A stretch of DNA of 64,000 nt from Sphingobium indicum B90A (GTDB taxonomy: Bacteria > Pseudomonadota > Alphaproteobacteria > Sphingomonadales > Sphingomonadaceae): contig NZ_CP013070.1 of NCBI RefSeq assembly GCF_000264945.2, forward strand, positions 1,798,001 through 1,862,000, in the 5' to 3' direction. The notes under the pieces are model-generated. The model was not told where the DNA came from. It saw only the letters and a program-made list of their open reading frames with translations, and ran no database searches. The position numbers and the translations under genes are program-made. This document shows positions 1-64,000 of this stretch, one piece after another (position 1 is the stretch's first letter; every line of letters begins with the position of its first letter).

Positions 1-821
1 ACGACCTGCGACCGCGTGCCGGTGGCCGCCACCACCTGGTCCAGCAGTTGCAGGATGCTGTATTCCTCCGGATTGCCCAGATTGACGGGCGCCATGTCGG
101 ACAAGGGCGCCTCCATCAATCGGATCAGCCCGTCGACCATGTCCGACACGAAGCAGAAGCTGCGCGTCTGCGATCCGTCGCCATAGATGGTGATGGCGTC
201 GCCCGACAACGCCTGGCAGACGAGGTTGGAGATCACGCGGCCATCGTCGGGATGCATGTTCGGGCCATAGGTGTTGAAGATCCGCGCCACCCGCACATCG
301 GCGCGGCCCAGCCGGGCGAAGTCGAAGGCCATGGCCTCCGCCGCGCGCTTGCCCTCGTCATAGCAGGCGCGGGGGCCGGTGCAGTTCACCCAGCCACGAT
401 AGTCCTCGCGCTGGGGATGCGCCTCCGGATCGCCATAGACCTCGCTGGTGGAGGTGAGCAGGAAGCGCGCGCCAACCTGCTCCGCCAGCCGCAGCAGGCG
501 ATCGGTTCCGACTACGCTGGTCAGCATCGTATGTTCGGGATCGGCCTGATATTGCGGCGGCGAAGCCGCGCAGGCGAGATTGTAGATGCGGCTGATGTCG
601 CGCCTGCGCGTGACCGCATCGGGCAGGGGATCGACGATGTCGCCGCGCACGAAGGTGAAGGCGCGATGCCCCTCCAGCATCCGCAGGTTGACCTCCCGCG
701 AGGTCTGGAGGTTGTCGAGGCAGATGACCTCATGCCCTTGATCCAGCAGCGTCCGGCACAGATGCGACCCGATGAAGCCGGCTCCTCCGGCCACCAGGGC
801 TGTTTCACGCTTTCCGTTCAT
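1..821 (-). CDS. UDP-glucuronate decarboxylase (UDP-xylose synthase)-like SDR enzyme, 3' end outside window
   Basis: About 273 residues are visible and the C-terminus lies beyond the left edge. This is an extended short-chain dehydrogenase. It has the NAD-binding GGAGFIG near residue 11, the TSTSEVYGD segment, and the catalytic pair in the YxxxK form YDEGK inside GPRACYDEGKR, followed by RIFNTYGP. This combination is typical of UDP-xylose synthase, which oxidises and decarboxylates UDP-glucuronate to UDP-xylose in the cytoplasm. The ATG at 821 follows a GGAGG ribosome site. The gene lies 32 bp after the preceding glycosyltransferase and looks like a continuation of the same leftward operon. 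Substrate is assigned by family only. Confidence 0.8.
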   Translation of the reverse strand, partial: MNGKRETALVAGGAGFIGSHLCRTLLDQGHEVICLDNLQTSREVNLRMLEGHRAFTFVRGDIVDPLPDAVTRRRDISRIYNLACAASPPQYQADPEHTMLTSVVGTDRLLRLAEQVGARFLLTSTSEVYGDPEAHPQREDYRGWVNCTGPRACYDEGKRAAEAMAFDFARLGRADVRVARIFNTYGPNMHPDDGRVISNLVCQALSGDAITIYGDGSQTRSFCFVSDMVDGLIRLMEAPLSDMAPVNLGNPEEYSILQLLDQVVAATGTRSQV

Positions 822-853
822 CGACCCTCCGTCCTTTTCTGTCCTGTCGTTCT

Positions 854-1930
854 TCATTCGGCGGCCGCCATGTCCCGCGTGCGCATCCGGGCGGCCCCCT
901 GCAGCCAGTTTTCCAGCTCGGCGGCGCGGTTGCGCGATATATGCCGGTCCAGGATGCGGCGGCGGGCGGCCTCGCCTATATCGGCGCGATCCTCATGCAG
1001 GGCGACGATCACCTGCTCCGGATTCCAGGCGAAGATGATTTCGCGATTGGGCTCCAGCAGTTCGTTGAGTCCCGGCCAGACGTCGGAGATGATCGGCGTG
1101 CCGCAGGCCGCCGCCTCGAACAGCCGGACGGAGGGGGACCAGCCCGCCTCGATCATGTCGGCGCGCGTGACGTTCAGCGTGTAGCGCGAGGCGGAATAGA
1201 AAGCGGCGTGGTCGTGCGGGGCGAGATGCTCGATCCGCTCCACATTGGCGGGCCAGTCGATGTCATCGGGATATTGCGGCCCGGCGACGACGAAACGCCT
1301 GTCGGGCAGCAGCCGCGCCGGTTCGATCAGCAGCTTCTCCAGGGTGGGCTGGCGATCCGGGCTGTAGGTGCCGAGATAGGAGAGATCCCATTTCTTCGGC
1401 ACGTCCATCGGCCGATAGGCCGACGCATCCACCGAGCAATAGAGCGCCCGCGCCATGGGGGAACGATAATGCCGCTCCAGCAGGTCGAGCGTGGGGCCGC
1501 CGGTGAAGGAGCAATAGCAGTCATAGCCCGCGATCAGTTCCGCCGACAGATAGTCGCACCGCCCTTCGCGCAGCGCCGCCAGCGTGACGGGCGTATCGAT
1601 GTCGTAGAAGGCGGTGACCCCGCGCGCGGTGCGCTGCACATAATGGCCGACCGCGATGCCGTCGGGCACATAGGAGCCGACCATGACCGCATCCGCCGTC
1701 TCGATCTCATGCCGCCAATCTTCCAGCGCTTCCACGCTGTCGTAGAATTCCAGCCGGCAGAAGGCGGGATCGATGAGGTCGCGCTGGCCGGCATACCAGG
1801 GGACGTCCCGCTCCAGGAAGCGTATCTCATGCCCGCGCCCGGCAAAGGCGGAGAGCAGGGCACGGAAGGTCGTGGCATGACCATTGCCCCAGGATGAAGA
1901 CAGGCTGAGGCCGAGGACGACGAGTTTCAT
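854..1930 (-). CDS. CgeB-family glycosyltransferase (copy 1)
   Basis: A 358-aa protein of the CgeB / Glyco_trans_1_2 type (GT-B fold). The N-terminal Rossmann part begins MKLVVLGLSLSSSWGNGHAT. The C-terminal nucleotide-sugar half carries the RLFEAAACGTPIISD segment near residues 269-283 and a conserved SYLGTYSPDRQ near 184-194. No signal peptide or membrane segment is seen, so it should act on the cytoplasmic face. Its ATG overlaps the stop of the upstream gene by 4 bp, which implies translational coupling. It is one of three consecutive CgeB-like genes. Donor and acceptor cannot be read from the sequence. Confidence 0.82.
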   Translation of the reverse strand: MKLVVLGLSLSSSWGNGHATTFRALLSAFAGRGHEIRFLERDVPWYAGQRDLIDPAFCRLEFYDSVEALEDWRHEIETADAVMVGSYVPDGIAVGHYVQRTARGVTAFYDIDTPVTLAALREGRCDYLSAELIAGYDCYCSFTGGPTLDLLERHYRSPMARALYCSVDASAYRPMDVPKKWDLSYLGTYSPDRQPTLEKLLIEPARLLPDRRFVVAGPQYPDDIDWPANVERIEHLAPHDHAAFYSASRYTLNVTRADMIEAGWSPSVRLFEAAACGTPIISDVWPGLNELLEPNREIIFAWNPEQVIVALHEDRADIGEAARRRILDRHISRNRAAELENWLQGAARMRTRDMAAAE

Positions 1931-3033
1931 GCTCCCTCCATCTGATGCTGCCTGGCGGCGCGCCGCCCGGATCGGTCGCGCAGGATTTCGTCGACCTGAT
2001 GCCCGCGCAGTTCATAGCTGTGTTCGGCCCGGACACGGGCGAGCGCCGCCTGTCCGATCGCCCGCGCCCGCTCCGGCGTCAGCGCCGCCAGATGATCCGC
2101 CACATCCTGCCCGTCGCGGGCGACCAGTACCTCCTCGTCCGGGGTCAGGAACATCTCTATCCCCTCCCACGCATCGGTGATCAGGCAGGCCCCTGCTCCC
2201 GCCGCCTCGAACACGCGGGTCGCGGGGGAAAAGCCGATATGCGCCATGCTGTCGCGGGCAACGTTCAGCACGGCCAGCGGGCTGCAATTGAAGGCGTTGT
2301 GCTCGGCGGTGTAGATATGGCCGCGATGGCGGACATTGCCGGGCATCGCCTTGCTATCCCAGCCATTGCCGCCGATCAGGAATTGCCGGCCGGGCAACAA
2401 GGCGGCGGGTTTCAGGAAGAATTCCTCCACCCGCGCCTCCCGGTCGGGCAGGCGGTTGCCAAGGAAGGCGAGATCGGCGGTGAAGCGCGGATCGGGCGGC
2501 ACGGGATGATGGCTCTGCGGATCGAGCGCATTGTAGACGGGAACGCACTCCACCGCGCCGAAGCCGCGATAGGCGTTCACCACCGGATCGCCGCCGCCAT
2601 AGGTCAGCACCATGTCGAGTCCGGGCAAGGCGCGGCGCACGGCATGGTCCGGATCGGCGCGCATCTCGTCCAGCGTCGCGGCGGCGTCCACATCCCAGAA
2701 GATGCGCAGCGCATGGGGCCGGGCGCGGCGCATGACGCCGTCCAGCAGCTCGTCGTCGAACACGCCGACGCCGCTGGCCTTCACGACGACGTCGGCCTCG
2801 GCGGCCTCGTCCATCACGCCCTTCAGCGCGTCCGGCGTCGCGGGATAGACCACCACGCGCGCCCAGTCGGGCGGGTCGATGTCACGATGCTGCTGCCGGT
2901 CGAAGGCATCCGGTTCATAGAATGCGATGCGATGGCCATGCCGGGCAAGCTGCTCCAATATCCCGCGATAATAGGTGGCTGCGCCGTTCCAGTAGGAGGA
3001 AAGCAGGCTGGAGCCGTAAAAGGCGATCTTCAT
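1927..3033 (-). CDS. CgeB-family glycosyltransferase (copy 2)
   Basis: A 368-aa paralogue of the genes on both sides. It begins MKIAFYGSSLLSSYWNGAAT and has LAFLGNRLPDR near residue 188, an N-A-R motif near 258 and RVFEAAGAGACLITD near 273-287, matching the C-terminal domain of CgeB-type GT-B transferases. It overlaps both neighbours by 4 bp. Sequence divergence from copies 1 and 3 argues for a different acceptor or linkage rather than redundancy (inference). Likely cytoplasmic. Confidence 0.82.
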   Translation of the reverse strand: MKIAFYGSSLLSSYWNGAATYYRGILEQLARHGHRIAFYEPDAFDRQQHRDIDPPDWARVVVYPATPDALKGVMDEAAEADVVVKASGVGVFDDELLDGVMRRARPHALRIFWDVDAAATLDEMRADPDHAVRRALPGLDMVLTYGGGDPVVNAYRGFGAVECVPVYNALDPQSHHPVPPDPRFTADLAFLGNRLPDREARVEEFFLKPAALLPGRQFLIGGNGWDSKAMPGNVRHRGHIYTAEHNAFNCSPLAVLNVARDSMAHIGFSPATRVFEAAGAGACLITDAWEGIEMFLTPDEEVLVARDGQDVADHLAALTPERARAIGQAALARVRAEHSYELRGHQVDEILRDRSGRRAARQHQMEGA

Positions 3034-4133
3034 GCAACGCTCCTGATCGGCTGCGCGTCGAGCGACGCCGTGATGTCCATCAGCTGCTGCGCGCGATGGG
3101 CGCAGCTATGGCGGCTGCGGATCGTCTCCAATCCGTTGCGGACGAGGCTGGCGCGAAGGTCCGCATCCTCGCTGATGGCGCGCATATGGCTCTTCATCTC
3201 GTCGCCGGTCCGGGCGAAGAGGAAATCCTCGCCGGGCCGGAACAGCCCTTCGCTGTCGTCCCAAGGGGCGGACAGCAACGGAATGCCGCAGGCCAGCGCC
3301 TCGAACACCCGGATCGTCGGAATGCCGGGCAGAAGCTGCGTATAATAGCGGCGCGGCACATGAACGGTGGCAAGGTGGCGGGCGAAGACCTCCGGCGCGG
3401 CGGCATTGGGCGCCCAGCCATGATAGGCGACGCCGTAGCGTTCCAGCGTCGCCAGCGCCTCCTGAGGATAGCGCACGCCATAGATGTCGAGCGGGAGCTT
3501 CGCCTGCCGCGCCGGGCGGAAGAGGTAATCCTCCAGCTCGGCGGTACGCTCCCCATCGCCCCAGTTGCCGATCCAGACGAGGCCGCTTTTCTCACCGGGC
3601 AAGGGACGGAAATGCCTTGTGTCGGCGGCTTCATGCCAAGTCCAGACGCACTCGCCCCAGCCCCAGCTTCGATAGACTTCCGACAAGGCCTCGCCGAACG
3701 CCAGCACACCGTCATAGCCCGACAGGTCGAACGCCCGGATCGCATCCGGATCGGACACGGCGCGATGATGGGTGTCATGGAACAGCAGGGTGAAATCGCT
3801 CCGCCCCGCCCGGATCAGGCCGAGCGCGCCGACCAGCGACGGTTCGTTCCATTCATGGACGATGACGAGGTCGGCGCCGTCGACCAGCGCGACCAGATCG
3901 TCCTTCATGCCATAGCCTTGGGCACGGAGTTCGGGATAGGCCTGACGATAGGCGGCGAGCCCCTCCTCCCCATGGTCGGACAGGAGGTTGGCGAGGCTCC
4001 AATTGCCCTCCGGCTCCAGCGCCAGCACGTCATGGCCCATGGCCGCGAGTTCGCGCAGCACGCCGCGCAGGAAATGGGCATTGCCGTGGTTCCAGCAGGA
4101 CAGCAGCGAATGGGTGAAATAGAGGATCTTCAT
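3030..4133 (-). CDS. CgeB-family glycosyltransferase (copy 3)
   Basis: A 367-aa protein beginning MKILYFTHSLLSCWNHGNAH. The open frame extends further upstream, but the ATG at 4133 restores the 4-bp overlap with the preceding gene and gives the same N-terminal motif as copies 1 and 2. Domain features are LVWIGNWGDGERTAELE in the middle and TIRVFEALACGIPLLSAPWDD near residues 280-300. It is a GT-B enzyme of the CgeB type, acting on an unknown acceptor, probably the growing glycan made by this operon. Confidence 0.82.
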   Translation of the reverse strand: MKILYFTHSLLSCWNHGNAHFLRGVLRELAAMGHDVLALEPEGNWSLANLLSDHGEEGLAAYRQAYPELRAQGYGMKDDLVALVDGADLVIVHEWNEPSLVGALGLIRAGRSDFTLLFHDTHHRAVSDPDAIRAFDLSGYDGVLAFGEALSEVYRSWGWGECVWTWHEAADTRHFRPLPGEKSGLVWIGNWGDGERTAELEDYLFRPARQAKLPLDIYGVRYPQEALATLERYGVAYHGWAPNAAAPEVFARHLATVHVPRRYYTQLLPGIPTIRVFEALACGIPLLSAPWDDSEGLFRPGEDFLFARTGDEMKSHMRAISEDADLRASLVRNGLETIRSRHSCAHRAQQLMDITASLDAQPIRSVA

Positions 4134-5212
4134 GCGGCCACCTTCCGCTGGACGGCGCGATAATGGCCGGCCATGTGCGCGGCCGTGGCGGCGGGGGTGT
4201 AGGCGCCCGCCCGCGTCTGGGCGCGCTGGCCCATTTCCACGCGGGTGGCGCCGTCGCCCAGCAATTCCTCTATCGCCCAGGCGAAGCCCTGCGCGTCGCG
4301 AGGATGGACGAAGATGGCGGCGCCATCCCATAGCTCCCGGAAAGTCGGAATATCGGACAGCAGCAGCGCGCAACCGGCCAGCGCCGCCTCCAGCACCGCA
4401 AGGCCGAAGGGTTCGTAAAGCGCCGCCGAAGCGAAGACCGGCCGGCTGGCCAGATGCCGAGCCAGCGCCATGCTGTCGAGCGGGCCGAGCGACACCAGCG
4501 AATGCAGACCGATCCCCGCTCCCTGCGGCCCCTCAAGCGGTCCGGCAGCCCTGAACGGCACGGCGATGCGGGCGGCCGCCTCATCCAGCACCCGGATATT
4601 CTTGCCCTCGTCCCAGAGGCGACCGGCCGTGAACACATGGTCCTGCATCGCCTGCGGCTTCACTGGAAAGGACCGGCCATTATGGACCGCCATGGGGAGC
4701 ACGCCATAGCGGCGGCGCGCCGCCTCCGCAAAAGCCATGCTGGGCGCGATGACGCGGGTCGCCTGCCGAAGGCCGGCCGCGACCAGCGCCGCGCGCCAGT
4801 TGAAATCCTCCGGCATGGGACCGCCGCGCACCGCTTCCCACCAGGTCGCGACGCAACTGTGCAGCAGCGCGATCACCGGGCAGGGATAACGGCCGGCGCT
4901 GACCAGCGCCGGCGTATGCAGTTGCACCGCGTCGACGCGAAGGTCGCCCGCCATTTCCGCCAGCCGCGCTTCGGCCTGCACGATGGGCGCCGCTTCCGCC
5001 GCAAGCCATTCGAGTTCGAGGCCGGTTTCCACCAGATGGCAATTGGCTATGGCCGCCGCCTCCGCCCGCTGCGCCTCGCTCAGCGCAGGCCCCATGACGG
5101 CCAGCGTCACCTGATAGCCATGGGGCTGGAGCGCGCGGATCAGGTCGGTCGAATATTGCCAGACGCCGCCCACCGCGTCGGCGGACAGCAGCAGATGCCC
5201 GCCGCCCCTCAC
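4130..5212 (-). CDS. Glycosyltransferase family 4 protein
   Basis: A 360-aa retaining GT-B glycosyltransferase. The N-terminus LLLSADAVGGVWQYSTDL is the usual glycine-rich acceptor-side loop. The C-terminal half has FTAGRLWDEGKNI near residue 193 and the E-x7-E donor signature in YEPFGLAVLEAALAG near 264-278. No membrane segment is seen. It overlaps the upstream epimerase gene and the downstream CgeB gene by 4 bp each. It probably adds a sugar early in the assembly of the product of this locus. Donor specificity is unknown. Confidence 0.85.
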   Translation of the reverse strand: MRGGGHLLLSADAVGGVWQYSTDLIRALQPHGYQVTLAVMGPALSEAQRAEAAAIANCHLVETGLELEWLAAEAAPIVQAEARLAEMAGDLRVDAVQLHTPALVSAGRYPCPVIALLHSCVATWWEAVRGGPMPEDFNWRAALVAAGLRQATRVIAPSMAFAEAARRRYGVLPMAVHNGRSFPVKPQAMQDHVFTAGRLWDEGKNIRVLDEAAARIAVPFRAAGPLEGPQGAGIGLHSLVSLGPLDSMALARHLASRPVFASAALYEPFGLAVLEAALAGCALLLSDIPTFRELWDGAAIFVHPRDAQGFAWAIEELLGDGATRVEMGQRAQTRAGAYTPAATAAHMAGHYRAVQRKVAA

Positions 5213-6282
5213 AGCGCGCTCGCGGTCATCAGCCTGGGCCCGGCGCTCTCCGCCCGCTCCTCCATCAGCCAGCGGGCCAGATCGGCCACGCCCTGCCGCC
5301 AGGGCTTGCGCGCCTTCAGGTTCAGCGCCGTGCGCGCCGCGCCGGTGTCAGCGACGAAATAGCGCTGGTCGCCCGCCCGCCAGGGCGCGAAGTCGGGCAC
5401 GATGGACTTGCCCAGATGGACGCCGATAAAGGCCAGGATCTGCCGCAGGCTGACGGCATTGTCCGGCCCGCCGCCCAGGTTGAAGGCGCGGCCGCTCACC
5501 CGTCCGATCTGCCGCCAGACCGCCAGATAGGCGTCCACCGCATCCTGCACGTCCAATATGTCGCGCACCTGATGACCGTCGCCATAAAGGGTGATCGGTC
5601 GCCCCTCCAGGGCGCTGATCAGGAAATGCGCGACCCAGCCCTGATCCTCCGTCCCCATCTGCCGCCGGCCGTAGATGCAGCTCATGCGCAGCACAGCGGC
5701 GGGCAGATCGAAACTGCGTGCATAATCCAGCACATATTGGTCCGCCGCGCCCTTGGAACAGCCATAGGGGGTATGGAAATCGAGCGGGCGGCTCTCGTCG
5801 ATGCCATTGGCGCGCAGATGCTCGGCAGCTGGCAGATAAGCGCCGTCGATCAGCGGGAAGTCGAGATCCTCCAGCCCGCCATAGACCTTGTTGGTGGAGG
5901 CGAAGATCACGGGCGGCGGCGCGGCGCGGCGGCGCGCCGCCTCCAGCACGTTGAGCGTGCCGAGCGCGTTCACCTCGAAGTCGGCGCGCGGGTCGGTGAA
6001 GCTGGTGGTGACGGCGACCTGCGCGGCCATGTGGAAGACCGCCTTCGCGCCGGCGACCGCCCGGTCCACCGCCGCATCGTCCCGCACATCGGCGATGACC
6101 GGCGTGATCGCGGCGCCGTGGCGCTGCTCCAGCCAGGCAAGGTTGCGCTCGACACCGGGCCGGGCCAGCGAGTCATAGACGACGACCTGCTCGCCCTCCC
6201 CCGCCAGCCGGTCGGCGATGTTGCAGCCGATGAAACCGGCCCCGCCCGTGACCAGCACGGGCCTTCCGTCGGCGCGCTTCAC
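5209..6282 (-). CDS. NAD-dependent sugar epimerase, CDP-paratose 2-epimerase-like
   Basis: A 357-aa extended SDR. GGAGFIGCNIADRL near residue 11 binds NAD, and the catalytic region reads FASTNKVYG then TPYGCSKGAADQYVLDYA (YxxxK as YGCSK), which closely resembles CDP-paratose/tyvelose 2-epimerases. The GTG at 6282 is chosen because it overlaps the upstream stop by 4 bp and starts just before the Rossmann fold. The longer open frame upstream has no domain match. It would interconvert an NDP-sugar for the glycosyltransferases downstream. The exact sugar is not determined. Confidence 0.82.
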   Translation of the reverse strand: MKRADGRPVLVTGGAGFIGCNIADRLAGEGEQVVVYDSLARPGVERNLAWLEQRHGAAITPVIADVRDDAAVDRAVAGAKAVFHMAAQVAVTTSFTDPRADFEVNALGTLNVLEAARRRAAPPPVIFASTNKVYGGLEDLDFPLIDGAYLPAAEHLRANGIDESRPLDFHTPYGCSKGAADQYVLDYARSFDLPAAVLRMSCIYGRRQMGTEDQGWVAHFLISALEGRPITLYGDGHQVRDILDVQDAVDAYLAVWRQIGRVSGRAFNLGGGPDNAVSLRQILAFIGVHLGKSIVPDFAPWRAGDQRYFVADTGAARTALNLKARKPWRQGVADLARWLMEERAESAGPRLMTASAL

Positions 6283-7391
6283 GCGACCAGCCCCCGCGCT
6301 TCCAGCTCCGCCCGCGCCTGATTGACGCGGTCGTCGGCGGTCTGCCGCGCCACCCATTCGGCCAGCACGGCAAGGCCCTGCTGGAAGTCCTGCCGCGCCT
6401 TGAAGCCCAGCACTTCCTCCGCCTTGCCGGTGTCGCAGAAGCAATGGCGGATGTCGCCGGTCCGCGCCTTGCCGACAATTTCGGGTTCCCCATCGTTCCG
6501 GCCCATCGCCAGCGCAAGCGATTGCGCCACTTCGGTGACGGAACGGTCCTGCCCGGAACCGATGTTGAAGGTGCCGCCCGCCGCCTGCGGCAGTTCCAGC
6601 GCGTCGGCAAAGGCGCGCGCCACGTCGCCGACATGCACGAAGTCGCGGCGCTGCCCGCCATCCTCGAAGATCATCGGCTTCTGCCCGTTCAGCAGGCGGG
6701 ACGCGAAGATCGCCAGCACGCCGGTATAGGGGTTGGAAAGTGCCTGCCCCGGCCCATAGACGTTGAACAGGCGCAGGCAGACGCCCTCCATGCCATAGGG
6801 CGCGGTCATGATATGGGTCGTGCGTTCCTGCACATATTTGTTGAGCGCGTAGATGGAGGCGAGATTGGGCTGCTTCCATTCCGGCGTGGCGATGGGCGTA
6901 AGCGGGCGACCCTGTCGGTCGACCGGATCCCAGATCTTCTGATTGTCGCGGATCGACCCGCGCTCCGCGTCCTGGACGATCCGGCCATCCTCGTCGCGGT
7001 ACAGCCCCTCGCCATAGATGCTCATCGAGGAGGCTGTCACCACGCGCCGCACCGGACGGTCGATCAGCCGTTCGAAGAGGACGGCGGTGCCGACGTCGTT
7101 GACCGAGGTATAGCGCTCCACCTCATACATGGACTGGCCGACCCCGACTTCGGCGGCGAGGTGGATGACGGCGTCGACACCCTGCAAGGCGCGGTCCACC
7201 GCATGGCCGTTGCGTATGTCGGCGCGGATCAGCTCGACCTCCGGATCGAGGTCGGCCGGCCGTTCAATGTCTCCGTGAACCTGCTCTATCATGCTGTCCA
7301 GCACGCGAACGGCATGGCCGCGTGCCAGCAATTCCCGGCAAACCGTCCGGCCGATGAAGCCGGCGCCACCCGTGACAAGTATCTTTTCCAC
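6279..7391 (-). CDS. NAD-dependent epimerase/dehydratase, dTDP-L-rhamnose 4-epimerase-like
   Basis: A 370-aa extended SDR with VTGGAGFIG at the N-terminus, SSMSIYGEGLY, and YALNK as the catalytic YxxxK. The insert between them (about 40 residues, ending PNLASIYALNK) resembles dTDP-L-rhamnose 4-epimerases. I place the start at the GTG at 7391 because AGGGGAG lies 5 bp upstream. An in-frame ATG at 7406 would put that ribosome site inside the gene. It is the first gene of the leftward operon. Sugar identity is uncertain. Confidence 0.82.
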   Translation of the reverse strand: MEKILVTGGAGFIGRTVCRELLARGHAVRVLDSMIEQVHGDIERPADLDPEVELIRADIRNGHAVDRALQGVDAVIHLAAEVGVGQSMYEVERYTSVNDVGTAVLFERLIDRPVRRVVTASSMSIYGEGLYRDEDGRIVQDAERGSIRDNQKIWDPVDRQGRPLTPIATPEWKQPNLASIYALNKYVQERTTHIMTAPYGMEGVCLRLFNVYGPGQALSNPYTGVLAIFASRLLNGQKPMIFEDGGQRRDFVHVGDVARAFADALELPQAAGGTFNIGSGQDRSVTEVAQSLALAMGRNDGEPEIVGKARTGDIRHCFCDTGKAEEVLGFKARQDFQQGLAVLAEWVARQTADDRVNQARAELEARGLVA

Positions 7392-7475
7392 GGCCGCTCC
7401 CCTCATTGATGATGATTTGCCAAGGATTGGCTGCGGGAACGTTCCATTCCCCGCAACCGTGGCAACGGGACCATC

Positions 7476-7501
7476 AACATCTTCTTCTACCGCCAGGTTC
7501 C
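7476..7501 (-). promoter_or_regulatory. EcfG-type general stress promoter (leftward)
   Basis: Reading leftward, GGAAC at 7501-7497 is followed after 17 bp by TGTT at 7479-7476. The alphaproteobacterial general-stress sigma factor EcfG uses GGAAC-N16/17-CGTT, so this is one base off. Transcription would start near 7468, giving a leader of about 77 nt to the GTG at 7391. Confidence 0.5.
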
Positions 7502-7626
7502 GGTAATATTTCGAGAAATCCTTTAATATCCACTCAGTACAAACTCATGAGAATAATCTATGTTATACGGGTGACACACAAGTTATTCACGATGTTTCCA
7601 TTTACCTTTTTGAGAATTACGTCTAT

Positions 7627-7652
7627 GGAACTTTCCTTCTCCCGATCCTGTT
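7627..7652 (+). promoter_or_regulatory. EcfG-type general stress promoter (rightward)
   Basis: GGAAC at 7627-7631 and TGTT at 7649-7652 are separated by 17 bp, one base from the EcfG consensus. The predicted start point near 7660 is only a few bases from the ATG at 7664, so the phosphatase message may be nearly leaderless or use the ATG at 7670. Confidence 0.5.
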
Positions 7653-7663
7653 AAGCAGCATCT

Positions 7664-8290
7664 ATGTTGATGCTGTCTTCCTCCCGCGAACCGCCGCTTA
7701 CCTGCTTTCACCTGATCCGGCATGGGATGCATGGCGAATATGGGCGGCTGTTGAGCGGGCGGGCGGGCATGTCGCCCCTCACCGCGCGCGGCCGCGTGCA
7801 GGCAGCCGGCGTCGCGGCATGGCGTGGCCTGCACGGCATAGACGCCATCCATGCCAGCCCGCGCCGGCGCACGGTGGAAACCGCGTCGATCATCGCCCAA
7901 GCCCTGGGGCTGGAGGTCGTCATCGCCCCCGATCTGGACGAGGTCGATTTCGGCTCCTGGAACGGACGGTCCTTTCCGGAACTGGAGCAAGACCCGCGCT
8001 GGCGCGATTGGAACCGCAGCCGCTCCACCAGCGCGACGCCGGGCGGAGAGACGATGGGCGGCGCAGTCGCCCGGACCGTCCGGCATCTGGAAACGGTCGC
8101 GCGGGAAAACACGGGGGCCACCATCCTCTGCGTCACCCATTGCGACATCATCCGCGGGACGATCGCGCATTATCTCGGCCTCAGCCTCGACAATCTGCTG
8201 AGGTTCGAAGTCGATCCCGGTTCGATCAGCACGATCCTGCTGGGGTCGGCCGGCGGCAGCGTGACCCGATTGAACGAGGTGCCCGCATGA
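7664..8290 (+). CDS. Histidine phosphatase family protein (phosphoglycerate mutase-like)
   Basis: A 208-aa protein with the phosphohistidine signature LIRHGMHGEYG near residue 17, SPRRRTVETASII near 64, the acidic residue in DEVDFGSWNG near 90, and the second catalytic histidine in CVTHCDIIRG near 158. These are the four features of branch-1 histidine phosphatases. It opens the operon that contains inositol-3-phosphate synthase, so it might dephosphorylate the product of that enzyme or another sugar phosphate (inference). No clear ribosome site precedes ATG 7664 or the alternative ATG 7670. Its stop overlaps the next start by 4 bp. Confidence 0.82.
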   Translation: MLMLSSSREPPLTCFHLIRHGMHGEYGRLLSGRAGMSPLTARGRVQAAGVAAWRGLHGIDAIHASPRRRTVETASIIAQALGLEVVIAPDLDEVDFGSWNGRSFPELEQDPRWRDWNRSRSTSATPGGETMGGAVARTVRHLETVARENTGATILCVTHCDIIRGTIAHYLGLSLDNLLRFEVDPGSISTILLGSAGGSVTRLNEVPA

Positions 8291-9111
8291 AGACAGTGAA
8301 TCTCGCAGCCGACCGCAAGACCGACGCGTTGCGCCGCCAGATCGAGGAATTGGGCCCATGGTTCCACAATCTTCGCATCGGCGGCATGGAAACCGCGCCG
8401 GACCATTTCCTGGGCGATTATCCCGCCTTCAAGTTCGCGCGCTTTGCGGACGCCATTCCCGAAGACCTGTCGGGAAAATCGGTGCTCGACATCGGCTGCA
8501 ACGCCGGCTTCTATTCGATCGAGATGAAACGCCGCGGCGCGGCGGAAGTCCTCGGCATCGATTCCGACGACCGCTATCTTGCCCAGGCCCGTTTCGCCGC
8601 CGAAGCGCTGGGCCATGACGGCATCGAGTTCCGCAACCTGTCCGTCTATGATGTCGGAAAGCTCGGCCGCCGCTTCGACCTCGTGATCTTCATGGGCGTG
8701 CTCTACCATCTGCGGCACCCTCTGCTCGCGCTCGACCTGATCCGCGAGCATGTGGCGGGCGACATGATGCTGTTCCAGACGATGCAGCAGGGTTCGTCCG
8801 ACGTGCTGCTGGTGCCGGAGGATCACCCTTTCCACGTCCCCGGCACCAGCCGCCCGCCCGGCTTCTTCGACAATCCGGCCTATCCGCGCCTGCACTTCAT
8901 CGAACGGAAATTCGCGCATGACTGGACCAACTGGTGGGCCCCGAACAAGGCCGGCGCGCAGGCGCTGCTGCGCGCCGCCGGCTTCACCATAGAGGCCGAG
9001 CCGGAGGAGGAAGTCTATCTCTGCCGCGCCGCCCCGGTCCCGTTCGGGGAGCTGATGGGCAGGCCGGCCGTCTATCCAGCCAAAGGACCAGAGGAGGGAA
9101 CCGACGCATGA
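8287..9111 (+). CDS. SAM-dependent methyltransferase, Rta_06860-like family
   Basis: A 274-aa class I methyltransferase. The SAM-binding motif is VLDIGCNAGFYS near residue 70, with GIDSDDRYL as motif II and FMGVLYHLRHPLLALD near 140. The sequence resembles the TIGR04290 (Rta_06860) family as I remember it; the family name is from memory and should be checked. The ATG at 8287 has GAGG upstream and a 4-bp overlap with the phosphatase stop. The longer in-frame extension to 7819 lies inside the phosphatase gene and is not used. It probably methylates a hydroxyl of the cyclitol or sugar made here. Confidence 0.8.
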   Translation: MKTVNLAADRKTDALRRQIEELGPWFHNLRIGGMETAPDHFLGDYPAFKFARFADAIPEDLSGKSVLDIGCNAGFYSIEMKRRGAAEVLGIDSDDRYLAQARFAAEALGHDGIEFRNLSVYDVGKLGRRFDLVIFMGVLYHLRHPLLALDLIREHVAGDMMLFQTMQQGSSDVLLVPEDHPFHVPGTSRPPGFFDNPAYPRLHFIERKFAHDWTNWWAPNKAGAQALLRAAGFTIEAEPEEEVYLCRAAPVPFGELMGRPAVYPAKGPEEGTDA

Positions 9112-10031
9112 TCGAAGCCGCGATGATCTGGAACGAACCCAACAACAAGTCGCATTGGGACCCGGAGGTCGACCCCGACTGGTCGCTCTATGCCGACATG
9201 GTGATCCGCGCGGGCGCCGCAATTGCCGACGCCAATCCCGCCGTGACCCGCGTGCTGGGCGGCATGTCGCCCATCGATCCGCATTGGGTGAACCGGATGC
9301 GCGACCATGGTGCGCTGGACGCGGTGGATGTCGTGGCGGTGCACGGCTTCCCGCTCGACTGGAACCTCTGGCCGCTCAACGACTGGCCGGCCAGGATCGC
9401 GGAGATCGAGGCGGTGGCGCCCGACAAGCCGGTCTGGGTGACGGAGGTCGGCGTCGGCTCCTTCGGCGCGGAGGAAGTGCAGGTCTTCGGCCTCAACCGC
9501 ACCGCCGAACTGCTGATCGGGCGGGTGCCGCGCATCTACTGGTACAGCCTCTACGACCTGCCGCAGGAATGGGGCGCGACCACGCGCCATCGCGAGGCGG
9601 AAGGATCGAGCTATTACCGCCATTTCTACATGGGGCTGATCCGCGCCGACGGCACGCCCAAGCCCGCACTGGAGGACTATGCCAGGGTCGCTGGCGAGAT
9701 GGGGCTGATGCAATGGTTCCATTTCAATGATCCGCGCCTGAACGATGCCGTCGACTGGATGAAGCGGCTGGGGGTGAAGCAGTTGCGCACCGGCCTGAGC
9801 TGGGCCGACAGCTTCCGTCCCAATGCGGTCGACTGGTTCGACCGGCAGATGGAGGCGCTCGGCGATTTCGACGTCACCGTCACCTTCTGCTTCACGCCCG
9901 AACATCTGGGCATCGCCCCCCATCACAGCAGCGCGGTCCACGATCCGCAGGCCTTCGCGGATTTCTGCGCCTGGATGATCGACCGCTACGCCCCGGCATC
10001 GGCCGCCCAGCCGGTCGCCCGCACCGCCTGA
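9108..10031 (+). CDS. Clan-A glycoside hydrolase-like protein with apparent permuted barrel order
   Basis: A 307-aa protein. Residues 7-13 read IWNEPNN, the acid/base motif of clan-A TIM-barrel hydrolases. VTEVG near 111-115 supplies the likely nucleophile Glu113. The segment from about 205 on (WFHFNDPRLNDAVDWMKRLG, then LRTGLSWAD and FCFTPEHLG) looks like the first strands of such barrels, which normally precede the NEP motif. The start at ATG 9108 has GAGGAGGGAA upstream and overlaps the methyltransferase stop by 4 bp. No signal peptide is seen, so it is probably cytoplasmic. It resembles beta-xylosidase-type proteins, but its substrate is unknown. It could remodel or release the glycoside. 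Confidence 0.7.
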   Translation: MIEAAMIWNEPNNKSHWDPEVDPDWSLYADMVIRAGAAIADANPAVTRVLGGMSPIDPHWVNRMRDHGALDAVDVVAVHGFPLDWNLWPLNDWPARIAEIEAVAPDKPVWVTEVGVGSFGAEEVQVFGLNRTAELLIGRVPRIYWYSLYDLPQEWGATTRHREAEGSSYYRHFYMGLIRADGTPKPALEDYARVAGEMGLMQWFHFNDPRLNDAVDWMKRLGVKQLRTGLSWADSFRPNAVDWFDRQMEALGDFDVTVTFCFTPEHLGIAPHHSSAVHDPQAFADFCAWMIDRYAPASAAQPVARTA

Positions 10032-10043
10032 CGGAGACGCATC

Positions 10044-11159
10044 ATGCAAGCCATCAACATCGGCATCGTCGGCGTCGGCAATTGCGCCAGTTCGCTGGTG
10101 CAGGGCCTGTCGCACTATCGCGCTGAAAGCAACGACCATAGCGGCCTGATGCATTGGGAACTGGGCGGCTATCGCCCCTGCGACATCCGGTTGGCCGCCG
10201 CCTGGGACATCGACCGGCGAAAGGTCGGCCGCGACATCGCCGAAGCGATCTTCGCCAGGCCCAATTGCACCCAGACCTTCTGCGGCGACGTCCGCCCAAG
10301 CGGGGTCAAGGTGGAGATGGGCCGCCTGCTGGACGGCTGCGCGGACCACATGGCCGACCATCCCGACGAGCGCACCTTCCTGCCTGCCGACGCCGCCGAA
10401 CCCGACCGCGCACAGGTGGTAAAGCGGCTGCGCGAGGCGAAGGTGGACGTGCTGCTCAACTATCTGCCCGTGGGATCGCAGCAGGCGACGGAATTCTACG
10501 CGCAATGCGCGCTGGAGGCGGGCGTTGCCTTCGTCAACAACATTCCGGTCTTCATCGCCAGCGACCCCGCATGGGCGGACCGGTTCGAACGGGCCGGCGT
10601 GCCGATCATCGGGGACGACATCAAGGCGCAACTGGGCGCGACCATAGTCCATCGGGTTCTCACCGACCTGTTCGCCAAGCGGGGCGTGAAGCTGGACCGC
10701 ACCTATCAGCTCAACACCGGCGGCAATACCGACTTCCTCAACATGTCGAACCGTTCGCGGCTGAAGTCGAAGAAGATTTCGAAGACCGAAGCCGTGCAGT
10801 CGGTCGCGGAAACCCGGCTGGAGGATGAGAATATCCATATCGGCCCGTCCGACTATGTCGCCTGGCAGAATGACAACAAGGTCTGTTTCCTGCGCATGGA
10901 AGGGCAACTCTTCGGCGGCGTGCCGATGAACCTGGAACTGCGCCTGTCGGTGGAGGACAGCCCCAATTCGGCGGGCGTCGCCATCGACATGATCCGTTGC
11001 GCCAAGATAGCGCTGGATCGCAGTCTGGGCGGCCCCATCCATCCGGCGGCCGCCTATTTCTGCAAGCATCCGCCGATGCAGATGACCGATGACCGGGCGC
11101 ATGAAGCGCTGGAGGCCTTCATTCGTGGGGAGGGCGCGATAGCGCTGGCGGCGGAATGA
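10044..11159 (+). CDS. ino1: Inositol-3-phosphate synthase
   Basis: A 371-aa myo-inositol-1(3)-phosphate synthase of the short archaeal/actinobacterial type. It converts glucose 6-phosphate to inositol 3-phosphate with internal NAD oxidation and reduction. Evidence is the N-terminal GIVGVGNCASSLVQG, the signature NTGGNTDFLNM near residue 225, SKKISKTEAV with the catalytic lysines, HIGPSDYVAW near 264 and DSPNSAGVAIDMIR near 307. It is 12 bp after the glycosidase gene and overlaps the dehydrogenase by 4 bp. It defines the operon as one that makes a cyclitol. Confidence 0.93.
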   Translation: MQAINIGIVGVGNCASSLVQGLSHYRAESNDHSGLMHWELGGYRPCDIRLAAAWDIDRRKVGRDIAEAIFARPNCTQTFCGDVRPSGVKVEMGRLLDGCADHMADHPDERTFLPADAAEPDRAQVVKRLREAKVDVLLNYLPVGSQQATEFYAQCALEAGVAFVNNIPVFIASDPAWADRFERAGVPIIGDDIKAQLGATIVHRVLTDLFAKRGVKLDRTYQLNTGGNTDFLNMSNRSRLKSKKISKTEAVQSVAETRLEDENIHIGPSDYVAWQNDNKVCFLRMEGQLFGGVPMNLELRLSVEDSPNSAGVAIDMIRCAKIALDRSLGGPIHPAAAYFCKHPPMQMTDDRAHEALEAFIRGEGAIALAAE

Positions 11160-12160
11160 GCGAATTGCTGATGGCGGAGCGCGAGCCGGCCGAAAAGGCG
11201 GCGACCATGCGCGCGGCGGTCGTGACCGACCCCGGCGCGGTGCGGATCGACCAGGTTCCGATGCCGCGGCCCGGCCCCGGTCAGGTCCGCATAAGGCTGG
11301 AGGGATGCGGCGTCTGCGCCTCCAACCTCACCCCCTGGGCGGGACCGGAATGGCAAGGCTTCCCGCTGGAGCCGGGCGCGCTCGGCCATGAGGGCTGGGG
11401 CATTGTCGATGCCGTCGGGAAGGACGTGACCTCCGTAACGGTCGGGGACCGCGTGGCGGCGCTTTCCTATGCCAGCTATGCCGACCATGATCTGGCGGAC
11501 GAAAGCGCCATCGTGCGGCTGCCGCCCGAACTGGACGGGCTGCCCTTCCCCGGCGAGCCCCTGGGGTGCGCGTTCAACATCTTCCGCCGCGCCGACATCC
11601 GGCCGGGCCAGACCGTCGCGATCATCGGCATCGGCTTTCTGGGGGCGCTGCTCACCCGGCTGGCGACGGAGGCCGGAGCCCGCGTCATCGCCATTTCGCG
11701 GCGCCCCTCCTCGCTCGACCTCGCCCGCGATCACGGCGCGGCGGAGACGATCGCGATGGACGATCATCAGGCGATCATCGATCGGGTCGGCGCGCTCACC
11801 GAAGGACGCTTCTGCGAACGGACGATAGAGGCGGTGGGCAAGCAATGGCCGCTCGACCTGGCGGGCGAACTCACCGCCGAACGCGGCAAGCTGATCGTCG
11901 CGGGCTATCATCAGGACGGGCCGCGCCAGGTGAACATGTGGCTGTGGAACTGGCGCGGCATCGACGTCATCAACGCGCATGAACGAGATCCGGCGGCCTA
12001 TGTCGGGGGCATGAGGGAAGCGGTCGCGGCCGTCGCCTCCGGCCGCATCGATCCCGCGCCGCTCATCACCCACCGCTATCCGCTCGACCGGCTGGGCGAG
12101 GCGCTGGACGCCACGCGGGACAAGCCGGACGGCTTCGTAAAGGCGATCATCGTCCCATGA
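11156..12160 (+). CDS. Zinc-dependent alcohol dehydrogenase (MDR superfamily)
   Basis: A 334-aa medium-chain dehydrogenase. Zinc ligands are visible in CGVCASN and LGHEGWG, and the cofactor site is GIGFLGALL near residue 160. The four-cysteine structural zinc loop of classical alcohol dehydrogenases is missing, as in many sugar or cyclitol dehydrogenases of this family. The ATG at 11156 overlaps the ino1 stop by 4 bp, so the first 17 residues may be a leader before MRAAVV. It probably oxidises a hydroxyl of an inositol derivative (inference from context). Confidence 0.83.
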   Translation: MSELLMAEREPAEKAATMRAAVVTDPGAVRIDQVPMPRPGPGQVRIRLEGCGVCASNLTPWAGPEWQGFPLEPGALGHEGWGIVDAVGKDVTSVTVGDRVAALSYASYADHDLADESAIVRLPPELDGLPFPGEPLGCAFNIFRRADIRPGQTVAIIGIGFLGALLTRLATEAGARVIAISRRPSSLDLARDHGAAETIAMDDHQAIIDRVGALTEGRFCERTIEAVGKQWPLDLAGELTAERGKLIVAGYHQDGPRQVNMWLWNWRGIDVINAHERDPAAYVGGMREAVAAVASGRIDPAPLITHRYPLDRLGEALDATRDKPDGFVKAIIVP

Positions 12161-13185
12161 GTGCCGCCATCGCCCCTGCCCCCGCCCTCCTCACCCGCCC
12201 GCGCATCGGCTTTCTGGGCGTGGGCTGGATCGGCCGCAACCGGATGGAGGCCATGCTGGCGACCGGCGGGATAGAGGCCGCCGCCATTGCCGACGCCCTG
12301 CCCGGCAACGGTGCGGAGGCAGCCCTGCTCGCTCCCGATGCGGTGCGGCTGGACTCGCTCGACGCCTTGCTGGAACAGCCGCTCGACGGCATCGTCATCG
12401 CCACCCCCAGCGCGCTCCACGCAGAACAGTCGATCCGCGCGCTGGAGCGGGGCGTGCCGGTCTTCTGCCAGAAGCCGCTGGGCCGCACCGGGGCGGAGGT
12501 CCGCGCAGTGATCGACGCCGCCCGCGCCGCTGACCGGCTGCTGGGCGTCGACCTGTCCTATCGCGGCACCGCAGGAATGCGTGCCCTGCGGGATCATGTC
12601 CGCGCCGGCCAACTGGGCCAGGTTCATGCCGTCGACCTCATCTTCCACAACGCCTATGGCCCGGACAAGCCGTGGTTCCACGATCCCTTACTGTCGGGCG
12701 GCGGCTGCATGATGGACCTTGGCGTGCATCTGATCGACCTGGCGCTCTGGGTGCTCGACTTCCCTGAGGTGGAGCGGATCGATGCCGCCCTCTTCGCGAA
12801 AGGACACCCGCTGGAGGATCGCGGCCGGCAGGTCGAGGATCTCGGCATGGCGACGCTGCATCTGGCGGACGGGCGCATGGTCCGGATCGCCTGCTCCTGG
12901 AACCTCCATGCGGGGCAGGATGCGGTGATCGCCGCCGATTTCTACGGCGACAAGGCGGGCGTCGCCTTCCGCAACATCGACGGCTCCTTCTACGACTTCC
13001 GGGCAGAGCTGTTCCGCGGCACGGCGCGGGAGGCGCTGTCCGAGCCTGGCGATCCATGGGGCGGCCGGATGGCGGGGGAATGGGCCGAAAAGCTGGCCCG
13101 CTCCCCCCGCTTCGATCCGGGATGCGAAGAACTGGCGCATGTGGCCGACATCATGGACGGCATCTATGCCGCCGCGACAAGATAA
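12157..13185 (+). CDS. Gfo/Idh/MocA family oxidoreductase
   Basis: A 342-aa NAD(P)-dependent dehydrogenase with an N-terminal Rossmann fold (IGFLGVGWIGRNRM near residue 17) and the family EKP-type motif as CQKPLGR near 107. The C-terminal sheet domain has GGGCMMDLGVHLIDLALW near 188, which carries the catalytic His/Asp region. Inositol dehydrogenases belong to this family, which fits a place two genes after ino1. It overlaps the alcohol dehydrogenase stop by 4 bp. Substrate is not proven. Confidence 0.85.
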   Translation: MSAAIAPAPALLTRPRIGFLGVGWIGRNRMEAMLATGGIEAAAIADALPGNGAEAALLAPDAVRLDSLDALLEQPLDGIVIATPSALHAEQSIRALERGVPVFCQKPLGRTGAEVRAVIDAARAADRLLGVDLSYRGTAGMRALRDHVRAGQLGQVHAVDLIFHNAYGPDKPWFHDPLLSGGGCMMDLGVHLIDLALWVLDFPEVERIDAALFAKGHPLEDRGRQVEDLGMATLHLADGRMVRIACSWNLHAGQDAVIAADFYGDKAGVAFRNIDGSFYDFRAELFRGTAREALSEPGDPWGGRMAGEWAEKLARSPRFDPGCEELAHVADIMDGIYAAATR

Positions 13186-13200
13186 GGAAAGGAATGCATC

Positions 13201-13482
13201 ATGAGCGCATCGGACACGACCACCGACCATGACACCATCCGCAAATGGGTGGAAGATCGCGGCGGCCGCCCCACAATCGTCAAGGCGACCGAGGACAATG
13301 GAAAGGGCGGCGGCCTGCTGCGCATCGACTTTCGCGAGGAGGACGACGCGCTGGACGAAATCGAGTGGGATGAATTCTTCCGCATCTTCGATGAGAACAA
13401 GCTCGCCTTCCTCTATCAGGACAAGACGAAGGACGGGAAGGAAAGCCGGTTCAACAAATTCGTGGAACGCGACAAGGGGTAA
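13201..13482 (+). CDS. Small acidic conserved protein
   Basis: A 93-aa, strongly acidic protein without signal peptide or cysteine. Its opening TDHDTIRKWVEDRGGRP and the EIEWDEFFRIFDENKLAFLY segment match a small family widespread in alphaproteobacteria, sometimes labelled as a glucan-branching-enzyme fragment with no basis I know of. It is 15 bp after the Gfo/Idh/MocA gene and ends the operon. A short GC hairpin (GGGCGC...GCGCCC) follows at 13485-13500. Function unknown. Confidence 0.7.
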   Translation: MSASDTTTDHDTIRKWVEDRGGRPTIVKATEDNGKGGGLLRIDFREEDDALDEIEWDEFFRIFDENKLAFLYQDKTKDGKESRFNKFVERDKG

Positions 13483-13520
13483 GGGCGCAACGGGCGCCCG
13501 CTGACCATTGCTGCCAAGGG

Positions 13521-14894
13521 TCACGCGAAACGGTCCAACACCCTCCCCAGCCATCCCCGCGAATAAGCAAGGCCGTGGTAGAGCTTCAGCATGGCCCGCG
13601 CCCAGAGCAGGAACAGGCCGGGCCTGCCCACAACCTCGGCCAGCCGGAACACCGTGCCGCTGCCCCTGCTGATCGCGTGGCGCAGCCGATAGATCATCCT
13701 GCGCCGCCACGGCAGGCCCGCGCTGCCCGGCCGCACGCGCTTGCGCGGCCGGACACCCGCCTTTCGCCAGCAAAGCCGATAGGCCAGCCCTTCCCGCCGC
13801 TGGCGAAAGCCCGCCGCTTGCGTTTCCCGCACGAAACCGGCGGCGACGGGCTGCAAGGCCAGCCTTCCCGCATCGATCCCTTCGCGCAGCATCGCATGCA
13901 GCGCGGACGATCGCACCACCACGACATTGGTGCCGCGCCCGTCGGAGGAATAGGGTTCCACCCAGGCATCGCCAAAAGCAATGTCGGCGGTCTCCGCCAC
14001 CACATCGTCGCAAAAGTCGCAGGCGCGGTTCTGGAAGAATCCCGCCCCCCAGTCCCCATCCACCAGGTGCCACCAATCCTGCATCCGCTGCTCGCCGGCG
14101 TGGTCGGCAAGCCGCGCCCTGTACCAGTTGGCCGGCCGCGCCGCGTCCTTCACCCGATAGTCGATCTGCCGGACCGACGCCGGGCGCAGACCCATCTGCC
14201 GGGCGAAGCTGGCCACCATATGACGGCTTTTCATATGCCCGCACACCAGGCCCAAGGTGAAGACAATGCGCGCCCGCAGCAACGGATCGGCGTCACAGGC
14301 GAGATGCACCGCCTTGATGAAGCAGGGAATGCCGACGACGGCATAGCGGCCCGGCACCTCCCGGATCTCGCGCAGCACTTCGGCCATGTCGACGGGATAG
14401 TAGCGCGACTGCGCCCCCTCCCACAAAGCGGGAAGATCGCGCGCTATGCGATAGCGGAACAGACGCCCCTCGGTCGCGGGATCGGCCCGCGTCACATGCG
14501 CCACGCCGTCCACCATCCCCCGCCGCAACAGTTCGCCCGCGACCCAGCTTGCCATGCCGCCCGAACTGCCCCTCTCGCGATAACCTGCTTCGGCGGCATG
14601 GCCGACATAGGCGGCATCGAAACGGCCGATATGATCATCCTGCGCCGCTGCCGCCGGAAAACGCCGCCGGGCGATCTCATCCTCATCCATGGCGCGCGGA
14701 GAGAAAGGGCAGCATGCCGAAAGGCCTTCGCTGGGCCGCCGATACCAGTCCCGGTCGCCGACCGGATTAAGATGCCCGTCCTTGTTCCATTCCAGCCGGG
14801 CCTGTCCCGGCCGGGCCTGCGCGACGCAACCGCCGCAGCCGATGCAGAGGCCCGACGAAACCATGTCACGGGGGCTGACCGCGGCAGCGCTCAT
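13521..14894 (-). CDS. FrhB-like iron-sulfur protein (coenzyme F420 hydrogenase/dehydrogenase beta subunit family) of glycan loci
   Basis: A 457-aa protein. The N-terminal ferredoxin-like motif is CIGCGGC near residues 17-23, without the usual fourth cysteine nearby. ACCPFSP comes later near 60. The central FrhB domain has GIPCFIKAVHLAC and VCGHMKS, and a C-x2-C pair sits in RACDFCDD near 290. F420 itself need not be the cofactor: such proteins are common next to pyruvyl transferases in polysaccharide clusters, where their role is unsettled. It overlaps the upstream pyruvyl transferase gene by 4 bp. Confidence 0.78.
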   Translation of the reverse strand: MSAAAVSPRDMVSSGLCIGCGGCVAQARPGQARLEWNKDGHLNPVGDRDWYRRPSEGLSACCPFSPRAMDEDEIARRRFPAAAAQDDHIGRFDAAYVGHAAEAGYRERGSSGGMASWVAGELLRRGMVDGVAHVTRADPATEGRLFRYRIARDLPALWEGAQSRYYPVDMAEVLREIREVPGRYAVVGIPCFIKAVHLACDADPLLRARIVFTLGLVCGHMKSRHMVASFARQMGLRPASVRQIDYRVKDAARPANWYRARLADHAGEQRMQDWWHLVDGDWGAGFFQNRACDFCDDVVAETADIAFGDAWVEPYSSDGRGTNVVVVRSSALHAMLREGIDAGRLALQPVAAGFVRETQAAGFRQRREGLAYRLCWRKAGVRPRKRVRPGSAGLPWRRRMIYRLRHAISRGSGTVFRLAEVVGRPGLFLLWARAMLKLYHGLAYSRGWLGRVLDRFA

Positions 14895-15955
14895 GACGCC
14901 ATCGCCAGCGCCCGGCGCAGGAAATCGCTCGACCGCGCCCGCAATCGATCGATGCGCTGCCGCACCGCCGGCGCGGGTGGTTCGTCGAGGCGGCGGGCGA
15001 CGGTCCGGTCATCATCCTCCGGCAGGATCATGTGCCGTTCCGCGCCCAGCCCCTGCATCAGGTCGCGCACCTTGTTCATGCGGTAGGCGGACGGCGCCGC
15101 GACGAAAGGACGCCCATTCAGCAAAGCGAAGACGCAGCCGTGGAAGAAATTGGTGACGACGGCGTCGGCGCCCGCCATCAGCTCGGCGAATTCCAGCGGT
15201 CCGGCCTCCAGCCATTGCTCGTCCGCCCAGTCGTTGCGATAGCCTATGCTGCGGATCGGGAGCCCGCGCGCCCTTGCCCAGTGGCGGACGGAAAGACAGA
15301 ACCACTCCGGGAAATTATGACCGTAAAGCGCCACATAGCCTTCGCCCGACGCGCCCCTGCGCGCTGCCGGTCCGGGAAATTGCAGGCAAGGGTCCAGCAC
15401 GACGTCGGGATCATGCCCCAGCGCGGTTCTGATCATCCGACGACTGTTTTCGTCGCGCACGGAAATAGAGGCGAAGTTGCCGATCTGGCTGGCCCAATGG
15501 TCGGACAGTCCATCCGACGCATTCTGGTTGCCGAAACTGGCCGCATAGGAGATCAGCGTTCCGCGAACCCCCGTTCCGTAAAAGGCCGGACAGCCCCCAT
15601 ACCAGGGATGACGCAGGTTCCACACCTCGTCGCTGCCGACGATGACGGCGTCATAATCCCCCATCTCTTCCGGCCGATCGATGGGAAACCGGCGCGACAG
15701 GGGCAATCGCTCGAACGCCTCGCGAAATTTCCGGGTCTTGCGCGCATAGGCCGGAAAATCGCTGCGCGGCGTCCGCTGCGGCAGGGTGGGGCTGAGCGCG
15801 CAGCGAAGCTCGGCCCGGGTGACGCGCGGCGAGTCATGGTCCAGCAATTCGGCCTCGACGCCCATGCCGCGCAATCCCTCGACCAGGCAGCGCGCCTGCC
15901 AATAGGAACCGTAGTTGATGCAACGGTGGAATGTCAGGACGCCCAGCCGCCGCAT
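14891..15955 (-). CDS. Polysaccharide pyruvyl transferase family protein
   Basis: A 354-aa protein of the PssM/WcaK type, which puts ketal pyruvate on glycan sugars from phosphoenolpyruvate. Family features are GVLTFHRCINYGSYWQARCL at the N-terminus, VIVGSDEVWNLRH near 108, the SVRDENS segment and the C-terminal VTNFFHGCVFALLNGRPFV. The ATG at 15955 lies 1 bp after the upstream stop. The longer frame to 15979 would begin inside that gene. It works with the FrhB-like partner downstream, probably on the glycan of this locus. Confidence 0.85.
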   Translation of the reverse strand: MRRLGVLTFHRCINYGSYWQARCLVEGLRGMGVEAELLDHDSPRVTRAELRCALSPTLPQRTPRSDFPAYARKTRKFREAFERLPLSRRFPIDRPEEMGDYDAVIVGSDEVWNLRHPWYGGCPAFYGTGVRGTLISYAASFGNQNASDGLSDHWASQIGNFASISVRDENSRRMIRTALGHDPDVVLDPCLQFPGPAARRGASGEGYVALYGHNFPEWFCLSVRHWARARGLPIRSIGYRNDWADEQWLEAGPLEFAELMAGADAVVTNFFHGCVFALLNGRPFVAAPSAYRMNKVRDLMQGLGAERHMILPEDDDRTVARRLDEPPAPAVRQRIDRLRARSSDFLRRALAMAS

Positions 15956-15956
15956 C

Positions 15957-16361
15957 TCAATCCCCCGCGCAGGCGGCATAGCTTTTTTCCTCCACCAGTT
16001 CGGATTGCAGCAGGCGGTTGATCTCCCGCTTGATCGCGGCGCGCCGGTCGTTCATCCGGTAGACCGACCGGGCAAGGTCGATGAAGGACGCGCCGAACCG
16101 CGCCGCCGCCTCCTCCCCCCGGATCGCGTCCTCGATTTCCCAAAGCGCCTCGTTCACCCGCTTCAGGCTTTCGACCAGTCCGCCCACGGCCCCATCCCGC
16201 AGGGCCTGCCCGCCAATGGCGCTCAGCAACCGATATTCCCTGCCCACATTGTCCCGCGCCGCGGGCGTGGCGATCCGCTCCTGCTTGATCTGCAGGATCG
16301 TCATCTTGTCCAGCAACTCCCCCCAGGACACGGGCACGGACGGGGTCGGCATGTCTCCCAT
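15957..16361 (-). CDS. DUF6165 family protein
   Basis: A 134-aa soluble protein with PVSWGELLDKMTILQIKQERI near residues 9-29, the hallmark of DUF6165, and a mostly helical charged remainder (RMNDRRAAIKREINRLLQSE). The family is found in surface polysaccharide loci, but I know of no assigned activity. It lies between the pyruvyl transferase and the GT9-like gene, 6 bp from the latter, so it belongs to that operon. Confidence 0.75.
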   Translation of the reverse strand: MGDMPTPSVPVSWGELLDKMTILQIKQERIATPAARDNVGREYRLLSAIGGQALRDGAVGGLVESLKRVNEALWEIEDAIRGEEAAARFGASFIDLARSVYRMNDRRAAIKREINRLLQSELVEEKSYAACAGD

Positions 16362-16367
16362 GTTCAG

Positions 16368-17258
16368 CTACCTTTCCGCTGTGATCGCCGGATGGGCGGC
16401 AAGGTCGCGCACCAGTTCGGCCAATGGTGTTTCCCAGTCCCCGGCGCTCTGCTGGGCATAGATCCGCATGGACGGATACCAGGGCGTGCCGCGCGCGCCC
16501 ACCGGCCAGCGCCAGTCGGGATCGGACTTCAGCAGCAGCCAGGTCGGCTTGCCCATGGCGCCGGCCAGATGCGCGATCATCGTATCCACGGTGATGACAA
16601 GCTCCGTCGCGGCGACCAGCGCCGCCGTCGCCTTCATGTCAAAGGGGCATCCGTCCGGGTTCAGCACGGGCAGCGTCGTCGGTTCGGGCATCAGGCTGAT
16701 GCAGGGCGCCATGGCGCAGATCGGCGCCAGCAGGTGCGGCGGTATGGAACGCGCCGCGTCCCACGACCCAGCGCCATGGCAAAGCCCGACGCAACCATGC
16801 GGCAGCACGCCCCTTTCCGGCGCGAGATAGGGCATCGGCGCATCGGCTGGGGTCAGCCGAAGCGCGAAGTCCAGTTCGGTGATCTCCAGGTCGCATTCGG
16901 ACGGCGGCATCGGATGGGCGTCCAGAAAGGGGAGAAAGCGGATAACGCCGCCCGGTCCGGCGATGATGTCGATCAGGCGCGGCTGCATCTCCACCGTCAG
17001 CGACGCCGCGCGCGCCGCGAGTATCGGCAGGAAGCGGGCGAACTGGATGCTGTCGCCCAACCCATGATAGCAGCGCACCAGGCAATGCCTGCCCTCATAG
17101 GGCCGCCCGTCCCATACCCAGCGCTGATGATAGGGCAGCGCCTGATCGTCCCGGCGGGCCGGGTCGCGGCGCTGGAGTTCCCGTTCCGAAATCGCCCAGG
17201 CGGCGGCATGGTCCCCCGCCCGCATCGCAGCCGCCCAATCTGCCATATGATCCGCCAT
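16368..17258 (-). CDS. Glycosyltransferase family 9-like protein
   Basis: A 296-aa protein. CYHGLGDSIQFARFLPIL near residue 62 and the late segment ATELVITVDTMIAHLAGAMGKPTWLLL near 215-241 are the signature of GT9/heptosyltransferase-like proteins, often found behind TPR regions. DWRWP and PWYPSMRIYAQ follow, as in that group. I start at ATG 17258 (MADHMADW); the frame stays open to 17348 without matching residues. It is the first gene of the leftward four-gene set. Donor sugar unknown. Confidence 0.75.
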   Translation of the reverse strand: MADHMADWAAAMRAGDHAAAWAISERELQRRDPARRDDQALPYHQRWVWDGRPYEGRHCLVRCYHGLGDSIQFARFLPILAARAASLTVEMQPRLIDIIAGPGGVIRFLPFLDAHPMPPSECDLEITELDFALRLTPADAPMPYLAPERGVLPHGCVGLCHGAGSWDAARSIPPHLLAPICAMAPCISLMPEPTTLPVLNPDGCPFDMKATAALVAATELVITVDTMIAHLAGAMGKPTWLLLKSDPDWRWPVGARGTPWYPSMRIYAQQSAGDWETPLAELVRDLAAHPAITAER

Positions 17259-17486
17259 GCCGCCCCAATTCCCCTCCGGCGGAGCGCGTTCCGGTCCGGC
17301 GGCGCGACCCGGCCGATCCGCTAACCCATGTGATCGAAAATCCGGCATCGGCGCATATTGGAAACCGGCCCACTATCATGGATTAACGGCCATGCACCTC
17401 CTGCCGTGCCTGCCGTGTTGAACCACGGCTTTGCCCGTTCGAGGTGGAAATTGACTGCCCAATCCCGTGAACCGCTGAAAACCGGC

Positions 17487-18752
17487 ATGCCGATGGACAG
17501 GCCGCGCCGGGGCGTCATGAAGATGCTCGCCGCCGGCATCGTGACGGGCGCCGCCGACGACGATCCTTCCGCGATCGGCACCTATGCCAGCGCTGGGGCG
17601 CGCTACGGCCTTGCCTTTCTGTGGATCGCGCCGGTCCTGCTGCCGATGATGTATGTCGTCGTCTATCTGTCGGCGAAGATCGGGCAGGTCTATGGCAAGG
17701 GCCTGTTCGCCTGCATCCGCGATCAGTTCCCGCGCTGGCTGCTGCTGCCGCTGGTGACGCTCGCCTTCGCCGGCAACATCATAGAGGCGGCGGCGGACCT
17801 GGGCGGCATCGGCGCGGCGCTCAACCTGCTGGTGCCCATCCCGGTGCCGCTGATCGTGGTGGGCGCGGCGGCGATCATCTTCGCGCTGCAATATTTCGGT
17901 TCCTACATGCTCATCCGGCGCGTGTTCCGCTGGCTGGCGCTCATCCTCCTCGCCTATGTGGCGGCGGCGGTCATGGCCCGGCCCGATCCGGTCGCGGTGC
18001 TGCGCGCCACCTTCATCCCCGCGCTCAGGATCGATGCGCAATCGCTGTCGCTGATCGTCGCCTGCATAGGCACCTCGCTTTCCGCCTATATCTACACCTG
18101 GCAATCCAATCAGGAGGTGGAGGAGCAGATCGCCCTGGGCCGCCGCCGGCTCTGGCAGCGCAAGGGCGCGACCGCGTCGGAGATGAAGCGGACGAGCCGC
18201 GACGTGCTGACCGGCATGATCTTTTCCAACCTCATCCTCTATTTCATCCTGCTCGCGACCGGCATCACCCTCCACGCCGCCGGACGGACGGAGATCGAGA
18301 CCGCCGCCGACGCTGCCGCTGCGCTGGAGCCCATCGCCGGTCAGGCCGCGAAATTCCTCTTCGCCGCCGGCGTGGTGGGGGTGGGTTTCCTGGCGGTGCC
18401 GGTGATGACCACGGGCGCGGCCTATGACGTGGTGCAGGGGCTGGGCCGCGCGGGCAGCCTGCATGACGCGCCGCAGGACAACAGGCTGTTCTATGCCATC
18501 ATCGCGGCGGTGACGGTGCTGGCTGTGGCGATGAACTTCCTGGGCTTCAACCCGATGAAGGCGCTGGTCTGGTCGGGCATCGTCCAGGGTTTTTCCGTGC
18601 CGCCGCTGCTGCTGCTCATGATGCTGCTCACCAACCGCCCCGGCGTGGTCGGCGCGCGCACCAATGGCCGCTGGACCAACCTGCTGGGCTGGACGACGAC
18701 CGGCGTCACCTTCCTCTGCGCCCTGTCGCTGGCGGCAAGCTGGCTGCTGTGA
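17487..18752 (+). CDS. NRAMP-family metal transporter with atypical metal site
   Basis: About 421 residues with roughly eleven hydrophobic segments. GIVTGAADDDPSAIGTYASAGARYG in the first segment and the loop TWQSNQEVEEQIALG after the sixth identify the NRAMP superfamily in the inner membrane. The canonical DPGN of segment 1 reads DPSA. The MPH of segment 6 is replaced (GTSLSAYIYTWQ), so it belongs to a divergent clade whose ion is not safely Mn or Fe. Start choice is uncertain: ATG 17487, or TTG 17451 behind GAGGTGGA, or ATG 17358. It converges with the regulator gene 1 bp away. Confidence 0.82.
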   Translation: MPMDRPRRGVMKMLAAGIVTGAADDDPSAIGTYASAGARYGLAFLWIAPVLLPMMYVVVYLSAKIGQVYGKGLFACIRDQFPRWLLLPLVTLAFAGNIIEAAADLGGIGAALNLLVPIPVPLIVVGAAAIIFALQYFGSYMLIRRVFRWLALILLAYVAAAVMARPDPVAVLRATFIPALRIDAQSLSLIVACIGTSLSAYIYTWQSNQEVEEQIALGRRRLWQRKGATASEMKRTSRDVLTGMIFSNLILYFILLATGITLHAAGRTEIETAADAAAALEPIAGQAAKFLFAAGVVGVGFLAVPVMTTGAAYDVVQGLGRAGSLHDAPQDNRLFYAIIAAVTVLAVAMNFLGFNPMKALVWSGIVQGFSVPPLLLLMMLLTNRPGVVGARTNGRWTNLLGWTTTGVTFLCALSLAASWLL

Positions 18753-18753
18753 G

Positions 18754-19482
18754 CTATTCCCGAGGGATTTCCAGATAACCGCTGTCGAAGCTCGCGATGC
18801 GGACGAGGCCGTCCCAATCCAGCACGCGGATGGTGCGCCCGGTCCAGGACAGGACGCCCTGCAGCCTCAGCCCGCGGACGACGCGGTTCATGTGCACCGG
18901 CGTGATACCCAGCGCGTCGGCGATGTGCGCCTGCGTCGCCTTGAGTTCGAAGGCCTCGCGCGAGCCCTGACCCGCGCATTCCAGGCGCAACGCCATTTCG
19001 CACAGCAGATGCGCGGTGCGCGCCGTCGCGTCCCGCCTGCCCAGGCTGACCACCCATTGCGCGATGATGGAGGCGTCGACCACGCAGTCGCGCCAAAAGG
19101 CCTCCGCCACGCGGGGATAGGTTCGCGATACCCGCAGCAATTCCTCATGCGGGATCTTCAGATAGGCAAGCGGCGCCGACAGGGCCTGCAACGCCCATTC
19201 CACCCGCGGCAGCATCGCGGAATGCAGGTCGCACATGTCGCCGGGAATATACATCGCCGTGATCTGGCGCAGGCCGCTCGGCAACTGCCCGAACCGCCCT
19301 GCAAGCCCCTCCGCCACCAGGCAGGAATAGGTCACCAGACGGCCGGGAGGGACGATGTCGACATTGGGCGACACCTGCGCCGGATGGACGCGCATGGACA
19401 GGATCGCCTGCCGTTCCTCCTCCGCCAGCGCGGAGCGAAGCAGAAGGCGGTTGAGGAACAGTTGCAAGGCTGGATGCGGCAT
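18754..19482 (-). CDS. Crp/Fnr family transcriptional regulator
   Basis: A 242-aa protein with an N-terminal cyclic-nucleotide-binding-like beta barrel (about 25-130) and a C-terminal winged helix. The recognition region is ATQAHIADALGITPVHMNRVVRGLRLQGVL near residues 183-212. No N-terminal cysteine cluster for an iron-sulfur centre is seen, so it is not a classical Fnr. Many sphingomonad genomes carry several such regulators. Targets cannot be inferred beyond proximity to the NRAMP gene it converges with. Confidence 0.85.
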   Translation of the reverse strand: MPHPALQLFLNRLLLRSALAEEERQAILSMRVHPAQVSPNVDIVPPGRLVTYSCLVAEGLAGRFGQLPSGLRQITAMYIPGDMCDLHSAMLPRVEWALQALSAPLAYLKIPHEELLRVSRTYPRVAEAFWRDCVVDASIIAQWVVSLGRRDATARTAHLLCEMALRLECAGQGSREAFELKATQAHIADALGITPVHMNRVVRGLRLQGVLSWTGRTIRVLDWDGLVRIASFDSGYLEIPRE

Positions 19483-19563
19483 CAGCCGACGCTCCGCGTC
19501 ATGGGACGCAGGGGCCGCAAGGGGATGATGCGCGACAGGGGCGCCCCGCGGAATCCTCGCAGG

Positions 19564-19803
19564 TCAGCCATCGAACGTCACGACATCGCGGAAATATATC
19601 GTTTCCAACCTTCGGCCCTGATCGTCCTGCAGGACCAGGTGATGATCCAGGTTGATCGGCCGGCCGTGAATGACATGTTCCGCGATGATTTCGCGCCCGC
19701 TGCGGACGGCTTCGGCCCGCGCCTCCGCCACGTCGGCGAATTGCTGGCCGGCCTCGTCGATCACATTATCGTCGTTGAACAGGTGAATGTGAAATATCGG
19801 CAT
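19564..19803 (-). CDS. DUF6894 family small protein
   Basis: A 79-aa protein starting MPIFHIHLFNDDNVIDEAGQQFADVAEARAEAV, the standard layout of DUF6894: a short strand with FH-H, an acidic turn with DEAG, then an Ala-rich helix with R. These proteins are frequent in rhizobia and sphingomonads. Function unknown. Confidence 0.75.
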   Translation of the reverse strand: MPIFHIHLFNDDNVIDEAGQQFADVAEARAEAVRSGREIIAEHVIHGRPINLDHHLVLQDDQGRRLETIYFRDVVTFDG

Positions 19804-19876
19804 CGATCCTAAAATCCGTGTTCAGACTATTGTTCCAACATGTGGTCACCGCGCCGAGTGAAGACTTCGGCGTGGA

Positions 19877-21943
19877 TCAGGATTTATTTTCATCGCCATC
19901 CAGGCCATGGGCCAATTCGTCGATCCAGACAGTCGCAGTCCCGTCCGACGGCGCCCGCCAGTCGCCGCGGGGGGACAGCGCGCCGCCGGAGGAGACTTTC
20001 GGCCCATTGGGCAGCGCGGACCGCTTGAACTGGCTGATCGCGAAGAAGCGGTGGAGGAAATTCTCCAGCCAATGGCGGATCGTCGGCAGGTCATAGGCGC
20101 ATTTGGCGCTCTCCGGATAATCGGCCGGCCACGCTCCCTTCCCGGCGTCCCGCCAGGCGTGCCATGCCAGGAAGGCGACCTTCGACGGCGGCAGGCCCAG
20201 GCGCGCGATGTAATGCAGGAAGAAATCGTTGAGCGCATAGGGGCCGACCCGATCCTCCGTGCTCTGCAAGGCGCCGTTCTCCCCCGCCGGCACCAGTTCG
20301 GGCGAGATTTCGGTATGCACTATCGCGTCCAATATCCGGGCGGTCGCCGCGTCGAACTGGCCGGTCGCGATGCACCAGCGGATCAGGAACTGGATCAGCG
20401 TCTTGGGAATGGCGCTGTTGACCGCATAATGGCTCATCTGGTCGCCCACGCCATAGGTGCACCAGCCCAGCGCCAGTTCGCTGAGGTCGCCCGTGCCCAC
20501 CACGAAGCCGCCATGGCGATTGGCCAGCCGGAACAGATAGTCGGTGCGCAGCCCCGCCTGCACATTTTCGAAGGTCACGTCATAGACCGGCTCTCCCCGC
20601 GCGAAGGGATGGCCCATGTCGCCCAGCATCTGGCGCGCGGCAGGACGGATGTCGATCTCCTCCCCCGCGACGCCCAGCGCGTTCATCAGCGCCCAGGCAT
20701 TGCCCTTGGTCAGCTCGCCCGTGGCGAAGCCCGGCATGGTATAGCCCAATATGGCGGAGCGCGGCAGGCCCAGCCGGTCGCAGGCCTTGGCGGCGACGAT
20801 CAGCGCGTGGGTGGAATCCAGCCCGCCCGACACGCCGATGACGAAATGCTTGCCCGCCGTGGCGCGAAAACGCGTGACCAACCCCTCGACCTGGATATTG
20901 AAAGCCTCGTAGCAATCCGCCGCAAGCTGCGCCGGATCGGCGGGGACGAAGGGAAAGCGGGTGAGCGACCGATGCAGGCCCACGTCCCCGCCACTGCGCC
21001 GAAACGGAAAACGGACGGTGCGGAAACGGGTTTCCGGATGGTCCGCGACGACGGCGCTGTCGTTGAAGGTGCCGTTGCGCATCCGCTCCAGCCGCAGGCG
21101 TTGCACATCGACATCGGCGTAAAGCAGCTCGGCCGCATCCCCGAACCGCTCCGATTCCGCCAGCAGTTCGCCCAGTTCATGCACCATGGCCTGCCCGTCC
21201 CAGGCCATGTCGGTGGTGCTCTCGCCCGCGCCCGCCGCCGAATAGGCATAGGCCGCCTGGCAGCGCACGGATTGGGAGGCGGAGAGCAGATGCCGGTCGC
21301 GCGCCTTGCCGATGGTGATGTTGGATGCCGAAAGATTGCACAGGATCAGCGCACCCGCCATCGCCCCCATGGTGGAGGGCGGCAGCGGCGCCCAGAAATC
21401 CTCGCAGATCTCGACATGGAAGATGAAGTCGGGATAGCCGTCGGCCGCGAACAGCAGGTCCGTGCCGAACGGCGCGACATGGCCGCCGACATCGATCTCC
21501 AGCCCGGAAAGACCGGCTCCGGGCGCGAACCAGCGCTTTTCATAATATTCCCGGTAATTGGGCAGATAGCTTTTCGGCACCACGCCCAGCAGCCGCCCGT
21601 CCGCGATGACCAGCGCGCAATTGTAGAGCCGCCCGCCGCGGCGAAGCGGCGCGCCGACCAGCAGCACCGGCCAGCCGGCGCTCCCCTCGATCAGCGCCGC
21701 CGCTTCCCGCTCCACCCGGTCGAGCAGCGCCTCCTGCAAGTGCAGGTCGTCGATCGCATAGGAGGAGAGGCACAGTTCGGGAAACAGGACCAGGTCGGCC
21801 GCGCCGTCCGCCGCCTGCTGCGCCAGCGCGCGGATCTCCCGCGCATTGGCTCCCACATCGCCGACGCTGCCCCTGGGCGTCGCCGCCGCGATGCGGACCA
21901 GGCCGTGGCTATGGATCGACGCGAAATCCTCAACCTTGCTCAA
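19877..21943 (-). CDS. nadE: Glutamine-dependent NAD(+) synthetase
   Basis: A 688-aa two-domain enzyme that amidates deamido-NAD. The N-terminal nitrilase-type glutaminase domain shows the Glu-Lys-Cys triad in FPELCLSSY, VPKSYLPNY and VEICEDFW. The C-terminal synthetase domain has the PP-loop GVSGGLDSTHALIV near residue 375 and GTGDLSELALGWCTYG. The start is a TTG at 21943, which gives the expected N-terminus (IHSHGLVRIAAATP) and overlaps the upstream gene by 14 bp. Its neighbour is an NMN-amidase-type protein, so the pair forms an NAD salvage unit. Confidence 0.93.
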   Translation of the reverse strand: MSKVEDFASIHSHGLVRIAAATPRGSVGDVGANAREIRALAQQAADGAADLVLFPELCLSSYAIDDLHLQEALLDRVEREAAALIEGSAGWPVLLVGAPLRRGGRLYNCALVIADGRLLGVVPKSYLPNYREYYEKRWFAPGAGLSGLEIDVGGHVAPFGTDLLFAADGYPDFIFHVEICEDFWAPLPPSTMGAMAGALILCNLSASNITIGKARDRHLLSASQSVRCQAAYAYSAAGAGESTTDMAWDGQAMVHELGELLAESERFGDAAELLYADVDVQRLRLERMRNGTFNDSAVVADHPETRFRTVRFPFRRSGGDVGLHRSLTRFPFVPADPAQLAADCYEAFNIQVEGLVTRFRATAGKHFVIGVSGGLDSTHALIVAAKACDRLGLPRSAILGYTMPGFATGELTKGNAWALMNALGVAGEEIDIRPAARQMLGDMGHPFARGEPVYDVTFENVQAGLRTDYLFRLANRHGGFVVGTGDLSELALGWCTYGVGDQMSHYAVNSAIPKTLIQFLIRWCIATGQFDAATARILDAIVHTEISPELVPAGENGALQSTEDRVGPYALNDFFLHYIARLGLPPSKVAFLAWHAWRDAGKGAWPADYPESAKCAYDLPTIRHWLENFLHRFFAISQFKRSALPNGPKVSSGGALSPRGDWRAPSDGTATVWIDELAHGLDGDENKS

Positions 21944-22469
21944 GGGCCTGCCTCATCATCTCCAGCGCGACCCGGATCGCGCCGATCCGCACCGGCCCTC
22001 GCCCTATATCGCCGAAATGTTCCTCCCGATGCGCCGTCAATCCACCGCGCCTGCCGCAGGCGAAATGGACCAGGCCCGCCTCCTCCCCCGGCGGCGCCGC
22101 GCCGGCATAGCCGGTTACGGCAAGGGCGATGTCCGCATGGGACCGTTCGATGGCGCCTTCGGCCATCGCCACCGCCACCTCCCGGCTGACCGCGCCGCAG
22201 GCCTCGATCCGCTCGCTGCGGATGCCGAGCAATTCGCATTTGGCATCCTCGCTATAGACGACGAAGCCGCGCTCGAAGGCATGGCTTGCGCCCTCCACAT
22301 CGGTCAGCAGCGACGCAAGCAACCCGCCGGTGCAGCTTTCCGCCGTCGCCAGGGTCAGTTCGGCGGAACAGCAGTCCTTCAGCAATGCGGCGGCCGCCTT
22401 CTCAATATCTTCGGAGATGATCGGCGACAGGGTTTCGGCCGTATCGCCCTTTCCATCTGGCGCGCTCAT
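21930..22469 (-). CDS. CinA C-terminal family protein (nicotinamide-nucleotide amidohydrolase)
   Basis: A 179-aa single-domain protein. TLATAESCTGGLLASLLTDV near residues 39-58 holds the catalytic Ser of the CinA/PncC amidase family, and ALAVTGYAGAAPPGEEAGLVHFA matches its second conserved block. It deamidates NMN to nicotinate mononucleotide, whose adenylated form is the substrate of NadE; the 14-bp overlap with nadE supports a shared role. The N-terminal molybdopterin-like CinA domain is absent. Confidence 0.85.
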   Translation of the reverse strand: MSAPDGKGDTAETLSPIISEDIEKAAAALLKDCCSAELTLATAESCTGGLLASLLTDVEGASHAFERGFVVYSEDAKCELLGIRSERIEACGAVSREVAVAMAEGAIERSHADIALAVTGYAGAAPPGEEAGLVHFACGRRGGLTAHREEHFGDIGRGPVRIGAIRVALEMMRQALEQG

Positions 22470-22484
22470 GGGGGCATCCTCTTT

Positions 22485-22838
22485 CTAATGCACGATCTGG
22501 CGCAGGGCATCGATCAACTGTCGGGACAAGGCCCATTTGGGCACCAGCGGCGCGCCGGGATGGGCATCCAGCGCGGGATGCGCGAAGGCTCCGGTGCAGA
22601 ACAGATAAGGGATGTCATATCGGTCCAGATCGTCGGCCAGCAGGCCGACGTCCCCATCCCCCACCCGCACGTCGAGCACCGCGCCCGCCGGGAAGTCCGC
22701 AGCGACCGCCGCCATGCCGTCGGCCAGGCTGGCATGGGGACCGTCCACTTCGTAATCCGCCTCTTCCAGCAGCTCCGCGATGATGCCGGCTATCGCCGGA
22801 TCATCCTCCACCAGCAGGATTTTGGGGTTCGCCGCCAT
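22485..22838 (-). CDS. Stand-alone response regulator receiver protein
   Basis: A 117-aa CheY-like domain: VEDDPA supplies the acidic pocket, AVLDVRV the phospho-acceptor Asp56, CTGAF the conserved Thr and LVPKWAL the Lys near residue 100. There is no output domain. It sits 6 bp after the heme-oxygenase-like gene and 15 bp before the CinA gene, in one leftward operon. Its kinase is unknown; the HWE kinase at 25631 is a candidate only by proximity. Confidence 0.85.
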   Translation of the reverse strand: MAANPKILLVEDDPAIAGIIAELLEEADYEVDGPHASLADGMAAVAADFPAGAVLDVRVGDGDVGLLADDLDRYDIPYLFCTGAFAHPALDAHPGAPLVPKWALSRQLIDALRQIVH

Positions 22839-22844
22839 CGCGCC

Positions 22845-23732
22845 TCATCCCAGCCCGAAATGGGCGCGATAATGCTCGAAGCAACGCTGCCCGCATCGCA
22901 GGCGGATCAGCGCGCCTTCCGCCATGGCGGTGGCCCGCCGGGGGTCTTCGGCAACCAGCGGCGCTATGGCCTCATCGTTCCAGTCGCGGCTATGTTTCAC
23001 GTCCAGCACGGCGTGCAGATCGAAATAGCGCCTTTCGCCGCCGCTCAGCCCGATGCGGCGCAGGCCTTGGGCGACATGCGCGGAGCGGCCGGGCGCGGTC
23101 AGCTCGATCACCCCCAGCGCGCCCACGCTGTGCCATGCGTGGCAGCGCGACGTCGCCATAGCCGTCATCGCATTGGCGAGGGCCAGGCTCTGCCACGCGG
23201 TGCTATCGATGCCGATGTCGAGGTCCAGTATGTCGACCAACTGGCTCAGCATCGGCCCATGCATGCCCTTGGCGTTGCCCCGACCCATCTCGTCCCAATA
23301 ATTGCGCGCCAGTTCCAGCTTGGCGCGGGGCGGCAGCTTCACCTGGGTCAGCGCGACCAGATCGTCGAACCCTGCTTCCCCGGCCGCCTCCTGCGAGAGG
23401 AACCACCGGATTTCGTCCCGGCTCGCTTCCTGCGCCAGCCAGGGGAAAAGCGGATCGTGCTGGCCCGGCCCGCTTTCCTTCAGCCCTTCGAACCAGGCGA
23501 TGAACCCGTCGGGATCGGTCGGCGCCCGCGCCGCCTTCTCGCGGACCTCGGCGCGCAGTTCCTCGATGAAGCCATGCTCCAGCCGGAGCATGCGCCGGTC
23601 ACGGTCGAACCTGTCCGCCGTCATGTCCGACGGAAATGCCGGCGACAGCCGCTCGCGATTCCAGTAGGAAAGTTCCTCCTGAAAACGCTGCTGCAAAAAT
23701 TGTGATCCGTGATATTCCCATAATGTCGCCAC
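22845..23732 (-). CDS. Heme-oxygenase-like (iron-containing redox enzyme) family protein
   Basis: A 295-aa mostly helical protein. EEAGFDDLV-like residues (AAGEAGFDDLVALTQ near 115), NYWDEMGRGNAKGMHG near 145 and YFDLHAVLDVKHSRDW near 240 resemble the PqqC/CADD-like heme-oxygenase-fold oxidases, which carry His and carboxylate metal ligands. The GTG at 23732 is chosen because GAGAGG lies 7 bp upstream; an ATG at 23747 is also open. Substrate unknown. It heads the operon with the receiver, CinA and nadE genes. Confidence 0.7.
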   Translation of the reverse strand: MATLWEYHGSQFLQQRFQEELSYWNRERLSPAFPSDMTADRFDRDRRMLRLEHGFIEELRAEVREKAARAPTDPDGFIAWFEGLKESGPGQHDPLFPWLAQEASRDEIRWFLSQEAAGEAGFDDLVALTQVKLPPRAKLELARNYWDEMGRGNAKGMHGPMLSQLVDILDLDIGIDSTAWQSLALANAMTAMATSRCHAWHSVGALGVIELTAPGRSAHVAQGLRRIGLSGGERRYFDLHAVLDVKHSRDWNDEAIAPLVAEDPRRATAMAEGALIRLRCGQRCFEHYRAHFGLG

Positions 23733-23884
23733 GATAAAACCTCTCATTCATCATGGCTAAAAATCCCGGATCGCGGGTGCGTTCCTGAAAAAACATACTG
23801 ATCCGGATCAACTCTTCATGCGCCCGCCGCAACGACTGCCGCGATAAATGCCGACATTACTCAGGACGTGCTGAACTTAAGAGA

Positions 23885-24034
23885 TCAGGGAACCCGTCGG
23901 CCCGCCACAAGCTGATAGATCAGCACGACCAACGCCAGCACCAGCAGCAGATGGATCAACGCACCGCCGACCGGCATGACGAACGCGCCCAATGCCCACA
24001 GGATGAGGAGGATGACAAGGATGGTCCACAACAT
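23885..24034 (-). CDS. Lmo0937-type small membrane protein
   Basis: A 49-aa protein with two hydrophobic segments separated by a short turn: MLWTILVILLILWALGAF, then HLLLVLALVVLIYQLVAG. This layout, starting MLWTILVIL, is the Lmo0937 family of tiny stress-associated membrane proteins. Both ends are directly visible (ATG at 24034, TGA at 23887-23885). Function unknown. Confidence 0.75.
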   Translation of the reverse strand: MLWTILVILLILWALGAFVMPVGGALIHLLLVLALVVLIYQLVAGRRVP

Positions 24035-24162
24035 GATCGGCCTCGCTGCGTAAAGTCAGCTTGATAAGTCGCGCCGCCCGCGATTGTTCCGACCCGATCG
24101 GTCGCCATGCGCGAAACATGGCGGCTCCCGTTCGGAAAGCCGCCATGTGCGCCATTGGCCGT

Positions 24163-24777
24163 TCAGCGCTGGGTGACGGTCGTGGTCGTCTTCTCCACCA
24201 CGGAAGCGCGGACTGGGCTTGTCGTCCGCCGCACCACCTTGCGCTTGACCGGGGCCGCCTTGCGCGCCGTGACGGGGGCGGTCTTGACGGTTTCGGTGGT
24301 CACCGTGGTGGTAGCTGGCACGGGCGCCGCCGCGGCGGCGCGGGCGGCACGGGCATCTGCGGCCGCGGAAGCGGCGGCGCGCTCGGCGGCCTCGGCGCGC
24401 GCATTGGCCGCCGCGGCATCCTGCTGCGCGACCGCGGCCGTCGACGCCTGCATCCGCGCATCGGCTTCGGCGCGCAGGCGGCTTTCGCCGATCGCGGTAT
24501 CGGCAAATTGCTGCGCCTCGACCGCCGCCCGGATGGCGGCTTGCTCCTTGCCGCTCTTGAGCTGCTCCTGCGCCAGACGCAGGGACGCCTGCGCCTTCGC
24601 CAGCACCGCCGGATCGAAGTCGCCGGCCTTCAGCTTGCCCGCCGCGTCGATCTTGCCCTGGGCCTGCGCAATCGCGGCAAGAGCGCGCTCCTCGTCGCCG
24701 GCCATTGCGGGCGTGCTCGCCAGGAACAGGGCCGATGCGGCAGCGAAAGCACGCATGGAAAAACTGATCTCACGCAT
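24163..24777 (-). CDS. Secreted Ala-rich coiled-coil protein (DUF4398-like)
   Basis: A 204-aa protein. A signal peptide ends near residue 26 (LFLASTPAMAGDEE). Then comes a long Ala/Glu/Gln-rich helix (AQAQGKIDAAGKLKAGDFDPAVLAKAQASL, as in DUF4398 envelope proteins) and a basic Thr/Lys-rich tail (residues 160-204). It is probably periplasmic and may associate with the cell wall or outer membrane. An AGGAGA site precedes the ATG, and an excellent EcfG-type promoter lies 35-60 bp upstream, so it should belong to the general stress regulon. Confidence 0.7.
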   Translation of the reverse strand: MREISFSMRAFAAASALFLASTPAMAGDEERALAAIAQAQGKIDAAGKLKAGDFDPAVLAKAQASLRLAQEQLKSGKEQAAIRAAVEAQQFADTAIGESRLRAEADARMQASTAAVAQQDAAAANARAEAAERAAASAAADARAARAAAAAPVPATTTVTTETVKTAPVTARKAAPVKRKVVRRTTSPVRASVVEKTTTTVTQR

Positions 24778-24811
24778 ATACTCTCCTGTATTCGTTTCTT
24801 GAGGACGCGAG

Positions 24812-24837
24812 AACGAACCATGAGGCGGCTGTGTTCC
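24812..24837 (-). promoter_or_regulatory. EcfG-type general stress promoter
   Basis: Reading leftward: GGAAC at 24837-24833, 17-bp spacer, CGTT at 24815-24812. This is a perfect match to the alphaproteobacterial EcfG consensus. The expected start is near 24804, about 27 nt before the ATG of the secreted coiled-coil protein, with an AGGAGA site between. Confidence 0.7.
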
Positions 24838-25040
24838 ACTTGGATGAAGCGGATGCCGACTGTCGCATCCTCCGCCAGTTCATCAGTTTTCATTCAGGTC
24901 GATGATATTCCTCGTCCGAACTCCGCCATTGCGCGCCGGAACATAGGACATCCGCCCTAACATGCATTAGAGCGCGTCCGGCGCCATCGGGAACCCGCCT
25001 TCGCGACCCGCCGTTCTCCTGCCCAGGAGGCTGGTTGCAG

Positions 25041-25529
25041 ATGGAACCGAAGCATTGGAGCCTTGGGCTGGGTCTTTTCTCCATAGGACTGGGATTGGCG
25101 GAAGTCGCCCGGCCGCGCGCCATCGCCAGGCGGCTGGGCCATGACCATGCCGCCGCCCGCGTCACGATAAGGCTGTTCGGCGCACGCGAACTGCTGTCCG
25201 GCGCCGGCATCCTGGCAGCGCCGGCGCATTCCACGCGGGTCTGGAACCGCGTGGCCGGCGATGCGCTGGACCTTGCGGCGCTCGTGCTCGCCAGCCGGCG
25301 CCGGCCGCTTTGGGCGCCGATCGCCTTCGTCATGGGCGCGACGGTGGCGGACATCGTCGTGGCCCGCGCACTGGACCGGAAGACCGGGAAGATGTTGCCG
25401 GTGTCCCCCGGCGATCCGCGCAAATCCGACGATCCGCCTGCCCATTCGCTCGGCTCCCCCACCACCATGGAGCCGGAGGGCATGGCTTGTCATCAGGCCC
25501 CGCCCGTTCCGGAGCGACAGGTGCGTTGA
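25041..25529 (+). CDS. Small membrane protein related to the N-terminal domain of cyclase/dehydrase-type proteins
   Basis: A 162-aa protein with about four hydrophobic segments (LGLGLFSIGLGLAEVARP, a GARELLSGAGIL turn, RVAGDALDLAALVLA, IAFVMGATVADIVVARAL). This pattern occurs as the membrane part ahead of SRPBCC (polyketide cyclase/dehydrase-like) domains, here alone and followed by a hydrophilic Pro-rich tail of about 45 residues. AGGAGG lies 10 bp before ATG 25041; a TTG at 25035 is too close to it. Function unknown. Confidence 0.65.
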   Translation: MEPKHWSLGLGLFSIGLGLAEVARPRAIARRLGHDHAAARVTIRLFGARELLSGAGILAAPAHSTRVWNRVAGDALDLAALVLASRRRPLWAPIAFVMGATVADIVVARALDRKTGKMLPVSPGDPRKSDDPPAHSLGSPTTMEPEGMACHQAPPVPERQVR

Positions 25530-25630
25530 CGGCCGGGAAAAAGCCGGCGCGACCAAGACCGGATGCTTAATCTGGTTAAGTGCACAGCAATGAACGGCCA
25601 TTATAAGCGGCCCATCGAGGCTGGCTTTCC

Positions 25631-26713
25631 ATGCAGCCTTCTAGCGCCCGACAGGGCGGACGCAAGGAAGCAGGATTGTCGGATCTACCGGATATAGCGA
25701 TTGAGGCAGGCAGGTCGGACAGGACATCGGAAATCGACGCCGGAGCCTGGCTGGCCGCCATTGTGGAAAATTCCGACGACGCCATTCTCAGCAAGACGCT
25801 GGACGGGGTCATCACCACCTGGAACCGGGGCGCGTCCCGCCTGTTCGGCTATTCCGCCGAGGAAGCGATCGGCAAGCCGGTGACGATCGTCATTCCCGAA
25901 GACCGCCTGCATGAGGAGGAGCATATCCTCGCGCGCCTGCGCGCCGGCGAGCGGATCGATCATTTCGAGACGGTCCGCCGCCGCAAGGACGGCACGCTCA
26001 TCGAAATATCCCTGACCGTGTCCCCCGTCCGCAACGCGGCGGGGCAGATATTGGGCGCCTCCAAGATCGCCCGCGACATCACCGCCCAGAAACGCGCCGC
26101 CGCGCAACAGATGCTGTTGCTCAAGGAGATGCGTCACCGCGTCAAAAATCTTTTCGCCCTGGCCACCGGGCTGGTGGCGCTGAGCGCGCGCGGCGCGCAT
26201 GATGTCGGGGAACTGACAAGCGACCTGACGGCGCGGCTGATGGCCCTCGCCGCCGCGCACCAGCTCACCTTGCCCGACTTGGACAATGAAGGGACGACGG
26301 AAAGCTCCACCACCCTGTTCTCGCTGCTGGAGGCCATCGTCGCTCCCCACGAACTGGCGGATGAGCGCAAGCGCATATTCGTGAAGGGCACGGACCTGCC
26401 CGTCGGCGGCGGCGCGTTCACCTCGGTCGCGCTGCTGCTGCACGAATTGGCGACCAATGCCGCCAAATATGGCGCGCTCTCGACCCCGGACGGCCGGCTG
26501 GACGTCACCGTCAGCGTTCAGGATGACGATGCGATCATCCATTGGGCGGAATGCGGCGGCCCCCGCCTGGACCGGACGCCGGATCGCGAAGGCTTCGGAA
26601 CGGCGCTGGAACAGGCGTCGCTCAAGGGCACGGGCGGCACCCTCGTCCGGTCATGGAAGGATGCCGGCCTGACGATGGAAATCCGGTTCAAGCTGAGCCG
26701 CCTCGCCGCATAG
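25631..26713 (+). CDS. PAS-domain HWE-type sensor histidine kinase
   Basis: A 360-aa soluble kinase. A PAS domain spans about residues 38-155 (VENSDDAILSKTLDGVITTWNRGASRLFGYS ... ITAQKRA). The phospho-acceptor is in KEMRHRVKNLFALATGLV near 167. The ATP-binding part has HELATNAAKYGALS and the HWE-family W-x-E in IIHWAECGGP. HWE kinases in this group often feed the PhyR/EcfG general stress response or single-domain receivers. The two orphan receivers at 22485 and 31418 are possible partners (inference). No membrane segment was found. Confidence 0.88.
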   Translation: MQPSSARQGGRKEAGLSDLPDIAIEAGRSDRTSEIDAGAWLAAIVENSDDAILSKTLDGVITTWNRGASRLFGYSAEEAIGKPVTIVIPEDRLHEEEHILARLRAGERIDHFETVRRRKDGTLIEISLTVSPVRNAAGQILGASKIARDITAQKRAAAQQMLLLKEMRHRVKNLFALATGLVALSARGAHDVGELTSDLTARLMALAAAHQLTLPDLDNEGTTESSTTLFSLLEAIVAPHELADERKRIFVKGTDLPVGGGAFTSVALLLHELATNAAKYGALSTPDGRLDVTVSVQDDDAIIHWAECGGPRLDRTPDREGFGTALEQASLKGTGGTLVRSWKDAGLTMEIRFKLSRLAA

Positions 26714-26719
26714 CGCCGC

Positions 26720-27130
26720 TCAATAACGCTGGAGCAGGCGCTCGACCGTGGGTCCGATCGACCCTTCGCGGCCGGACTTGTCCTTGATGTCGCGTTCCAG
26801 CGCGTCTCGGATCGCAGCGATCTGCGCGTCGGTCAGATGTTCGATGCCGACGAATTCCACCCGCGCCTTGTCCAGCGACCGGATGATCTCGTCCAGCTTC
26901 GCCTGCATGGCTGCGCCGTCGCGGTTCTGGCTGTTCTGGATCAGGAAGACGGCCAGGAAGGTCAGCACCGTCGTCGCAGTGTTCACGATCAACTGCCATG
27001 TGTCGGAGTAGTGAAGAAACGGCCCCGACACGGCCCATAGAATGATCAGCAAAGTCGACAGGATGAAAGCATGGGGTTGTCCCATCAGCCGTGCGCTGCT
27101 GGTGGCGACGTTGGTGAAGATCCGGTCCAT
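26720..27130 (-). CDS. Low-affinity iron permease family protein
   Basis: A 136-aa protein with two membrane segments (FILSTLLIILWAVSGPFLHY, then IVNTATTVLTFLAVFLIQNSQNRDG) followed by a cytoplasmic helix (AKLDEIIRSLDKARVEFVGIEHLTDAQI). The block FLIQNSQNRDGAAMQAKLDE is the signature of the family named after yeast Fet4. In bacteria, iron transport by these short proteins is not well proven. It converges with the HWE kinase, 6 bp apart. Confidence 0.82.
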   Translation of the reverse strand: MDRIFTNVATSSARLMGQPHAFILSTLLIILWAVSGPFLHYSDTWQLIVNTATTVLTFLAVFLIQNSQNRDGAAMQAKLDEIIRSLDKARVEFVGIEHLTDAQIAAIRDALERDIKDKSGREGSIGPTVERLLQRY

Positions 27131-27219
27131 TGTTCTTGCGCCTGCGACAATATCGCCCCCAGGGAAAGGGATAGGCGCGTCGCCTCAGGCGCACATTAAC
27201 TTATGATAACCTCCGCGCG

Positions 27220-27861
27220 TCATTGCCCGGCCGGGACCGACCGCGCGGTCGGACCGAATCTGGCGTCCAGCGCCTCCGCCTGCTTGCGGTGCGCCGCAAT
27301 CACGGGAACCATCTCTCCCGCCATCTTCCTGAGCGCCGGATAATCGCCCCGCCTGGCATAGCTGCTTTGCAGGTTGAACGCCTCCAGATGCGCCGCGGCC
27401 TGCTGGCCGACATAGACGCTGTCGAATTCCTGGTCCCCCGCGCCGTTGAGCTGGCCCAGCATCGCCCGGCGGCGCGCATCGATATTCTGCGGAATGGCGA
27501 TGTTGACCGGATTGTCGGCGACGAAGCGCCGGAGCCGATCGCTGCTCCGCTGGTGGTCGGCGACCATCATCCGCGCAAATGCCTTCACTTCGGGCGCGCG
27601 GGCGCGCACCATGGCGATCTTGCCCGCCTCCATCTCATACATATCCCCGATCGCCGCCTGCGGGATGTAGAAGGTGGTGGTGACCGCCTCGTCCGGGCGG
27701 GAAACGCCTTCGGGCTTCGGCCCTTCATAATGCTTGGCCACCGTGGCGCTGCCATTGGCCGGCCCCTGCTCCGACGCGCCGTCGGTCTGGTTGCAGCCGG
27801 AAAGGACCAGCAGGGCCAGGCAGGCGGGCAGGCCGGGCCGGAACGTGCCGCCGCCGCTCAT
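27220..27861 (-). CDS. DUF4142 domain lipoprotein
   Basis: A 213-aa protein. The signal peptide ends in a lipobox (LALLVLSGCNQ, Cys near residue 23), so it should be lipid-anchored. The body from about 60 on is the ferritin-like DUF4142 four-helix bundle: DMYEMEAGKIAMVRARAPEVKAFARMMVADHQRS, then EFDSVYVGQQAAAHLEAFNLQSSYA. This family is common in stress and envelope regulons; its chemistry is unknown. The ATG overlaps the upstream small lipoprotein gene by 4 bp. Confidence 0.8.
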   Translation of the reverse strand: MSGGGTFRPGLPACLALLVLSGCNQTDGASEQGPANGSATVAKHYEGPKPEGVSRPDEAVTTTFYIPQAAIGDMYEMEAGKIAMVRARAPEVKAFARMMVADHQRSSDRLRRFVADNPVNIAIPQNIDARRRAMLGQLNGAGDQEFDSVYVGQQAAAHLEAFNLQSSYARRGDYPALRKMAGEMVPVIAAHRKQAEALDARFGPTARSVPAGQ

Positions 27862-28082
27862 GGCTGCGTCCCGTTGCCGCCCGCGCCGGGAGCGCCGATG
27901 CCCGGCATCGCGTTCGCGCCGCCCATGTCGCCGGCGGCGTTGATCGCCTCCTGCTGGTTGGTCCCGCCCGGCACCCTGCCATTTTCATTCTGCGCGGCGG
28001 GGCTGCAAGCGCAAAGCAGGGCGGAGGCCGCAATCAGGATCAGGGCAGTGGATGCGGGACGCGGCATGCTGGAACAAGGCAT
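27858..28082 (-). CDS. Small predicted lipoprotein
   Basis: A 74-aa protein with a signal peptide and lipobox (ASALLCACSPAAQ, Cys near residue 26) and a Gly/Asn-rich mature part of about 48 residues. It is translationally coupled (4-bp overlap) to the DUF4142 lipoprotein and may be its partner. No family was recognised. Confidence 0.6.
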   Translation of the reverse strand: MPCSSMPRPASTALILIAASALLCACSPAAQNENGRVPGGTNQQEAINAAGDMGGANAMPGIGAPGAGGNGTQP

Positions 28083-28213
28083 GGGGTTCTCCTTCTACAG
28101 GGCTGTCGCTGCGACAACGCCCGGCGGGCCGAAGGAGGACTCCGGTGTCGCAACCCTATGTTAGTGCGGCCGCGCTTTTCACTCCGCCAGCCCGGCGCCG
28201 CGCCGAACCGCCT

Positions 28214-28981
28214 TCAACCCAGCGCAATGTCAAGGCAGGTCATGACCGCAAGGCCGACCAGCAGGCTCGCCTGCGCCGACTGCCCGTCCTCGCCCAGTTC
28301 CGGCGCGATCTGGTCCATCACGACGCTGATCATCGCGCCTGCCGCCAGGCACAGGGCGATGGGCAGCAGCATGGCGTAGCGATGCACCAGCGCCGCGCCC
28401 AAGGCCCCGAAGACAGGCTCCACCAACCCTGAGGCCAGCGCCCCGGCAAAGGCCCATATCGGCGGGTAGCGCAACGCCAGCGCGCTCCCCACGGCAAAGC
28501 CTTCGGGTATGTTCTGAATGCCGATGCCTAGCGCCGTGGCATAGCCCTCTCCCCCGGCATCCCGCGCGAAGCTGACGCCGACCGCCAGCCCCTCCGGCGC
28601 GTTGTGGAGCGTGATCGCCGCCACCAGCAACCAGATGCGATGGCCGATCCGGTCCAAGCCCTCGGCAGTGGTGAACCGCTCCAGGGAGAAACGGCTGAGG
28701 GCCAGCAGCAGCAGCCCGCCTACCAGCACCGCGACGGCAACCGTCCCTGCCGCGGGCCAGGAACCGACGCCCTGCCGATCCAATATGCCGACAGCAGGCA
28801 CGATCAGCGAAAAGAAGGACGCGGCGAGCATCACGCCCGCCGCGAACCCCAGCATCGCGCCCTGGTAACGCAGCGCCGACCGGCCGATGCCCAGCAGGGG
28901 CAATCCGCCCAATCCGGTCGCCGCGCCCGCGAGCAGGCTGGCCGTCGTGCCGGCCAGAACCGGCGACAGGTCGATGCTCAA
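28214..28981 (-). CDS. ZIP family metal transporter
   Basis: A 255-aa inner-membrane protein with about eight hydrophobic segments. Two metal-binding motifs are clear: TLHNAPEGLAVG near residue 123 (HNxPEG, transmembrane 4) and GIQNIPEGFAVG near 153 (transmembrane 5). ZIP proteins move Zn, Fe or Mn into the cytoplasm. Its position next to Mn-catalase makes manganese or iron supply plausible (inference). The His-rich loop common in other members is missing. Confidence 0.87.
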   Translation of the reverse strand: MSIDLSPVLAGTTASLLAGAATGLGGLPLLGIGRSALRYQGAMLGFAAGVMLAASFFSLIVPAVGILDRQGVGSWPAAGTVAVAVLVGGLLLLALSRFSLERFTTAEGLDRIGHRIWLLVAAITLHNAPEGLAVGVSFARDAGGEGYATALGIGIQNIPEGFAVGSALALRYPPIWAFAGALASGLVEPVFGALGAALVHRYAMLLPIALCLAAGAMISVVMDQIAPELGEDGQSAQASLLVGLAVMTCLDIALG

Positions 28982-29029
28982 CGGCTGGCCTGCTCTCCCG
29001 CGCTCCGTCGCAAGGCGTACCCTACCATC

Positions 29030-30001
29030 TCATTCCTCGCCCGACGGAAAGGGGCGTTTCGCGGCGGCCTGCGACCGGGCGTCGGCCATGTCGCTCGCCC
29101 CGCCCAGATCCTCGTCGCTCAGCTTGCCCGCGCCCGGCCCGCCGCCCAGATCGGCGCCGGTCACCGGATTGGCGTTGGGATCGGACTTCAGGCGTTCGGT
29201 CATCGCCGCGAAGTCCTGCATCTCCTGCTCGGGGAGCGCGACCGACGCCTGGCCGTCGCCGCCATCGAGAGGCAACCTGCTCTCAATATCGTCGATCCGC
29301 TCCCACTGCTCGCCCGTGTTCCAGGGGCCGACCGCATCGCCTTCGCCCTGGGACGCGTTGACATAGAGGCTGGCATAGGGGGCAAGGCCGGGCAGCTTGC
29401 CGGCGGGGAAATTGTCCTTGATCGAATAGAGCGCCTTTTCGAAGCTCTTTTGGTGCGAAACCTCCCGTGTCATCAGGAAGCCCAGCGCATCCTTGACGCC
29501 CGGATCGTCGGTGATGTTGATCAGCCGTTCGTAGATGATCTTGGCCCGGCTTTCCGCGGCGATGTTGGACCGCAGGTCGCAGGTGGGATCGCCGCGGCTG
29601 TCGACATAGGCGGCGGTCCATGGGACGCCCGAACTGTTGGTGAGCGAGGGCCCGCCGCCATAGAGGATCGACTGGGTATGGCTGTTCCCGCCCGCGTTCA
29701 GCGACATGTAGAGTTCCGCCTCCTCCATCGACGCTTCGGTCAGGGCCGACTTCGCGCCCTTGTTCAGCATGGCGACAATCGACCCGATGACTTCCAGGTG
29801 GCTGAGTTCCTCGGTCGCGATGTCCAGCAGCATGTCCTTACGCCCCGGATCGTCCTCGGCCAGTCCCTGGGTGAAATAGCGCATGGCCGCCGCCAGTTCT
29901 CCGTCCGGCCCGCCAAATTGTTCCAGCAGCAGGGAGGCGAGCGCGGGATTGGTCTCGGAAACCCTCACCGTATATTGAAGCCGCTTGTTATGCATGAACA
30001 T
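29030..30001 (-). CDS. Manganese catalase
   Basis: A 323-aa di-manganese catalase that dismutates hydrogen peroxide. Metal ligands sit in the ferritin-like bundle: a Glu in GGPDGELAAAMRY, ATEELSHLEVIG, AAESRAKIIYE and MTREVSHQKSFE. The C-terminal tail from about 240 on is hydrophilic and ends in a Gly/Asp-rich stretch. GGAG precedes the ATG at 30001. A small membrane protein gene is 12 bp upstream in the same direction. Heme-independent peroxide defence fits the stress-related neighbourhood. Confidence 0.92.
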   Translation of the reverse strand: MFMHNKRLQYTVRVSETNPALASLLLEQFGGPDGELAAAMRYFTQGLAEDDPGRKDMLLDIATEELSHLEVIGSIVAMLNKGAKSALTEASMEEAELYMSLNAGGNSHTQSILYGGGPSLTNSSGVPWTAAYVDSRGDPTCDLRSNIAAESRAKIIYERLINITDDPGVKDALGFLMTREVSHQKSFEKALYSIKDNFPAGKLPGLAPYASLYVNASQGEGDAVGPWNTGEQWERIDDIESRLPLDGGDGQASVALPEQEMQDFAAMTERLKSDPNANPVTGADLGGGPGAGKLSDEDLGGASDMADARSQAAAKRPFPSGEE

Positions 30002-30013
30002 GGAATGATCTCC

Positions 30014-30295
30014 TCAGGCTCCATTGCCGGATGAAAAACGACTGCCGCGAATTCGCGGCTGACCTTGTTTGAAATCGCCGTGCAGGATGGGAACGACGCA
30101 GGCGATCACGCTCCCTGCGATCAGGACGATGGCGCCCGCGCCCAGCATCGCGGCCATGACAGCCTCCGGGCGAAGCGACGCGCCGGTCAGCCAGGCATGG
30201 GCCAGGATGCACAGCGCGGCGATCCCCGCCGTCTCGATGGCCGCGCCGACGAGCAGTCGAACCCTTGCCCCGATGCTTCTATTCGCCCTGGCCAT
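30014..30295 (-). CDS. Small two-segment membrane protein
   Basis: About 93 residues with two hydrophobic segments (LLVGAAIETAGIAALCILAHAWL, then VMAAMLGAGAIVLIAGSVIACVVPIL) and a basic C-terminus. ATG 30295 is preferred because GGGAG lies 5 bp before it; ATG 30316 is open too. It lies 12 bp upstream of the Mn-catalase gene and probably shares its transcript. No family recognised. Confidence 0.55.
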   Translation of the reverse strand: MARANRSIGARVRLLVGAAIETAGIAALCILAHAWLTGASLRPEAVMAAMLGAGAIVLIAGSVIACVVPILHGDFKQGQPRIRGSRFSSGNGA

Positions 30296-30323
30296 GACTG
30301 CTCCCACATCGAACAAGGGCAGT

Positions 30324-30349
30324 TAAGCCGCGCCGGCAGCAAGCGTTCC
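30324..30349 (-). promoter_or_regulatory. Possible EcfG-like promoter of the Mn-catalase operon
   Basis: Leftward GGAAC at 30349-30345 is followed by 17 bp and CTTA at 30327-30324. The -35 box fits EcfG fully, the -10 poorly. It is at the right distance for the small membrane protein/Mn-catalase transcript. Confidence 0.3.
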
Positions 30350-30489
30350 GCGATCCGCGATGGAGCGATAATTCAGTTTACAGCCAACCGATCCAGGATA
30401 TTCCCGCCGGGTTCTTCCGAAAACTCGCCCTTCGGGATCGGCATCCGCCGCAACAGGGGAAAGGCCGCCGGAAACTGATCCAGTTTAGC

Positions 30490-30526
30490 CCGCCATGCGG
30501 ATCGCCCCGCGACGCGGGACGTTGGT
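30490..30526 (+). promoter_or_regulatory. Possible EcfG-like promoter before the hydrophilic 164-aa gene
   Basis: GGATC followed after 16 bp by CGTT lies in this stretch, one base from GGAAC-N16-CGTT. It sits about 40-60 bp upstream of the ATG at 30560. Confidence 0.35.
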
Positions 30527-30559
30527 GACGGAGAGAAGATATTTTCGGGAAGAATCGCG

Positions 30560-31054
30560 ATGAACGAGCGCAACGCATTTCTGCAAGGGCAAGGATCGCC
30601 CATCAAGGACGATGCCGCCCCGCCCGAACAGGGCTGGCGCGGCGAACGCGCCGCCGACGAGCCTGCCGGCAAGGCGCATAGGCGCCGCCACATCAAAGGC
30701 GTGCGGGCGGAGGTTGAGGACATATCCGGCACCGCCTTCGTGGAGGCGGGCGGCGCGGACATGGCGCCTGCCGATGACGACGAAGGCGAGGACAGGAGCA
30801 TGCAGCCGCAGGATGGCGGCAAGCGATCCCATCCCGACGGCGTCAGCGATCTTGACATGTCGGCCGCCAGTCCGGGCGGGCAAAGCGCCGGCGCGCCCTA
30901 TCCGCATGGACGCAGGAAGTCGAAAAACGACTTCGGCAGCCGCATGGGCCATGGCGGCCAGACGGAGATCGGCTATCACGGCACCGGCCATCTGGGCGGC
31001 CGCTCCGTCGGCGAGGACGACAATCGCAACGGCGTCGCGGAAACCGACGATTGA
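30560..31054 (+). CDS. Hydrophilic, probably disordered protein
   Basis: A 164-aa protein dominated by Gly, Asp, Glu, Arg and Ala with no hydrophobic segment and no cysteine. The middle part IKGVRAEVEDISGTAFVEAGGAD and the C-terminal block KNDFGSRMGHGGQTEIGYHGTGHLGGRSVGEDDNRNGVAE look conserved in style, with repeated G-H-G units. Such composition is usual for desiccation or general stress proteins (inference). An overlapping antisense frame (30485-31186) exists but has weaker coding character. Function not recognised. Confidence 0.5.
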   Translation: MNERNAFLQGQGSPIKDDAAPPEQGWRGERAADEPAGKAHRRRHIKGVRAEVEDISGTAFVEAGGADMAPADDDEGEDRSMQPQDGGKRSHPDGVSDLDMSAASPGGQSAGAPYPHGRRKSKNDFGSRMGHGGQTEIGYHGTGHLGGRSVGEDDNRNGVAETDD

Positions 31055-31213
31055 CCGTTCCGGAGTCCGGCGGTTCGTCGATTTCGGCCTTGTCGCCATG
31101 GACGGCACAGCCATTCGGGCATCCACTCGCCTGGCCAATGCCCCGGCCGCATTGATGTCCCTGTCGGGCAGGCTTCGCTTTTCCAAGGGAGCAATGAAGC
31201 CGTCCGGAAAAAA
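31051..31213 (-). pseudogene. Possible remnant of a TnpB-type (IS200/IS605) transposase C-terminus
   Basis: Reading leftward from a stop near 31238, the frame gives FIAPLEKRSLPDRDINAAGA and then a basic tail (ARMAVPSMATRPKSTNRRTPERS). D-R-D-x-N-A-A is the last conserved RuvC-type motif of TnpB proteins and is usually followed by a variable basic tail. The upstream zinc ribbon (two CxxC) and the rest of the protein are missing, so if real this is only a fragment. Evidence rests on one motif. Confidence 0.3.
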
Positions 31214-31417
31214 GTTCAGGGCAAGCGACTTATTTTAGGCCCGATTCCCCTGCGGGCGCGTTACCATGATGGCGCAACAGGGAAGATCATGGGCAAGAAG
31301 GCACAAGCTGTGGCGCAGGTCCGCGCCAGGCTGCTCGACGAAGTCGAGTCCCCGGCGTTCCCTGCTGCGCGGGGGATTGCCGGGCCATGTCCCGCTGCGG
31401 GATGAAGGCGGTGGAAG
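31055..31417. other. 363-bp gap without intact gene
   Basis: Apart from the possible TnpB remnant at its left end, this stretch shows no convincing gene, promoter or repeat. A 38-codon rightward frame at 31290 has no supporting feature. Confidence 0.5.
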
Positions 31418-31795
31418 ATGACGGAAGCTGCATTGCAGGATTGCCGCATATTGATCGCGGAGGATGAATATCTCATCGCCACCGACCTTGCCGAGGCGCT
31501 GACGCAGGACAATGCCGTGATCCTTGGCCCGGTGCCCCGCGTTGCGGACGCGCTGTCGCTGATCGAGTCGGGAACGCGGATCGACCTTGCCGTGCTGGAC
31601 GTCAACCTGTGCGGCGACATGGCGTTTCCTGTCGCCGACGCGCTGGCGGCGCAGCGCATCCCCTTCGCCTTCGCCACCGGCTATGACGGCTGGGCCATCC
31701 CCGCCCGCTTCGCGAATGTGCCGCGCCTAGTAAAGCCCTTCAGGCCGGATCGGTTGCGAAGCGCGCTGAAATCGCTCCTCCCCCCATCCCGCTGA
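31418..31795 (+). CDS. Stand-alone response regulator receiver protein
   Basis: A 125-aa CheY-like domain. ILIAEDEYLIATDLAEAL gives the acidic pocket, LAVLDVNL the phospho-acceptor Asp61, FATGYD the conserved Thr and LVKPFRPDRL the Lys near residue 105. No output domain. This sequence type (AEDEYLIA, VKPF) is the one often served by HWE/HisKA_2 kinases in alphaproteobacteria, so pairing with the kinase at 25631 is possible but unproven. Confidence 0.87.
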   Translation: MTEAALQDCRILIAEDEYLIATDLAEALTQDNAVILGPVPRVADALSLIESGTRIDLAVLDVNLCGDMAFPVADALAAQRIPFAFATGYDGWAIPARFANVPRLVKPFRPDRLRSALKSLLPPSR

Positions 31796-32034
31796 TTGCG
31801 ATCCGACGGCGCGGCTGCTCCGAAATCCGCTGCCTGCTCCAGACTTGCGGGCGCGCCACGCTCTTGCCGCGCCCGCCTTTGCGGCGACCGGAGCGTCGAT
31901 GCCGCCGTCCGGACCGACTGCAGGCAAATGCTGCACCGGCGGTTCGGCCCCCGTTCAGCGCACCACCCTGGCCCTGATGGTCTTCAAGGACGGCGTCACC
32001 TGTTGGCGCTTGCCCCCGTCGATCCCTCGGACGA

Positions 32035-32850
32035 TCAGCCTACGAAGGCACGCTCGATCACATAGGCGCCCGGCGCGGCGTTGGAACCCTCGGCAAAGCC
32101 CTGTTCCTCGAAATAGGCGCCGAACTGCTTGATCATCTCCATGCTGCCGCACATCATGATCCGGTCGGTTTCCGGGTTGAACCTGGCTTCGCCCGGAATG
32201 CCCTCGAACAGCGCCCCGCTTTCGACCAGCTTGTCGATGCGGACATTGTTGCGGAACGGCTCGCGGGTCACGGTCGGCACATAATGGAACTGGCTAGCCG
32301 CCTGTTCCGCCACCAGCGGATCGTCCGCCAGCTTGCCCGACAGTTCGTCCTGGAAGGCGAGGTCGCTCACCCGGCGGACGGAATGCACCACCACGACCTG
32401 CTCGTAGAACTCATAGACATCCGGATCGCGCGCCAGGCTGAGGAAAGGCGCCAGCCCCGTGCCGGTCGACAGCATGAACAGCCGCCTGCCCGGCAGCAGC
32501 GCGTCCGTCACCAGCGTGCCGGTGGGCTTGCGGCCCAGATAGATCTGGTCGCCCGGCTGGATCAGTTGCAGCTTCGACGTCAGCGGCCCGTCCTGCACCT
32601 TGATCGACAGGAACTCCAGTTCCTCGTCCCAGGCGGGGCTGGCGACCGAATAGGCGCGCAGCAGCGGCTTGCCATTGTCGCCCTGCAACCCGATCATCAC
32701 GAACTCGCCCGACCGGAAGCGGAAGCTGGCCGGCCGCGTGATGCGGAAGCTGAAAAGATGTTCGTTCCAATGCCGCACCGACAGCACGGTTTCCACGGAT
32801 AGCGCGCCGGTCGGTTCCAGCACCGGCTTTTCGATCGTCACGTCGTTCAA
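32035..32850 (-). CDS. fpr: Ferredoxin--NADP(+) reductase
   Basis: About 271 residues of the bacterial subclass-I flavoprotein that exchanges electrons between NADPH and ferredoxin/flavodoxin. FAD binding: RAYSVASPAW near residue 72. NADPH binding: LSTGTGLAPFLSLARDP near 130 and MMCGSMEMI near 230. The C-terminus VIERAFVG is typical of the rhizobial/sphingomonad type. Start is uncertain: TTG 32850 has AGGGG 8 bp upstream, while TTG 32868 gives six more residues. Such enzymes are often part of oxidative-stress responses. Confidence 0.9.
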   Translation of the reverse strand: MNDVTIEKPVLEPTGALSVETVLSVRHWNEHLFSFRITRPASFRFRSGEFVMIGLQGDNGKPLLRAYSVASPAWDEELEFLSIKVQDGPLTSKLQLIQPGDQIYLGRKPTGTLVTDALLPGRRLFMLSTGTGLAPFLSLARDPDVYEFYEQVVVVHSVRRVSDLAFQDELSGKLADDPLVAEQAASQFHYVPTVTREPFRNNVRIDKLVESGALFEGIPGEARFNPETDRIMMCGSMEMIKQFGAYFEEQGFAEGSNAAPGAYVIERAFVG

Positions 32851-32870
32851 AACCTTTTCCCCTGCCAAAT

Positions 32871-32890
32871 CCAGGGCGACTGTCGCCTGG
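32871..32890. promoter_or_regulatory. Palindrome upstream of fpr
   Basis: CCAGGGCGACTGTCGCCTGG is an imperfect 20-bp palindrome lying just upstream of the fpr coding region, within the expected promoter or leader. It may be an operator or simply a hairpin. No regulator could be assigned. Confidence 0.3.
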
Positions 32891-33011
32891 TAGGAGCGTC
32901 AGTTGCGTGGGCTTCGCAATAAGCTATGCAGCGCGAATGCCCCCTGGGACGTTCCAAGGCAAGGCGAAAAAAACTTGTCGGCGCGAAAGCTGGCGATCAT
33001 CCGCGCCGGCA

Positions 33012-33221
33012 TCAGGACCGGGGGCAAGGGAGCGGCGCCGCCCGCCGCGCCGGAACGCAGCAGGGCAGATTGCGCGGCCGGGACGCATGCAAGGCCCGAT
33101 AGGCGGGCATGCAGGCGCCGTCCTGCATCCATTCGCTTGGCCCGAATGAGCTGTGTCCCTGCGCATTGCCGCTCAAGATCGCCGCAATGACGGCGCTGCC
33201 GCGCAGCATGACCCCCACCAT
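33012..33221 (-). CDS. Possible small secreted protein
   Basis: A 69-codon frame. It starts MVGVMLRGSAVIAAILSGNAQGHSS, which could be a signal peptide, and its ATG follows AAGGGAAA. The mature part has four cysteines and a basic Pro/Arg-rich end of low-complexity GC-type sequence, which weakens the case. It lies downstream of the CsoR-like palindrome. May be spurious. Confidence 0.25.
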   Translation of the reverse strand: MVGVMLRGSAVIAAILSGNAQGHSSFGPSEWMQDGACMPAYRALHASRPRNLPCCVPARRAAPLPCPRS

Positions 33222-33294
33222 GATGATTTCCCTTGCTCCGGAGCGCCGACACGCCCGTCCCCGCGCAAGTTCATAACCGCTTCCCTATCCAAAA

Positions 33295-33316
33295 GCATAC
33301 CCCATCGGGGGTATGC
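33295..33316. promoter_or_regulatory. Metal-sensor (CsoR/RcnR)-like palindrome
   Basis: Perfect 9-bp arms GCATACCCC (33295-33303) and GGGGTATGC (33308-33316) flank four bases. ATACCC/GGGTAT arms around a short centre resemble operators of the CsoR/RcnR/FrmR family. No metal-efflux or CsoR gene is next to it. Confidence 0.3.
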
Positions 33317-33338
33317 CCGGCTATTCCTGCCAAACAGG

Positions 33339-33363
33339 TCATCCCAGCGAAAGCTGGGATGAC
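33339..33363. repeat. REP-like palindrome
   Basis: GTCATCCCAGC and GCTGGGATGAC surround a GAAA-type loop. The same unit occurs twice, in opposite orientation, at 58313-58370. It lies just downstream of the 103-aa gene and may act as its transcript end. Confidence 0.75.
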
Positions 33364-33368
33364 GGAGA

Positions 33369-33680
33369 TCAGCCGAACAATCCCTTCGCCAGCCCGCCCA
33401 GTTCGTTGAGCGGATTGCCGTCGCCGTCCCTGTCGAACAGGCCGCCGATCCTGGATAATATGGCCTCAGGCCCGCCGAACTGCGCGAACAGTTCCTGCAA
33501 CTTGTCCGCCGACACGCCATGTTCGGCCGCCGTGGTCGCCAGCGCGGCGACGTCGGTCTCGCCCGCCGCGATCTTGCCGCCGATCTCGCTCATCAGCGCC
33601 TGCATCTGTTCGGGCTGAAGGCCGATCTTCGCGGCGACCGCTTCCAGGCCGCCCAGATTTCTCAGCAAATCGTCAAACAT
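33369..33680 (-). CDS. Small helical protein with one EF-hand-like loop
   Basis: A 103-aa protein beginning MFDDLLRNLGGLEAVAAKIGLQPEQMQALMSEIGGKI, with repeated short helices rich in Ala, Gly and Leu. Near residue 82 it has DRDGDGNPLNEL, a D-x-D-x-D-G calcium-loop pattern lacking the usual acidic residue at position 12. No signal peptide or membrane segment. Family not recognised with certainty. It lies downstream of the pckA terminator and is probably transcribed separately. Confidence 0.6.
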   Translation of the reverse strand: MFDDLLRNLGGLEAVAAKIGLQPEQMQALMSEIGGKIAAGETDVAALATTAAEHGVSADKLQELFAQFGGPEAILSRIGGLFDRDGDGNPLNELGGLAKGLFG

Positions 33681-33740
33681 AGGACATATCCCGCCAATGA
33701 TTTGATGCAGGATAGCATCCCGCCCCGCCGACAGGAAGCG

Positions 33741-33769
33741 AAAGAGGCCGGAGGATCGCTCCTCCGGCC
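33741..33769 (-). terminator. Rho-independent terminator of pckA
   Basis: Ten-bp arms GGCCGGAGGA (33746-33755) and its complement (33760-33769) around a 4-base loop. On the leftward strand they are followed by a TCTTT run (plus strand 33741-33745). It is 26 bp past the pckA stop. Confidence 0.75.
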
Positions 33770-33795
33770 CCCTTTCCTCGCGGATTGCCTTGGCG

Positions 33796-35391
33796 TCAGG
33801 CGGCGGTCAGGGCCGCCTCGCGCACCGATGCGTCGACATGGTCCTCGAACTGGGCGAAATTGTCGACGAACTGCTTGACCAGCTTGCCGGCGGTTTCGTC
33901 ATAGGCCGCCTTGTCGTCCCAGGTCGCGCGCGGATCGAGGATGGTCGAATCCACGCCCGGCACCGATACCGGCACCTGGAAACCGAAATTCGGATCGACG
34001 CGGAATTCGGCATTGTTGAGGCTGCCGTCCAGCGCGGCGTTCAGCAGGGCGCGAGTCACCTTGATCGGCATCCGCTTGCCGACGCCATATTTGCCGCCGG
34101 TCCAGCCGGTGTTGACCAGCCAGCAGGTCACGCCGCCCTTGTTGATCCGTTCCTTCAGCAGATTGCCGTAGACGGAGGGATGGCGCGGCATGAAGGGCGC
34201 GCCGAAGCAGGTCGAGAAGGTGGCCGTCGGCTCCGTCACGCCGATCTCGGTCCCGGCGACCCGCGCCGTATAGCCCGAAAGGAAGTGATACATGGCCTGT
34301 TCCGGCGTCAGCCGCGCGATCGGCGGCAGCACGCCATAGGCATCGGCGGTCAGGAAGATGATGTTCTTCGGCACCGGCCCCAGATTCTTCTCCGACGCGT
34401 TCGGGATGAAGTCGATCGGGTAGGAACCGCGGCTGTTTTCGGCCAGGCTGTTGTCGTCCAGGTCGATCTCGCGGGTTTCCTCGTCGATCACGACATTTTC
34501 CAGCACCGTGCCGAACCGCTTGGTGGTGGCGAAGATCTCCGGCTCGGCCTCGGCCGACAGGTTGATCATCTTGGCGTAGCAGCCGCCCTCGAAATTGAAG
34601 ACCGCCGTGTCCGACCAGCCATGCTCGTCATCGCCGATCAGGGTGCGGCTGGCGTCGGCCGACAGGGTGGTCTTGCCCGTGCCCGACAGGCCGAAGAAGA
34701 CGGCGGTGTCGCCATCGGGGCCGATATTGGCCGAACAGTGCATCGGCATCACGCCGCGGGTGGGCAGCAGATAGTTGAGGATGCCGAAGACGGATTTCTT
34801 CATCTCGCCGGCATAGCGCGTGCCGCCGATCAGGATCAGCTTCTCGGTGAAGTTGACCGCGATGACGGTTTCGCTGCGGCTGCCGTGGCGGGCCGGATCG
34901 GCCTGGAAGGTCGGCAGGTCGATGATCGTATATTCGGGGGTGAAGCCGGCCAGCTCCTCCGCGCCCGGACGGACCAGCAGCGTGCGGATGAACAGGTTGT
35001 GCCAGGCGAATTCGTTGATGACGCGCACGTTGACGCGATGTTCGGGCTGCGATCCGCCGAACAGGTCGGCGATGTAGAGCTTGTCCTTCTGCCCCAGCGC
35101 GGCGAAGAAATCGGCCTTCAGCGCCGCAAAATGCTCCGGCGTCATGGGCACGTTGGTCTTGCCCCACCAGACGGTGGATTCGGTTTCCGCGTCCCGGACG
35201 ATGAACTTGTCGCTCGCCGACCGGCCGGTATGCTTGCCGGTCTTGACGACCAGCGGGCCGTCCTTGGCCAAAATGCCTTCGCCATTGGCAAGCGCGGCTT
35301 CGACCAGCGGCGCGGTGCCCAGATTCCAATATTGATCAGCGCTGGTGGAAATACCCTGCTGATCGAGGGTGAAAGGGGATTTGGCCTGCAC
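33796..35391 (-). CDS. pckA: Phosphoenolpyruvate carboxykinase (ATP)
   Basis: A 531-aa ATP-type PEP carboxykinase converting oxaloacetate and ATP to PEP and CO2 for gluconeogenesis. Evidence: [16 protein letters not shown] near residue 53, [21 protein letters not shown], the kinase-1a P-loop [13 protein letters not shown] near 240, and the C-terminal [15 protein letters not shown]. The GTG at 35391 is chosen because AGGAG lies at proper distance; an ATG at 35412 has GGAG only 3 bp away. It is divergent from chvI, the known alphaproteobacterial arrangement, in which ChvI can control pckA. Confidence 0.93.
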
Positions 35392-35680
35392 GCCTTTACT
35401 CCTGAATATCATTATCTCCGGCCGCCATGTTATATGCTTACGGCCGGTCCGCCTCCCGACGCCGCGATCTTCAGGCCGCTGGCACCGTCTGCTGCAGACG
35501 CATCGGGCATAAGCCTTTGCATAAGGCGCGTCAAACCCCGGAAAACTCCGCAACTGCTGCGTTTATCCCGAATTCCCACGGCTACACCGCATAACCCGCC
35601 GCCGGACCTTCCTTGCGGGGGCAGCCGCCTTCGTCTAACGCAGGGGCATTCCCATTGCCGACGATTTTTCGGGACACAGC

Positions 35681-36388
35681 ATGACCGCAACCATCGCTCT
35701 GGTGGACGATGACAAGAATATACTGACCTCCGTCTCCATCGCATTGCAGACGGAGGGGTTTCTGACGCGCCTCTATTCCGATCCGGAGGCGGCGCTGAAG
35801 GCGCTGATCGAAAATCCCGCCGACCTTGCCGTGTTCGACATCAAGATGCCGCGCATGGACGGGCTGGAACTGCTGCGGCGGCTGCGGGAAAAGAGCCATA
35901 TGCCGGTCATCTTCCTGACGTCCAAGGCCGATGAGCTGGACGAGGCGCTGGGCCTGGCCATGGGGGCGGACGATTATATCAGCAAGCCCTTTTCCCAGCG
36001 GCTGCTGATCGCGCGCATCCGGGCCATCCTGCGCCGGGCGGAGGTCAGCAAGGCGGATGCCGCGCCCGACGAGCCGGTCGCCGAACCCATAGTGCGCGGA
36101 CGGCTGGAGATGGACCCGGCCCGCCACCGCGTCAAATGGATGGGCCTGGACGTGACGCTGACCGTCACCGAATTCCTGATCCTGGAAACGCTCGCCGCCC
36201 GCCCCGGCGTGGTCAAGAACCGCAACCAGTTGATGGACGCGGCCTATCAGGACGACGTCTATGTCGACGACCGCACCATCGACAGCCACATCAAGCGCCT
36301 TCGCCGCAAGTTCCGCGAAGTCGACCCCGAATTCAACGCAATCGACACCCTCTATGGCGCCGGCTATCGTTTCTCCGAAGAAGCATGA
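35681..36388 (+). CDS. chvI: Two-component response regulator ChvI
   Basis: A 235-aa OmpR-type regulator. The receiver domain (1-120) has VDDDKN, phospho-acceptor Asp53 in [10 protein letters not shown] and Lys in YISKPFS. The winged-helix DNA-binding domain (about 135-232) ends [33 protein letters not shown]. That last block together with the location between pckA and chvG identifies ChvI, the envelope/acid-stress and host-interaction regulator of alphaproteobacteria. The chvG start lies within its last 35 bp. Confidence 0.92.
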
Positions 36389-37949
36389 CGCGGGCGCGGG
36401 GTGGAGCTGGTCCGGCCGGATCAGCCTGACCCCCCGCATCCTGGCGGTCAACGTGTTCGCGCTGGCGCTGCTGGCGGGCGGCTTCTTCTACCTGGACAGC
36501 TACCGCACGCGCATCGTCGACGACCGGCTGCAACAGTCGGCCCGCGAATTGAAGCTGCTGGCCATCGGCCTGGAAAATGCGCCTGCGGACCGGCAGGACG
36601 CGCTGATCGCCGCCTATGCCCGGCAGACCGGCGACCGCGTCCGCCGCTATGATGCCGAGGGGCGGCTGATCGCCGACAGCTTCGCCATGAACGCCCCGCG
36701 CTATCGCCTGCGCCTGCCCGCCGAGGAGGGATGGCAGCGCCATGTCGCCCGCTTCCTCGACAAGGTGATCGACCGCATCGTCTCCGCCGACCGGCCGCCC
36801 AATTTCGAGGAGCCGGCGGTCGACCGGGCGCAGGCCTGGCCTGAAATGGTGGTGGCGCGGAAAAGCGGCCGGACCCAGGCGGCGAACCGCTATGCGCCCG
36901 ACCGCACCTTCATGATCTCCGCCGCCGTCAACGTGAAGGACGGCACCGGCCTGCTGGCGACCGAAAACGCCCGCGACATCACCCGCATCGTCCGGGCCGA
37001 ACGCTTCCGCCTGGGCATGGTGCTGGCGGCGGCGGTGCTGGCGTCGGTGCTGCTCTCGCTGTTCCTGGCGCGAACCATCGTGCAGCCGCTCCAGCGCCTC
37101 GCCCGCGCCGCGGTGCGCGTGCGCCTCGGCCGCGCCCGCGAAGTCACCGTGCCCCGCCTGCCCGACCGGCGCGACGAGATCGGAATGCTGGCCCGCGCCC
37201 TGTCCGACATGAGCCATGCGCTGCGCCAGCGGATCGACGCGACGGACGCCTTCGCCGCCGACGTCAGCCATGAACTCAAGAACCCCATCGCCTCGCTGCG
37301 TTCCGCGCTGGACGCGCTGGACCGGGTGGACAAGCCGGAACTGCGCGCCCAGTTGATGGCCATCGCGCAGGACGATGTGCGGCGGCTGGACCGGCTGGTC
37401 ACGGACATTGCGGAGGCGTCCCGCATCGACGCCCAATTGTCGCGCACCCGGTTCGAGCCGATCGACCTGGGCCTGCTGATCGAGCGGATGGTGGTCGCCC
37501 GCGAAGCCCGCGGCGTGCCCCGCGGCGTCCGCCTGGCCTTCGCCCGCCCGCGCCGGAACGTTGCCGTGGTGCTGGGCGAGGAACAGCGGATCGTCCGCGT
37601 GCTCGACAACCTCATCGACAATGCGATCTCCTTCTCCCCCGACGGCGGGCTGGTCCAGATCGTCGCGACGGTGGCGGACAATGAAGTTCTGGTCAGCGTG
37701 GAGGACGAAGGCCCCGGCGTCCCGCAATCCGAACGCGAACATGTCTTCCGCCGCTTCCACAGCGTCCGCCCGGAAAGCGAGGCGTTCGGCAAGCATAGCG
37801 GCCTGGGCCTCGCCATCGCCCGCTCCATCGTGGAGGGGCACCAGGGCAAGATCAGCATCGCCGACCGCCAGGACGCGCAAAGCGGCGCCTGCTTCATCAT
37901 GCGCCTGCCCATGGCGGTGGAACGCGATCCGGGCATCGTTTCGGAATAA
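36354..37949 (+). CDS. chvG: Sensor histidine kinase ChvG
   Basis: About 531 residues. The first membrane segment is near residues 22-45 ([19 protein letters not shown]), then comes a periplasmic sensor region of about 200 residues, a second segment ([20 protein letters not shown]) and a HAMP domain. The phospho-acceptor His is in [19 protein letters not shown]; the ATP-binding domain shows [18 protein letters not shown] and [17 protein letters not shown] 36354 overlaps chvI by 35 bp and is the only suitable start in frame before the first membrane segment. It phosphorylates ChvI. Confidence 0.9.
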
Positions 37950-37974
37950 GGCGGCGGTAAAAAGCAAACCTCTC

Positions 37975-38110
37975 CAAATCCTCCCCATCGGGAGATGGGG
38001 AGGGGGACCGCGCGAAGCGTGGTGGAGGGGAATGGGGCACGACCTCCGAATTTCCCCTCCACCATGCTTCGCATGGTCCCCCTCCCCACGCTCCGCGTAG
38101 GGAGGATTTG
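37975..38110. repeat. Large imperfect inverted repeat between chvG and hprK
   Basis: A left arm starting CAAATCCTCCCC (37975) and a right arm ending GGAGGATTTG (38110), each about 58 bp, are near-complementary around a centre of about 20 bp. Each arm carries its own smaller hairpin (GCGCGAAGCGTGG; CATGCTTCGCATGG). This is a REP/BIME-like intergenic palindrome. It sits inside what would otherwise be one transcript from chvI to ptsH. Confidence 0.85.
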
Positions 38111-38200
38111 ATAACCGCACCATAATGGGAACCCCCTCGGTTAATTCGATTTCCCCCAGCGCCAAGACGGGCTAATATGACGTCAAAGCGATAAGGCGAT

Positions 38201-38650
38201 ATGGCGTCGACACCCTCTTGCGAAACCCTGCATGCGACCAGCGTGGCGATTGACGGCCGGGCCGTGCTGCTCTGCGGCCCCAGCGGCATGGGCAAGTCCG
38301 ACCTGGCGCTGCGCTTGATCGATCGCGGCGCGGTGCTGGTCAGCGACGATTATACCCGCCTGCTGGAGATTGAGGGCCGCCTGTTCGCCCGCGCCCCCGA
38401 CCGGATCGCCGGGATGATGGAGGTGCGCGGCCTGGGCCTGGTCGACATGCCCCATGCGGACAACGCCCCCGTCGCCCTGGCCGTCGACCTGAGCGACGCG
38501 GTGGAGCGCATGCCGCCGCAAACCGTGCAACGATCGATCGCGGGCGTCGACATCCCCGTCGTCCGCCTCGCCCCGTTCGAAGCGTCCGCCCCGATCAAGG
38601 TGGAACTCGCAGTCAGGAACATGGGCCTGAAGAGCGCGAGCCCATCGTGA
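38201..38650 (+). CDS. hprK: HPr kinase/phosphorylase (short alphaproteobacterial form)
   Basis: A 149-aa protein made only of the catalytic domain. Walker A is GPSGMGKSDLAL near residue 27, then SDDYTRLLE, and the HPrK signature EVRGLGLVDMP near 74. The N-terminal domain of Firmicute enzymes is absent, as usual in alphaproteobacteria. It phosphorylates and dephosphorylates the regulatory serine of HPr, whose gene lies three genes downstream. It overlaps rapZ by 4 bp. Confidence 0.92.
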   Translation: MASTPSCETLHATSVAIDGRAVLLCGPSGMGKSDLALRLIDRGAVLVSDDYTRLLEIEGRLFARAPDRIAGMMEVRGLGLVDMPHADNAPVALAVDLSDAVERMPPQTVQRSIAGVDIPVVRLAPFEASAPIKVELAVRNMGLKSASPS

Positions 38651-39579
38651 GTTTCGAAACGCCGAAGACCATATTGCTCGTTTCCGGCCTGTCGGGCGCG
38701 GGCAAGACCACCGCGCTCAAGACGCTGGAGGACATGGGCTGGGAAGTGGTCGACAATCTGCCGCTGGTGCTGCTCGACCGGCTGCTCGACACCCCCCTGC
38801 CGGAGGGGCATGAGGAGGGGACGGACCGTCCGCTGGCGCTGGGCATCGATGCGCGGACCAGGGGCTTCGACGCCGCCGCCATCGTCCAGCGGATCAAGGC
38901 GCTGCGCTCCCGCCACGGCCATGATGTCGAGACGCTGTTCCTCGACTGCTCCGGCGCCGAGCTGGAGCGCCGCTTCGCCGAGACGCGCCGCCGCCACCCG
39001 CTGGCGACCGACCGCCCCGCCCGCCACGGCATCGCCCGCGAACGGGAACTGACCGAACCGCTGCGCCGCTGGGCCAATCAGGTGATCGACACCAGCAGCC
39101 TCACCAGCAACGGCTTGCAGCAGGAAATCCGCAACCGCTTCTCCCGCGAGGGGCTGTCGGACCCGGTGCTGACGATCATGTCCTTCGGCTATTCGCGGGG
39201 CGTGCCGCTGAACGCCGACCTGGTGTTCGACATGCGCTTCCTGCGCAACCCGCATTGGGAGGAGGCGCTGCGGCCCAAGACCGGCCTGGACCCCGACGTC
39301 GCCGCCTATGTCATGGCGGACCCCGCCTATGAGGAGGCCGTCCAGCGGATCGAACAATTGCTGACGCTGCTGCTGCCCCGCTATGCGGAGGGCGGGAAAA
39401 GCTACATTACCGTGGCGTTCGGCTGCACCGGGGGCCGCCATCGGTCGGTCCATGTCGCCGAACGCATCGCCAGAGACTTGCAAGATGCGGGCTTTTCGCC
39501 CACGGTCTCGCACCGCAATATGGAATCAGCGCCCCAGGACGCCCTGGAGAAGCGCGCACCGGGAGGCCCGAAAGCGTAA
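38647..39579 (+). CDS. rapZ: RapZ-type nucleotide-binding protein
   Basis: A 310-aa protein of the YvcJ/RapZ family. The P-loop is VSGLSGAGKTTALKTLEDMGWEVVDNLP at the N-terminus. The middle has LDCSGAELERRFAETRRRHPL. The C-terminal domain has SFGYSRGVPLNADLVFDMRFLRNPHW and VAFGCTGGRHRSV. In gamma-proteobacteria RapZ guides RNase E to a small RNA; the alphaproteobacterial role is less clear. GTG start at 38647, overlapping hprK by 4 bp. Confidence 0.92.
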   Translation: MSFETPKTILLVSGLSGAGKTTALKTLEDMGWEVVDNLPLVLLDRLLDTPLPEGHEEGTDRPLALGIDARTRGFDAAAIVQRIKALRSRHGHDVETLFLDCSGAELERRFAETRRRHPLATDRPARHGIARERELTEPLRRWANQVIDTSSLTSNGLQQEIRNRFSREGLSDPVLTIMSFGYSRGVPLNADLVFDMRFLRNPHWEEALRPKTGLDPDVAAYVMADPAYEEAVQRIEQLLTLLLPRYAEGGKSYITVAFGCTGGRHRSVHVAERIARDLQDAGFSPTVSHRNMESAPQDALEKRAPGGPKA

Positions 39580-39611
39580 TCCATGAAGAACAGGTGGGCC
39601 ACGTAAGCAAG

Positions 39612-40016
39612 ATGATTGGACTGGTACTCGTCACCCATGGGGCGCTGGCGACGGAATTCGTCGTCGCGATGGAACATGTGGTCGGTCCGCAGCAGCAGAT
39701 CGAGACCATCTGCATCGGGCCGGAGGACGACATGGAGATGCGCCGCGCCGACATTGCGGACGCGGTCGCGCGCGTCAATGACGGGTCGGGCGTGATCCTG
39801 CTGACCGACCTGTTCGGCGGCACCCCGTCGAACCTGGCCATCTCCCTGCTGAAGGCGGGCGAGATAGAGGTGATCGCGGGCATCAACCTGCCCATGCTGA
39901 TCCGCCTGGAAAGCGCGCGCAAGGTCATGGACGTGCGCCAGGCCGTGGCCGCGGCGCGGGAGGCGGGCCAGAAATATATCAGCGTTGCATCGGAACTGTT
40001 GGGCAGCACCACATGA
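39612..40016 (+). CDS. PTS EIIA (mannose-type) regulatory protein
   Basis: A 134-aa EIIA-Man domain. MIGLVLVTHGALATEF puts the phosphorylated His at position 9; LLTDLFGGTPSNLA and GINLPMLIRL complete the family pattern. No sugar permease is encoded nearby, so it is expected to act as a regulatory output of a phosphorelay with HPr, as in other alphaproteobacteria with incomplete PTS. ATG 39612 gives the family N-terminus; a GTG at 39594 would add six residues. It overlaps ptsH by 4 bp. Confidence 0.9.
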   Translation: MIGLVLVTHGALATEFVVAMEHVVGPQQQIETICIGPEDDMEMRRADIADAVARVNDGSGVILLTDLFGGTPSNLAISLLKAGEIEVIAGINLPMLIRLESARKVMDVRQAVAAAREAGQKYISVASELLGSTT

Positions 40017-40285
40017 GCGAAATCAGCCGGGAAGTCAGGATCAGCAACCGGCGGGGCCTCCACGCCCGCGCCAGCGCGAAATTCGTGACCCTGGCCAGCG
40101 GCCTGCCCGCGCAGATCACCGTGCGCAAGGACGGCAGCGAAGTCACCGGAACCTCCATCATGGGGCTGATGATGCTGGGCGCGGCGATGGGCGACAGCAT
40201 CACGATCAGCGCCACCGGCCCGGAGGCGGCCGATTCGCTGGGCAAGCTGGTGACGCTGGTCGAGGACAAGTTCGGCGAGGAATGA
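40013..40285 (+). CDS. ptsH: Phosphocarrier protein HPr
   Basis: A 90-aa HPr. The EI-phosphorylated histidine is His17 in RGLHARASAKF. The HPr-kinase target serine is Ser48 in TGTSIMGLMML. It therefore has both sites needed to integrate enzyme I and HPrK inputs. Enzyme I is not in the window. The gene ends this cluster and is followed at once by a hairpin. Confidence 0.94.
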   Translation: MSEISREVRISNRRGLHARASAKFVTLASGLPAQITVRKDGSEVTGTSIMGLMMLGAAMGDSITISATGPEAADSLGKLVTLVEDKFGEE

Positions 40286-40310
40286 GGCGGGTCGTGCCCG
40301 CCAAGTCTTT
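40286..40310 (+). terminator. Terminator after ptsH
   Basis: GGCGGG (40286-40291) and CCCGCC (40297-40302) with a short loop directly after the ptsH stop, followed by AAGTCTTT. The weak T-run makes termination only probable. Confidence 0.5.
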
Positions 40311-40404
40311 GTTAAACATCGCCAAGCCATTATCGTGAGATAAAGGTTCAACGAGAGTCGCGGGCCGCAGGACCGGCTGCGCCGGCCATTGAGGTGCATT
40401 GGCA

Positions 40405-41400
<996 letters not shown>

Positions 41401-41506
41401 GGCGCAAACCGAATGCGACGGGATAAGGATGGGCGGCGATGCGCCCGTCCCCAGTAGAAGATGCCCGCCGCAAGCGGCCAATCGCCTGACGCGATACCGC
41501 CCTCAA

Positions 41507-41533
41507 GAAAAAAGGCGAGCCTCGCAGCCCGCC
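41507..41533 (-). terminator. Leftward rho-independent terminator downstream of sdhA
   Basis: Arms at 41514-41520 and 41527-41533 (GGCGGGC / GCTCGCC on the leftward strand, one wobble pair) are followed by six T. It lies about 280 bp after the sdhA stop, on the far side of the MITE-like element. Confidence 0.6.
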
Positions 41534-41602
41534 CTCTCCCGTTTCGGCCAGACCGCGCTTCGCGGAGCGATTTCGAAGCGATCGAAACCTGCCCTTAAAC
41601 AG

Positions 41603-41806
41603 CGTGGACAAATTCAAGCCTCGCCAGACTGATTTGGGTGAGGAGCCGTCATTCCCCTATTCGTCACCCCGGGCTTGACCCGGGGTCCCGCTGCCTTGGT
41701 CGAGGCGCTGCTTTACAAGAAAAGCGGGACCCCGGATCAAGTCCGGGGTGACGGTGGGGTAATGACCGCCACTGGCCATTCCCCGCCATCCCGAATTGTC
41801 CAAGCG
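41603..41806. repeat. MITE-like element 1 with terminal inverted repeats and nested palindromes
   Basis: Ends are GTGGACAAATTC (from 41604) and GAATTGTCCAAG (to 41804), inverted. Inside, GTCATTCCCC (41649) is mirrored by GGGGTAATGAC (to 41765). A core pair of REP-like palindromes, GTCACCCCGGGCTTGACC... and its inverted copy, spans 41663-41752. No open frame. A sister copy lies at 46179-46407. Confidence 0.7.
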
Positions 41807-41809
41807 GCC

Positions 41810-43624
41810 TTAGTAAACGCGCGCCTTGGGCTTGATATATTCCGCCTCGTCCGTGAGCGTATAGTCGTGCACCGGACGGTAATCGAGCGTCACCTTGCCG
41901 CCCTTTCCGCCCCAGCCGTCGAACCAGCTTACGGTGTGCTTCATCCACTCATTGTCGTCGCGGTTCGGGAAGTCCTCATGCGCGTGGGCGCCGCGGCTTT
42001 CCTTGCGGTTTTCCGCGCTGACCATGGTGCAGACCGCCTGGGACATCAGATTGTCCAGTTCCAGCGTCTCGATGAGGTCGGTGTTCCAGATCAGCGAGCG
42101 ATCCGACACGCCGACATCGGTCAGGCTCTGGTTGACCTGCGCCATCTTGGTGACGCCCTCGGCCAGCAGGGCGCTGTCGCGGAACACGGCGGCATGCTTC
42201 TGCATGGTGTGCTGCATTTCCAGCCGGATCTTCGCCGTCGGCGATCCGCCCTTGGCGTTGCGATAGTGATCCAGGCGACCCAGCGCCAGGTCTGCCGCAT
42301 CCTTGGGCAGCGGACGATGGCTGGCGTTCGGCTTCAGCGTTTCCTTGAGGTGCAGGCCGGTGGCGCGGCCGAACACGACAAGGTCGATCAGCGAGTTGGA
42401 ACCCAGGCGGTTCGCGCCATGGACCGACACGCAGGCCGCTTCGCCGACCGCATAGAGGCCCGGCACCACCACTTCCGGATCGTCGCCGACCTTGGTCACC
42501 ACCTGCCCATGATAATTGCAGGGGATGCCGCCCATATTATAGTGGACGGTCGGCGTCACCGGCAGCGGCTGGCGGGTCAGGTCGACGCCCGCGAAGATCT
42601 TGCCGCTCTCGGTGATGCCCGGCAGGCGCTCCGCCAGCACCTTGGGATCGATATGGTCGAGGTGCAGGTAGATATGGTCCTTGTTCGGACCCACGCCGCG
42701 CCCTTCGCGCATTTCCATCGCCATGGAGCGGGACACGACGTCGCGCGACGCCAGGTCCTTGGCCGAGGGGGCATAACGCTCCATGAAGCGCTCGCCTTCG
42801 GAATTGGTCAGATAGCCGCCCTCGCCGCGCGCGCCCTCCGTGATGAGCACGCCCGCGCCGTAGATTCCGGTGGGGTGGAACTGCACGAACTCCAGGTCCT
42901 GGAGCGGCAGCCCGGCGCGCAGCACCATGCCGCCGCCGTCGCCGGTGCAGCTATGCGCCGAGGTGGCGGAGAAATAGGCGCGGCCATAGCCGCCGGTCGC
43001 CAGCACCACGGCATGGCTGCGGAAGCGGTGGATCGAGCCATCCTCCATGCAGATGGCGATGACGCCGCGGCATTCCTTGCCGTTCGGGCCGTCTTCCATG
43101 ATGAGGTCGATGGCGAAATATTCGATGTAGAAGTCCGCGTCATATTTCAGGCTCTGCTGGTACAGAGCATGCAGCATGGCGTGGCCGGTGCGGTCGGCGG
43201 CGGCGCAGGTGCGCTGCACCGGCGGGCCGGCGCCCATATTCTGCATGTGGCCGCCGAACGGACGCTGGTAGATGGTGCCGTTGTCGTTCCGGCTGAACGG
43301 CACGCCCGCATGTTCCAGCTCGATCACGGCGGCGGGCGCCTCGCGCACCATATATTCGATCGCGTCCTGGTCGCCCAGCCAGTCCGACCCCTTGACGGTG
43401 TCGTACATGTGCCAGGTCCAGTGGTCGGGCGAATTATTGCCCAGGCTCGCCGCGATGCCGCCCTGCGCCGCCACGGTGTGGCTGCGGGTCGGGAACAGCT
43501 TGGTGATGCAGGCGGTCTTGAGGCCCGCCTCCGCGCTGCCCATGGTGGCGCGGAGGCCGGAGCCGCCGGCGCCCACGACGACCGTGTCATAGGTATGATC
43601 GATGATCTTGTAGGCTTCGCTCAT
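41810..43624 (-). CDS. sdhA: Succinate dehydrogenase flavoprotein subunit
   Basis: A 604-aa SdhA. FAD binding [11 protein letters not shown] near residue 16; the FAD-linking His49 in [12 protein letters not shown]; substrate-site blocks [12 protein letters not shown] (as [13 protein letters not shown] near 405) and [20 protein letters not shown]. It oxidises succinate to fumarate in the tricarboxylic acid cycle and complex II. The start abuts the sdhD stop by one base. The sdhB iron-sulfur subunit, usually next, is not downstream here. Confidence 0.95.
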
Positions 43625-44013
43625 TATTTGACGATCCCCGTGAAGGCGATCTTGGCGATCGCGAAGACGCCCGCGGCCGCGCCGCCAAAGGCATAGAAGT
43701 TCAGCAGCAGCATGGAGAGGAAGGCCAGGCCCTTGTCATGGACATAATCCTCCAGCATCACCTGCATCCCCAGGCGCAGGTGCCAGAAGATGCTGACGAT
43801 CATCAGCATCAGCGGCACCGCCACCAGCGGATTGGCGATCCAGCCCACGACGCTCTGATAATCGAGGCCCGGCAGGGCGATCAGGCTGAACAGCAGCCAC
43901 AGCACCAGCAGCAGATTGCCAATGGCGGTATAGCGCTGCGCCAGCCAGTGATGCGCGCCATGCCTGGCCGATCCAAGACCGCGGACGCGGCCGATCCCGG
44001 TTCCCGTACCCAT
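43624..44013 (-). CDS. sdhD: Succinate dehydrogenase membrane anchor subunit
   Basis: A 129-aa protein with three membrane segments ([62 protein letters not shown]). [18 protein letters not shown] contains the heme-ligand His and the conserved D-Y of SdhD. It anchors SdhA/SdhB with SdhC and forms the quinone site. It shares one base with the sdhC stop. Confidence 0.9.
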
Positions 44014-44408
44014 CAGAATTTCCCCGTGCAGATGGCGGCCCAGAAGCCGATGGTGAGGAGCGTCGACAGGGCGAAGGTCAGCAGCGACCAGCTCTTGTTG
44101 CTCTTCAGTTCATAGCCCGCGCCCATGTCGAGCACGAGATGGCGCAATCCGGAGCAGAGATGCTGGAAGAAGAACCAGCTAAGCCCCGCCATCACCAGAT
44201 AGCCGATAGGCGATGTCGCGCATGCGACGAAGATCGCATAGGCCTCCGGCCCCATGGCGGCGGCCATCAGCCACCAGACCAGGCCCAAGGCCCCTGCCGT
44301 CGCCATACCGTTGCCGGTCACGCGGTGCATGATGGAGACGGCCATGGCTGGCCCCCATTTCCAGATCGTCAAATGCGGCGAGAGCGGCCGGCTCGTGGTT
44401 CGCGCCAT
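44013..44408 (-). CDS. sdhC: Succinate dehydrogenase cytochrome b556 subunit
   Basis: A 131-aa membrane protein. RPLSPHLTIWKWGPAMAVSIMHRVTGNG at the N-terminus is the SdhC signature (RPLSPHL, S-x-x-HR-x-TG). HLCSGLRHLVLDMG near 85 supplies the heme-ligand His. Three membrane segments. ATG 44408 starts at the conserved N-terminus; the open frame upstream has no match. First gene of sdhCDA. Confidence 0.92.
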   Translation of the reverse strand: MARTTSRPLSPHLTIWKWGPAMAVSIMHRVTGNGMATAGALGLVWWLMAAAMGPEAYAIFVACATSPIGYLVMAGLSWFFFQHLCSGLRHLVLDMGAGYELKSNKSWSLLTFALSTLLTIGFWAAICTGKF

Positions 44409-44682
44409 ATCTTCCCTACATCCCTGATGTTGTCCCTCGAGTCCCGTCCCCTTAGGAGCGATATGTCGATAGGGCAAGTCGCCCTGACCGCGTGATCGCG
44501 GATCGTTCCACAAGCGATAATGAATTTCATCGTTCAGGGACGTGAATGCCGGCCTTGCGCCGCTTCATGCGGGACATGGCCGTTCCTCCAGCGCGGAATA
44601 TGGGTCGGCCCTAAGAAGTGATTAACCAAATGGCCCTATAGCCCGTCGGGACAATCAGACCAATTCAGGGGTTTTGCCGCAC
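44409..44682. promoter_or_regulatory. Divergent region between sdhC and the chemoreceptor gene
   Basis: A 274-bp intergenic stretch that must contain promoters for both directions. No strong sigma-70 box was picked out. It includes the short leader frame at 44527-44577. Confidence 0.4.
44527..44577 (-). CDS. Possible 16-aa leader peptide upstream of sdhC
   Basis: MSRMKRRKAGIHVPER, 16 residues with seven Lys/Arg/His, followed by TGA. The ATG at 44577 is preceded by GGAGGAA at 5 bp, one of the strongest ribosome sites in the window. The stop is about 118 nt before the sdhC start. It might be a regulatory leader or an independent basic microprotein. Confidence 0.35.
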   Translation of the reverse strand: MSRMKRRKAGIHVPER

Positions 44683-46014
44683 ATGAATTCCGCCGCCACG
44701 CCCAAGAACGCCCTGCTCGCCATGATAAGCGAGGTCGATCCCCATGGCGAGTTGGCGCGCGGCCTGCGCCAGATTCGCGATCTGTTGGGCGATCAGGCCG
44801 GCATGGCGGCGCGCACCTTCTTCGACGCCTATCTCGAACAGACCGGGCTGCGGCAAAAGCTCAGCCCCGCCACGCTCGCCAAGATCGAGACGGAGGCGCA
44901 TGAATATGTGCGCCAGAAACTGGGCTATTACGAATCGGGGGAATGGGCTTTCTCCTCTATTTCCTGCGTGCGCCATGCGCGCAAGCACGGCTCTCCGCTG
45001 CGCGCGGTGCTGATGCCGGTCGCCATCGCCAATGAAAAGCTGGTCGACCTTATCTGGCAACGCGCGGAGGATGACGCGAGCCGCCGTCAACTGGTGCATG
45101 TCATGATGCAGGTCAGCATGGTCGATGCCGGGCTGATAGCCAATGTCGTCGCCGGCGACGAGGCGGAGGCGCAGCGCAACGAACGCCAGCGCTTCGGCAC
45201 AATGTTCGAACAGCGGATCATGGGAGAGATTGACGGCGCGTCGCAACTGGGCGAATCGTTGCGCGAGCAGGCGAAGGACGCGTCGGCCGCGACCCGCGGC
45301 ATGCTGGGCAAGGCGTCGGAAGTCGCCGCCGCCGCCGAACAATCCGCCCTTGCCATGCGCGAAGCCGCCCGCACCTCCGCCGGACTGATCCGCGCCATAG
45401 AGGATGCCCGGACGGAGGTGGAGAGCGCCGCCGGCGTCGCCCAGCGCGCCGCTCGCCAGTCGGGCGATGCCGTCGCCATGTCCACCACCCTGTCGGACCA
45501 TGCGAAATCGATCGAATCGATCCTGGGCCTGATCCGCGACATTGCCGGGCAGACCAACCTGCTCGCGCTCAACGCCACGATCGAGGCTGCCCGCGCCGGC
45601 GATGCCGGGCGCGGCTTCGCGGTGGTGGCGCAGGAGGTCAAGAGCCTGGCCAACCAGACCGCCCGCGCCACGGACGAAATCGCGGGCAAGATCGCCGACA
45701 TCCAGGCCTCGACCCGCCAGTCGGTGGAGACCAACGAGCGCATCCGCGACACGGTGGGAGAGGTTCAGGCCAGCGCCGAACGCATCCGCCACGCCATGGA
45801 CGCGCAGGCGCAGACGGTGACGATGATCACCGCGGCGGTCGACGAAACCGCCCTTGCCGCCGACTCCATGTCCTCGACCATCAGCGCGATCCGCCAGGAT
45901 ACCGAAGTGGTGGCTTCTGAAATCGACCAGTTGGAACGCGGCTTCATGAGCGTGGAGGGCAAGCTGTCCAGCCTGCGCGCCGCATCCTCCGACTTAGGAC
46001 GGCAAGTCGCCTGA
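44683..46014 (+). CDS. Soluble methyl-accepting chemotaxis protein with protoglobin-like sensor
   Basis: A 443-aa cytoplasmic chemoreceptor without membrane segments. The N-terminal part (about 1-165) is helical and resembles the globin-coupled sensor fold ([49 protein letters not shown]). The signalling domain has the conserved tip [52 protein letters not shown] near 283-334. If the globin assignment is right it would sense oxygen or another gas. No other chemotaxis gene is nearby. Confidence 0.85.
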
Positions 46015-46447
46015 AGGGCGGGCGGCCGACGGGACGGAACCGCCCGCCGCTCTCCCGAAGGCGAAGTGGTCCGGATGATCCGCCGCCGCCTGCCTTAAGC
46101 GCTCGCCATCGGCGTCCTCCTGCCGCTCGATGCGCAGGCGCTCAAGCGAAACGAGTGGCTCGTGAGCGTCCAGGCAGCGCGGAGAAATTCAAGACTCGCC
46201 GAACTGAGTGTTTTGGGGCGGGGAGCCGTTATTCCCCCTCCCGCAGGCGGGAGGGGGCCAGGGGGTGGGCTGGCGCGACATCAGCGGCGGCTTTCAACGG
46301 CTACCCCGGAAGCTCGCTCCGCTCGCGCCCACCCCTAACCCCTCCCGCTTGCGGGAGGGGGAATGTCCTGGATTAGCCAATTTCCCGACGTTCCGAATTG
46401 TCCACGCCACTCAGGACGACCGTCGGGCCACCCCCCGGCGCGACCGA
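46015..46447. other. 433-bp gap between convergent genes, with repeat element
   Basis: Right after the chemoreceptor stop is a perfect 9-bp hairpin (GGCGGGCGG at 46017-46025, CCGCCCGCC at 46040-46048) without a T-run. The MITE-like element 2 occupies 46179-46407. No coding signal. Confidence 0.65.
46179..46407. repeat. MITE-like element 2 with terminal inverted repeats and nested palindromes
   Basis: The left end GCGGAGAAATTCAAGACTCG and right end CCGAATTGTCCACGC correspond to the ends of element 1 at 41603-41806. Shared left-flank text includes the GGAGCCGT.ATTCCCC block. The core differs: it carries CCCTCCCGCAGGCGGGAGGG and an inverted CCTCCCGCTTGCGGGAGGGG instead. This suggests one shell with exchangeable cores. 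Confidence 0.7.
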
Positions 46448-47002
46448 TCAGTCGGGCTTCTTCGCCACGCTCACCAGCGCGGGACGCAGCAACCGATCCT
46501 TGATCGTATAGCCCGCCTGCATCTCCACCAGCACCGTCCCCGGCTCGGCATCGGCGGAGGGCACTTCCATCATCGCCTGATGCTTGTTGGGATCGAGCGG
46601 CTGGCCGACCGACACCAGCTTCTCGATGCCGTTGCGGCCGAACACAGCCTCCAGTTCCCGCCCGGTGGCTTCCAGCCCGGCGACCAGGCCCTTGAACTTC
46701 TCGTCCTCGCGCAGGTCGGCGGGGATCGCCTGGAGCGCGCGGCCCAGATTGTCCGCCACCGACAGCATGTCGCGGGCAAAGGCCGTCGCGGCATAGGCGC
46801 GCGCGTCGGCCAGTTCCTTTTCCAGCCGCCGCCGCACATTCTGCGTTTCGGCATGGGCGTAGAGCACGTCCTGCCTGGCGGTGGCCAGTTCGTTTTCAAG
46901 GCTCGCGATCCGCTCCGCCGCCGCGTCGCCTGCCGGCGCGGTATCCTCGGGCAGTTCGTCCACGACCTCGGTATTCTCGATATTCTGCTTGTCTTCGCTC
47001 AT
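46448..47002 (-). CDS. grpE: Nucleotide exchange factor GrpE
   Basis: A 184-aa GrpE. An acidic N-terminal tail is followed by the long dimer coiled coil (RIASLENELATARQDVLYAHAETQNVRRRLEKE near 30-63) and the C-terminal beta domain with VGQPLDPNKHQAMMEVPS and GYTIKDRLLRPALVSVAKKP. It releases ADP from DnaK. It overlaps hrcA by 4 bp. dnaK and dnaJ are not in the window. Confidence 0.94.
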   Translation of the reverse strand: MSEDKQNIENTEVVDELPEDTAPAGDAAAERIASLENELATARQDVLYAHAETQNVRRRLEKELADARAYAATAFARDMLSVADNLGRALQAIPADLREDEKFKGLVAGLEATGRELEAVFGRNGIEKLVSVGQPLDPNKHQAMMEVPSADAEPGTVLVEMQAGYTIKDRLLRPALVSVAKKPD

Positions 47003-48042
47003 CTCATCAATCTCGACAGCGTCTGTGCGGTGAAGTCCACCATGGGGATCACCCGCGCATAGTTCAAGCGCGTCGGGCCGATTACCCCGACCACGCCCAC
47101 CACCCGGCCGTCACCGCTCCGGTAGGGGGCGGCTATGACCGAAGAACCGGACAGGGAAAAGAGCTTGTTTTCCGAACCGATGAAGATTTTGGTCGCGCTG
47201 CCCGCCAGCGCGCTTTCCAGCAGCCGGGAAATCTCCTGCTTGCCTTCAAGCTGTTCCAGCAATTGCCGCACCCGCTCCAGGTCGGCGGCGGTGCCGTCGT
47301 CCAGCAGGTGCGCCTGGCCGCGCACGATCAGCACCGGGCGGTCGTCGGCATCCTGCGACCAGAGGGCGATGCCCCGCGCCACCAATTCCCGCGCCGCGCC
47401 CTGAAGCGCGCTGCGGTCTCCCTCCACCTCGCGCCGCAGGGCGTCGCCCGCCTGCGCCAGCGTCATGCCGCCGAAGCGCGCCGACATGAAGTTGGCGGCC
47501 TCGTTCAGCATCATCGGCGTGACGCCGACGGGAAGGTCGACGACGCGATTTTCGATGGAACCGTCCTGCCCCACCAGCACCGCCAGCGCCTGCCGCTCGT
47601 TCAGCGGCACGAAGCCGAACTGCCGCAGCACCGGCTCCCGCTTGGGCACCATCACGATGCCGGCGCAGGCCGAAAGCCCGGACAGGGCGGCGGTCGCGGC
47701 CGACAGCGCCTCCTCGATCGGACCGCCTTCGCTGATCCCGGCCTCGATCGCGCGCCGTTCCTCGACCGAGGGTTCCGCCGCCTGCATCATGCCGTCGACG
47801 AACAGCCGCAGACCCGTTTCGGTCGGCATACGGCCGGCGGAGGTATGCGGCGCGGCGAGCAGGCCCAGTTCCTCCAGATCCTGCATCACATTGCGGATGG
47901 AGGCGGGCGACAGGCTGAGCGACGCCATCTTGCTGATCGTGCGCGAACCCACGGGCAGCCCGGTGCCGAGATAGCTCTCGACCACCAGACGGAAAACGTC
48001 ACGCGCGCGTTCGTTCAGTTCGGTGATCGGGGTGACCGCCAT
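46999..48042 (-). CDS. hrcA: Heat-inducible transcription repressor HrcA
   Basis: A 347-aa HrcA. The N-terminal winged helix has YLGTGLPVGSRTISKMASLSLSPASIRNVMQDLEELGLLAAPHTSAGRMPTE near 25-75. The C-terminal GAF-like domain ends GVVGVIGPTRLNYARVIPMVDF. It represses heat-shock operons at CIRCE sites; no CIRCE inverted repeat was found in this window. Translationally coupled to grpE. Confidence 0.94.
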   Translation of the reverse strand: MAVTPITELNERARDVFRLVVESYLGTGLPVGSRTISKMASLSLSPASIRNVMQDLEELGLLAAPHTSAGRMPTETGLRLFVDGMMQAAEPSVEERRAIEAGISEGGPIEEALSAATAALSGLSACAGIVMVPKREPVLRQFGFVPLNERQALAVLVGQDGSIENRVVDLPVGVTPMMLNEAANFMSARFGGMTLAQAGDALRREVEGDRSALQGAARELVARGIALWSQDADDRPVLIVRGQAHLLDDGTAADLERVRQLLEQLEGKQEISRLLESALAGSATKIFIGSENKLFSLSGSSVIAAPYRSGDGRVVGVVGVIGPTRLNYARVIPMVDFTAQTLSRLMR

Positions 48043-48086
48043 GGCCTTTATCTAGGCAAGCATCGGTTGCGGCTCAAGCCCGTCCG

Positions 48087-48602
48087 TCACCGGCCCTTCG
48101 CCGCCGTCGGCTTCACCATGGCGGCAACATCGAGCATCCTGGGGATCGACGCTATGGCGGCGCGCAGCTTGCCATAGCCCGCGTCCATGCAGCCCGACTG
48201 GAACTCCAGCCGGGTGGGCGGCGCCTCTCCGCGGGTCCATTCGATCACATAGCCGGGCATGTCGGTGGCGAAGCGGACGCAATTTTCCCCCTGGCCGATT
48301 CGCCGGACCGTCCCCTGCGCGGGCCGGAACTGCGCCAGCGCGGCGCGGAAGCGGCGATATTGCGCCGGCGTCACGGTGAAGCGGGTCGGGCCGGGAATGG
48401 CGGTGAAGCGCTGCGGCTCGATCAGGCCGGACCCGTCCGGCGTCACGCGCAGGCTGTAGCTGGGGCAGGCGCCGAAGCAGGGACCGGCGGAAAACCTGAT
48501 CGTGTCGCCGGCCAGGGTCGGCTTTTCCAGCTCCGCCTGTTCCATGGCGCAGCCGCCCAACAGGGCGAGGGCCGCCAAGATCGATAATGCTTTCGTCCGC
48601 AT
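48087..48602 (-). CDS. DUF6438 domain lipoprotein
   Basis: A 171-aa protein. Signal peptide with lipobox [10 protein letters not shown] (Cys near residue 18). The body has [31 protein letters not shown], the DUF6438 signature with its C-F-G-x-C-P motif, and a further Cys near 138. Probably lipid-anchored in the periplasm or outer membrane. Function unknown. It lies between the conserved pair hrcA and rph. Confidence 0.78.
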
Positions 48603-48698
48603 AGCCGCTCTCTAGCATCTTTCGGCTGCATCGCCACTGGCATGATGGGCCGCCCGACGCTAAGCCCGCTCGACACAACGCTTCGGAGTAGAATATTT

Positions 48699-49415
48699 AT
48701 GCGTCCTTCCGGCCGCGCGCCCGACCAGATGCGCGACATCACCATGGAACCCGGCTTCACCATCCATGCCGAGGGCAGTTGCCTGGTCAGCTTCGGCGAC
48801 ACGCGCGTGCTGTGCACCGCCTCCATCGAGGAAAAGGTGCCGCCCTTCCTGCGCGGCAAGGGATCGGGCTGGGTCACGGCGGAATATGGCATGCTGCCCC
48901 GCGCCACCCACACCCGCGGCAGCCGGGAGGCCGCGAAGGGCAAGCAGTCGGGCCGCACCCAGGAAATCCAGCGCCTGATCGGCCGCTCGCTGCGCGCCGT
49001 GGTCGACCTCCAGAAACTGGGCGAGCGGCAGATCGTCGTCGACTGCGACGTGATCCAGGCCGATGGCGGCACCCGCACCGCCGCCATTTCGGGAAGCTGG
49101 GTGGCGCTGCGCATCGCCATCGACGGGCTGCTGGCGTCTGGCGCGTTGGCCGAAGACCCCATCGTGCAGAAGGTCGCGGCGATAAGCTGCGGCATCTATA
49201 ATGGCACGCCGGTGCTGGACCTCGACTATGCCGAGGACAGCAATGCCGAGGCGGACGCCAATCTGATCCTGACGGGGGACGGCAAGTTCGCGGAGGTGCA
49301 GGCGACCGCCGAGGGCGCGACCTATGACGAGGAGGAACTGCTGCGCCTGCTGCGCCTCGCCCGCATCGGTTGCGCGCAGATTTTCGCGGCGCAGGACAAG
49401 GCGACCGGGAGATAA
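48699..49415 (+). CDS. rph: Ribonuclease PH
   Basis: A 238-aa phosphate-dependent 3'-5' exoribonuclease for tRNA 3' trimming. [42 protein letters not shown] at the N-terminus, [22 protein letters not shown] with phosphate-site Arg residues, and [18 protein letters not shown] are diagnostic. ATG 48699 gives the exact family N-terminus; the frame upstream does not match. Followed by rdgB. Confidence 0.95.
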
Positions 49416-49463
49416 TCCTTCCTTCCGCTCGTTTCAGCGCGGGCGACGATAGGGGACGACAGG

Positions 49464-50093
49464 ATGAGTGACGATTTCGGGCAGGAACAGGCGATCCGCA
49501 AGCTGGGTCCGGGACGACTGGTGATCGCCAGCCACAATCCCGGCAAGGTGCGGGAAATCGGCGAATTGCTGGCGCCCTATGGCATAGAGACGGTGTCCGC
49601 AGCCGCGCTGGACCTGCCCGAACCGGAGGAGACCGGCACGACCTTCATCGCCAATGCGGAGTTGAAGGCGATGCAGGCGGCCGACCTTTCCGGCCTTCCC
49701 GCGCTGGCCGACGACAGCGGCCTGTGCGTGGAGGCGCTGAACGGCGATCCGGGCATCTTCTCCGCTCGTTGGGCCGGCCCGACCAAGGATTTCGGCATCG
49801 CCATGCGGCTGGTCTGGGACAATATCCAGGCGAAGGGGCCGGAAGCGGGCCACGGCGCGCATTTCATCTGCGCGCTTGCCCTCGCCTGGCCCGACGGCCA
49901 TGTGGAGGCGTTCGAGGGCCGCGTCGACGGCACCATCATCTGGCCGCCGCGCGGGGACCGGGGTTTCGGCTATGATCCGATCTTCCAGCCGCATGGCCAC
50001 GACATCAGCTTCGGCGAGATGGACCCGGAAAAAAAGCATGGCATGAGCCACCGCGCCGACGCGTTCGCGCAGTTGGTGGCGGCGGTTTTCTGA
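49464..50093 (+). CDS. rdgB: dITP/XTP pyrophosphatase
   Basis: A 209-aa RdgB/HAM1 protein that hydrolyses dITP and XTP to keep them out of [20 protein letters not shown] near residue 16, [24 protein letters not shown] near 79, [38 protein letters not shown] near the end. 48 bp after rph. Confidence 0.94.
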
Positions 50094-50178
50094 ACGGCCA
50101 AGCCCCCTACCCTTTTCCGCGCTCCCCCTATAGAGAGGCCGTTTCGGCGGACCTTCGAAAAGGGCAAGAGACAGGATC

Positions 50179-50976
50179 GTGGCGCGAGAGATCACCGGAT
50201 TTTCCAACCCGCTGGTGAAGCGCGTCCGCTCCCTGCGCGAAAAGAAATTCCGCAAGGCGGAGGGCCTCTTCCTGGCCGAAGGGCTGCGCATCCTGACCGA
50301 AGCGCGCGAGGAAGGCGTGCTGCCGGAAATGCTGTTCCACGCCGGCTCCACCCATCCCCTGGCCGCCGAGCTGATCGCGGCGATGGAGGCGGCGGGCGGC
50401 GACGTCATCGAAACCACGCCCGACATCCTCTCCAAGATCAGCGGCAAGGACAATCCGCAAGCGGTGGTCGGCGTCTATCGCGACCGGCTGACCCCGCTGG
50501 CGAAGCTTGATCGGGGCAAGGCCGACATCTGGATCGTCGCCCAGTCGCTGCGCGATCCCGGCAATCTGGGCACCATATTGCGCACCGGCGACGCCGTGGG
50601 CGCGGGCGGGCTGATCCTGATCGACGATTGCGTCGACCCCTTCTCCGTCGAATCCGTGCGGGCCAGCATGGGCGCCCTTTTCACCCAGTCCATCACCCAG
50701 GCGCGCTGGGGCGAATTCATGCACTGGCTGCGCGAAGGACCGGGCGAACTGATCGGCACCAGCCTGAAGGCCACGCGCGACTATCAGGAACCGCGCTACC
50801 AAAGCCCCAGCTTCCTGCTGGTCGGCAATGAGGCGCAGGGCCTGCCCGAAAGCTATGAGGCGGAATGCGACCTGCTGGTGAAGATGCCGATGCTGGGCAA
50901 GGCGGACAGCCTGAACGCGGCGGTGGCCTGCGCGGTCATGGCCTATGAATTGCTGAACCAGAAAAGAGCGAAATGA
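50179..50976 (+). CDS. TrmH/SpoU-family RNA 2'-O-methyltransferase
   Basis: A 265-aa protein. An N-terminal substrate-binding region (KRVRSLREKKFRKAEGLFLAEGLRILTEA) precedes the SPOUT knotted domain with VAQSLRDPGNLGTILRTGDAVGAGGLILIDDCVDPFSVESVRASMGALF, FLLVGNEAQGLPESYEAECDLLVKMPMLGKADSLNAAVACAV. It methylates rRNA or tRNA ribose; the site cannot be told. GTG start. The MFS gene overlaps its stop by 4 bp. Confidence 0.9.
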   Translation: MAREITGFSNPLVKRVRSLREKKFRKAEGLFLAEGLRILTEAREEGVLPEMLFHAGSTHPLAAELIAAMEAAGGDVIETTPDILSKISGKDNPQAVVGVYRDRLTPLAKLDRGKADIWIVAQSLRDPGNLGTILRTGDAVGAGGLILIDDCVDPFSVESVRASMGALFTQSITQARWGEFMHWLREGPGELIGTSLKATRDYQEPRYQSPSFLLVGNEAQGLPESYEAECDLLVKMPMLGKADSLNAAVACAVMAYELLNQKRAK

Positions 50977-52283
50977 TGGCGACGGGGGCGGCGCAGGTGG
51001 CGGAAGCGACTTCGGAGGAGATGGGCGGGATCGGCGCGATGCTGCGGCACAAGCGGGTGCTGGCGGCCAGCCTGATCGGCACGGCGGTGGAATTCTACGA
51101 CTTCTATATCTACGCCACCGCCGCCAGCCTGGTCTTCGGCCCGCTCTTCTTCCCCGCCTCCTCCCCCTCCGCGCAGTTGCTGGCGGCCTATGGCAGCCTG
51201 GCCCTCGCCTTCTTCGCCCGGCCGCTCGGCGCGGCGGTGTTCGGCCATTATGGCGACCGCATCGGGCGGAAGGCGACGCTGGTGACGTCGCTGATGCTGA
51301 TGGGGGGGTCGACGCTCGCCATCGGCTTCCTGCCCACCTATCAAAGCATCGGCTGGTGGGCGCCGCTGATCCTCTGCCTGCTGCGCTTCGGCCAGGGCCT
51401 GGGGCTGGGCGGCGAATGGGGCGGCGCGGCGCTGCTGGCGGTGGAGAACGCCCCGCCGGGCTGGCGCGCCCGTTTCGGCATGTTCCCGCAATTGGGCGCC
51501 CCGGTCGGCTTCATCGCCGCCAACGGGCTGTTCCTGGTCCTGGGCACCTTCCTCACCGACGATGATTTCTTCGCCTGGGGCTGGCGCCTGCCCTTCCTGG
51601 GCAGCGCGGTGCTGGTGCTGCTGGGCCTGTGGATTCGCCTGAAGCTCACCGAAACGCCCGAATTCGCCGCCGCCCGCGCCGAAGCCCCGCCGCCCGCCGT
51701 GCCGCTCGCCACGCTGCTCCAGAGCCATCTGGGCGCGGCCGTCGCGGGCACCTTCGCCTGCGCCGCCTGCTTCGCCGTCTATTATATCGCGACCGCCTTC
51801 GCGCTCGGCTACGGCACCACGACGCTCAAGATCGACCGCGAAACCTTCCTCGCCATCCAGTTGGGCGCGATCCTGTTCATGGCGCTCAGCATCGTCATCG
51901 CGGGCTGGTGGGCGGACAGGAGCAGCCCCACCCGCGTGCTGGTCGCGGGCTGCATCGGCACGGTGGCGATGGGCGTCATCTTCGGCCCCGCCATGGGCAC
52001 CGGGCAGTTGCTGCCGATCTTCCTGATCCTCAGCCTCGCCCTGCTCCTGATGGGCTTCGTCTACGGCCCGCTGGGCGCCTATCTGCCGCATCTCTTCCCG
52101 GTGCAGTTGCGCTATACCGGCGCATCCTTCGCCTTCAACCTGGGCGGGATCATCGGCGGCGCGATGGCGCCCATCGTCGCGACCTGGCTGATCCAGGTGC
52201 AGGGCGTGGAACTGGTCGGCCTCTACATGTCGGCGGCGGCGGCGCTCAGCCTGATCGGCCTGTGGTTCACGAGTCGGAAATAG
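50973..52283 (+). CDS. MFS transporter, metabolite:H+ symporter type
   Basis: A 436-aa inner-membrane protein with about twelve hydrophobic segments. Family marks: GTAVEFYDFYIYATAASLVFGPLFFP in segment 1, the loop motif GHYGDRIGRKATLV, and LRFGQGLGLGGEWGGAALLAVENAPPGWRA. These are typical of the metabolite:proton symporters (shikimate/alpha-ketoglutarate/proline-betaine group). Substrate unknown. ATG 50973 couples it to the methyltransferase gene; ATG 50976 is an equal alternative. The 3' end overlaps the convergent acetyltransferase gene by 17 bp. Confidence 0.88.
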   Translation: MMATGAAQVAEATSEEMGGIGAMLRHKRVLAASLIGTAVEFYDFYIYATAASLVFGPLFFPASSPSAQLLAAYGSLALAFFARPLGAAVFGHYGDRIGRKATLVTSLMLMGGSTLAIGFLPTYQSIGWWAPLILCLLRFGQGLGLGGEWGGAALLAVENAPPGWRARFGMFPQLGAPVGFIAANGLFLVLGTFLTDDDFFAWGWRLPFLGSAVLVLLGLWIRLKLTETPEFAAARAEAPPPAVPLATLLQSHLGAAVAGTFACAACFAVYYIATAFALGYGTTTLKIDRETFLAIQLGAILFMALSIVIAGWWADRSSPTRVLVAGCIGTVAMGVIFGPAMGTGQLLPIFLILSLALLLMGFVYGPLGAYLPHLFPVQLRYTGASFAFNLGGIIGGAMAPIVATWLIQVQGVELVGLYMSAAAALSLIGLWFTSRK

Positions 52284-52791
52284 GCTTGCGCATCAGGATC
52301 AGCGGCACGCCGCTATCCTCGAACGCCCGCACGTCGGCAAAGCCGAAGCTGCGATAGAGCGGCACCCCCGCCATGGTGGCGGAAAGCTCCAGCGCCGCAA
52401 AGCCCTCCGCCCGCGCCGCCGCTTCGCAGAGCGAGAGGATCATCGTGCCCACGCCCTTCCGCACATGATCGGGATGGGTGTACATGGCCCGCACCCTGGC
52501 GGCCTCCGCCGCCGGATCGAGCAGCCGGTCGTCCCGCCCCGCGCTATGGTCGCCGCCATAGGCCGTGGCGCGCCGGCTCCACCCGCCGCACCCGGCAATC
52601 TCCCCCCGATCCTCGATCACGAAATAAGTGCCGTCCGCGATCAACCGGCTGTCCAGCCCCATGAAGCCATGGCTGGTCTTCACCTGCTCAGGCGTCAGGA
52701 AGCCGGATTGCAGGCGGTCGATGGCCAGGGTCATCACATGGACAAGGGATGGTTCATCGGCCGGAACGGCGAGACGATGAAGAAGCGGCAT
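52267..52791 (-). CDS. GNAT family N-acetyltransferase
   Basis: A 174-aa acetyl-CoA-dependent acyltransferase. The acetyl-CoA site is VRAMYTHPDHVRKGVGTMILSLCEAAARAEG near residues 100-130 (Q/RxxGxG/A as RKGVGT), followed by LELSATMAGVPLYRSFGFADV. Substrate not predictable. Converges with the MFS gene with 17 bp of overlapping coding sequence. Confidence 0.87.
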   Translation of the reverse strand: MPLLHRLAVPADEPSLVHVMTLAIDRLQSGFLTPEQVKTSHGFMGLDSRLIADGTYFVIEDRGEIAGCGGWSRRATAYGGDHSAGRDDRLLDPAAEAARVRAMYTHPDHVRKGVGTMILSLCEAAARAEGFAALELSATMAGVPLYRSFGFADVRAFEDSGVPLILMRKPISDS

Positions 52792-52812
52792 GGGCTTACG
52801 TACCAGATGGAA

Positions 52813-52847
52813 GAAAAGGCGGCGACGGACCGCTGCCGTTCGCCGCC
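52813..52847 (-). terminator. Terminator of the TonB-dependent receptor gene
   Basis: Leftward, GGCGGCGA (52847-52840) and TCGCCGCC (52825-52818) form a stem with a 14-base loop, followed by TTTTCTT. It lies about 45 bp beyond the receptor stop. Confidence 0.75.
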
Positions 52848-52890
52848 TTTCCGGTCGAAAAGGGCAGACCGAACGGCCCGCCCATGTTCT

Positions 52891-55518
52891 TTAGAAAGTC
52901 ACGTTCACGCGCGCATAATAATAGCCGCCGTTGATGCCATAGGGCGAGAAGGTCGGATATTTGCTCGTCGAATAGCCACGCTCCTGATTGGCCAGCTCCG
53001 TGTTGCGGATGAACTCCTTGGACCGCTGCGTCGGATATTTGTTGAACAGATTGTTTGCGCCGACGGAAATCTTGATCGGCTTGGCGATCTGATAGCCCAG
53101 TTCGAGGTCGGTGATGAACGCCTCCTTGACCGGCACCTTGATCAGATTGCCCGCATCCGGACCGCTACGCGCCGTTTCCAGCGTGTAGACCTGCGAATAA
53201 TAGCTTTCGCGCAGGTTCGCCGTGAACTTGCCCCAGGTCCAGAAGGCGTTGAACGTGCCCCGGAAGCGCGGCGTGCTATGCTCCAGTTCCACCTCGCTCG
53301 TCGCGTCGATCAGGCGCGTAAGCTCCGGATTGATCGTGCTGGAATAGAGCGCGGAGGGCAGCGGATTGATGCCCAGCACCTTGTTCTGATTGTAATTGGC
53401 GGTGAGCGTCAGGTCGAGCTTGCCCATATCGCCCAGCTCCGTGAGGTAGCTCGCCACCAGATCGATGCCGCGAGTCCGCATCTTCACGCCATTGACAAAG
53501 CTCTGCACCGACACGCCGCCTTCGGTGTTGCGATCGATGCCATTGTCCGCGAACAGCACATAGGCCGGGATGGCATCCGCCGTCCGCCAGTCGGTCACCG
53601 TGCTGCTGCCGCCCAGCGCCGCATTCACCGCGCTCAGCACCGCGAGCTGGTTGTAAATGGCATATTGGTCCGCATCGAAGGGCAGACAGGCCGCCGCGTT
53701 GCTGCCGGCATAGCCCGCCGGGCAGCGATTGCCGGTGAAACCGGAGAAGGCCGTCGAGGTCATGATGCGGTTGCGGATCGTGATCTGATAGGCGTCCAGC
53801 GTGAGGGTGAAGTTCCGCGTGGGATTGAACACCGTGCCCAGGCTGAAGTTGGTGGACTTTTCAGGCTTGAGACCGCCGAAGCCCAACGCTCCTGCCGCGG
53901 CCGAAGCGGGCGGCAGCACGCCGCCGATGAAGCCGGGGCCCACGTTCAGGCCCGAATAGCCGCCTTCCGCCAGAGTCGGCGCACGGAAGCCCGTGCTGAC
54001 CGTGCCGCGCAGCGCAAAGGCATCGGAAAAGTCGTAGCGGGTGGTCAGCTTGAAGACGGTCGTGTCACCGAAGTCGCTATAATGTTCGTGACGGACCGCG
54101 CCATCCACCAGCCAGTTTTCCAGCGGCTTTAGGCTGATGTCCAGATATTGCGAGAAATTGTCCCGCTTATACTTGCCCGCGTCATTGGGGCTGTAGCCGA
54201 AGAAGGACTGCGCACCGCCGCCATAATAGGAGGCCGGATCGCCGGCGCGGATTCCGTAGGTCTCGTGCCGAAATTCCAGGCCAGCCGCGATGTTGATCGG
54301 TTCCGAAAGGCCAACGTCCAGCGCATGCGTCAGGTCGAGCGTGTTGCTCCACTGGGTGTTGAAGAAATCGCCATTGTGGAAGGTTTCGGGCGTGAAGCCG
54401 GTATCGGCGTAAAGCTGGGCGTTGGCCGAATGGTAGACATAGACCTCTACCACATCCTTGCCGTAGGTGGAGGCCAGGTCGAAGGTCGTGTCGCCAACCG
54501 TGCCGCGGAAGCCGCCGGTCACCGAATAATCGGTTTCGTCGATCCGCTCCTGCGGCTGGAATCCCCCGGCATAATAGGGCACGCCGCTGGCGCTGACGAC
54601 GGTCGTCGGCGGCCGGGTATTTTCATAGGCGGCCGCCTTCTTGTGGCCGTAGCTGCCGAAGCTGTAGATTTCATAATCGCCGAATTCATAGCCGGCATTG
54701 TAGTTCACGACCGTCTGGTCGATGTGCGGATCGCCGATGATCCGGTTGGTATAGGGATAACCGGGCAGATTCTTGATTTCCGGGTAGGTCGAGGACAACC
54801 GGATCGCCTGCGGATTGATGTCGCCGCGGAAACTGAACCCCTTGTGCTTCTTCTGCGCGGAGATGTTGAGATAAGCGCCCTCGAAAGGGGCGAGACCGAT
54901 ATTGCCGCCAATCGCGTAGGTCTTGCCGCCCTGGTCATAATATTCGCCGCCGGTGGCATTGATCGAGCCGCCATGGTCGGCCTTCTTCTGGAGGAAGTTG
55001 ATGACGCCCGCGATGGCGTCCGTGCCATATTGCGCCGCCGCGCCGTCCTGCAGCACTTCGACGCGCTCGATCGATTCGGGCAGGATGAAGCTGATGTCCG
55101 GCGCGGCGCTGCCGCCGTAGGGCCCGCCCGCGACCGAAACGTTGGCCGTGCCATGGCGGCGCTTGCCGTTGACCAGGATCAGCGTGTGGTTCGGGCTCAG
55201 GCCGCGCAGCTTCATCTGCAGATTATGCGCCTGAAGGTCACCGCCGAAGGATTGCGCCTGAACCGAGGGAAGCTGTTGCGCCAGGCTCTGCATCAGGTCC
55301 GGAGACCCCGTGCGTTGCAACGTATCCGCGCTCAAAAGCTGGATCGGAGCAGGACTATCGACCGCTCGCATGCCGGTGAGGCGGGTGCCGGTCACGATGA
55401 TCGCAGCGCCATCGGTGGCAGAGGCTGCTTGCGGATCCGTCGTCTGAGCCAGAATAGTCGTTGGAGACGATAGCGCGATAATCATCGCCGTACGAGAAAT
55501 AAAACTCTTTGCGTTCAT
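52891..55518 (-). CDS. TonB-dependent receptor
   Basis: An 875-aa outer-membrane receptor. The signal peptide ends near residue 24 (SSPTTILAQ). The TonB box-like AAIIVTGTRL is near 38-47, and the plug domain (about 50-170) has LMQSLAQQLPSVQAQ, LRGLSPNHTLILVNGKRRHG and VEVLQDGAAAQYGTDAIAGVINF. The beta-barrel ends in the outer-membrane signal YYYARVNVTF with terminal Phe. ATG 55518 follows AGGGG at 7 bp. The plug resembles receptors that sphingomonads use for sugars or oligosaccharides, but the ligand is unknown. Confidence 0.92.
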   Translation of the reverse strand: MNAKSFISRTAMIIALSSPTTILAQTTDPQAASATDGAAIIVTGTRLTGMRAVDSPAPIQLLSADTLQRTGSPDLMQSLAQQLPSVQAQSFGGDLQAHNLQMKLRGLSPNHTLILVNGKRRHGTANVSVAGGPYGGSAAPDISFILPESIERVEVLQDGAAAQYGTDAIAGVINFLQKKADHGGSINATGGEYYDQGGKTYAIGGNIGLAPFEGAYLNISAQKKHKGFSFRGDINPQAIRLSSTYPEIKNLPGYPYTNRIIGDPHIDQTVVNYNAGYEFGDYEIYSFGSYGHKKAAAYENTRPPTTVVSASGVPYYAGGFQPQERIDETDYSVTGGFRGTVGDTTFDLASTYGKDVVEVYVYHSANAQLYADTGFTPETFHNGDFFNTQWSNTLDLTHALDVGLSEPINIAAGLEFRHETYGIRAGDPASYYGGGAQSFFGYSPNDAGKYKRDNFSQYLDISLKPLENWLVDGAVRHEHYSDFGDTTVFKLTTRYDFSDAFALRGTVSTGFRAPTLAEGGYSGLNVGPGFIGGVLPPASAAAGALGFGGLKPEKSTNFSLGTVFNPTRNFTLTLDAYQITIRNRIMTSTAFSGFTGNRCPAGYAGSNAAACLPFDADQYAIYNQLAVLSAVNAALGGSSTVTDWRTADAIPAYVLFADNGIDRNTEGGVSVQSFVNGVKMRTRGIDLVASYLTELGDMGKLDLTLTANYNQNKVLGINPLPSALYSSTINPELTRLIDATSEVELEHSTPRFRGTFNAFWTWGKFTANLRESYYSQVYTLETARSGPDAGNLIKVPVKEAFITDLELGYQIAKPIKISVGANNLFNKYPTQRSKEFIRNTELANQERGYSTSKYPTFSPYGINGGYYYARVNVTF

Positions 55519-55864
55519 GAACAGGCCCCTTGCTTTTGTTATTAAAAGAGCCTCTCCCGACAGATATTTTCTTGTTTTAATTGCCTCTATTTCTCCAAAT
55601 ATCTTCAAGACGCACTTTCCCTGCGCCAAACCTGCCGGTCTGATCGTCGGAAATATTGAGCAACCTCTGGAAACGGAACGCTGACACAAAACCGCCATCA
55701 AGGAAAAACGAATTTCGATGCGCATGCGAAATCATGCTTGGCCAGACCCGCGAGAGGCGAGACAATTCCCAATCAAGCCATTGAAACACAAAGAAAAAGG
55801 CGACGCCCTCACGGACGCCGCCTGTCTCTTTTTTACAACTGTCAAGGACAGCTTTTCGGAAGGA
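55519..55864. other. 346-bp gap with promoter region of the receptor gene
   Basis: A moderately AT-rich stretch that should hold the promoter of the TonB-dependent receptor. The rplS terminator is at its right end (55793-55835). No coding signal. Confidence 0.55.
55793..55835 (-). terminator. Terminator of the ffh-rplS operon
   Basis: Leftward, GGCGGCGTC and GGCGTCGCC form a 9-bp stem with two G-T pairs and a short loop, followed by TTTTTCTTTG. It is about 30 bp after the rplS stop. Confidence 0.75.
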
Positions 55865-56233
55865 TCAATCCTCGCTGCGCACGTCGCGGCGCTCGGCGAT
55901 GCGAGCGCGCTTGCCGGTGCGGCCGCGCAGATAATAGAGCTTGGCGCGACGCACCACGCCCTTGCGGACGACGGTGATCGAATCGATGTTCGGCGAATAA
56001 AGCGGGAAGACGCGCTCCACGCCCTCGCCGAAGCTGATCTTGCGCACGGTGAAGTTGCTGCCCATGCCCTTGTTCGAGCGGGCGATGCAGACGCCTTCGT
56101 AATTCTGAACGCGGCTGCGGTCGCCTTCGATGACCTTCACGCCGACGCGCAGCGTGTCGCCGGGGCGGAATTCCGGGATGTCCTTGGCCAGGGCCGCGAT
56201 ATTCTCGGCCTCGATCTGCTGGATCAGGTTCAT
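55865..56233 (-). CDS. rplS: Ribosomal protein bL19
   Basis: A 122-aa bL19. Features: [68 protein letters not shown] and [15 protein letters not shown]. Large-subunit protein at the 30S interface. Last gene of the operon, 12 bp after trmD. Confidence 0.96.
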
Positions 56234-56245
56234 GACTTCTAAGTC

Positions 56246-56977
56246 CTACTTCTCGCGTTGCGCACCAGAGGGCGACTGGTCCCGAACGCCGATATGGCGT
56301 TCCCAAAGGTCCGGCCGCCTTAGCCGTGTGTCCTCTTCCGCCCTTTGTTTCCGCCAGGCGGCGATCTTCGCATGATCCCCCGATCGCAACACTTCAGGGA
56401 TCATGCGCCCTTCCCATATAACGGGCCGGGTATAGTGCGGATATTCGAGGAGGCCGCTTTCGAAGCTCTCCTCATCCCCACTGGAAGCGGCGCCCATTAC
56501 CCCAGGAAGCAGGCGGATGCAAGCATCCAGCAGCATCAGCGCGCCCATTTCCCCGCCGGAAAGGATGATGTCCCCCATGCTGACCTGCTCGACGGGCCGC
56601 GCCTCGAAAATCCGCTCGTCAAACCCCTCGAACCGGCCGCAGAGGATGGTCGCTCCCGGACCGGCGGCGAGTTCGCGAATCCGCCCCTGCGTGACCGGCG
56701 CGCCCCGCGGCGTCATGGCGATGACGGGCAGGTCCGGGCGCTTTGCCAGCGCATGGTCGATGGCATGGGCCAATATGTCGGCGCGCAGCACCATGCCCGC
56801 GCCGCCGCCCGCAGGCGTATCGTCCACCGTGCGGTGCCTGTCCGTGGCGAAGTCGCGGATGTGGATCGGATCGCAGGCCCATTTCCCCTCCGCCAGCGCC
56901 CGCCCGGCCAGCGACATGCCCAAAGGCCCCGGAAACATCTCCGGATAGAGGGTCAATAGCTGGGCCTGGAAGCTCAC
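56246..56977 (-). CDS. trmD: tRNA (guanine-N1)-methyltransferase
   Basis: A 243-aa SPOUT enzyme making m1G37 in t[59 protein letters not shown] and [29 protein letters not shown] are all present. The start is a GTG at 56977 that overlaps the upstream stop by 4 bp; the long open frame upstream is spurious. Confidence 0.94.
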
Positions 56978-57246
56978 GTCCTGCGCGCCTTGAGCCACGC
57001 CCCCGCCACGCCGCCCAGCATCGACGCCGCGCCGCCCAGCATCAACGCGATGCCGATGCCGCGCAGCAGGTCGGCGAAGGGACGGTCCGGCTGCATCAGC
57101 GCGGGCAGCAGGAACAGCATGGGAATGGGAATGACCAGCGCCGCGGCCGCCGCGATCTTGAGCGCGCGCGACCAGGACATGGCGAACAGCCGCCAGCCAG
57201 CGGCGACCATCAGGAGCAGGTAGAGGGCGGCAAGGATTTTCGGCAT
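56974..57246 (-). CDS. Small membrane protein between rimM and trmD
   Basis: A 90-aa protein with three hydrophobic segments ([64 protein letters not shown]). It is translationally coupled to trmD. I do not recognise a family. Its place in a ribosome-assembly operon need not reflect function. Confidence 0.65.
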
Positions 57247-57283
57247 GGTTCGCCCTCCAACGGTCTCTCATCTACACGCAACA

Positions 57284-57305
57284 TGCTCCCGCGAAGGCAG
57301 GAGCA
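57284..57305. repeat. REP-like palindrome (GCTCC type)
   Basis: TGCTCCCGC and GCAGGAGCA around GAAG, one mismatch in the stem. Same family as 60070-60091. It lies in the gap between rimM and the small membrane protein gene. Confidence 0.6.
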
Positions 57306-57319
57306 GGCCAACCGAAAAA

Positions 57320-57799
57320 TCAAACGGCGAAGGCCGCCTCGACGACCGCCCGCCCATCCGCGATGGTCACCGCATGCATCGGCGCCATGAAGCGCTTGCC
57401 GTTGGGCCGCTCCACCTCGATGATGTCGCCCGCGCCGAAATTCTCGACCGCCACGACATGGCCCAGCCCCTCTCCCTCGCTGGAGAAACAGGGCAGGTCG
57501 ATCAGGTCGGCATGATAATATTCGCCCTCCCCCAGGGGAGGCAAGGCGGACCGGGGCACCGTCAGCTCGGTCCCCCGCAACGCCTCCGCAGCGGAGCGAT
57601 CGCCGACCTCGGCAAAGCGCGCGACCGCGCCATTGGGGCCGGGGCGCACCGACTTCAACGTCAATGTGCGCCCCGCCGCATCGAAGCCGCCATAGGATTT
57701 GAGCGTTTCCGCCCCCTCCCCAAACAGCTTCAGGCGGACCTCGCCCGTCACCCCATGCGCGCCGATGATGACGGCGAGAGTGACGGGCTTGTCGGTCAA
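57320..57799 (-). CDS. rimM: Ribosome maturation factor RimM
   Basis: A 159-aa RimM. The N-terminal domain has VTLAVIIGAHGVTGEVRLKLFGE. The PRC-barrel C-terminal half has GEYYHADLIDLPCFSSEGEGLGHVVAVENFGAGDIIEVERPNGKRFMAPM. It assists 30S assembly around uS19. 5 bp after rpsP. Confidence 0.94.
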   Translation of the reverse strand: MTDKPVTLAVIIGAHGVTGEVRLKLFGEGAETLKSYGGFDAAGRTLTLKSVRPGPNGAVARFAEVGDRSAAEALRGTELTVPRSALPPLGEGEYYHADLIDLPCFSSEGEGLGHVVAVENFGAGDIIEVERPNGKRFMAPMHAVTIADGRAVVEAAFAV

Positions 57800-57804
57800 A
57801 GGGC

Positions 57805-58272
57805 TCAGCCTTCGGCCTGCTCGGCGGCGGCTTCCTCAGCCGGAGCGGCTGCTTCTTCGGCAGCCGGCTCTTCGGCCGGAGCGGCAGCGGCCTCGGCGGC
57901 GGCGGCCTTGGCGGCTTCGGCGGCCTCAGCGGCTTCCGCGGCCTTGGCGGCGCGGTCTTCGGCGCGATCCTTGGCCTTCTGGCCCGGCTCGGCCTTCTTC
58001 GGGTTGTTGCGGGCGGCGCGCTCCTTCACGCCGGCGGCGTCCAGGAAGCGGGCCACGCGGTCGGTCGGCTGCGCGCCGGCGGCGACCCAGTGCTTCGCCC
58101 GCTCGACGTCCAGAACGACGCGCTTCTCGTCGCCCTTGGGCAGGACGGGGTTGTAGCTGCCGATGCGCTCGATGAACTTGCCGTCACGCGGGGCGCGGCT
58201 GTCGGCCACGACGATGCGATAATAGGGACGCTTCTTGGAACCGCCGCGCGAAAGACGAATGGACGTTGCCAT
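57805..58272 (-). CDS. rpsP: Ribosomal protein bS16
   Basis: A 155-aa bS16. The core is [41 protein letters not shown], then [23 protein letters not shown]. After about residue 85 there is a long low-complexity Ala/Glu tail, longer than in enterobacterial bS16 (about 82 aa) but usual for sphingomonads. Confidence 0.96.
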
Positions 58273-58312
58273 GTAATTTGACCTTTCTAACTAACTGTCT
58301 GTTTCTCAATTC

Positions 58313-58370
58313 GTCATCCCAGCGAAGGCTGGGATCTGGTGCCTGAAATCCCAGCCTTCGCTGGGATGAC
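58313..58370. repeat. Inverted pair of REP-like palindromes between ffh and rpsP
   Basis: GTCATCCCAGCGAAGGCTGG (58313 on) and its perfect inverted copy ending at 58370 form 23-bp arms around 12 bp. Each arm is itself a hairpin (ATCCCAGC / GCTGGGAT around GAAG). The same unit occurs once at 33339-33363. Confidence 0.85.
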
Positions 58371-58373
58371 GGG

Positions 58374-59822
58374 CTATTTCTTCAAGAAATTCTGAAAGCC
58401 CGGCGGCAGGTTCGGCATATTGCCTCCCAGCCCCGGCAGGCCCTGCGGCGGCGCGCCGCCCCCGCCGAGCATCCCGTCCAGCCCGCCGCCGGTGAACATC
58501 TTGGCCAGCCCTTTGAGGCCACCCATCTTGCGGATCTTCTTCATCGCCGTTTCCATTTCCTGATGCATTTTCAGGAGACGGTTGACTTCCTGCACCGTGG
58601 TGCCGCTGCCCTTGGCGATGCGGATCTTGCGCTTGGCGTTGATCAGGGCGGGCTTTTCCCGCTCCTTGGGGGTCATCGACCCGATCATCGCGTCCAGATG
58701 GATCAGCGTTTTGTCGTTGGCGCCGCTATTGGCCATCGCCGCCTGCGCCTTCTTGAGGCCCGGCAGCATGCCCGCCAGCGCGCCAAGCCCGCCCATGCGG
58801 CGCATCTGGTTCAACTGGGCGCGCAGGTCGTTCATGTCGAACTGACCCTTGGCCATCTTCTTGGCCAGCTTGTCGGCTTCCTCGGCGTCGATGGTCTCGG
58901 CCGCCTTCTCGACCAGCGACACGACATCGCCCATGCCCAGGATGCGCTGCGCCACCCGCGCCGGATGGAACGGCTCTATGGCGTCCAGCTTTTCGCCGGT
59001 GCCCGCGAACTTGATCGGACGTCCGGTGACGGCCCGCATCGACAGCGCCGCGCCGCCACGGGCATCGCCGTCCATCCGGGTCAGCACCACGCCGGTCAGC
59101 GGCACCTGCGCCGTAAAGCTGGTCGCGACATTCACCGCGTCCTGGCCGGTCAGCGAGTCGACCACCAGCAGGATTTCCGCCGGGTTGGAGACTTCGGCGA
59201 CCGCCTTCATCTCGTCCATTAGCGCCTGGTCGACATGCAGGCGACCGGCGGTGTCCAGCATCACCACGTCGAAGCCCTGCAGCTTCGCCGCCTGCAACGC
59301 CCGCTTCGCGATGTCGACCGGCTGCTGCCCCGGCACGATGGGCAGGGTCGCCACATCGGTCTGGGTACCAAGCACCGCCAACTGCTCCTGCGCGGCGGGG
59401 CGCTGGACGTCGAGCGATGCCATCAGCACCTTCTTGCGCTCTTTTTCCTTGAGGCGCCTGGCGATCTTGGCGGTGGAGGTGGTCTTGCCCGACCCCTGCA
59501 GGCCGACCATCATGATGACGGCGGGCGGGATCACGTCGATCAGCAGATCGCTGGTTTCCGCGCCCAGCGTCTCGGTCAGCGTGTCGGAGACGATCTTGAC
59601 GACCATCTGCCCCGGCGTGACCGAGCGCAGCACGTCGCTGCCGACCGCCCGCTCGGTCGCCTGCTCCACGAACTGGCGGACGACGGGAAGCGCGACATCG
59701 GCCTCCAGCAGCGCGATTCGCACCTCGCGCATCGCGGCGCGGACATCGTCCTCCGTCAGCGCACCGCGCCCACGCAGCTTGTCGAATACCCCACCAAGAC
59801 GATCGCTGAGCGAATCGAACAT
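58374..59822 (-). CDS. ffh: Signal recognition particle protein Ffh
   Basis: A 482-aa SRP GTPase. N domain helices at 1-90, G domain with GLQGSGKTTSTAKIA near 107, DTAGRLHVD and TRMDGDARGGAAL, then the Met-rich M domain that binds 4.5S RNA and signal sequences (RKMGGLKGLAKMF ... GGNMPNLPPGFQNFLKK). ATG 59822 has GAGG at 5 bp; ATG 59825 is too close to it. First gene of the ffh-rplS operon. Confidence 0.95.
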   Translation of the reverse strand: MFDSLSDRLGGVFDKLRGRGALTEDDVRAAMREVRIALLEADVALPVVRQFVEQATERAVGSDVLRSVTPGQMVVKIVSDTLTETLGAETSDLLIDVIPPAVIMMVGLQGSGKTTSTAKIARRLKEKERKKVLMASLDVQRPAAQEQLAVLGTQTDVATLPIVPGQQPVDIAKRALQAAKLQGFDVVMLDTAGRLHVDQALMDEMKAVAEVSNPAEILLVVDSLTGQDAVNVATSFTAQVPLTGVVLTRMDGDARGGAALSMRAVTGRPIKFAGTGEKLDAIEPFHPARVAQRILGMGDVVSLVEKAAETIDAEEADKLAKKMAKGQFDMNDLRAQLNQMRRMGGLGALAGMLPGLKKAQAAMANSGANDKTLIHLDAMIGSMTPKEREKPALINAKRKIRIAKGSGTTVQEVNRLLKMHQEMETAMKKIRKMGGLKGLAKMFTGGGLDGMLGGGGAPPQGLPGLGGNMPNLPPGFQNFLKK

Positions 59823-60030
59823 CATCACCTCATTTGGACCGAAAGGCCCGGAAAACTACGCCACCCCGCCAAACGACAAAATCGCCGGCGGGCGAAACCT
59901 CGCCGGCCAGCGTCCATCCGGTGCCCCCTTTTGGGCGCCATGGATTTGTCAGGGTATCAGGCGGCGAACCGCCCGATTGCTTGCGGCGCCTTTAGCGGAA
60001 AGGGAATTAGGATGCAACAAGGTCGGGTAT

Positions 60031-60066
60031 GGCCATTTCCCGACATTCCGAATCTGTCCACGCGGC
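60031..60066. repeat. Solo right end of the MITE-like repeat
   Basis: GGCCATTTCCCGACATTCCG followed by AATCTGTCCACGCGGC closely matches the right ends of the elements at 41603-41806 and 46179-46407. No left end was found within several hundred bases, so this is a fragment. Confidence 0.55.
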
Positions 60067-60069
60067 ATA

Positions 60070-60091
60070 GGCTCCTGCCTTCGCAGGAGCC
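60070..60091. repeat. REP-like palindrome (GCTCC type)
   Basis: Perfect 9-bp arms GGCTCCTGC and GCAGGAGCC around CTTC, just downstream of the M24 peptidase gene and directly next to the solo MITE end. May serve as a transcript end. Confidence 0.65.
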
Positions 60092-60112
60092 CGGCGCTAT
60101 CCAAAAGCAAGC

Positions 60113-61435
60113 CTACCGCCCCATCGCCCCCTCGACCTCCTCCACCGTTCGCGGCACGCCCTCGCTCAACCGCTGCGATCCTGTCGGCGTGATCAGGTAC
60201 AGATCCTCGATCCGGATGCCGTAATTGGCGGACTGGACATAAAGCCCCGGCTCCACCGTGATCACCGCGCCCGCCGGCAGCGGCTTCGACATGTCGCCCG
60301 CATCATGGACGTCGAGCCCGACCAGATGCCCCAACCCATGGGTGAAATCGTCGACCCGCCCCGCCTTGCGGAACACCTCCTTCGCCGCCTCGACCAGATC
60401 CTCATAATAGACCCCGGCCTTGAGCTTCGCGACAGCCGCCGCTTGGGCAGCCAACACCAGTTCATAGGATGCGCGCTGCTCGTCGGTGAACCTGCCGCTG
60501 GCAGGGAAGGTGCGCGTCACGTCGCAGGCATAGCCCCCGACGGAGGCCGCCGCGTCGATCAGGATCAGATCCTTCTCCCCGATCACCCCGCCGCCGCCCG
60601 TATAGTGCAGCGACGCCGCGTTGCGCCCGGTGGCGACGATGCTGTCATAGGCCAGCCCCTCGCCGTCCCCGGCGCGGAAGCCATCCTCCAATATCGCCTT
60701 CAACTGCCTTTCGGTCATGCCGGGGCGCACCTGCTTCATCGCCGCAAGATGGCCCCGCGCCGTCGCCGCCATCGCCTTGCGCATCAACTCCAGTTCGCGC
60801 GCCTCCTTGACGATGCGCAGCGAGGGCAGAAGGCCGCTGTCGTCCTTCAACGATACGCCCGGCACCCGCTGCATCACCTTGCCGTAAAGCTCCAGCGCCT
60901 TGGGCACGGGCGCGGACGCGCTGACGATCGGCCCCAGGAAATGCAGCGTCTTGGACCGCTCGGCCAGGGTGGTGACCAGGCTCCCCAGGCCGCTGGTGCG
61001 CGCCACCCGCGAAAAGCCCGTGCGCCGCTCCAGTTCGGTGCCCAGCGGCAGGCGCTCTACCTCCCACCGCTCCGACTCCACGTCGCGGGACGGCAGCAGC
61101 AGCCATTCCCTGACCGTGCGCTCGGCAGGCGCCATGACCAGGACGGCGCCCGGCTCGTCGACAATGCCGGTCAGCCAGGCGAAATCGCCATCCTGCACGA
61201 AGGGCGGCGCCACCGCCGCGCCGCTTTCCACCGGCCCCGCGCCATGGACGACGGCGACGCCGTCCTTCAACGCCTCCATCACCCGGCGGCGGCGCTCGCG
61301 AAACACGTCGGGCGCGAAGGGGACGGTGCCCGAAGGCGTCGCAAAACCCTGCGGCGGCAGAACCTGCGCCCGCAACCCGGCGGCGCACAGGAACGAAGCC
61401 GTCCCGCCCGCGATGATCGACCGTCTGTCCAACAT
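60113..61435 (-). CDS. Exported M24 family (Xaa-Pro-type) metallopeptidase
   Basis: A 440-aa protein. The N-terminus MLDRRSIIAGGTASFLCAAGLRAQ is a signal peptide with a twin-arginine-like RRS. The N-terminal creatinase-like domain spans about 40-195, the pita-bread catalytic domain about 205-430. Metal ligands fall in LIDAAASVGGYACDVTRTF (two Asp), HGLGHLVGLDVHD (His), ITVEPGLY and IRIEDLYLIT (two Glu). It should remove N-terminal residues before proline in exported peptides. Confidence 0.9.
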   Translation of the reverse strand: MLDRRSIIAGGTASFLCAAGLRAQVLPPQGFATPSGTVPFAPDVFRERRRRVMEALKDGVAVVHGAGPVESGAAVAPPFVQDGDFAWLTGIVDEPGAVLVMAPAERTVREWLLLPSRDVESERWEVERLPLGTELERRTGFSRVARTSGLGSLVTTLAERSKTLHFLGPIVSASAPVPKALELYGKVMQRVPGVSLKDDSGLLPSLRIVKEARELELMRKAMAATARGHLAAMKQVRPGMTERQLKAILEDGFRAGDGEGLAYDSIVATGRNAASLHYTGGGGVIGEKDLILIDAAASVGGYACDVTRTFPASGRFTDEQRASYELVLAAQAAAVAKLKAGVYYEDLVEAAKEVFRKAGRVDDFTHGLGHLVGLDVHDAGDMSKPLPAGAVITVEPGLYVQSANYGIRIEDLYLITPTGSQRLSEGVPRTVEEVEGAMGR

Positions 61436-61554
61436 GGTCCTGAACTCCCTTGCCGAACGGATTGGAACAGCAAGAGGCGTATGATGTCAATAATACAGTA
61501 AAAGGCCCCGCCAAAAAGGCGAGGCCATTCTATGAAACGCTCTTGGACTTGCGT

Positions 61555-61737
61555 TCAGATCTTGTCGCCAAGCGCGCCCTTGACCGAACCTTTGATGTCC
61601 TGCGCCGTGCCCTTGGCCTTCTGCGCCCGGCCTTCCGCGACCAGATCGGGATCGCGCTGGTTGCGGCCGGTTGCTTCCTTGATCGCTCCGGCAGCCTTGT
61701 TGCCGGCCGCCTTCACCTTGTCGGTCATCTCACCCAT
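61555..61737 (-). CDS. CsbD family stress protein
   Basis: A 60-aa protein: TDKVKAAGNKAAGAIKEATGRNQRDPDLVAEGRAQKAKGTAQDIKGSVKGALGDKI. The repeated Lys/Ala/Gly helix with the central GR-N-RDPDL-AEG motif is CsbD. It is a small hydrophilic protein of general stress regulons. AAGGAGA precedes the ATG, and an EcfG-like promoter lies upstream. Confidence 0.9.
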   Translation of the reverse strand: MGEMTDKVKAAGNKAAGAIKEATGRNQRDPDLVAEGRAQKAKGTAQDIKGSVKGALGDKI

Positions 61738-61769
61738 CGGATGTCTCCTTCGGTTGCTGTTGCCCCATA

Positions 61770-61795
61770 AACGGGCGGGCAGAACCGAAAGTTGC
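61770..61795 (-). promoter_or_regulatory. EcfG-like promoter of the CsbD gene
   Basis: Leftward GCAAC (61795-61791), 17-bp spacer and CGTT (61773-61770): one base from the EcfG consensus. Predicted start near 61762, about 25 nt before the ATG. Confidence 0.55.
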
Positions 61796-61828
61796 CTCCA
61801 ATACGCAGGCGGAACGGACGGGGCTGCC

Positions 61829-62344
61829 CTAATCCGTTTCCGAAGGCCTGCGCGCCCGCCGTTCCGCGACGAATTCGCTGATCGCCTGGCCGCTGGCGTT
61901 CAGCAGCGGATAGGTGCGCGCGTCGGAGAGCCAGTCCGGCCGCCGTGCGCCGCTGCCGTAGAAGGTGTCGTAAACCAGGCTGAACGCCAGAAAGACCAGC
62001 GTCGCGCCGATCAGCCCCTTCACCGCCCCGAACCCCGCGCCCAGCACCCGGTCGACAGGCCCCAGCACCGACTGCCGCGTGCGGCGGCCAATGGCGCGGG
62101 CGAGCAGCTTGCCCGCGCCGAAGGTGACGCCGAACACCAGCGCGAAGGCCAGCACCGCCGCCCCGCTGGTGCTGCCGACGAAGGACGTGGCCAGTTCCGT
62201 GACCGAGGCATGGAACAGCCGGATCGCGAAGATCGCCAGCACCCATGCGATCAGCGACAGGGTTTCCTGCACGAAACCCCGCATCAGCCCGAAAATGGCG
62301 CAGCCGCCGATCAGCAGCAGGACGAGAATATCGATCGCGTTCAT
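61829..62344 (-). CDS. cvpA: CvpA family membrane protein
   Basis: A 171-aa protein with about four membrane segments. MNAIDILVLLLIGGCAIFGLMRGFVQETLSLIAWVLAIFAI at the start and RVLGAGFGAVKGLIGATLVFLAF later are typical of CvpA (colicin V production protein), whose role is unclear. ATG 62344 gives the family N-terminus; the upstream extension overlaps radA. 10 bp after radA. Confidence 0.88.
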   Translation of the reverse strand: MNAIDILVLLLIGGCAIFGLMRGFVQETLSLIAWVLAIFAIRLFHASVTELATSFVGSTSGAAVLAFALVFGVTFGAGKLLARAIGRRTRQSVLGPVDRVLGAGFGAVKGLIGATLVFLAFSLVYDTFYGSGARRPDWLSDARTYPLLNASGQAISEFVAERRARRPSETD

Positions 62345-62354
62345 CGCGCCGTGG

Positions 62355-63722
62355 CTATCCGCGCCCAAGCATCTGGTCAACAAGTTGCGCAAGGGCGCGA
62401 TAGCCGCTGACCGAAATGCCCTTGACCCCGTCCGCCACGGCGGCGGGGACGAAGGCGCGGTTGAAACCCAGCTTGGCGGCTTCCCGCAGCCGCAGCGGGG
62501 CATGCGCCACGGGACGGATTTCCCCCGACAGCGCGATTTCGCCGAAGAGGACGACATCGGCGGGCACGGGACGCTCCGACAGGGCCGACATCAACGCGGC
62601 GGCGACGGCAAGGTCGGCTGCCGGGTCCGACAGGCGATAGCCGCCCGCGACGTTCAGATAGACTTCGCAGGTCGAGAAGCTGAGGCCGCAGCGCGCCTCC
62701 AGCACGGCCAGCACCATGGCAAGCCGCCCGCTGTCCCACCCCACCACGGCGCGGCGGGGGGTCGCGCCGCTGGAAAGCCGCACCACCAGCGCCTGGATCT
62801 CCACCAGCACCGGCCGCGTCCCCTCCAGCGCGGGAAACACGGTCGCGCCGGTCACATTCTCGTCGCGATGCGTGAGGAACAGGGCGGAGGGGTTGGCGAC
62901 CTCCTCCAGCCCTTCCGCCACCATGGCAAACACCCCGATCTCGTCCGTGCCGCCAAAGCGGTTCTTGATGGCGCGCAGGATACGATATTGATGACTGCGC
63001 TCGCCCTCGAAGCTCAACACCGTGTCGACCATATGCTCCAGCACGCGGGGACCGGCAATGCTGCCGTCCTTGGTCACATGGCCGACCAGGATCAGCGCGG
63101 TGCCGCGCTGCTTGGCGAAGCGGATCAGTTCCTGGCTGGAAGCGCGCACCTGGCTGACCGTGCCCGGCGCGCCCTCGATCAGGTCGCTGTGCATCGTCTG
63201 GATCGAATCGATGATCAGCAGCGCGGGCGGGGCGCCCTCCCCCAGCGTGGTCAGTATGTCGCGCACGGAAGTGGCGCTGGCCAGTTGCACCGGCGCATTG
63301 CCCAGACCCAGGCGCTGGGCGCGCAGCCGGACCTGGTCCGACGCCTCCTCGCCGCTGATATAGGCGACGCTGTGCCCGGCCGAAGCGATGCGCGCCGCCG
63401 CCTGCAACAGCAGCGTCGACTTGCCGATGCCCGGATCGCCGCCGATCAGCGTGGCCGAACCGGAAACGATCCCGCCACCCAATGCCCGGTCGAATTCCGC
63501 GATCCCGGTCGTGGTGCGCGGCGGCAGCTCCACCTTGTCGTCCAGCCCCACCAGCATCAGCGCCCTGCCCCCGCTATGCAGGTCATGGCGGGCGGAAAAG
63601 ACCGTCTCCGCCGCTTCCTCGACGATGCTGTTCCATTCGCCGCAATCGTCGCACTGCCCCTGCCACCGGCCGGAAACGGTGCCGCATTGCTGACAGACGA
63701 ATTTGCGCTTTGCTTTTGCCAT
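62355..63722 (-). CDS. radA: DNA repair protein RadA
   Basis: A 455-aa RadA (Sms). N-terminal zinc ribbon FVCQQCGTVSGRWQGQCDDCGEW; Walker A LIGGDPGIGKSTLLLQ near residue 97; the RadA motif KNRFGGTDEIG near 255; C-terminal Lon-like domain with DLAVAAALMSALSERPVPADVVLFGEIALSGEIRPV. It drives branch migration in recombination. Confidence 0.95.
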   Translation of the reverse strand: MAKAKRKFVCQQCGTVSGRWQGQCDDCGEWNSIVEEAAETVFSARHDLHSGGRALMLVGLDDKVELPPRTTTGIAEFDRALGGGIVSGSATLIGGDPGIGKSTLLLQAAARIASAGHSVAYISGEEASDQVRLRAQRLGLGNAPVQLASATSVRDILTTLGEGAPPALLIIDSIQTMHSDLIEGAPGTVSQVRASSQELIRFAKQRGTALILVGHVTKDGSIAGPRVLEHMVDTVLSFEGERSHQYRILRAIKNRFGGTDEIGVFAMVAEGLEEVANPSALFLTHRDENVTGATVFPALEGTRPVLVEIQALVVRLSSGATPRRAVVGWDSGRLAMVLAVLEARCGLSFSTCEVYLNVAGGYRLSDPAADLAVAAALMSALSERPVPADVVLFGEIALSGEIRPVAHAPLRLREAAKLGFNRAFVPAAVADGVKGISVSGYRALAQLVDQMLGRG

Positions 63723-63811
63723 GGCTCACGCATATCAGAACATATGCGGAACACAATTGCTCTTTGCATCTTCCGATGGAAACCGGGCGTGCCATGGCGC
63801 ATTGTTTCGCC

Positions 63812-64000
63812 ATGAAGACCGTTCGCGTCGCCAGCTACAATATCCGCAAAGCCATTGGCACCGACCGCCGCCGGGTTCCCGAGCGGGTGATCGACGTGCT
63901 GAACGAACTCGACGCGGACATCATCGCGTTGCAGGAGGCTGACCGCCGCTTCGGCGTGCGCTCGGCGGCGCTGCCACCCTGGCTGCTGGAGAGCATCAGC
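63812..64000 (+). CDS. Endonuclease/exonuclease/phosphatase family protein, 5' part
   Basis: Only 63 residues are inside the window. MKTVRVASYNIRKAIGTDRRRVPERVIDVLNELDADIIALQEADRRFG matches the first strand and the catalytic N and E (SYNIRKA; LQEAD) of the EEP superfamily, which includes nucleases and phospholipid phosphatases. An in-frame ATG at 63794 would add six residues. Divergent from radA. Substrate unknown. Confidence 0.8.
   Translation, partial: MKTVRVASYNIRKAIGTDRRRVPERVIDVLNELDADIIALQEADRRFGVRSAALPPWLLESIS

Follow-up and report, generated by a model that had tools for sequence, protein, structure and literature searches.

What product could two divergent operons of Sphingobium indicum B90A make together, when one carries a gene for inositol-3-phosphate synthase (Ino1) and the other encodes sugar-nucleotide enzymes and glycosyltransferases? 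The original prediction was a stress-controlled pathway to an oxidized, methylated, and glycosylated cyclitol. We analyzed the locus, which lies at the start of the window (the whole 64,000-nucleotide stretch of DNA that was analyzed), together with its relatives in other genomes.

The two operons, their conservation, and their promoters

Gene calls bore out the two divergent operons, with their strands and common intergenic region (window 7407-7663). The leftward operon encodes three NDP-sugar SDR enzymes and four glycosyltransferases, and the rightward operon encodes a histidine phosphatase, a TIGR04290 methyltransferase, a glycosidase, Ino1, two dehydrogenases, and a small ORF (Table 1). 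The genes originally named are all present; the glycosidase gene had been overlooked.

Table 1. Features of the locus (positions are those of the window)
Feature	Position	Strand	Remarks
SDR_g, UDP-glucuronate decarboxylase-like (predicted)	1..857	-	gene extends left past window start; whole gene = L152 11796-12857
GT_a, glycosyltransferase	854..1930	-	PF13524
GT_b, glycosyltransferase	1927..3033	-	PF13524
GT_c, glycosyltransferase	3030..4133	-	PF13524
GT_d, GT4-type glycosyltransferase	4130..5212	-	weak best solved matches
SDR_e, NDP-sugar epimerase (predicted)	5209..6282	-	nearest solved relative CDP-tyvelose 2-epimerase
SDR_f, NDP-sugar epimerase/dehydratase	6279..7406	-	
EcfG-like promoter motif GGAAC-N18-GTT, leftward operon	7476..7501	-	
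EcfG-like promoter motif GGAAC-N18-GTT, rightward operon	7627..7652	+	
HP, histidine phosphatase	7664..8290	+	PF00300, 144 bits
MT, TIGR04290 family methyltransferase	8287..9111	+	388 bits, cut-off 300
GH, circularly permuted GH39/PslG-like glycosidase (predicted)	9108..10031	+	307 codons
INO, inositol-3-phosphate synthase (Ino1)	10044..11159	+	PF01658; 1GR0, 414 bits
ADH, zinc-binding dehydrogenase	11156..12160	+	
GFO, Gfo/Idh/MocA oxidoreductase	12157..13185	+	
ORF93, small ORF	13201..13482	+	no Pfam match
FrhB-type protein, occasional neighbor	13521..14894	-	
Polysaccharide pyruvyl transferase family, occasional neighbor	14891..15979	-	
DUF6165 protein, occasional neighbor	15957..16361	-	

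A search of other genomes for co-occurrence of the two operons, the check proposed with the original prediction, found one conserved unit. Forty family loci were fetched, and the 33 that were not cut by a contig end served as the counting set. In 32 of these 33 loci, all except L181, the glycosidase gene shared its stretch of DNA with all six tested leftward genes. Among the rightward genes, INO and MT were each present in 32, HP in 27, ADH in 26, and GFO in 25, and the complete set of twelve genes was present in 19. Within the genus, Ino1 and the permuted glycosidase described below occurred in the same 5 of 41 genomes, and the other 36 have neither. Paracoccus yeei has the whole gene set; Azospirillum, Sinorhizobium meliloti (pSymB), and Roseomonas have most of it in a different gene order; and a Desulfuromonadales MAG has INO-GH-HP-MT alone. 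In some other loci, relatives of ORF93 are found close to the cluster. The FrhB-type protein and the pyruvyl transferase are neighbors together in 2/33 uncut loci and also in Paracoccus and S. meliloti. These data support reading the two operons as a single unit, probably biosynthetic, that is conserved across genomes. A first tree suggested that rhizobial-type and sphingomonad-type clusters had recruited Ino1 independently; a single clade was not rejected (AU test, p 0.34), and independent recruitment is therefore not claimed.

The regions upstream of both operons were scanned for the EcfG general stress promoter motif, GGAAC-N17-20-GTT, as defined in PMC6599016. Motifs faced one operon in 21 and the other in 20 of 41 regions (0.4 each in shuffled sequences), and they faced both in 15 (0.02 in shuffled sequences), three of which (L184, L198, and L199) contain one near-palindromic site read twice. 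Among the genomes where they face the unit are those of S. meliloti and many sphingomonads. The motif was absent from both strands of 15/41 regions, including all those of Paracoccus, and was also absent in Azospirillum and Roseomonas. NepR is encoded in the genome. The promoter motifs thus support the predicted control of both operons by the EcfG general stress response, in line with the stress control first proposed for this locus.

A circularly permuted, predicted glycosidase and the sugar enzymes

The only Pfam match of GH fell just below threshold (20.8 versus 21 bits). Its two halves are in swapped order relative to all seven canonical relatives: a rotated profile gave one contiguous match in 6/6, whereas the native profile gave two swapped matches. 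The rotated profile also matched PslG (E, 9.7e-8). Residues E10 and E113 are invariant across 52 sequences, and in a structure model they stand at the ends of the first and fourth strands, corresponding to strands 4 and 7, after which the acid/base and nucleophile glutamates of GH39 lie in canonical numbering. A Foldseek search with the model returned generic barrels only, which fits a swapped strand order. VIA-align matched GH residues 1-196 to PslG residues 156-356 at 2.2-2.3 A, with 23-24% identity over 176 residues; the PslG matches ranked 30, 33, and 44 of 50 by Z. GH is thus like GH39/PslG in its two catalytic glutamate positions, its barrel fold, and its match to PslG when rotated. It is unlike them in that it begins directly at a barrel strand, the model barrel starting from canonical strand 4, and in that its 307 residues contain no signal-sequence stretch and are encoded in a biosynthetic operon. 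From profiles and model, GH is a circularly permuted GH39/PslG-like barrel and a predicted glycosidase. No permuted GH39 was found in the open-licence papers covered.

The best solved match of SDR_g was UDP-glucuronate decarboxylase 1 (2b69; 349 bits, next family 154), and in S. meliloti and P. yeei the gene at its position carries the annotation "UDP-glucuronic acid decarboxylase family." No NCBIfam cut-off was reached by SDR_g, nor by SDR_e among its best 25 matches. We predict a UDP-glucuronate decarboxylase-like activity for SDR_g. SDR_e, whose nearest solved relative is CDP-tyvelose 2-epimerase (9rl0; 262 bits, next family 117), is predicted to be an NDP-sugar epimerase. GT_a is presumably CgeB-like. 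The best solved matches of GT_d were weak and covered its C-terminal part only: PimA (30 bits), Tll1590 (29 bits), and 3c4q/3c48 (23 bits), which we take to be MshA.

MT belongs to TIGR04290, which, like TIGR04295, is an NCBIfam family named without a function. Nine loci, 5/6 sister loci (below), and Azospirillum carry TIGR04295 B12-radical-SAM proteins or relatives of them, and the one such protein scanned scored 704 bits; the genes annotated in the window cluster include no TIGR04295 member. The original assignment of the two dehydrogenases to inositol was not upheld. The best NCBIfam matches, IolM for ADH (105 of 450 bits) and IolG for GFO (90 of 355 bits), lie far below cut-off, and G651, a genome without Ino1, has relatives of ADH (at 69%) and GFO (at 58%) in its sister cluster.

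Ino1 and the sister cluster

INO passed its Pfam threshold (PF01658, 128 bits; cut-off, 27) and aligned to 1GR0 near full length. Inositol metabolism of this kind had been called unusual in Gram-negative bacteria, which is too strong for Ino1 itself: Ino1 has at least 594 relatives, and the 80 matches listed come mainly from proteobacterial and desulfobacterial genomes, alongside some archaeal and other ones. The cluster is like the mycothiol pathway in having an Ino1 of actinobacterial type (1GR0, 414 bits) and, within the unit, a GT4 enzyme and a phosphatase whose best model is TIGR03848 (MSMEG_4193). However, the scores of INO against the mycothiol-type equivalog TIGR03450 (455 of 638 bits), of HP against TIGR03848 (133 of 204 bits), and of GT_d against the MshA equivalog (27 of 462 bits) are all below cut-off, no MshB- or MshC-like gene is among the annotated cluster genes, and this cluster has additional glycosyltransferases, SDRs, MT, and GH. 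The route to CDP-inositol and inositol phospholipid or di-inositol-phosphate likewise needs Ino1. An NTP transferase, a CDP-alcohol transferase, or both adjoin non-cluster Ino1 in 5/6 loci scanned, and this cluster has neither; the best match of the L009 NTP transferase was inositol-phosphate cytidylyltransferase (93 of 580 bits). The window cluster has a phosphatase in their place.

Seven genomes carry a glycosidase of canonical order, and all seven have the TIGR04290 methyltransferase and lack Ino1. In the six sister loci fetched from them, this glycosidase is fused to SDR_e, and all three SDRs, the four glycosyltransferases, and MT are kept without Ino1 or the phosphatase; one sister locus also carries ADH/GFO. 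Since the sister cluster lacks Ino1 and the phosphatase, and since G905 has the permuted GH and MT without Ino1, the core chemistry can do without inositol. It looks like a module added to a sugar/methyltransferase core.

Proposed product and alternatives

We consider it about an even chance that the unit, switched on by EcfG, makes a soluble, methylated, inositol-bearing oligosaccharide with a protective role. Under general stress, Ino1 would convert glucose-6-phosphate to inositol-3-phosphate, to which GT_d would add the first sugar; the histidine phosphatase would then strip the phosphate from the glycosylated inositol phosphate, by analogy with mycothiol synthesis. NDP-sugars, including a UDP-xylose type and a 2-epimerized sugar, would come from the three SDR enzymes, and GT_a to GT_c may use them to lengthen the chain. 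MT would methylate the product, the permuted GH39-like enzyme, presumably cytoplasmic, may act close to the inositol end by trimming or transferring a glycosyl group, and ADH and GFO could set the oxidation state. Of the first proposal, the conserved unit, the stress control (by promoter motifs), and the Ino1 homology are retained here; the inositol dehydrogenases and the rarity in Gram-negative bacteria are not. As originally stated, no product for this gene set is named in the literature searched (open-licence papers).

A surface glycan, either exopolysaccharide or envelope sugar, is unlikely. Ino1 would then feed a decoration, and the permuted GH would set length or trim as PslG does. PslG, named for the Psl exopolysaccharide system, is the closest relative of GH, and some loci have pyruvyl transferase and FrhB neighbors, genes common in polysaccharide clusters. 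However, GH has no signal-sequence stretch, and the annotated cluster genes of four named loci (whose plasmid gene tables are incomplete) include no flippase, polymerase, or priming transferase. Such families were also absent from the 25 of 123 listed, where one singleton Polysacc_synt_2 was seen, and no sugar exporter, polymerase, or priming transferase was among the 21 families common to at least 2 of 89 flanking ORFs.

It is decidedly unlikely that Ino1 and the phosphatase together yield an osmolyte, either free myo-inositol or a cyclitol that is methylated or oxidized, with a separate, coregulated product from the sugar operon. INO, GH, HP, and MT do stand together without sugar-gene matches in L080 and, within the fetched 20 kb, in L165, but the leftward genes accompany GH in nearly all uncut loci, and TIGR04290 recurs in every Ino1-free canonical-GH genome. 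Supply of phosphatidylinositol-type lipids through enzymes encoded elsewhere is highly improbable: a CDP-alcohol transferase resembling PIP synthase (47.8 bits; cut-off, 170) is encoded in the genome, some 0.5 kb away from an NTP transferase match, but the distribution of this CDP-alcohol transferase weakens the route. Of the 37/41 congeneric genomes that have it, 33 lack Ino1, and G372 has Ino1 but no such transferase.

We tentatively suggest that the permuted clan GH-A enzyme, alongside the added Ino1-phosphatase module, may have evolved into an inositol-specific glycosidase or transglycosidase that works within a carrier-free pathway to a stress-protective pseudo-oligosaccharide across the Alphaproteobacteria. 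The permuted GH with Ino1 and the canonical, fused GH without it form a natural pair, which lets one ask how permutation accompanies a change of substrate. Besides sphingomonads, Sinorhizobium, Azospirillum, Roseomonas, and Paracoccus harbor variants of the unit. If the inositol oligosaccharide is real, bacteria associated with soil and plants would have a stress metabolite that has gone unrecognized, and the stress response of Alphaproteobacteria would be linked to a specific molecule.

Conservation of the divergent operons

The original prediction of two divergent operons stood, and its list of rightward genes proved incomplete, as it lacked the glycosidase (GH), whose closest named relatives come from Sphingobium. 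Most adjacent genes overlap by four bases, an operon-like arrangement. Crp-family regulators flank the cluster on both sides, and HTH_Crp_2 was found in 7 of 89 flanking ORFs of other loci. To the left of the cluster there are also genes for an HWE histidine kinase and a DUF4142 protein.

Features of the cluster, its surroundings and comparison loci
Feature	Stretch	Coordinates	Remark
Window	own genome (3.9 Mb)	G000:C1:1798001-1862000	
Leftward operon	window, L152		SDR_f, SDR_e, GT_d, GT_c, GT_b, GT_a, third SDR enzyme (SDR_g; extends past window edge, whole in L152)
Rightward operon	window		histidine phosphatase, TIGR04290 methyltransferase, glycosidase, Ino1, zinc dehydrogenase, Gfo/Idh/MocA enzyme, 93-codon ORF
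Shared intergenic region	window	7407-7663	
EcfG-like motif, rightward	window	7627-7652	plus strand
EcfG-like motif, leftward	window	7476-7501	minus strand
Crp-family regulator	window	18754-19482	
Crp-family regulator	L152 (own-genome stretch across left window edge)	7343-8101	
944-aa ORF	window	52891-55725	in lowest-GC stretch
Lowest-GC stretch	window	54001-56000	GC 0.587
Ino1-GH-phosphatase-methyltransferase group	L080 (Desulfuromonadales MAG)	10001-13626	GH 58% identity
Topoisomerase IB gene	L222 (sister locus)	14015-15040	adjoins cluster
Topoisomerase IB gene	L223 (sister locus)	5384-6595	adjoins cluster
Nucleotidyl transferase-like match with PIP-synthase-like CDP-alcohol transferase	L226 (own genome)	G000:C1:565462-567730	CDP-alcohol transferase ~0.5 kb on

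The divergent operons are one unit, conserved across genomes as had been proposed. Genome samples were even draws. A strong GH match was present in 45 of 397 genomes of the organism's own family, which we take to be Sphingomonadaceae, its own genome included; five further genomes gave weak matches (24-30% identity). Forty family loci were fetched, and gene counts were based on the 33 uncut by a contig end. All six leftward genes tested lay near GH in 32 of these 33. Ino1 was present in 32 of the 33, the methyltransferase in 32, the phosphatase in 27, the zinc dehydrogenase in 26 and the Gfo/Idh/MocA enzyme in 25. The full twelve-gene set was found in 19, and pyruvyl transferase and FrhB-type genes in 2. 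Within the genus, Ino1 and GH occurred in the same 5 of 41 genomes and were both missing from the other 36 (chance of such co-occurrence, 1.3e-6, ignoring relatedness of the genomes).

A scan of named genomes for Ino1 gave at least 80 loci. Permuted GH was present in 13 of the 80 listed, 10 with the divergent set (Sphingobium, Sphingomonas, Sphingosinicella, Paracoccus and one MAG) two, L027 and L029, with part of it, and one, L080, with Ino1, phosphatase and methyltransferase; the other 67 stretches, some of them short, carried Ino1 without it. The gene group in the Desulfuromonadales MAG may reflect transfer or a binning error. Most or all of the set resides on named replicons including S. 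meliloti pSymB, Azospirillum, Roseomonas mucosa and Paracoccus yeei plasmids, the R. mucosa phosphatase matching in two pieces. By tblastn, Ino1 was found in 53 of 55 permuted-GH loci (cut by the stretch end in L194, ~9 kb off in L210); in the remaining two it was elsewhere in the genome (G395) or absent from it (G905). An AU test did not reject a single-clade origin of the cluster Ino1.

The glycosidase and the sister clusters

Profile searches and a structural model indicate that GH is circularly permuted. Its N terminus is MIEAxxIWNEPN, a type of motif that presumably follows strand 4 in clan GH-A. Since M1 is conserved in at least 90% of 52 GH rows, this start is real, leaving no space for a signal sequence. 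Homologues in seven genomes of other families matched as two swapped pieces, the counterpart of query ~188-295 standing ahead of that of query ~3-188. A profile built from 52 permuted sequences hit each of the six canonical (normal-order) proteins tested as two domains in swapped order; rotated at residue 196, it gave one contiguous domain in all six, with a higher score each time. The rotated profile, which takes in one canonical sequence, matched PslG (E 9.7e-8) and GH39 beta-xylosidases, and the unrotated profile matched PslG at E 0.013 in two swapped pieces. AlphaFold2 modeled GH as an eight-stranded barrel (pLDDT 87, pTM 0.88). Placed by two invariant glutamates, E10 and E113, and under clan GH-A numbering, which we assume applies, the modeled strand order is 4-5-6-7-8-1-2-3. 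The first half of the model overlays the second half of PslG. In genome G1087 (L136/L165), one TGA was reported within the glycosidase match, and L165 has no GT or SDR match within the fetched 20 kb.

In sister genomes, the canonical glycosidase forms the N-terminal part of a fusion with SDR_e, of 676-705 residues in five loci; in L219 the open frame spans 1075 residues and includes SDR_f too. Loci were fetched from six of the seven genomes, G1007 being left out. By tblastn, all six contained SDR_e, SDR_f, SDR_g, GT_a to GT_d and the methyltransferase, five contained TIGR04295, one contained the zinc dehydrogenase and Gfo/Idh/MocA enzyme, and none contained Ino1 or the phosphatase. Across all seven canonical-glycosidase genomes, TIGR04290 was always present and Ino1 was found nowhere. 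Because sister clusters keep the core without Ino1 or phosphatase, the core gene set probably works without inositol. Ino1, phosphatase and permutation thus appear to form an added module; the exception seen is G905, with permuted GH and methyltransferase and neither Ino1 nor phosphatase. A topoisomerase IB gene adjoins the sister cluster in two genomes; topoisomerase IB is listed among EcfG-regulated genes of S. melonis (PMC6599016).

Predicted stress control

An EcfG-like motif (GGAAC-N17-20-GTT; PMC6599016) faces both operons, placing the cluster under predicted general stress control. Among 41 distinct intergenic regions of <400 bp, the motif was found on the rightward strand in 21, on the leftward strand in 20 and on both in 15 (dinucleotide-shuffle expectations, 0.37, 0.44 and 0.02); 3 of these 15 are one near-palindromic site read on either strand. 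Fifteen regions had no site, including the three from Paracoccus; P. yeei, Azospirillum and Roseomonas also lacked it. A site on either strand was present in 26 of 41 shared regions versus 6 of 90 other 80- to 400-bp gaps at the same loci, and 18 of the 21 rightward sites lay 25-60 bases from the start. In S. meliloti, the motif precedes SDR_f, the zinc dehydrogenase gene and Ino1. NepR is encoded in the organism's own genome. The main text of the S. melonis paper does not contain the word "inositol" (PMC6599016).

Enzyme relatives and a proposed route

Among solved structures, the nearest to SDR_g is UDP-glucuronate decarboxylase (349 bits) and the nearest to SDR_e is CDP-tyvelose 2-epimerase (262 bits); SDR_f resembles generic epimerases. 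GT_a is a PF13524 glycosyltransferase, presumably of the CgeB type; the best solved matches of GT_d, all weak, were PimA, Tll1590 and then 3c4q/3c48, the last of which we take to be MshA. PimA and MshA use inositol-type acceptors. The phosphatase is nearest to phosphoserine and cobalamin-pathway phosphatases.

Six non-cluster Ino1 loci were scanned, with one or two neighbors apiece. An NTP transferase and/or CDP-alcohol transferase adjoined Ino1 in L009, L014, L023, L034 and L043, and neither was among the neighbors scanned in L057. Non-cluster Ino1 with these transferases resembles a route to lipids or to di-inositol phosphate; in the cluster the phosphatase occupies their place. Of 41 congeneric genomes, 37 have the PIP-synthase-like CDP-alcohol transferase of L226, and Ino1 is missing from 33 of the 37. 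Annotation of the cluster genes in four named loci (gene tables incomplete) showed no exporter of polysaccharides, polymerase or priming transferase, and there was none among families common to at least 2 of 89 flanking ORFs (25 of 123 families listed).

Because of these enzyme relatives and the phosphatase that replaces the transferases, we infer a carrier-free inositol-phosphate route. Inositol phosphate would be glycosylated, the product would then be dephosphorylated, and the resulting glycoside would be extended and methylated, all without a lipid carrier.
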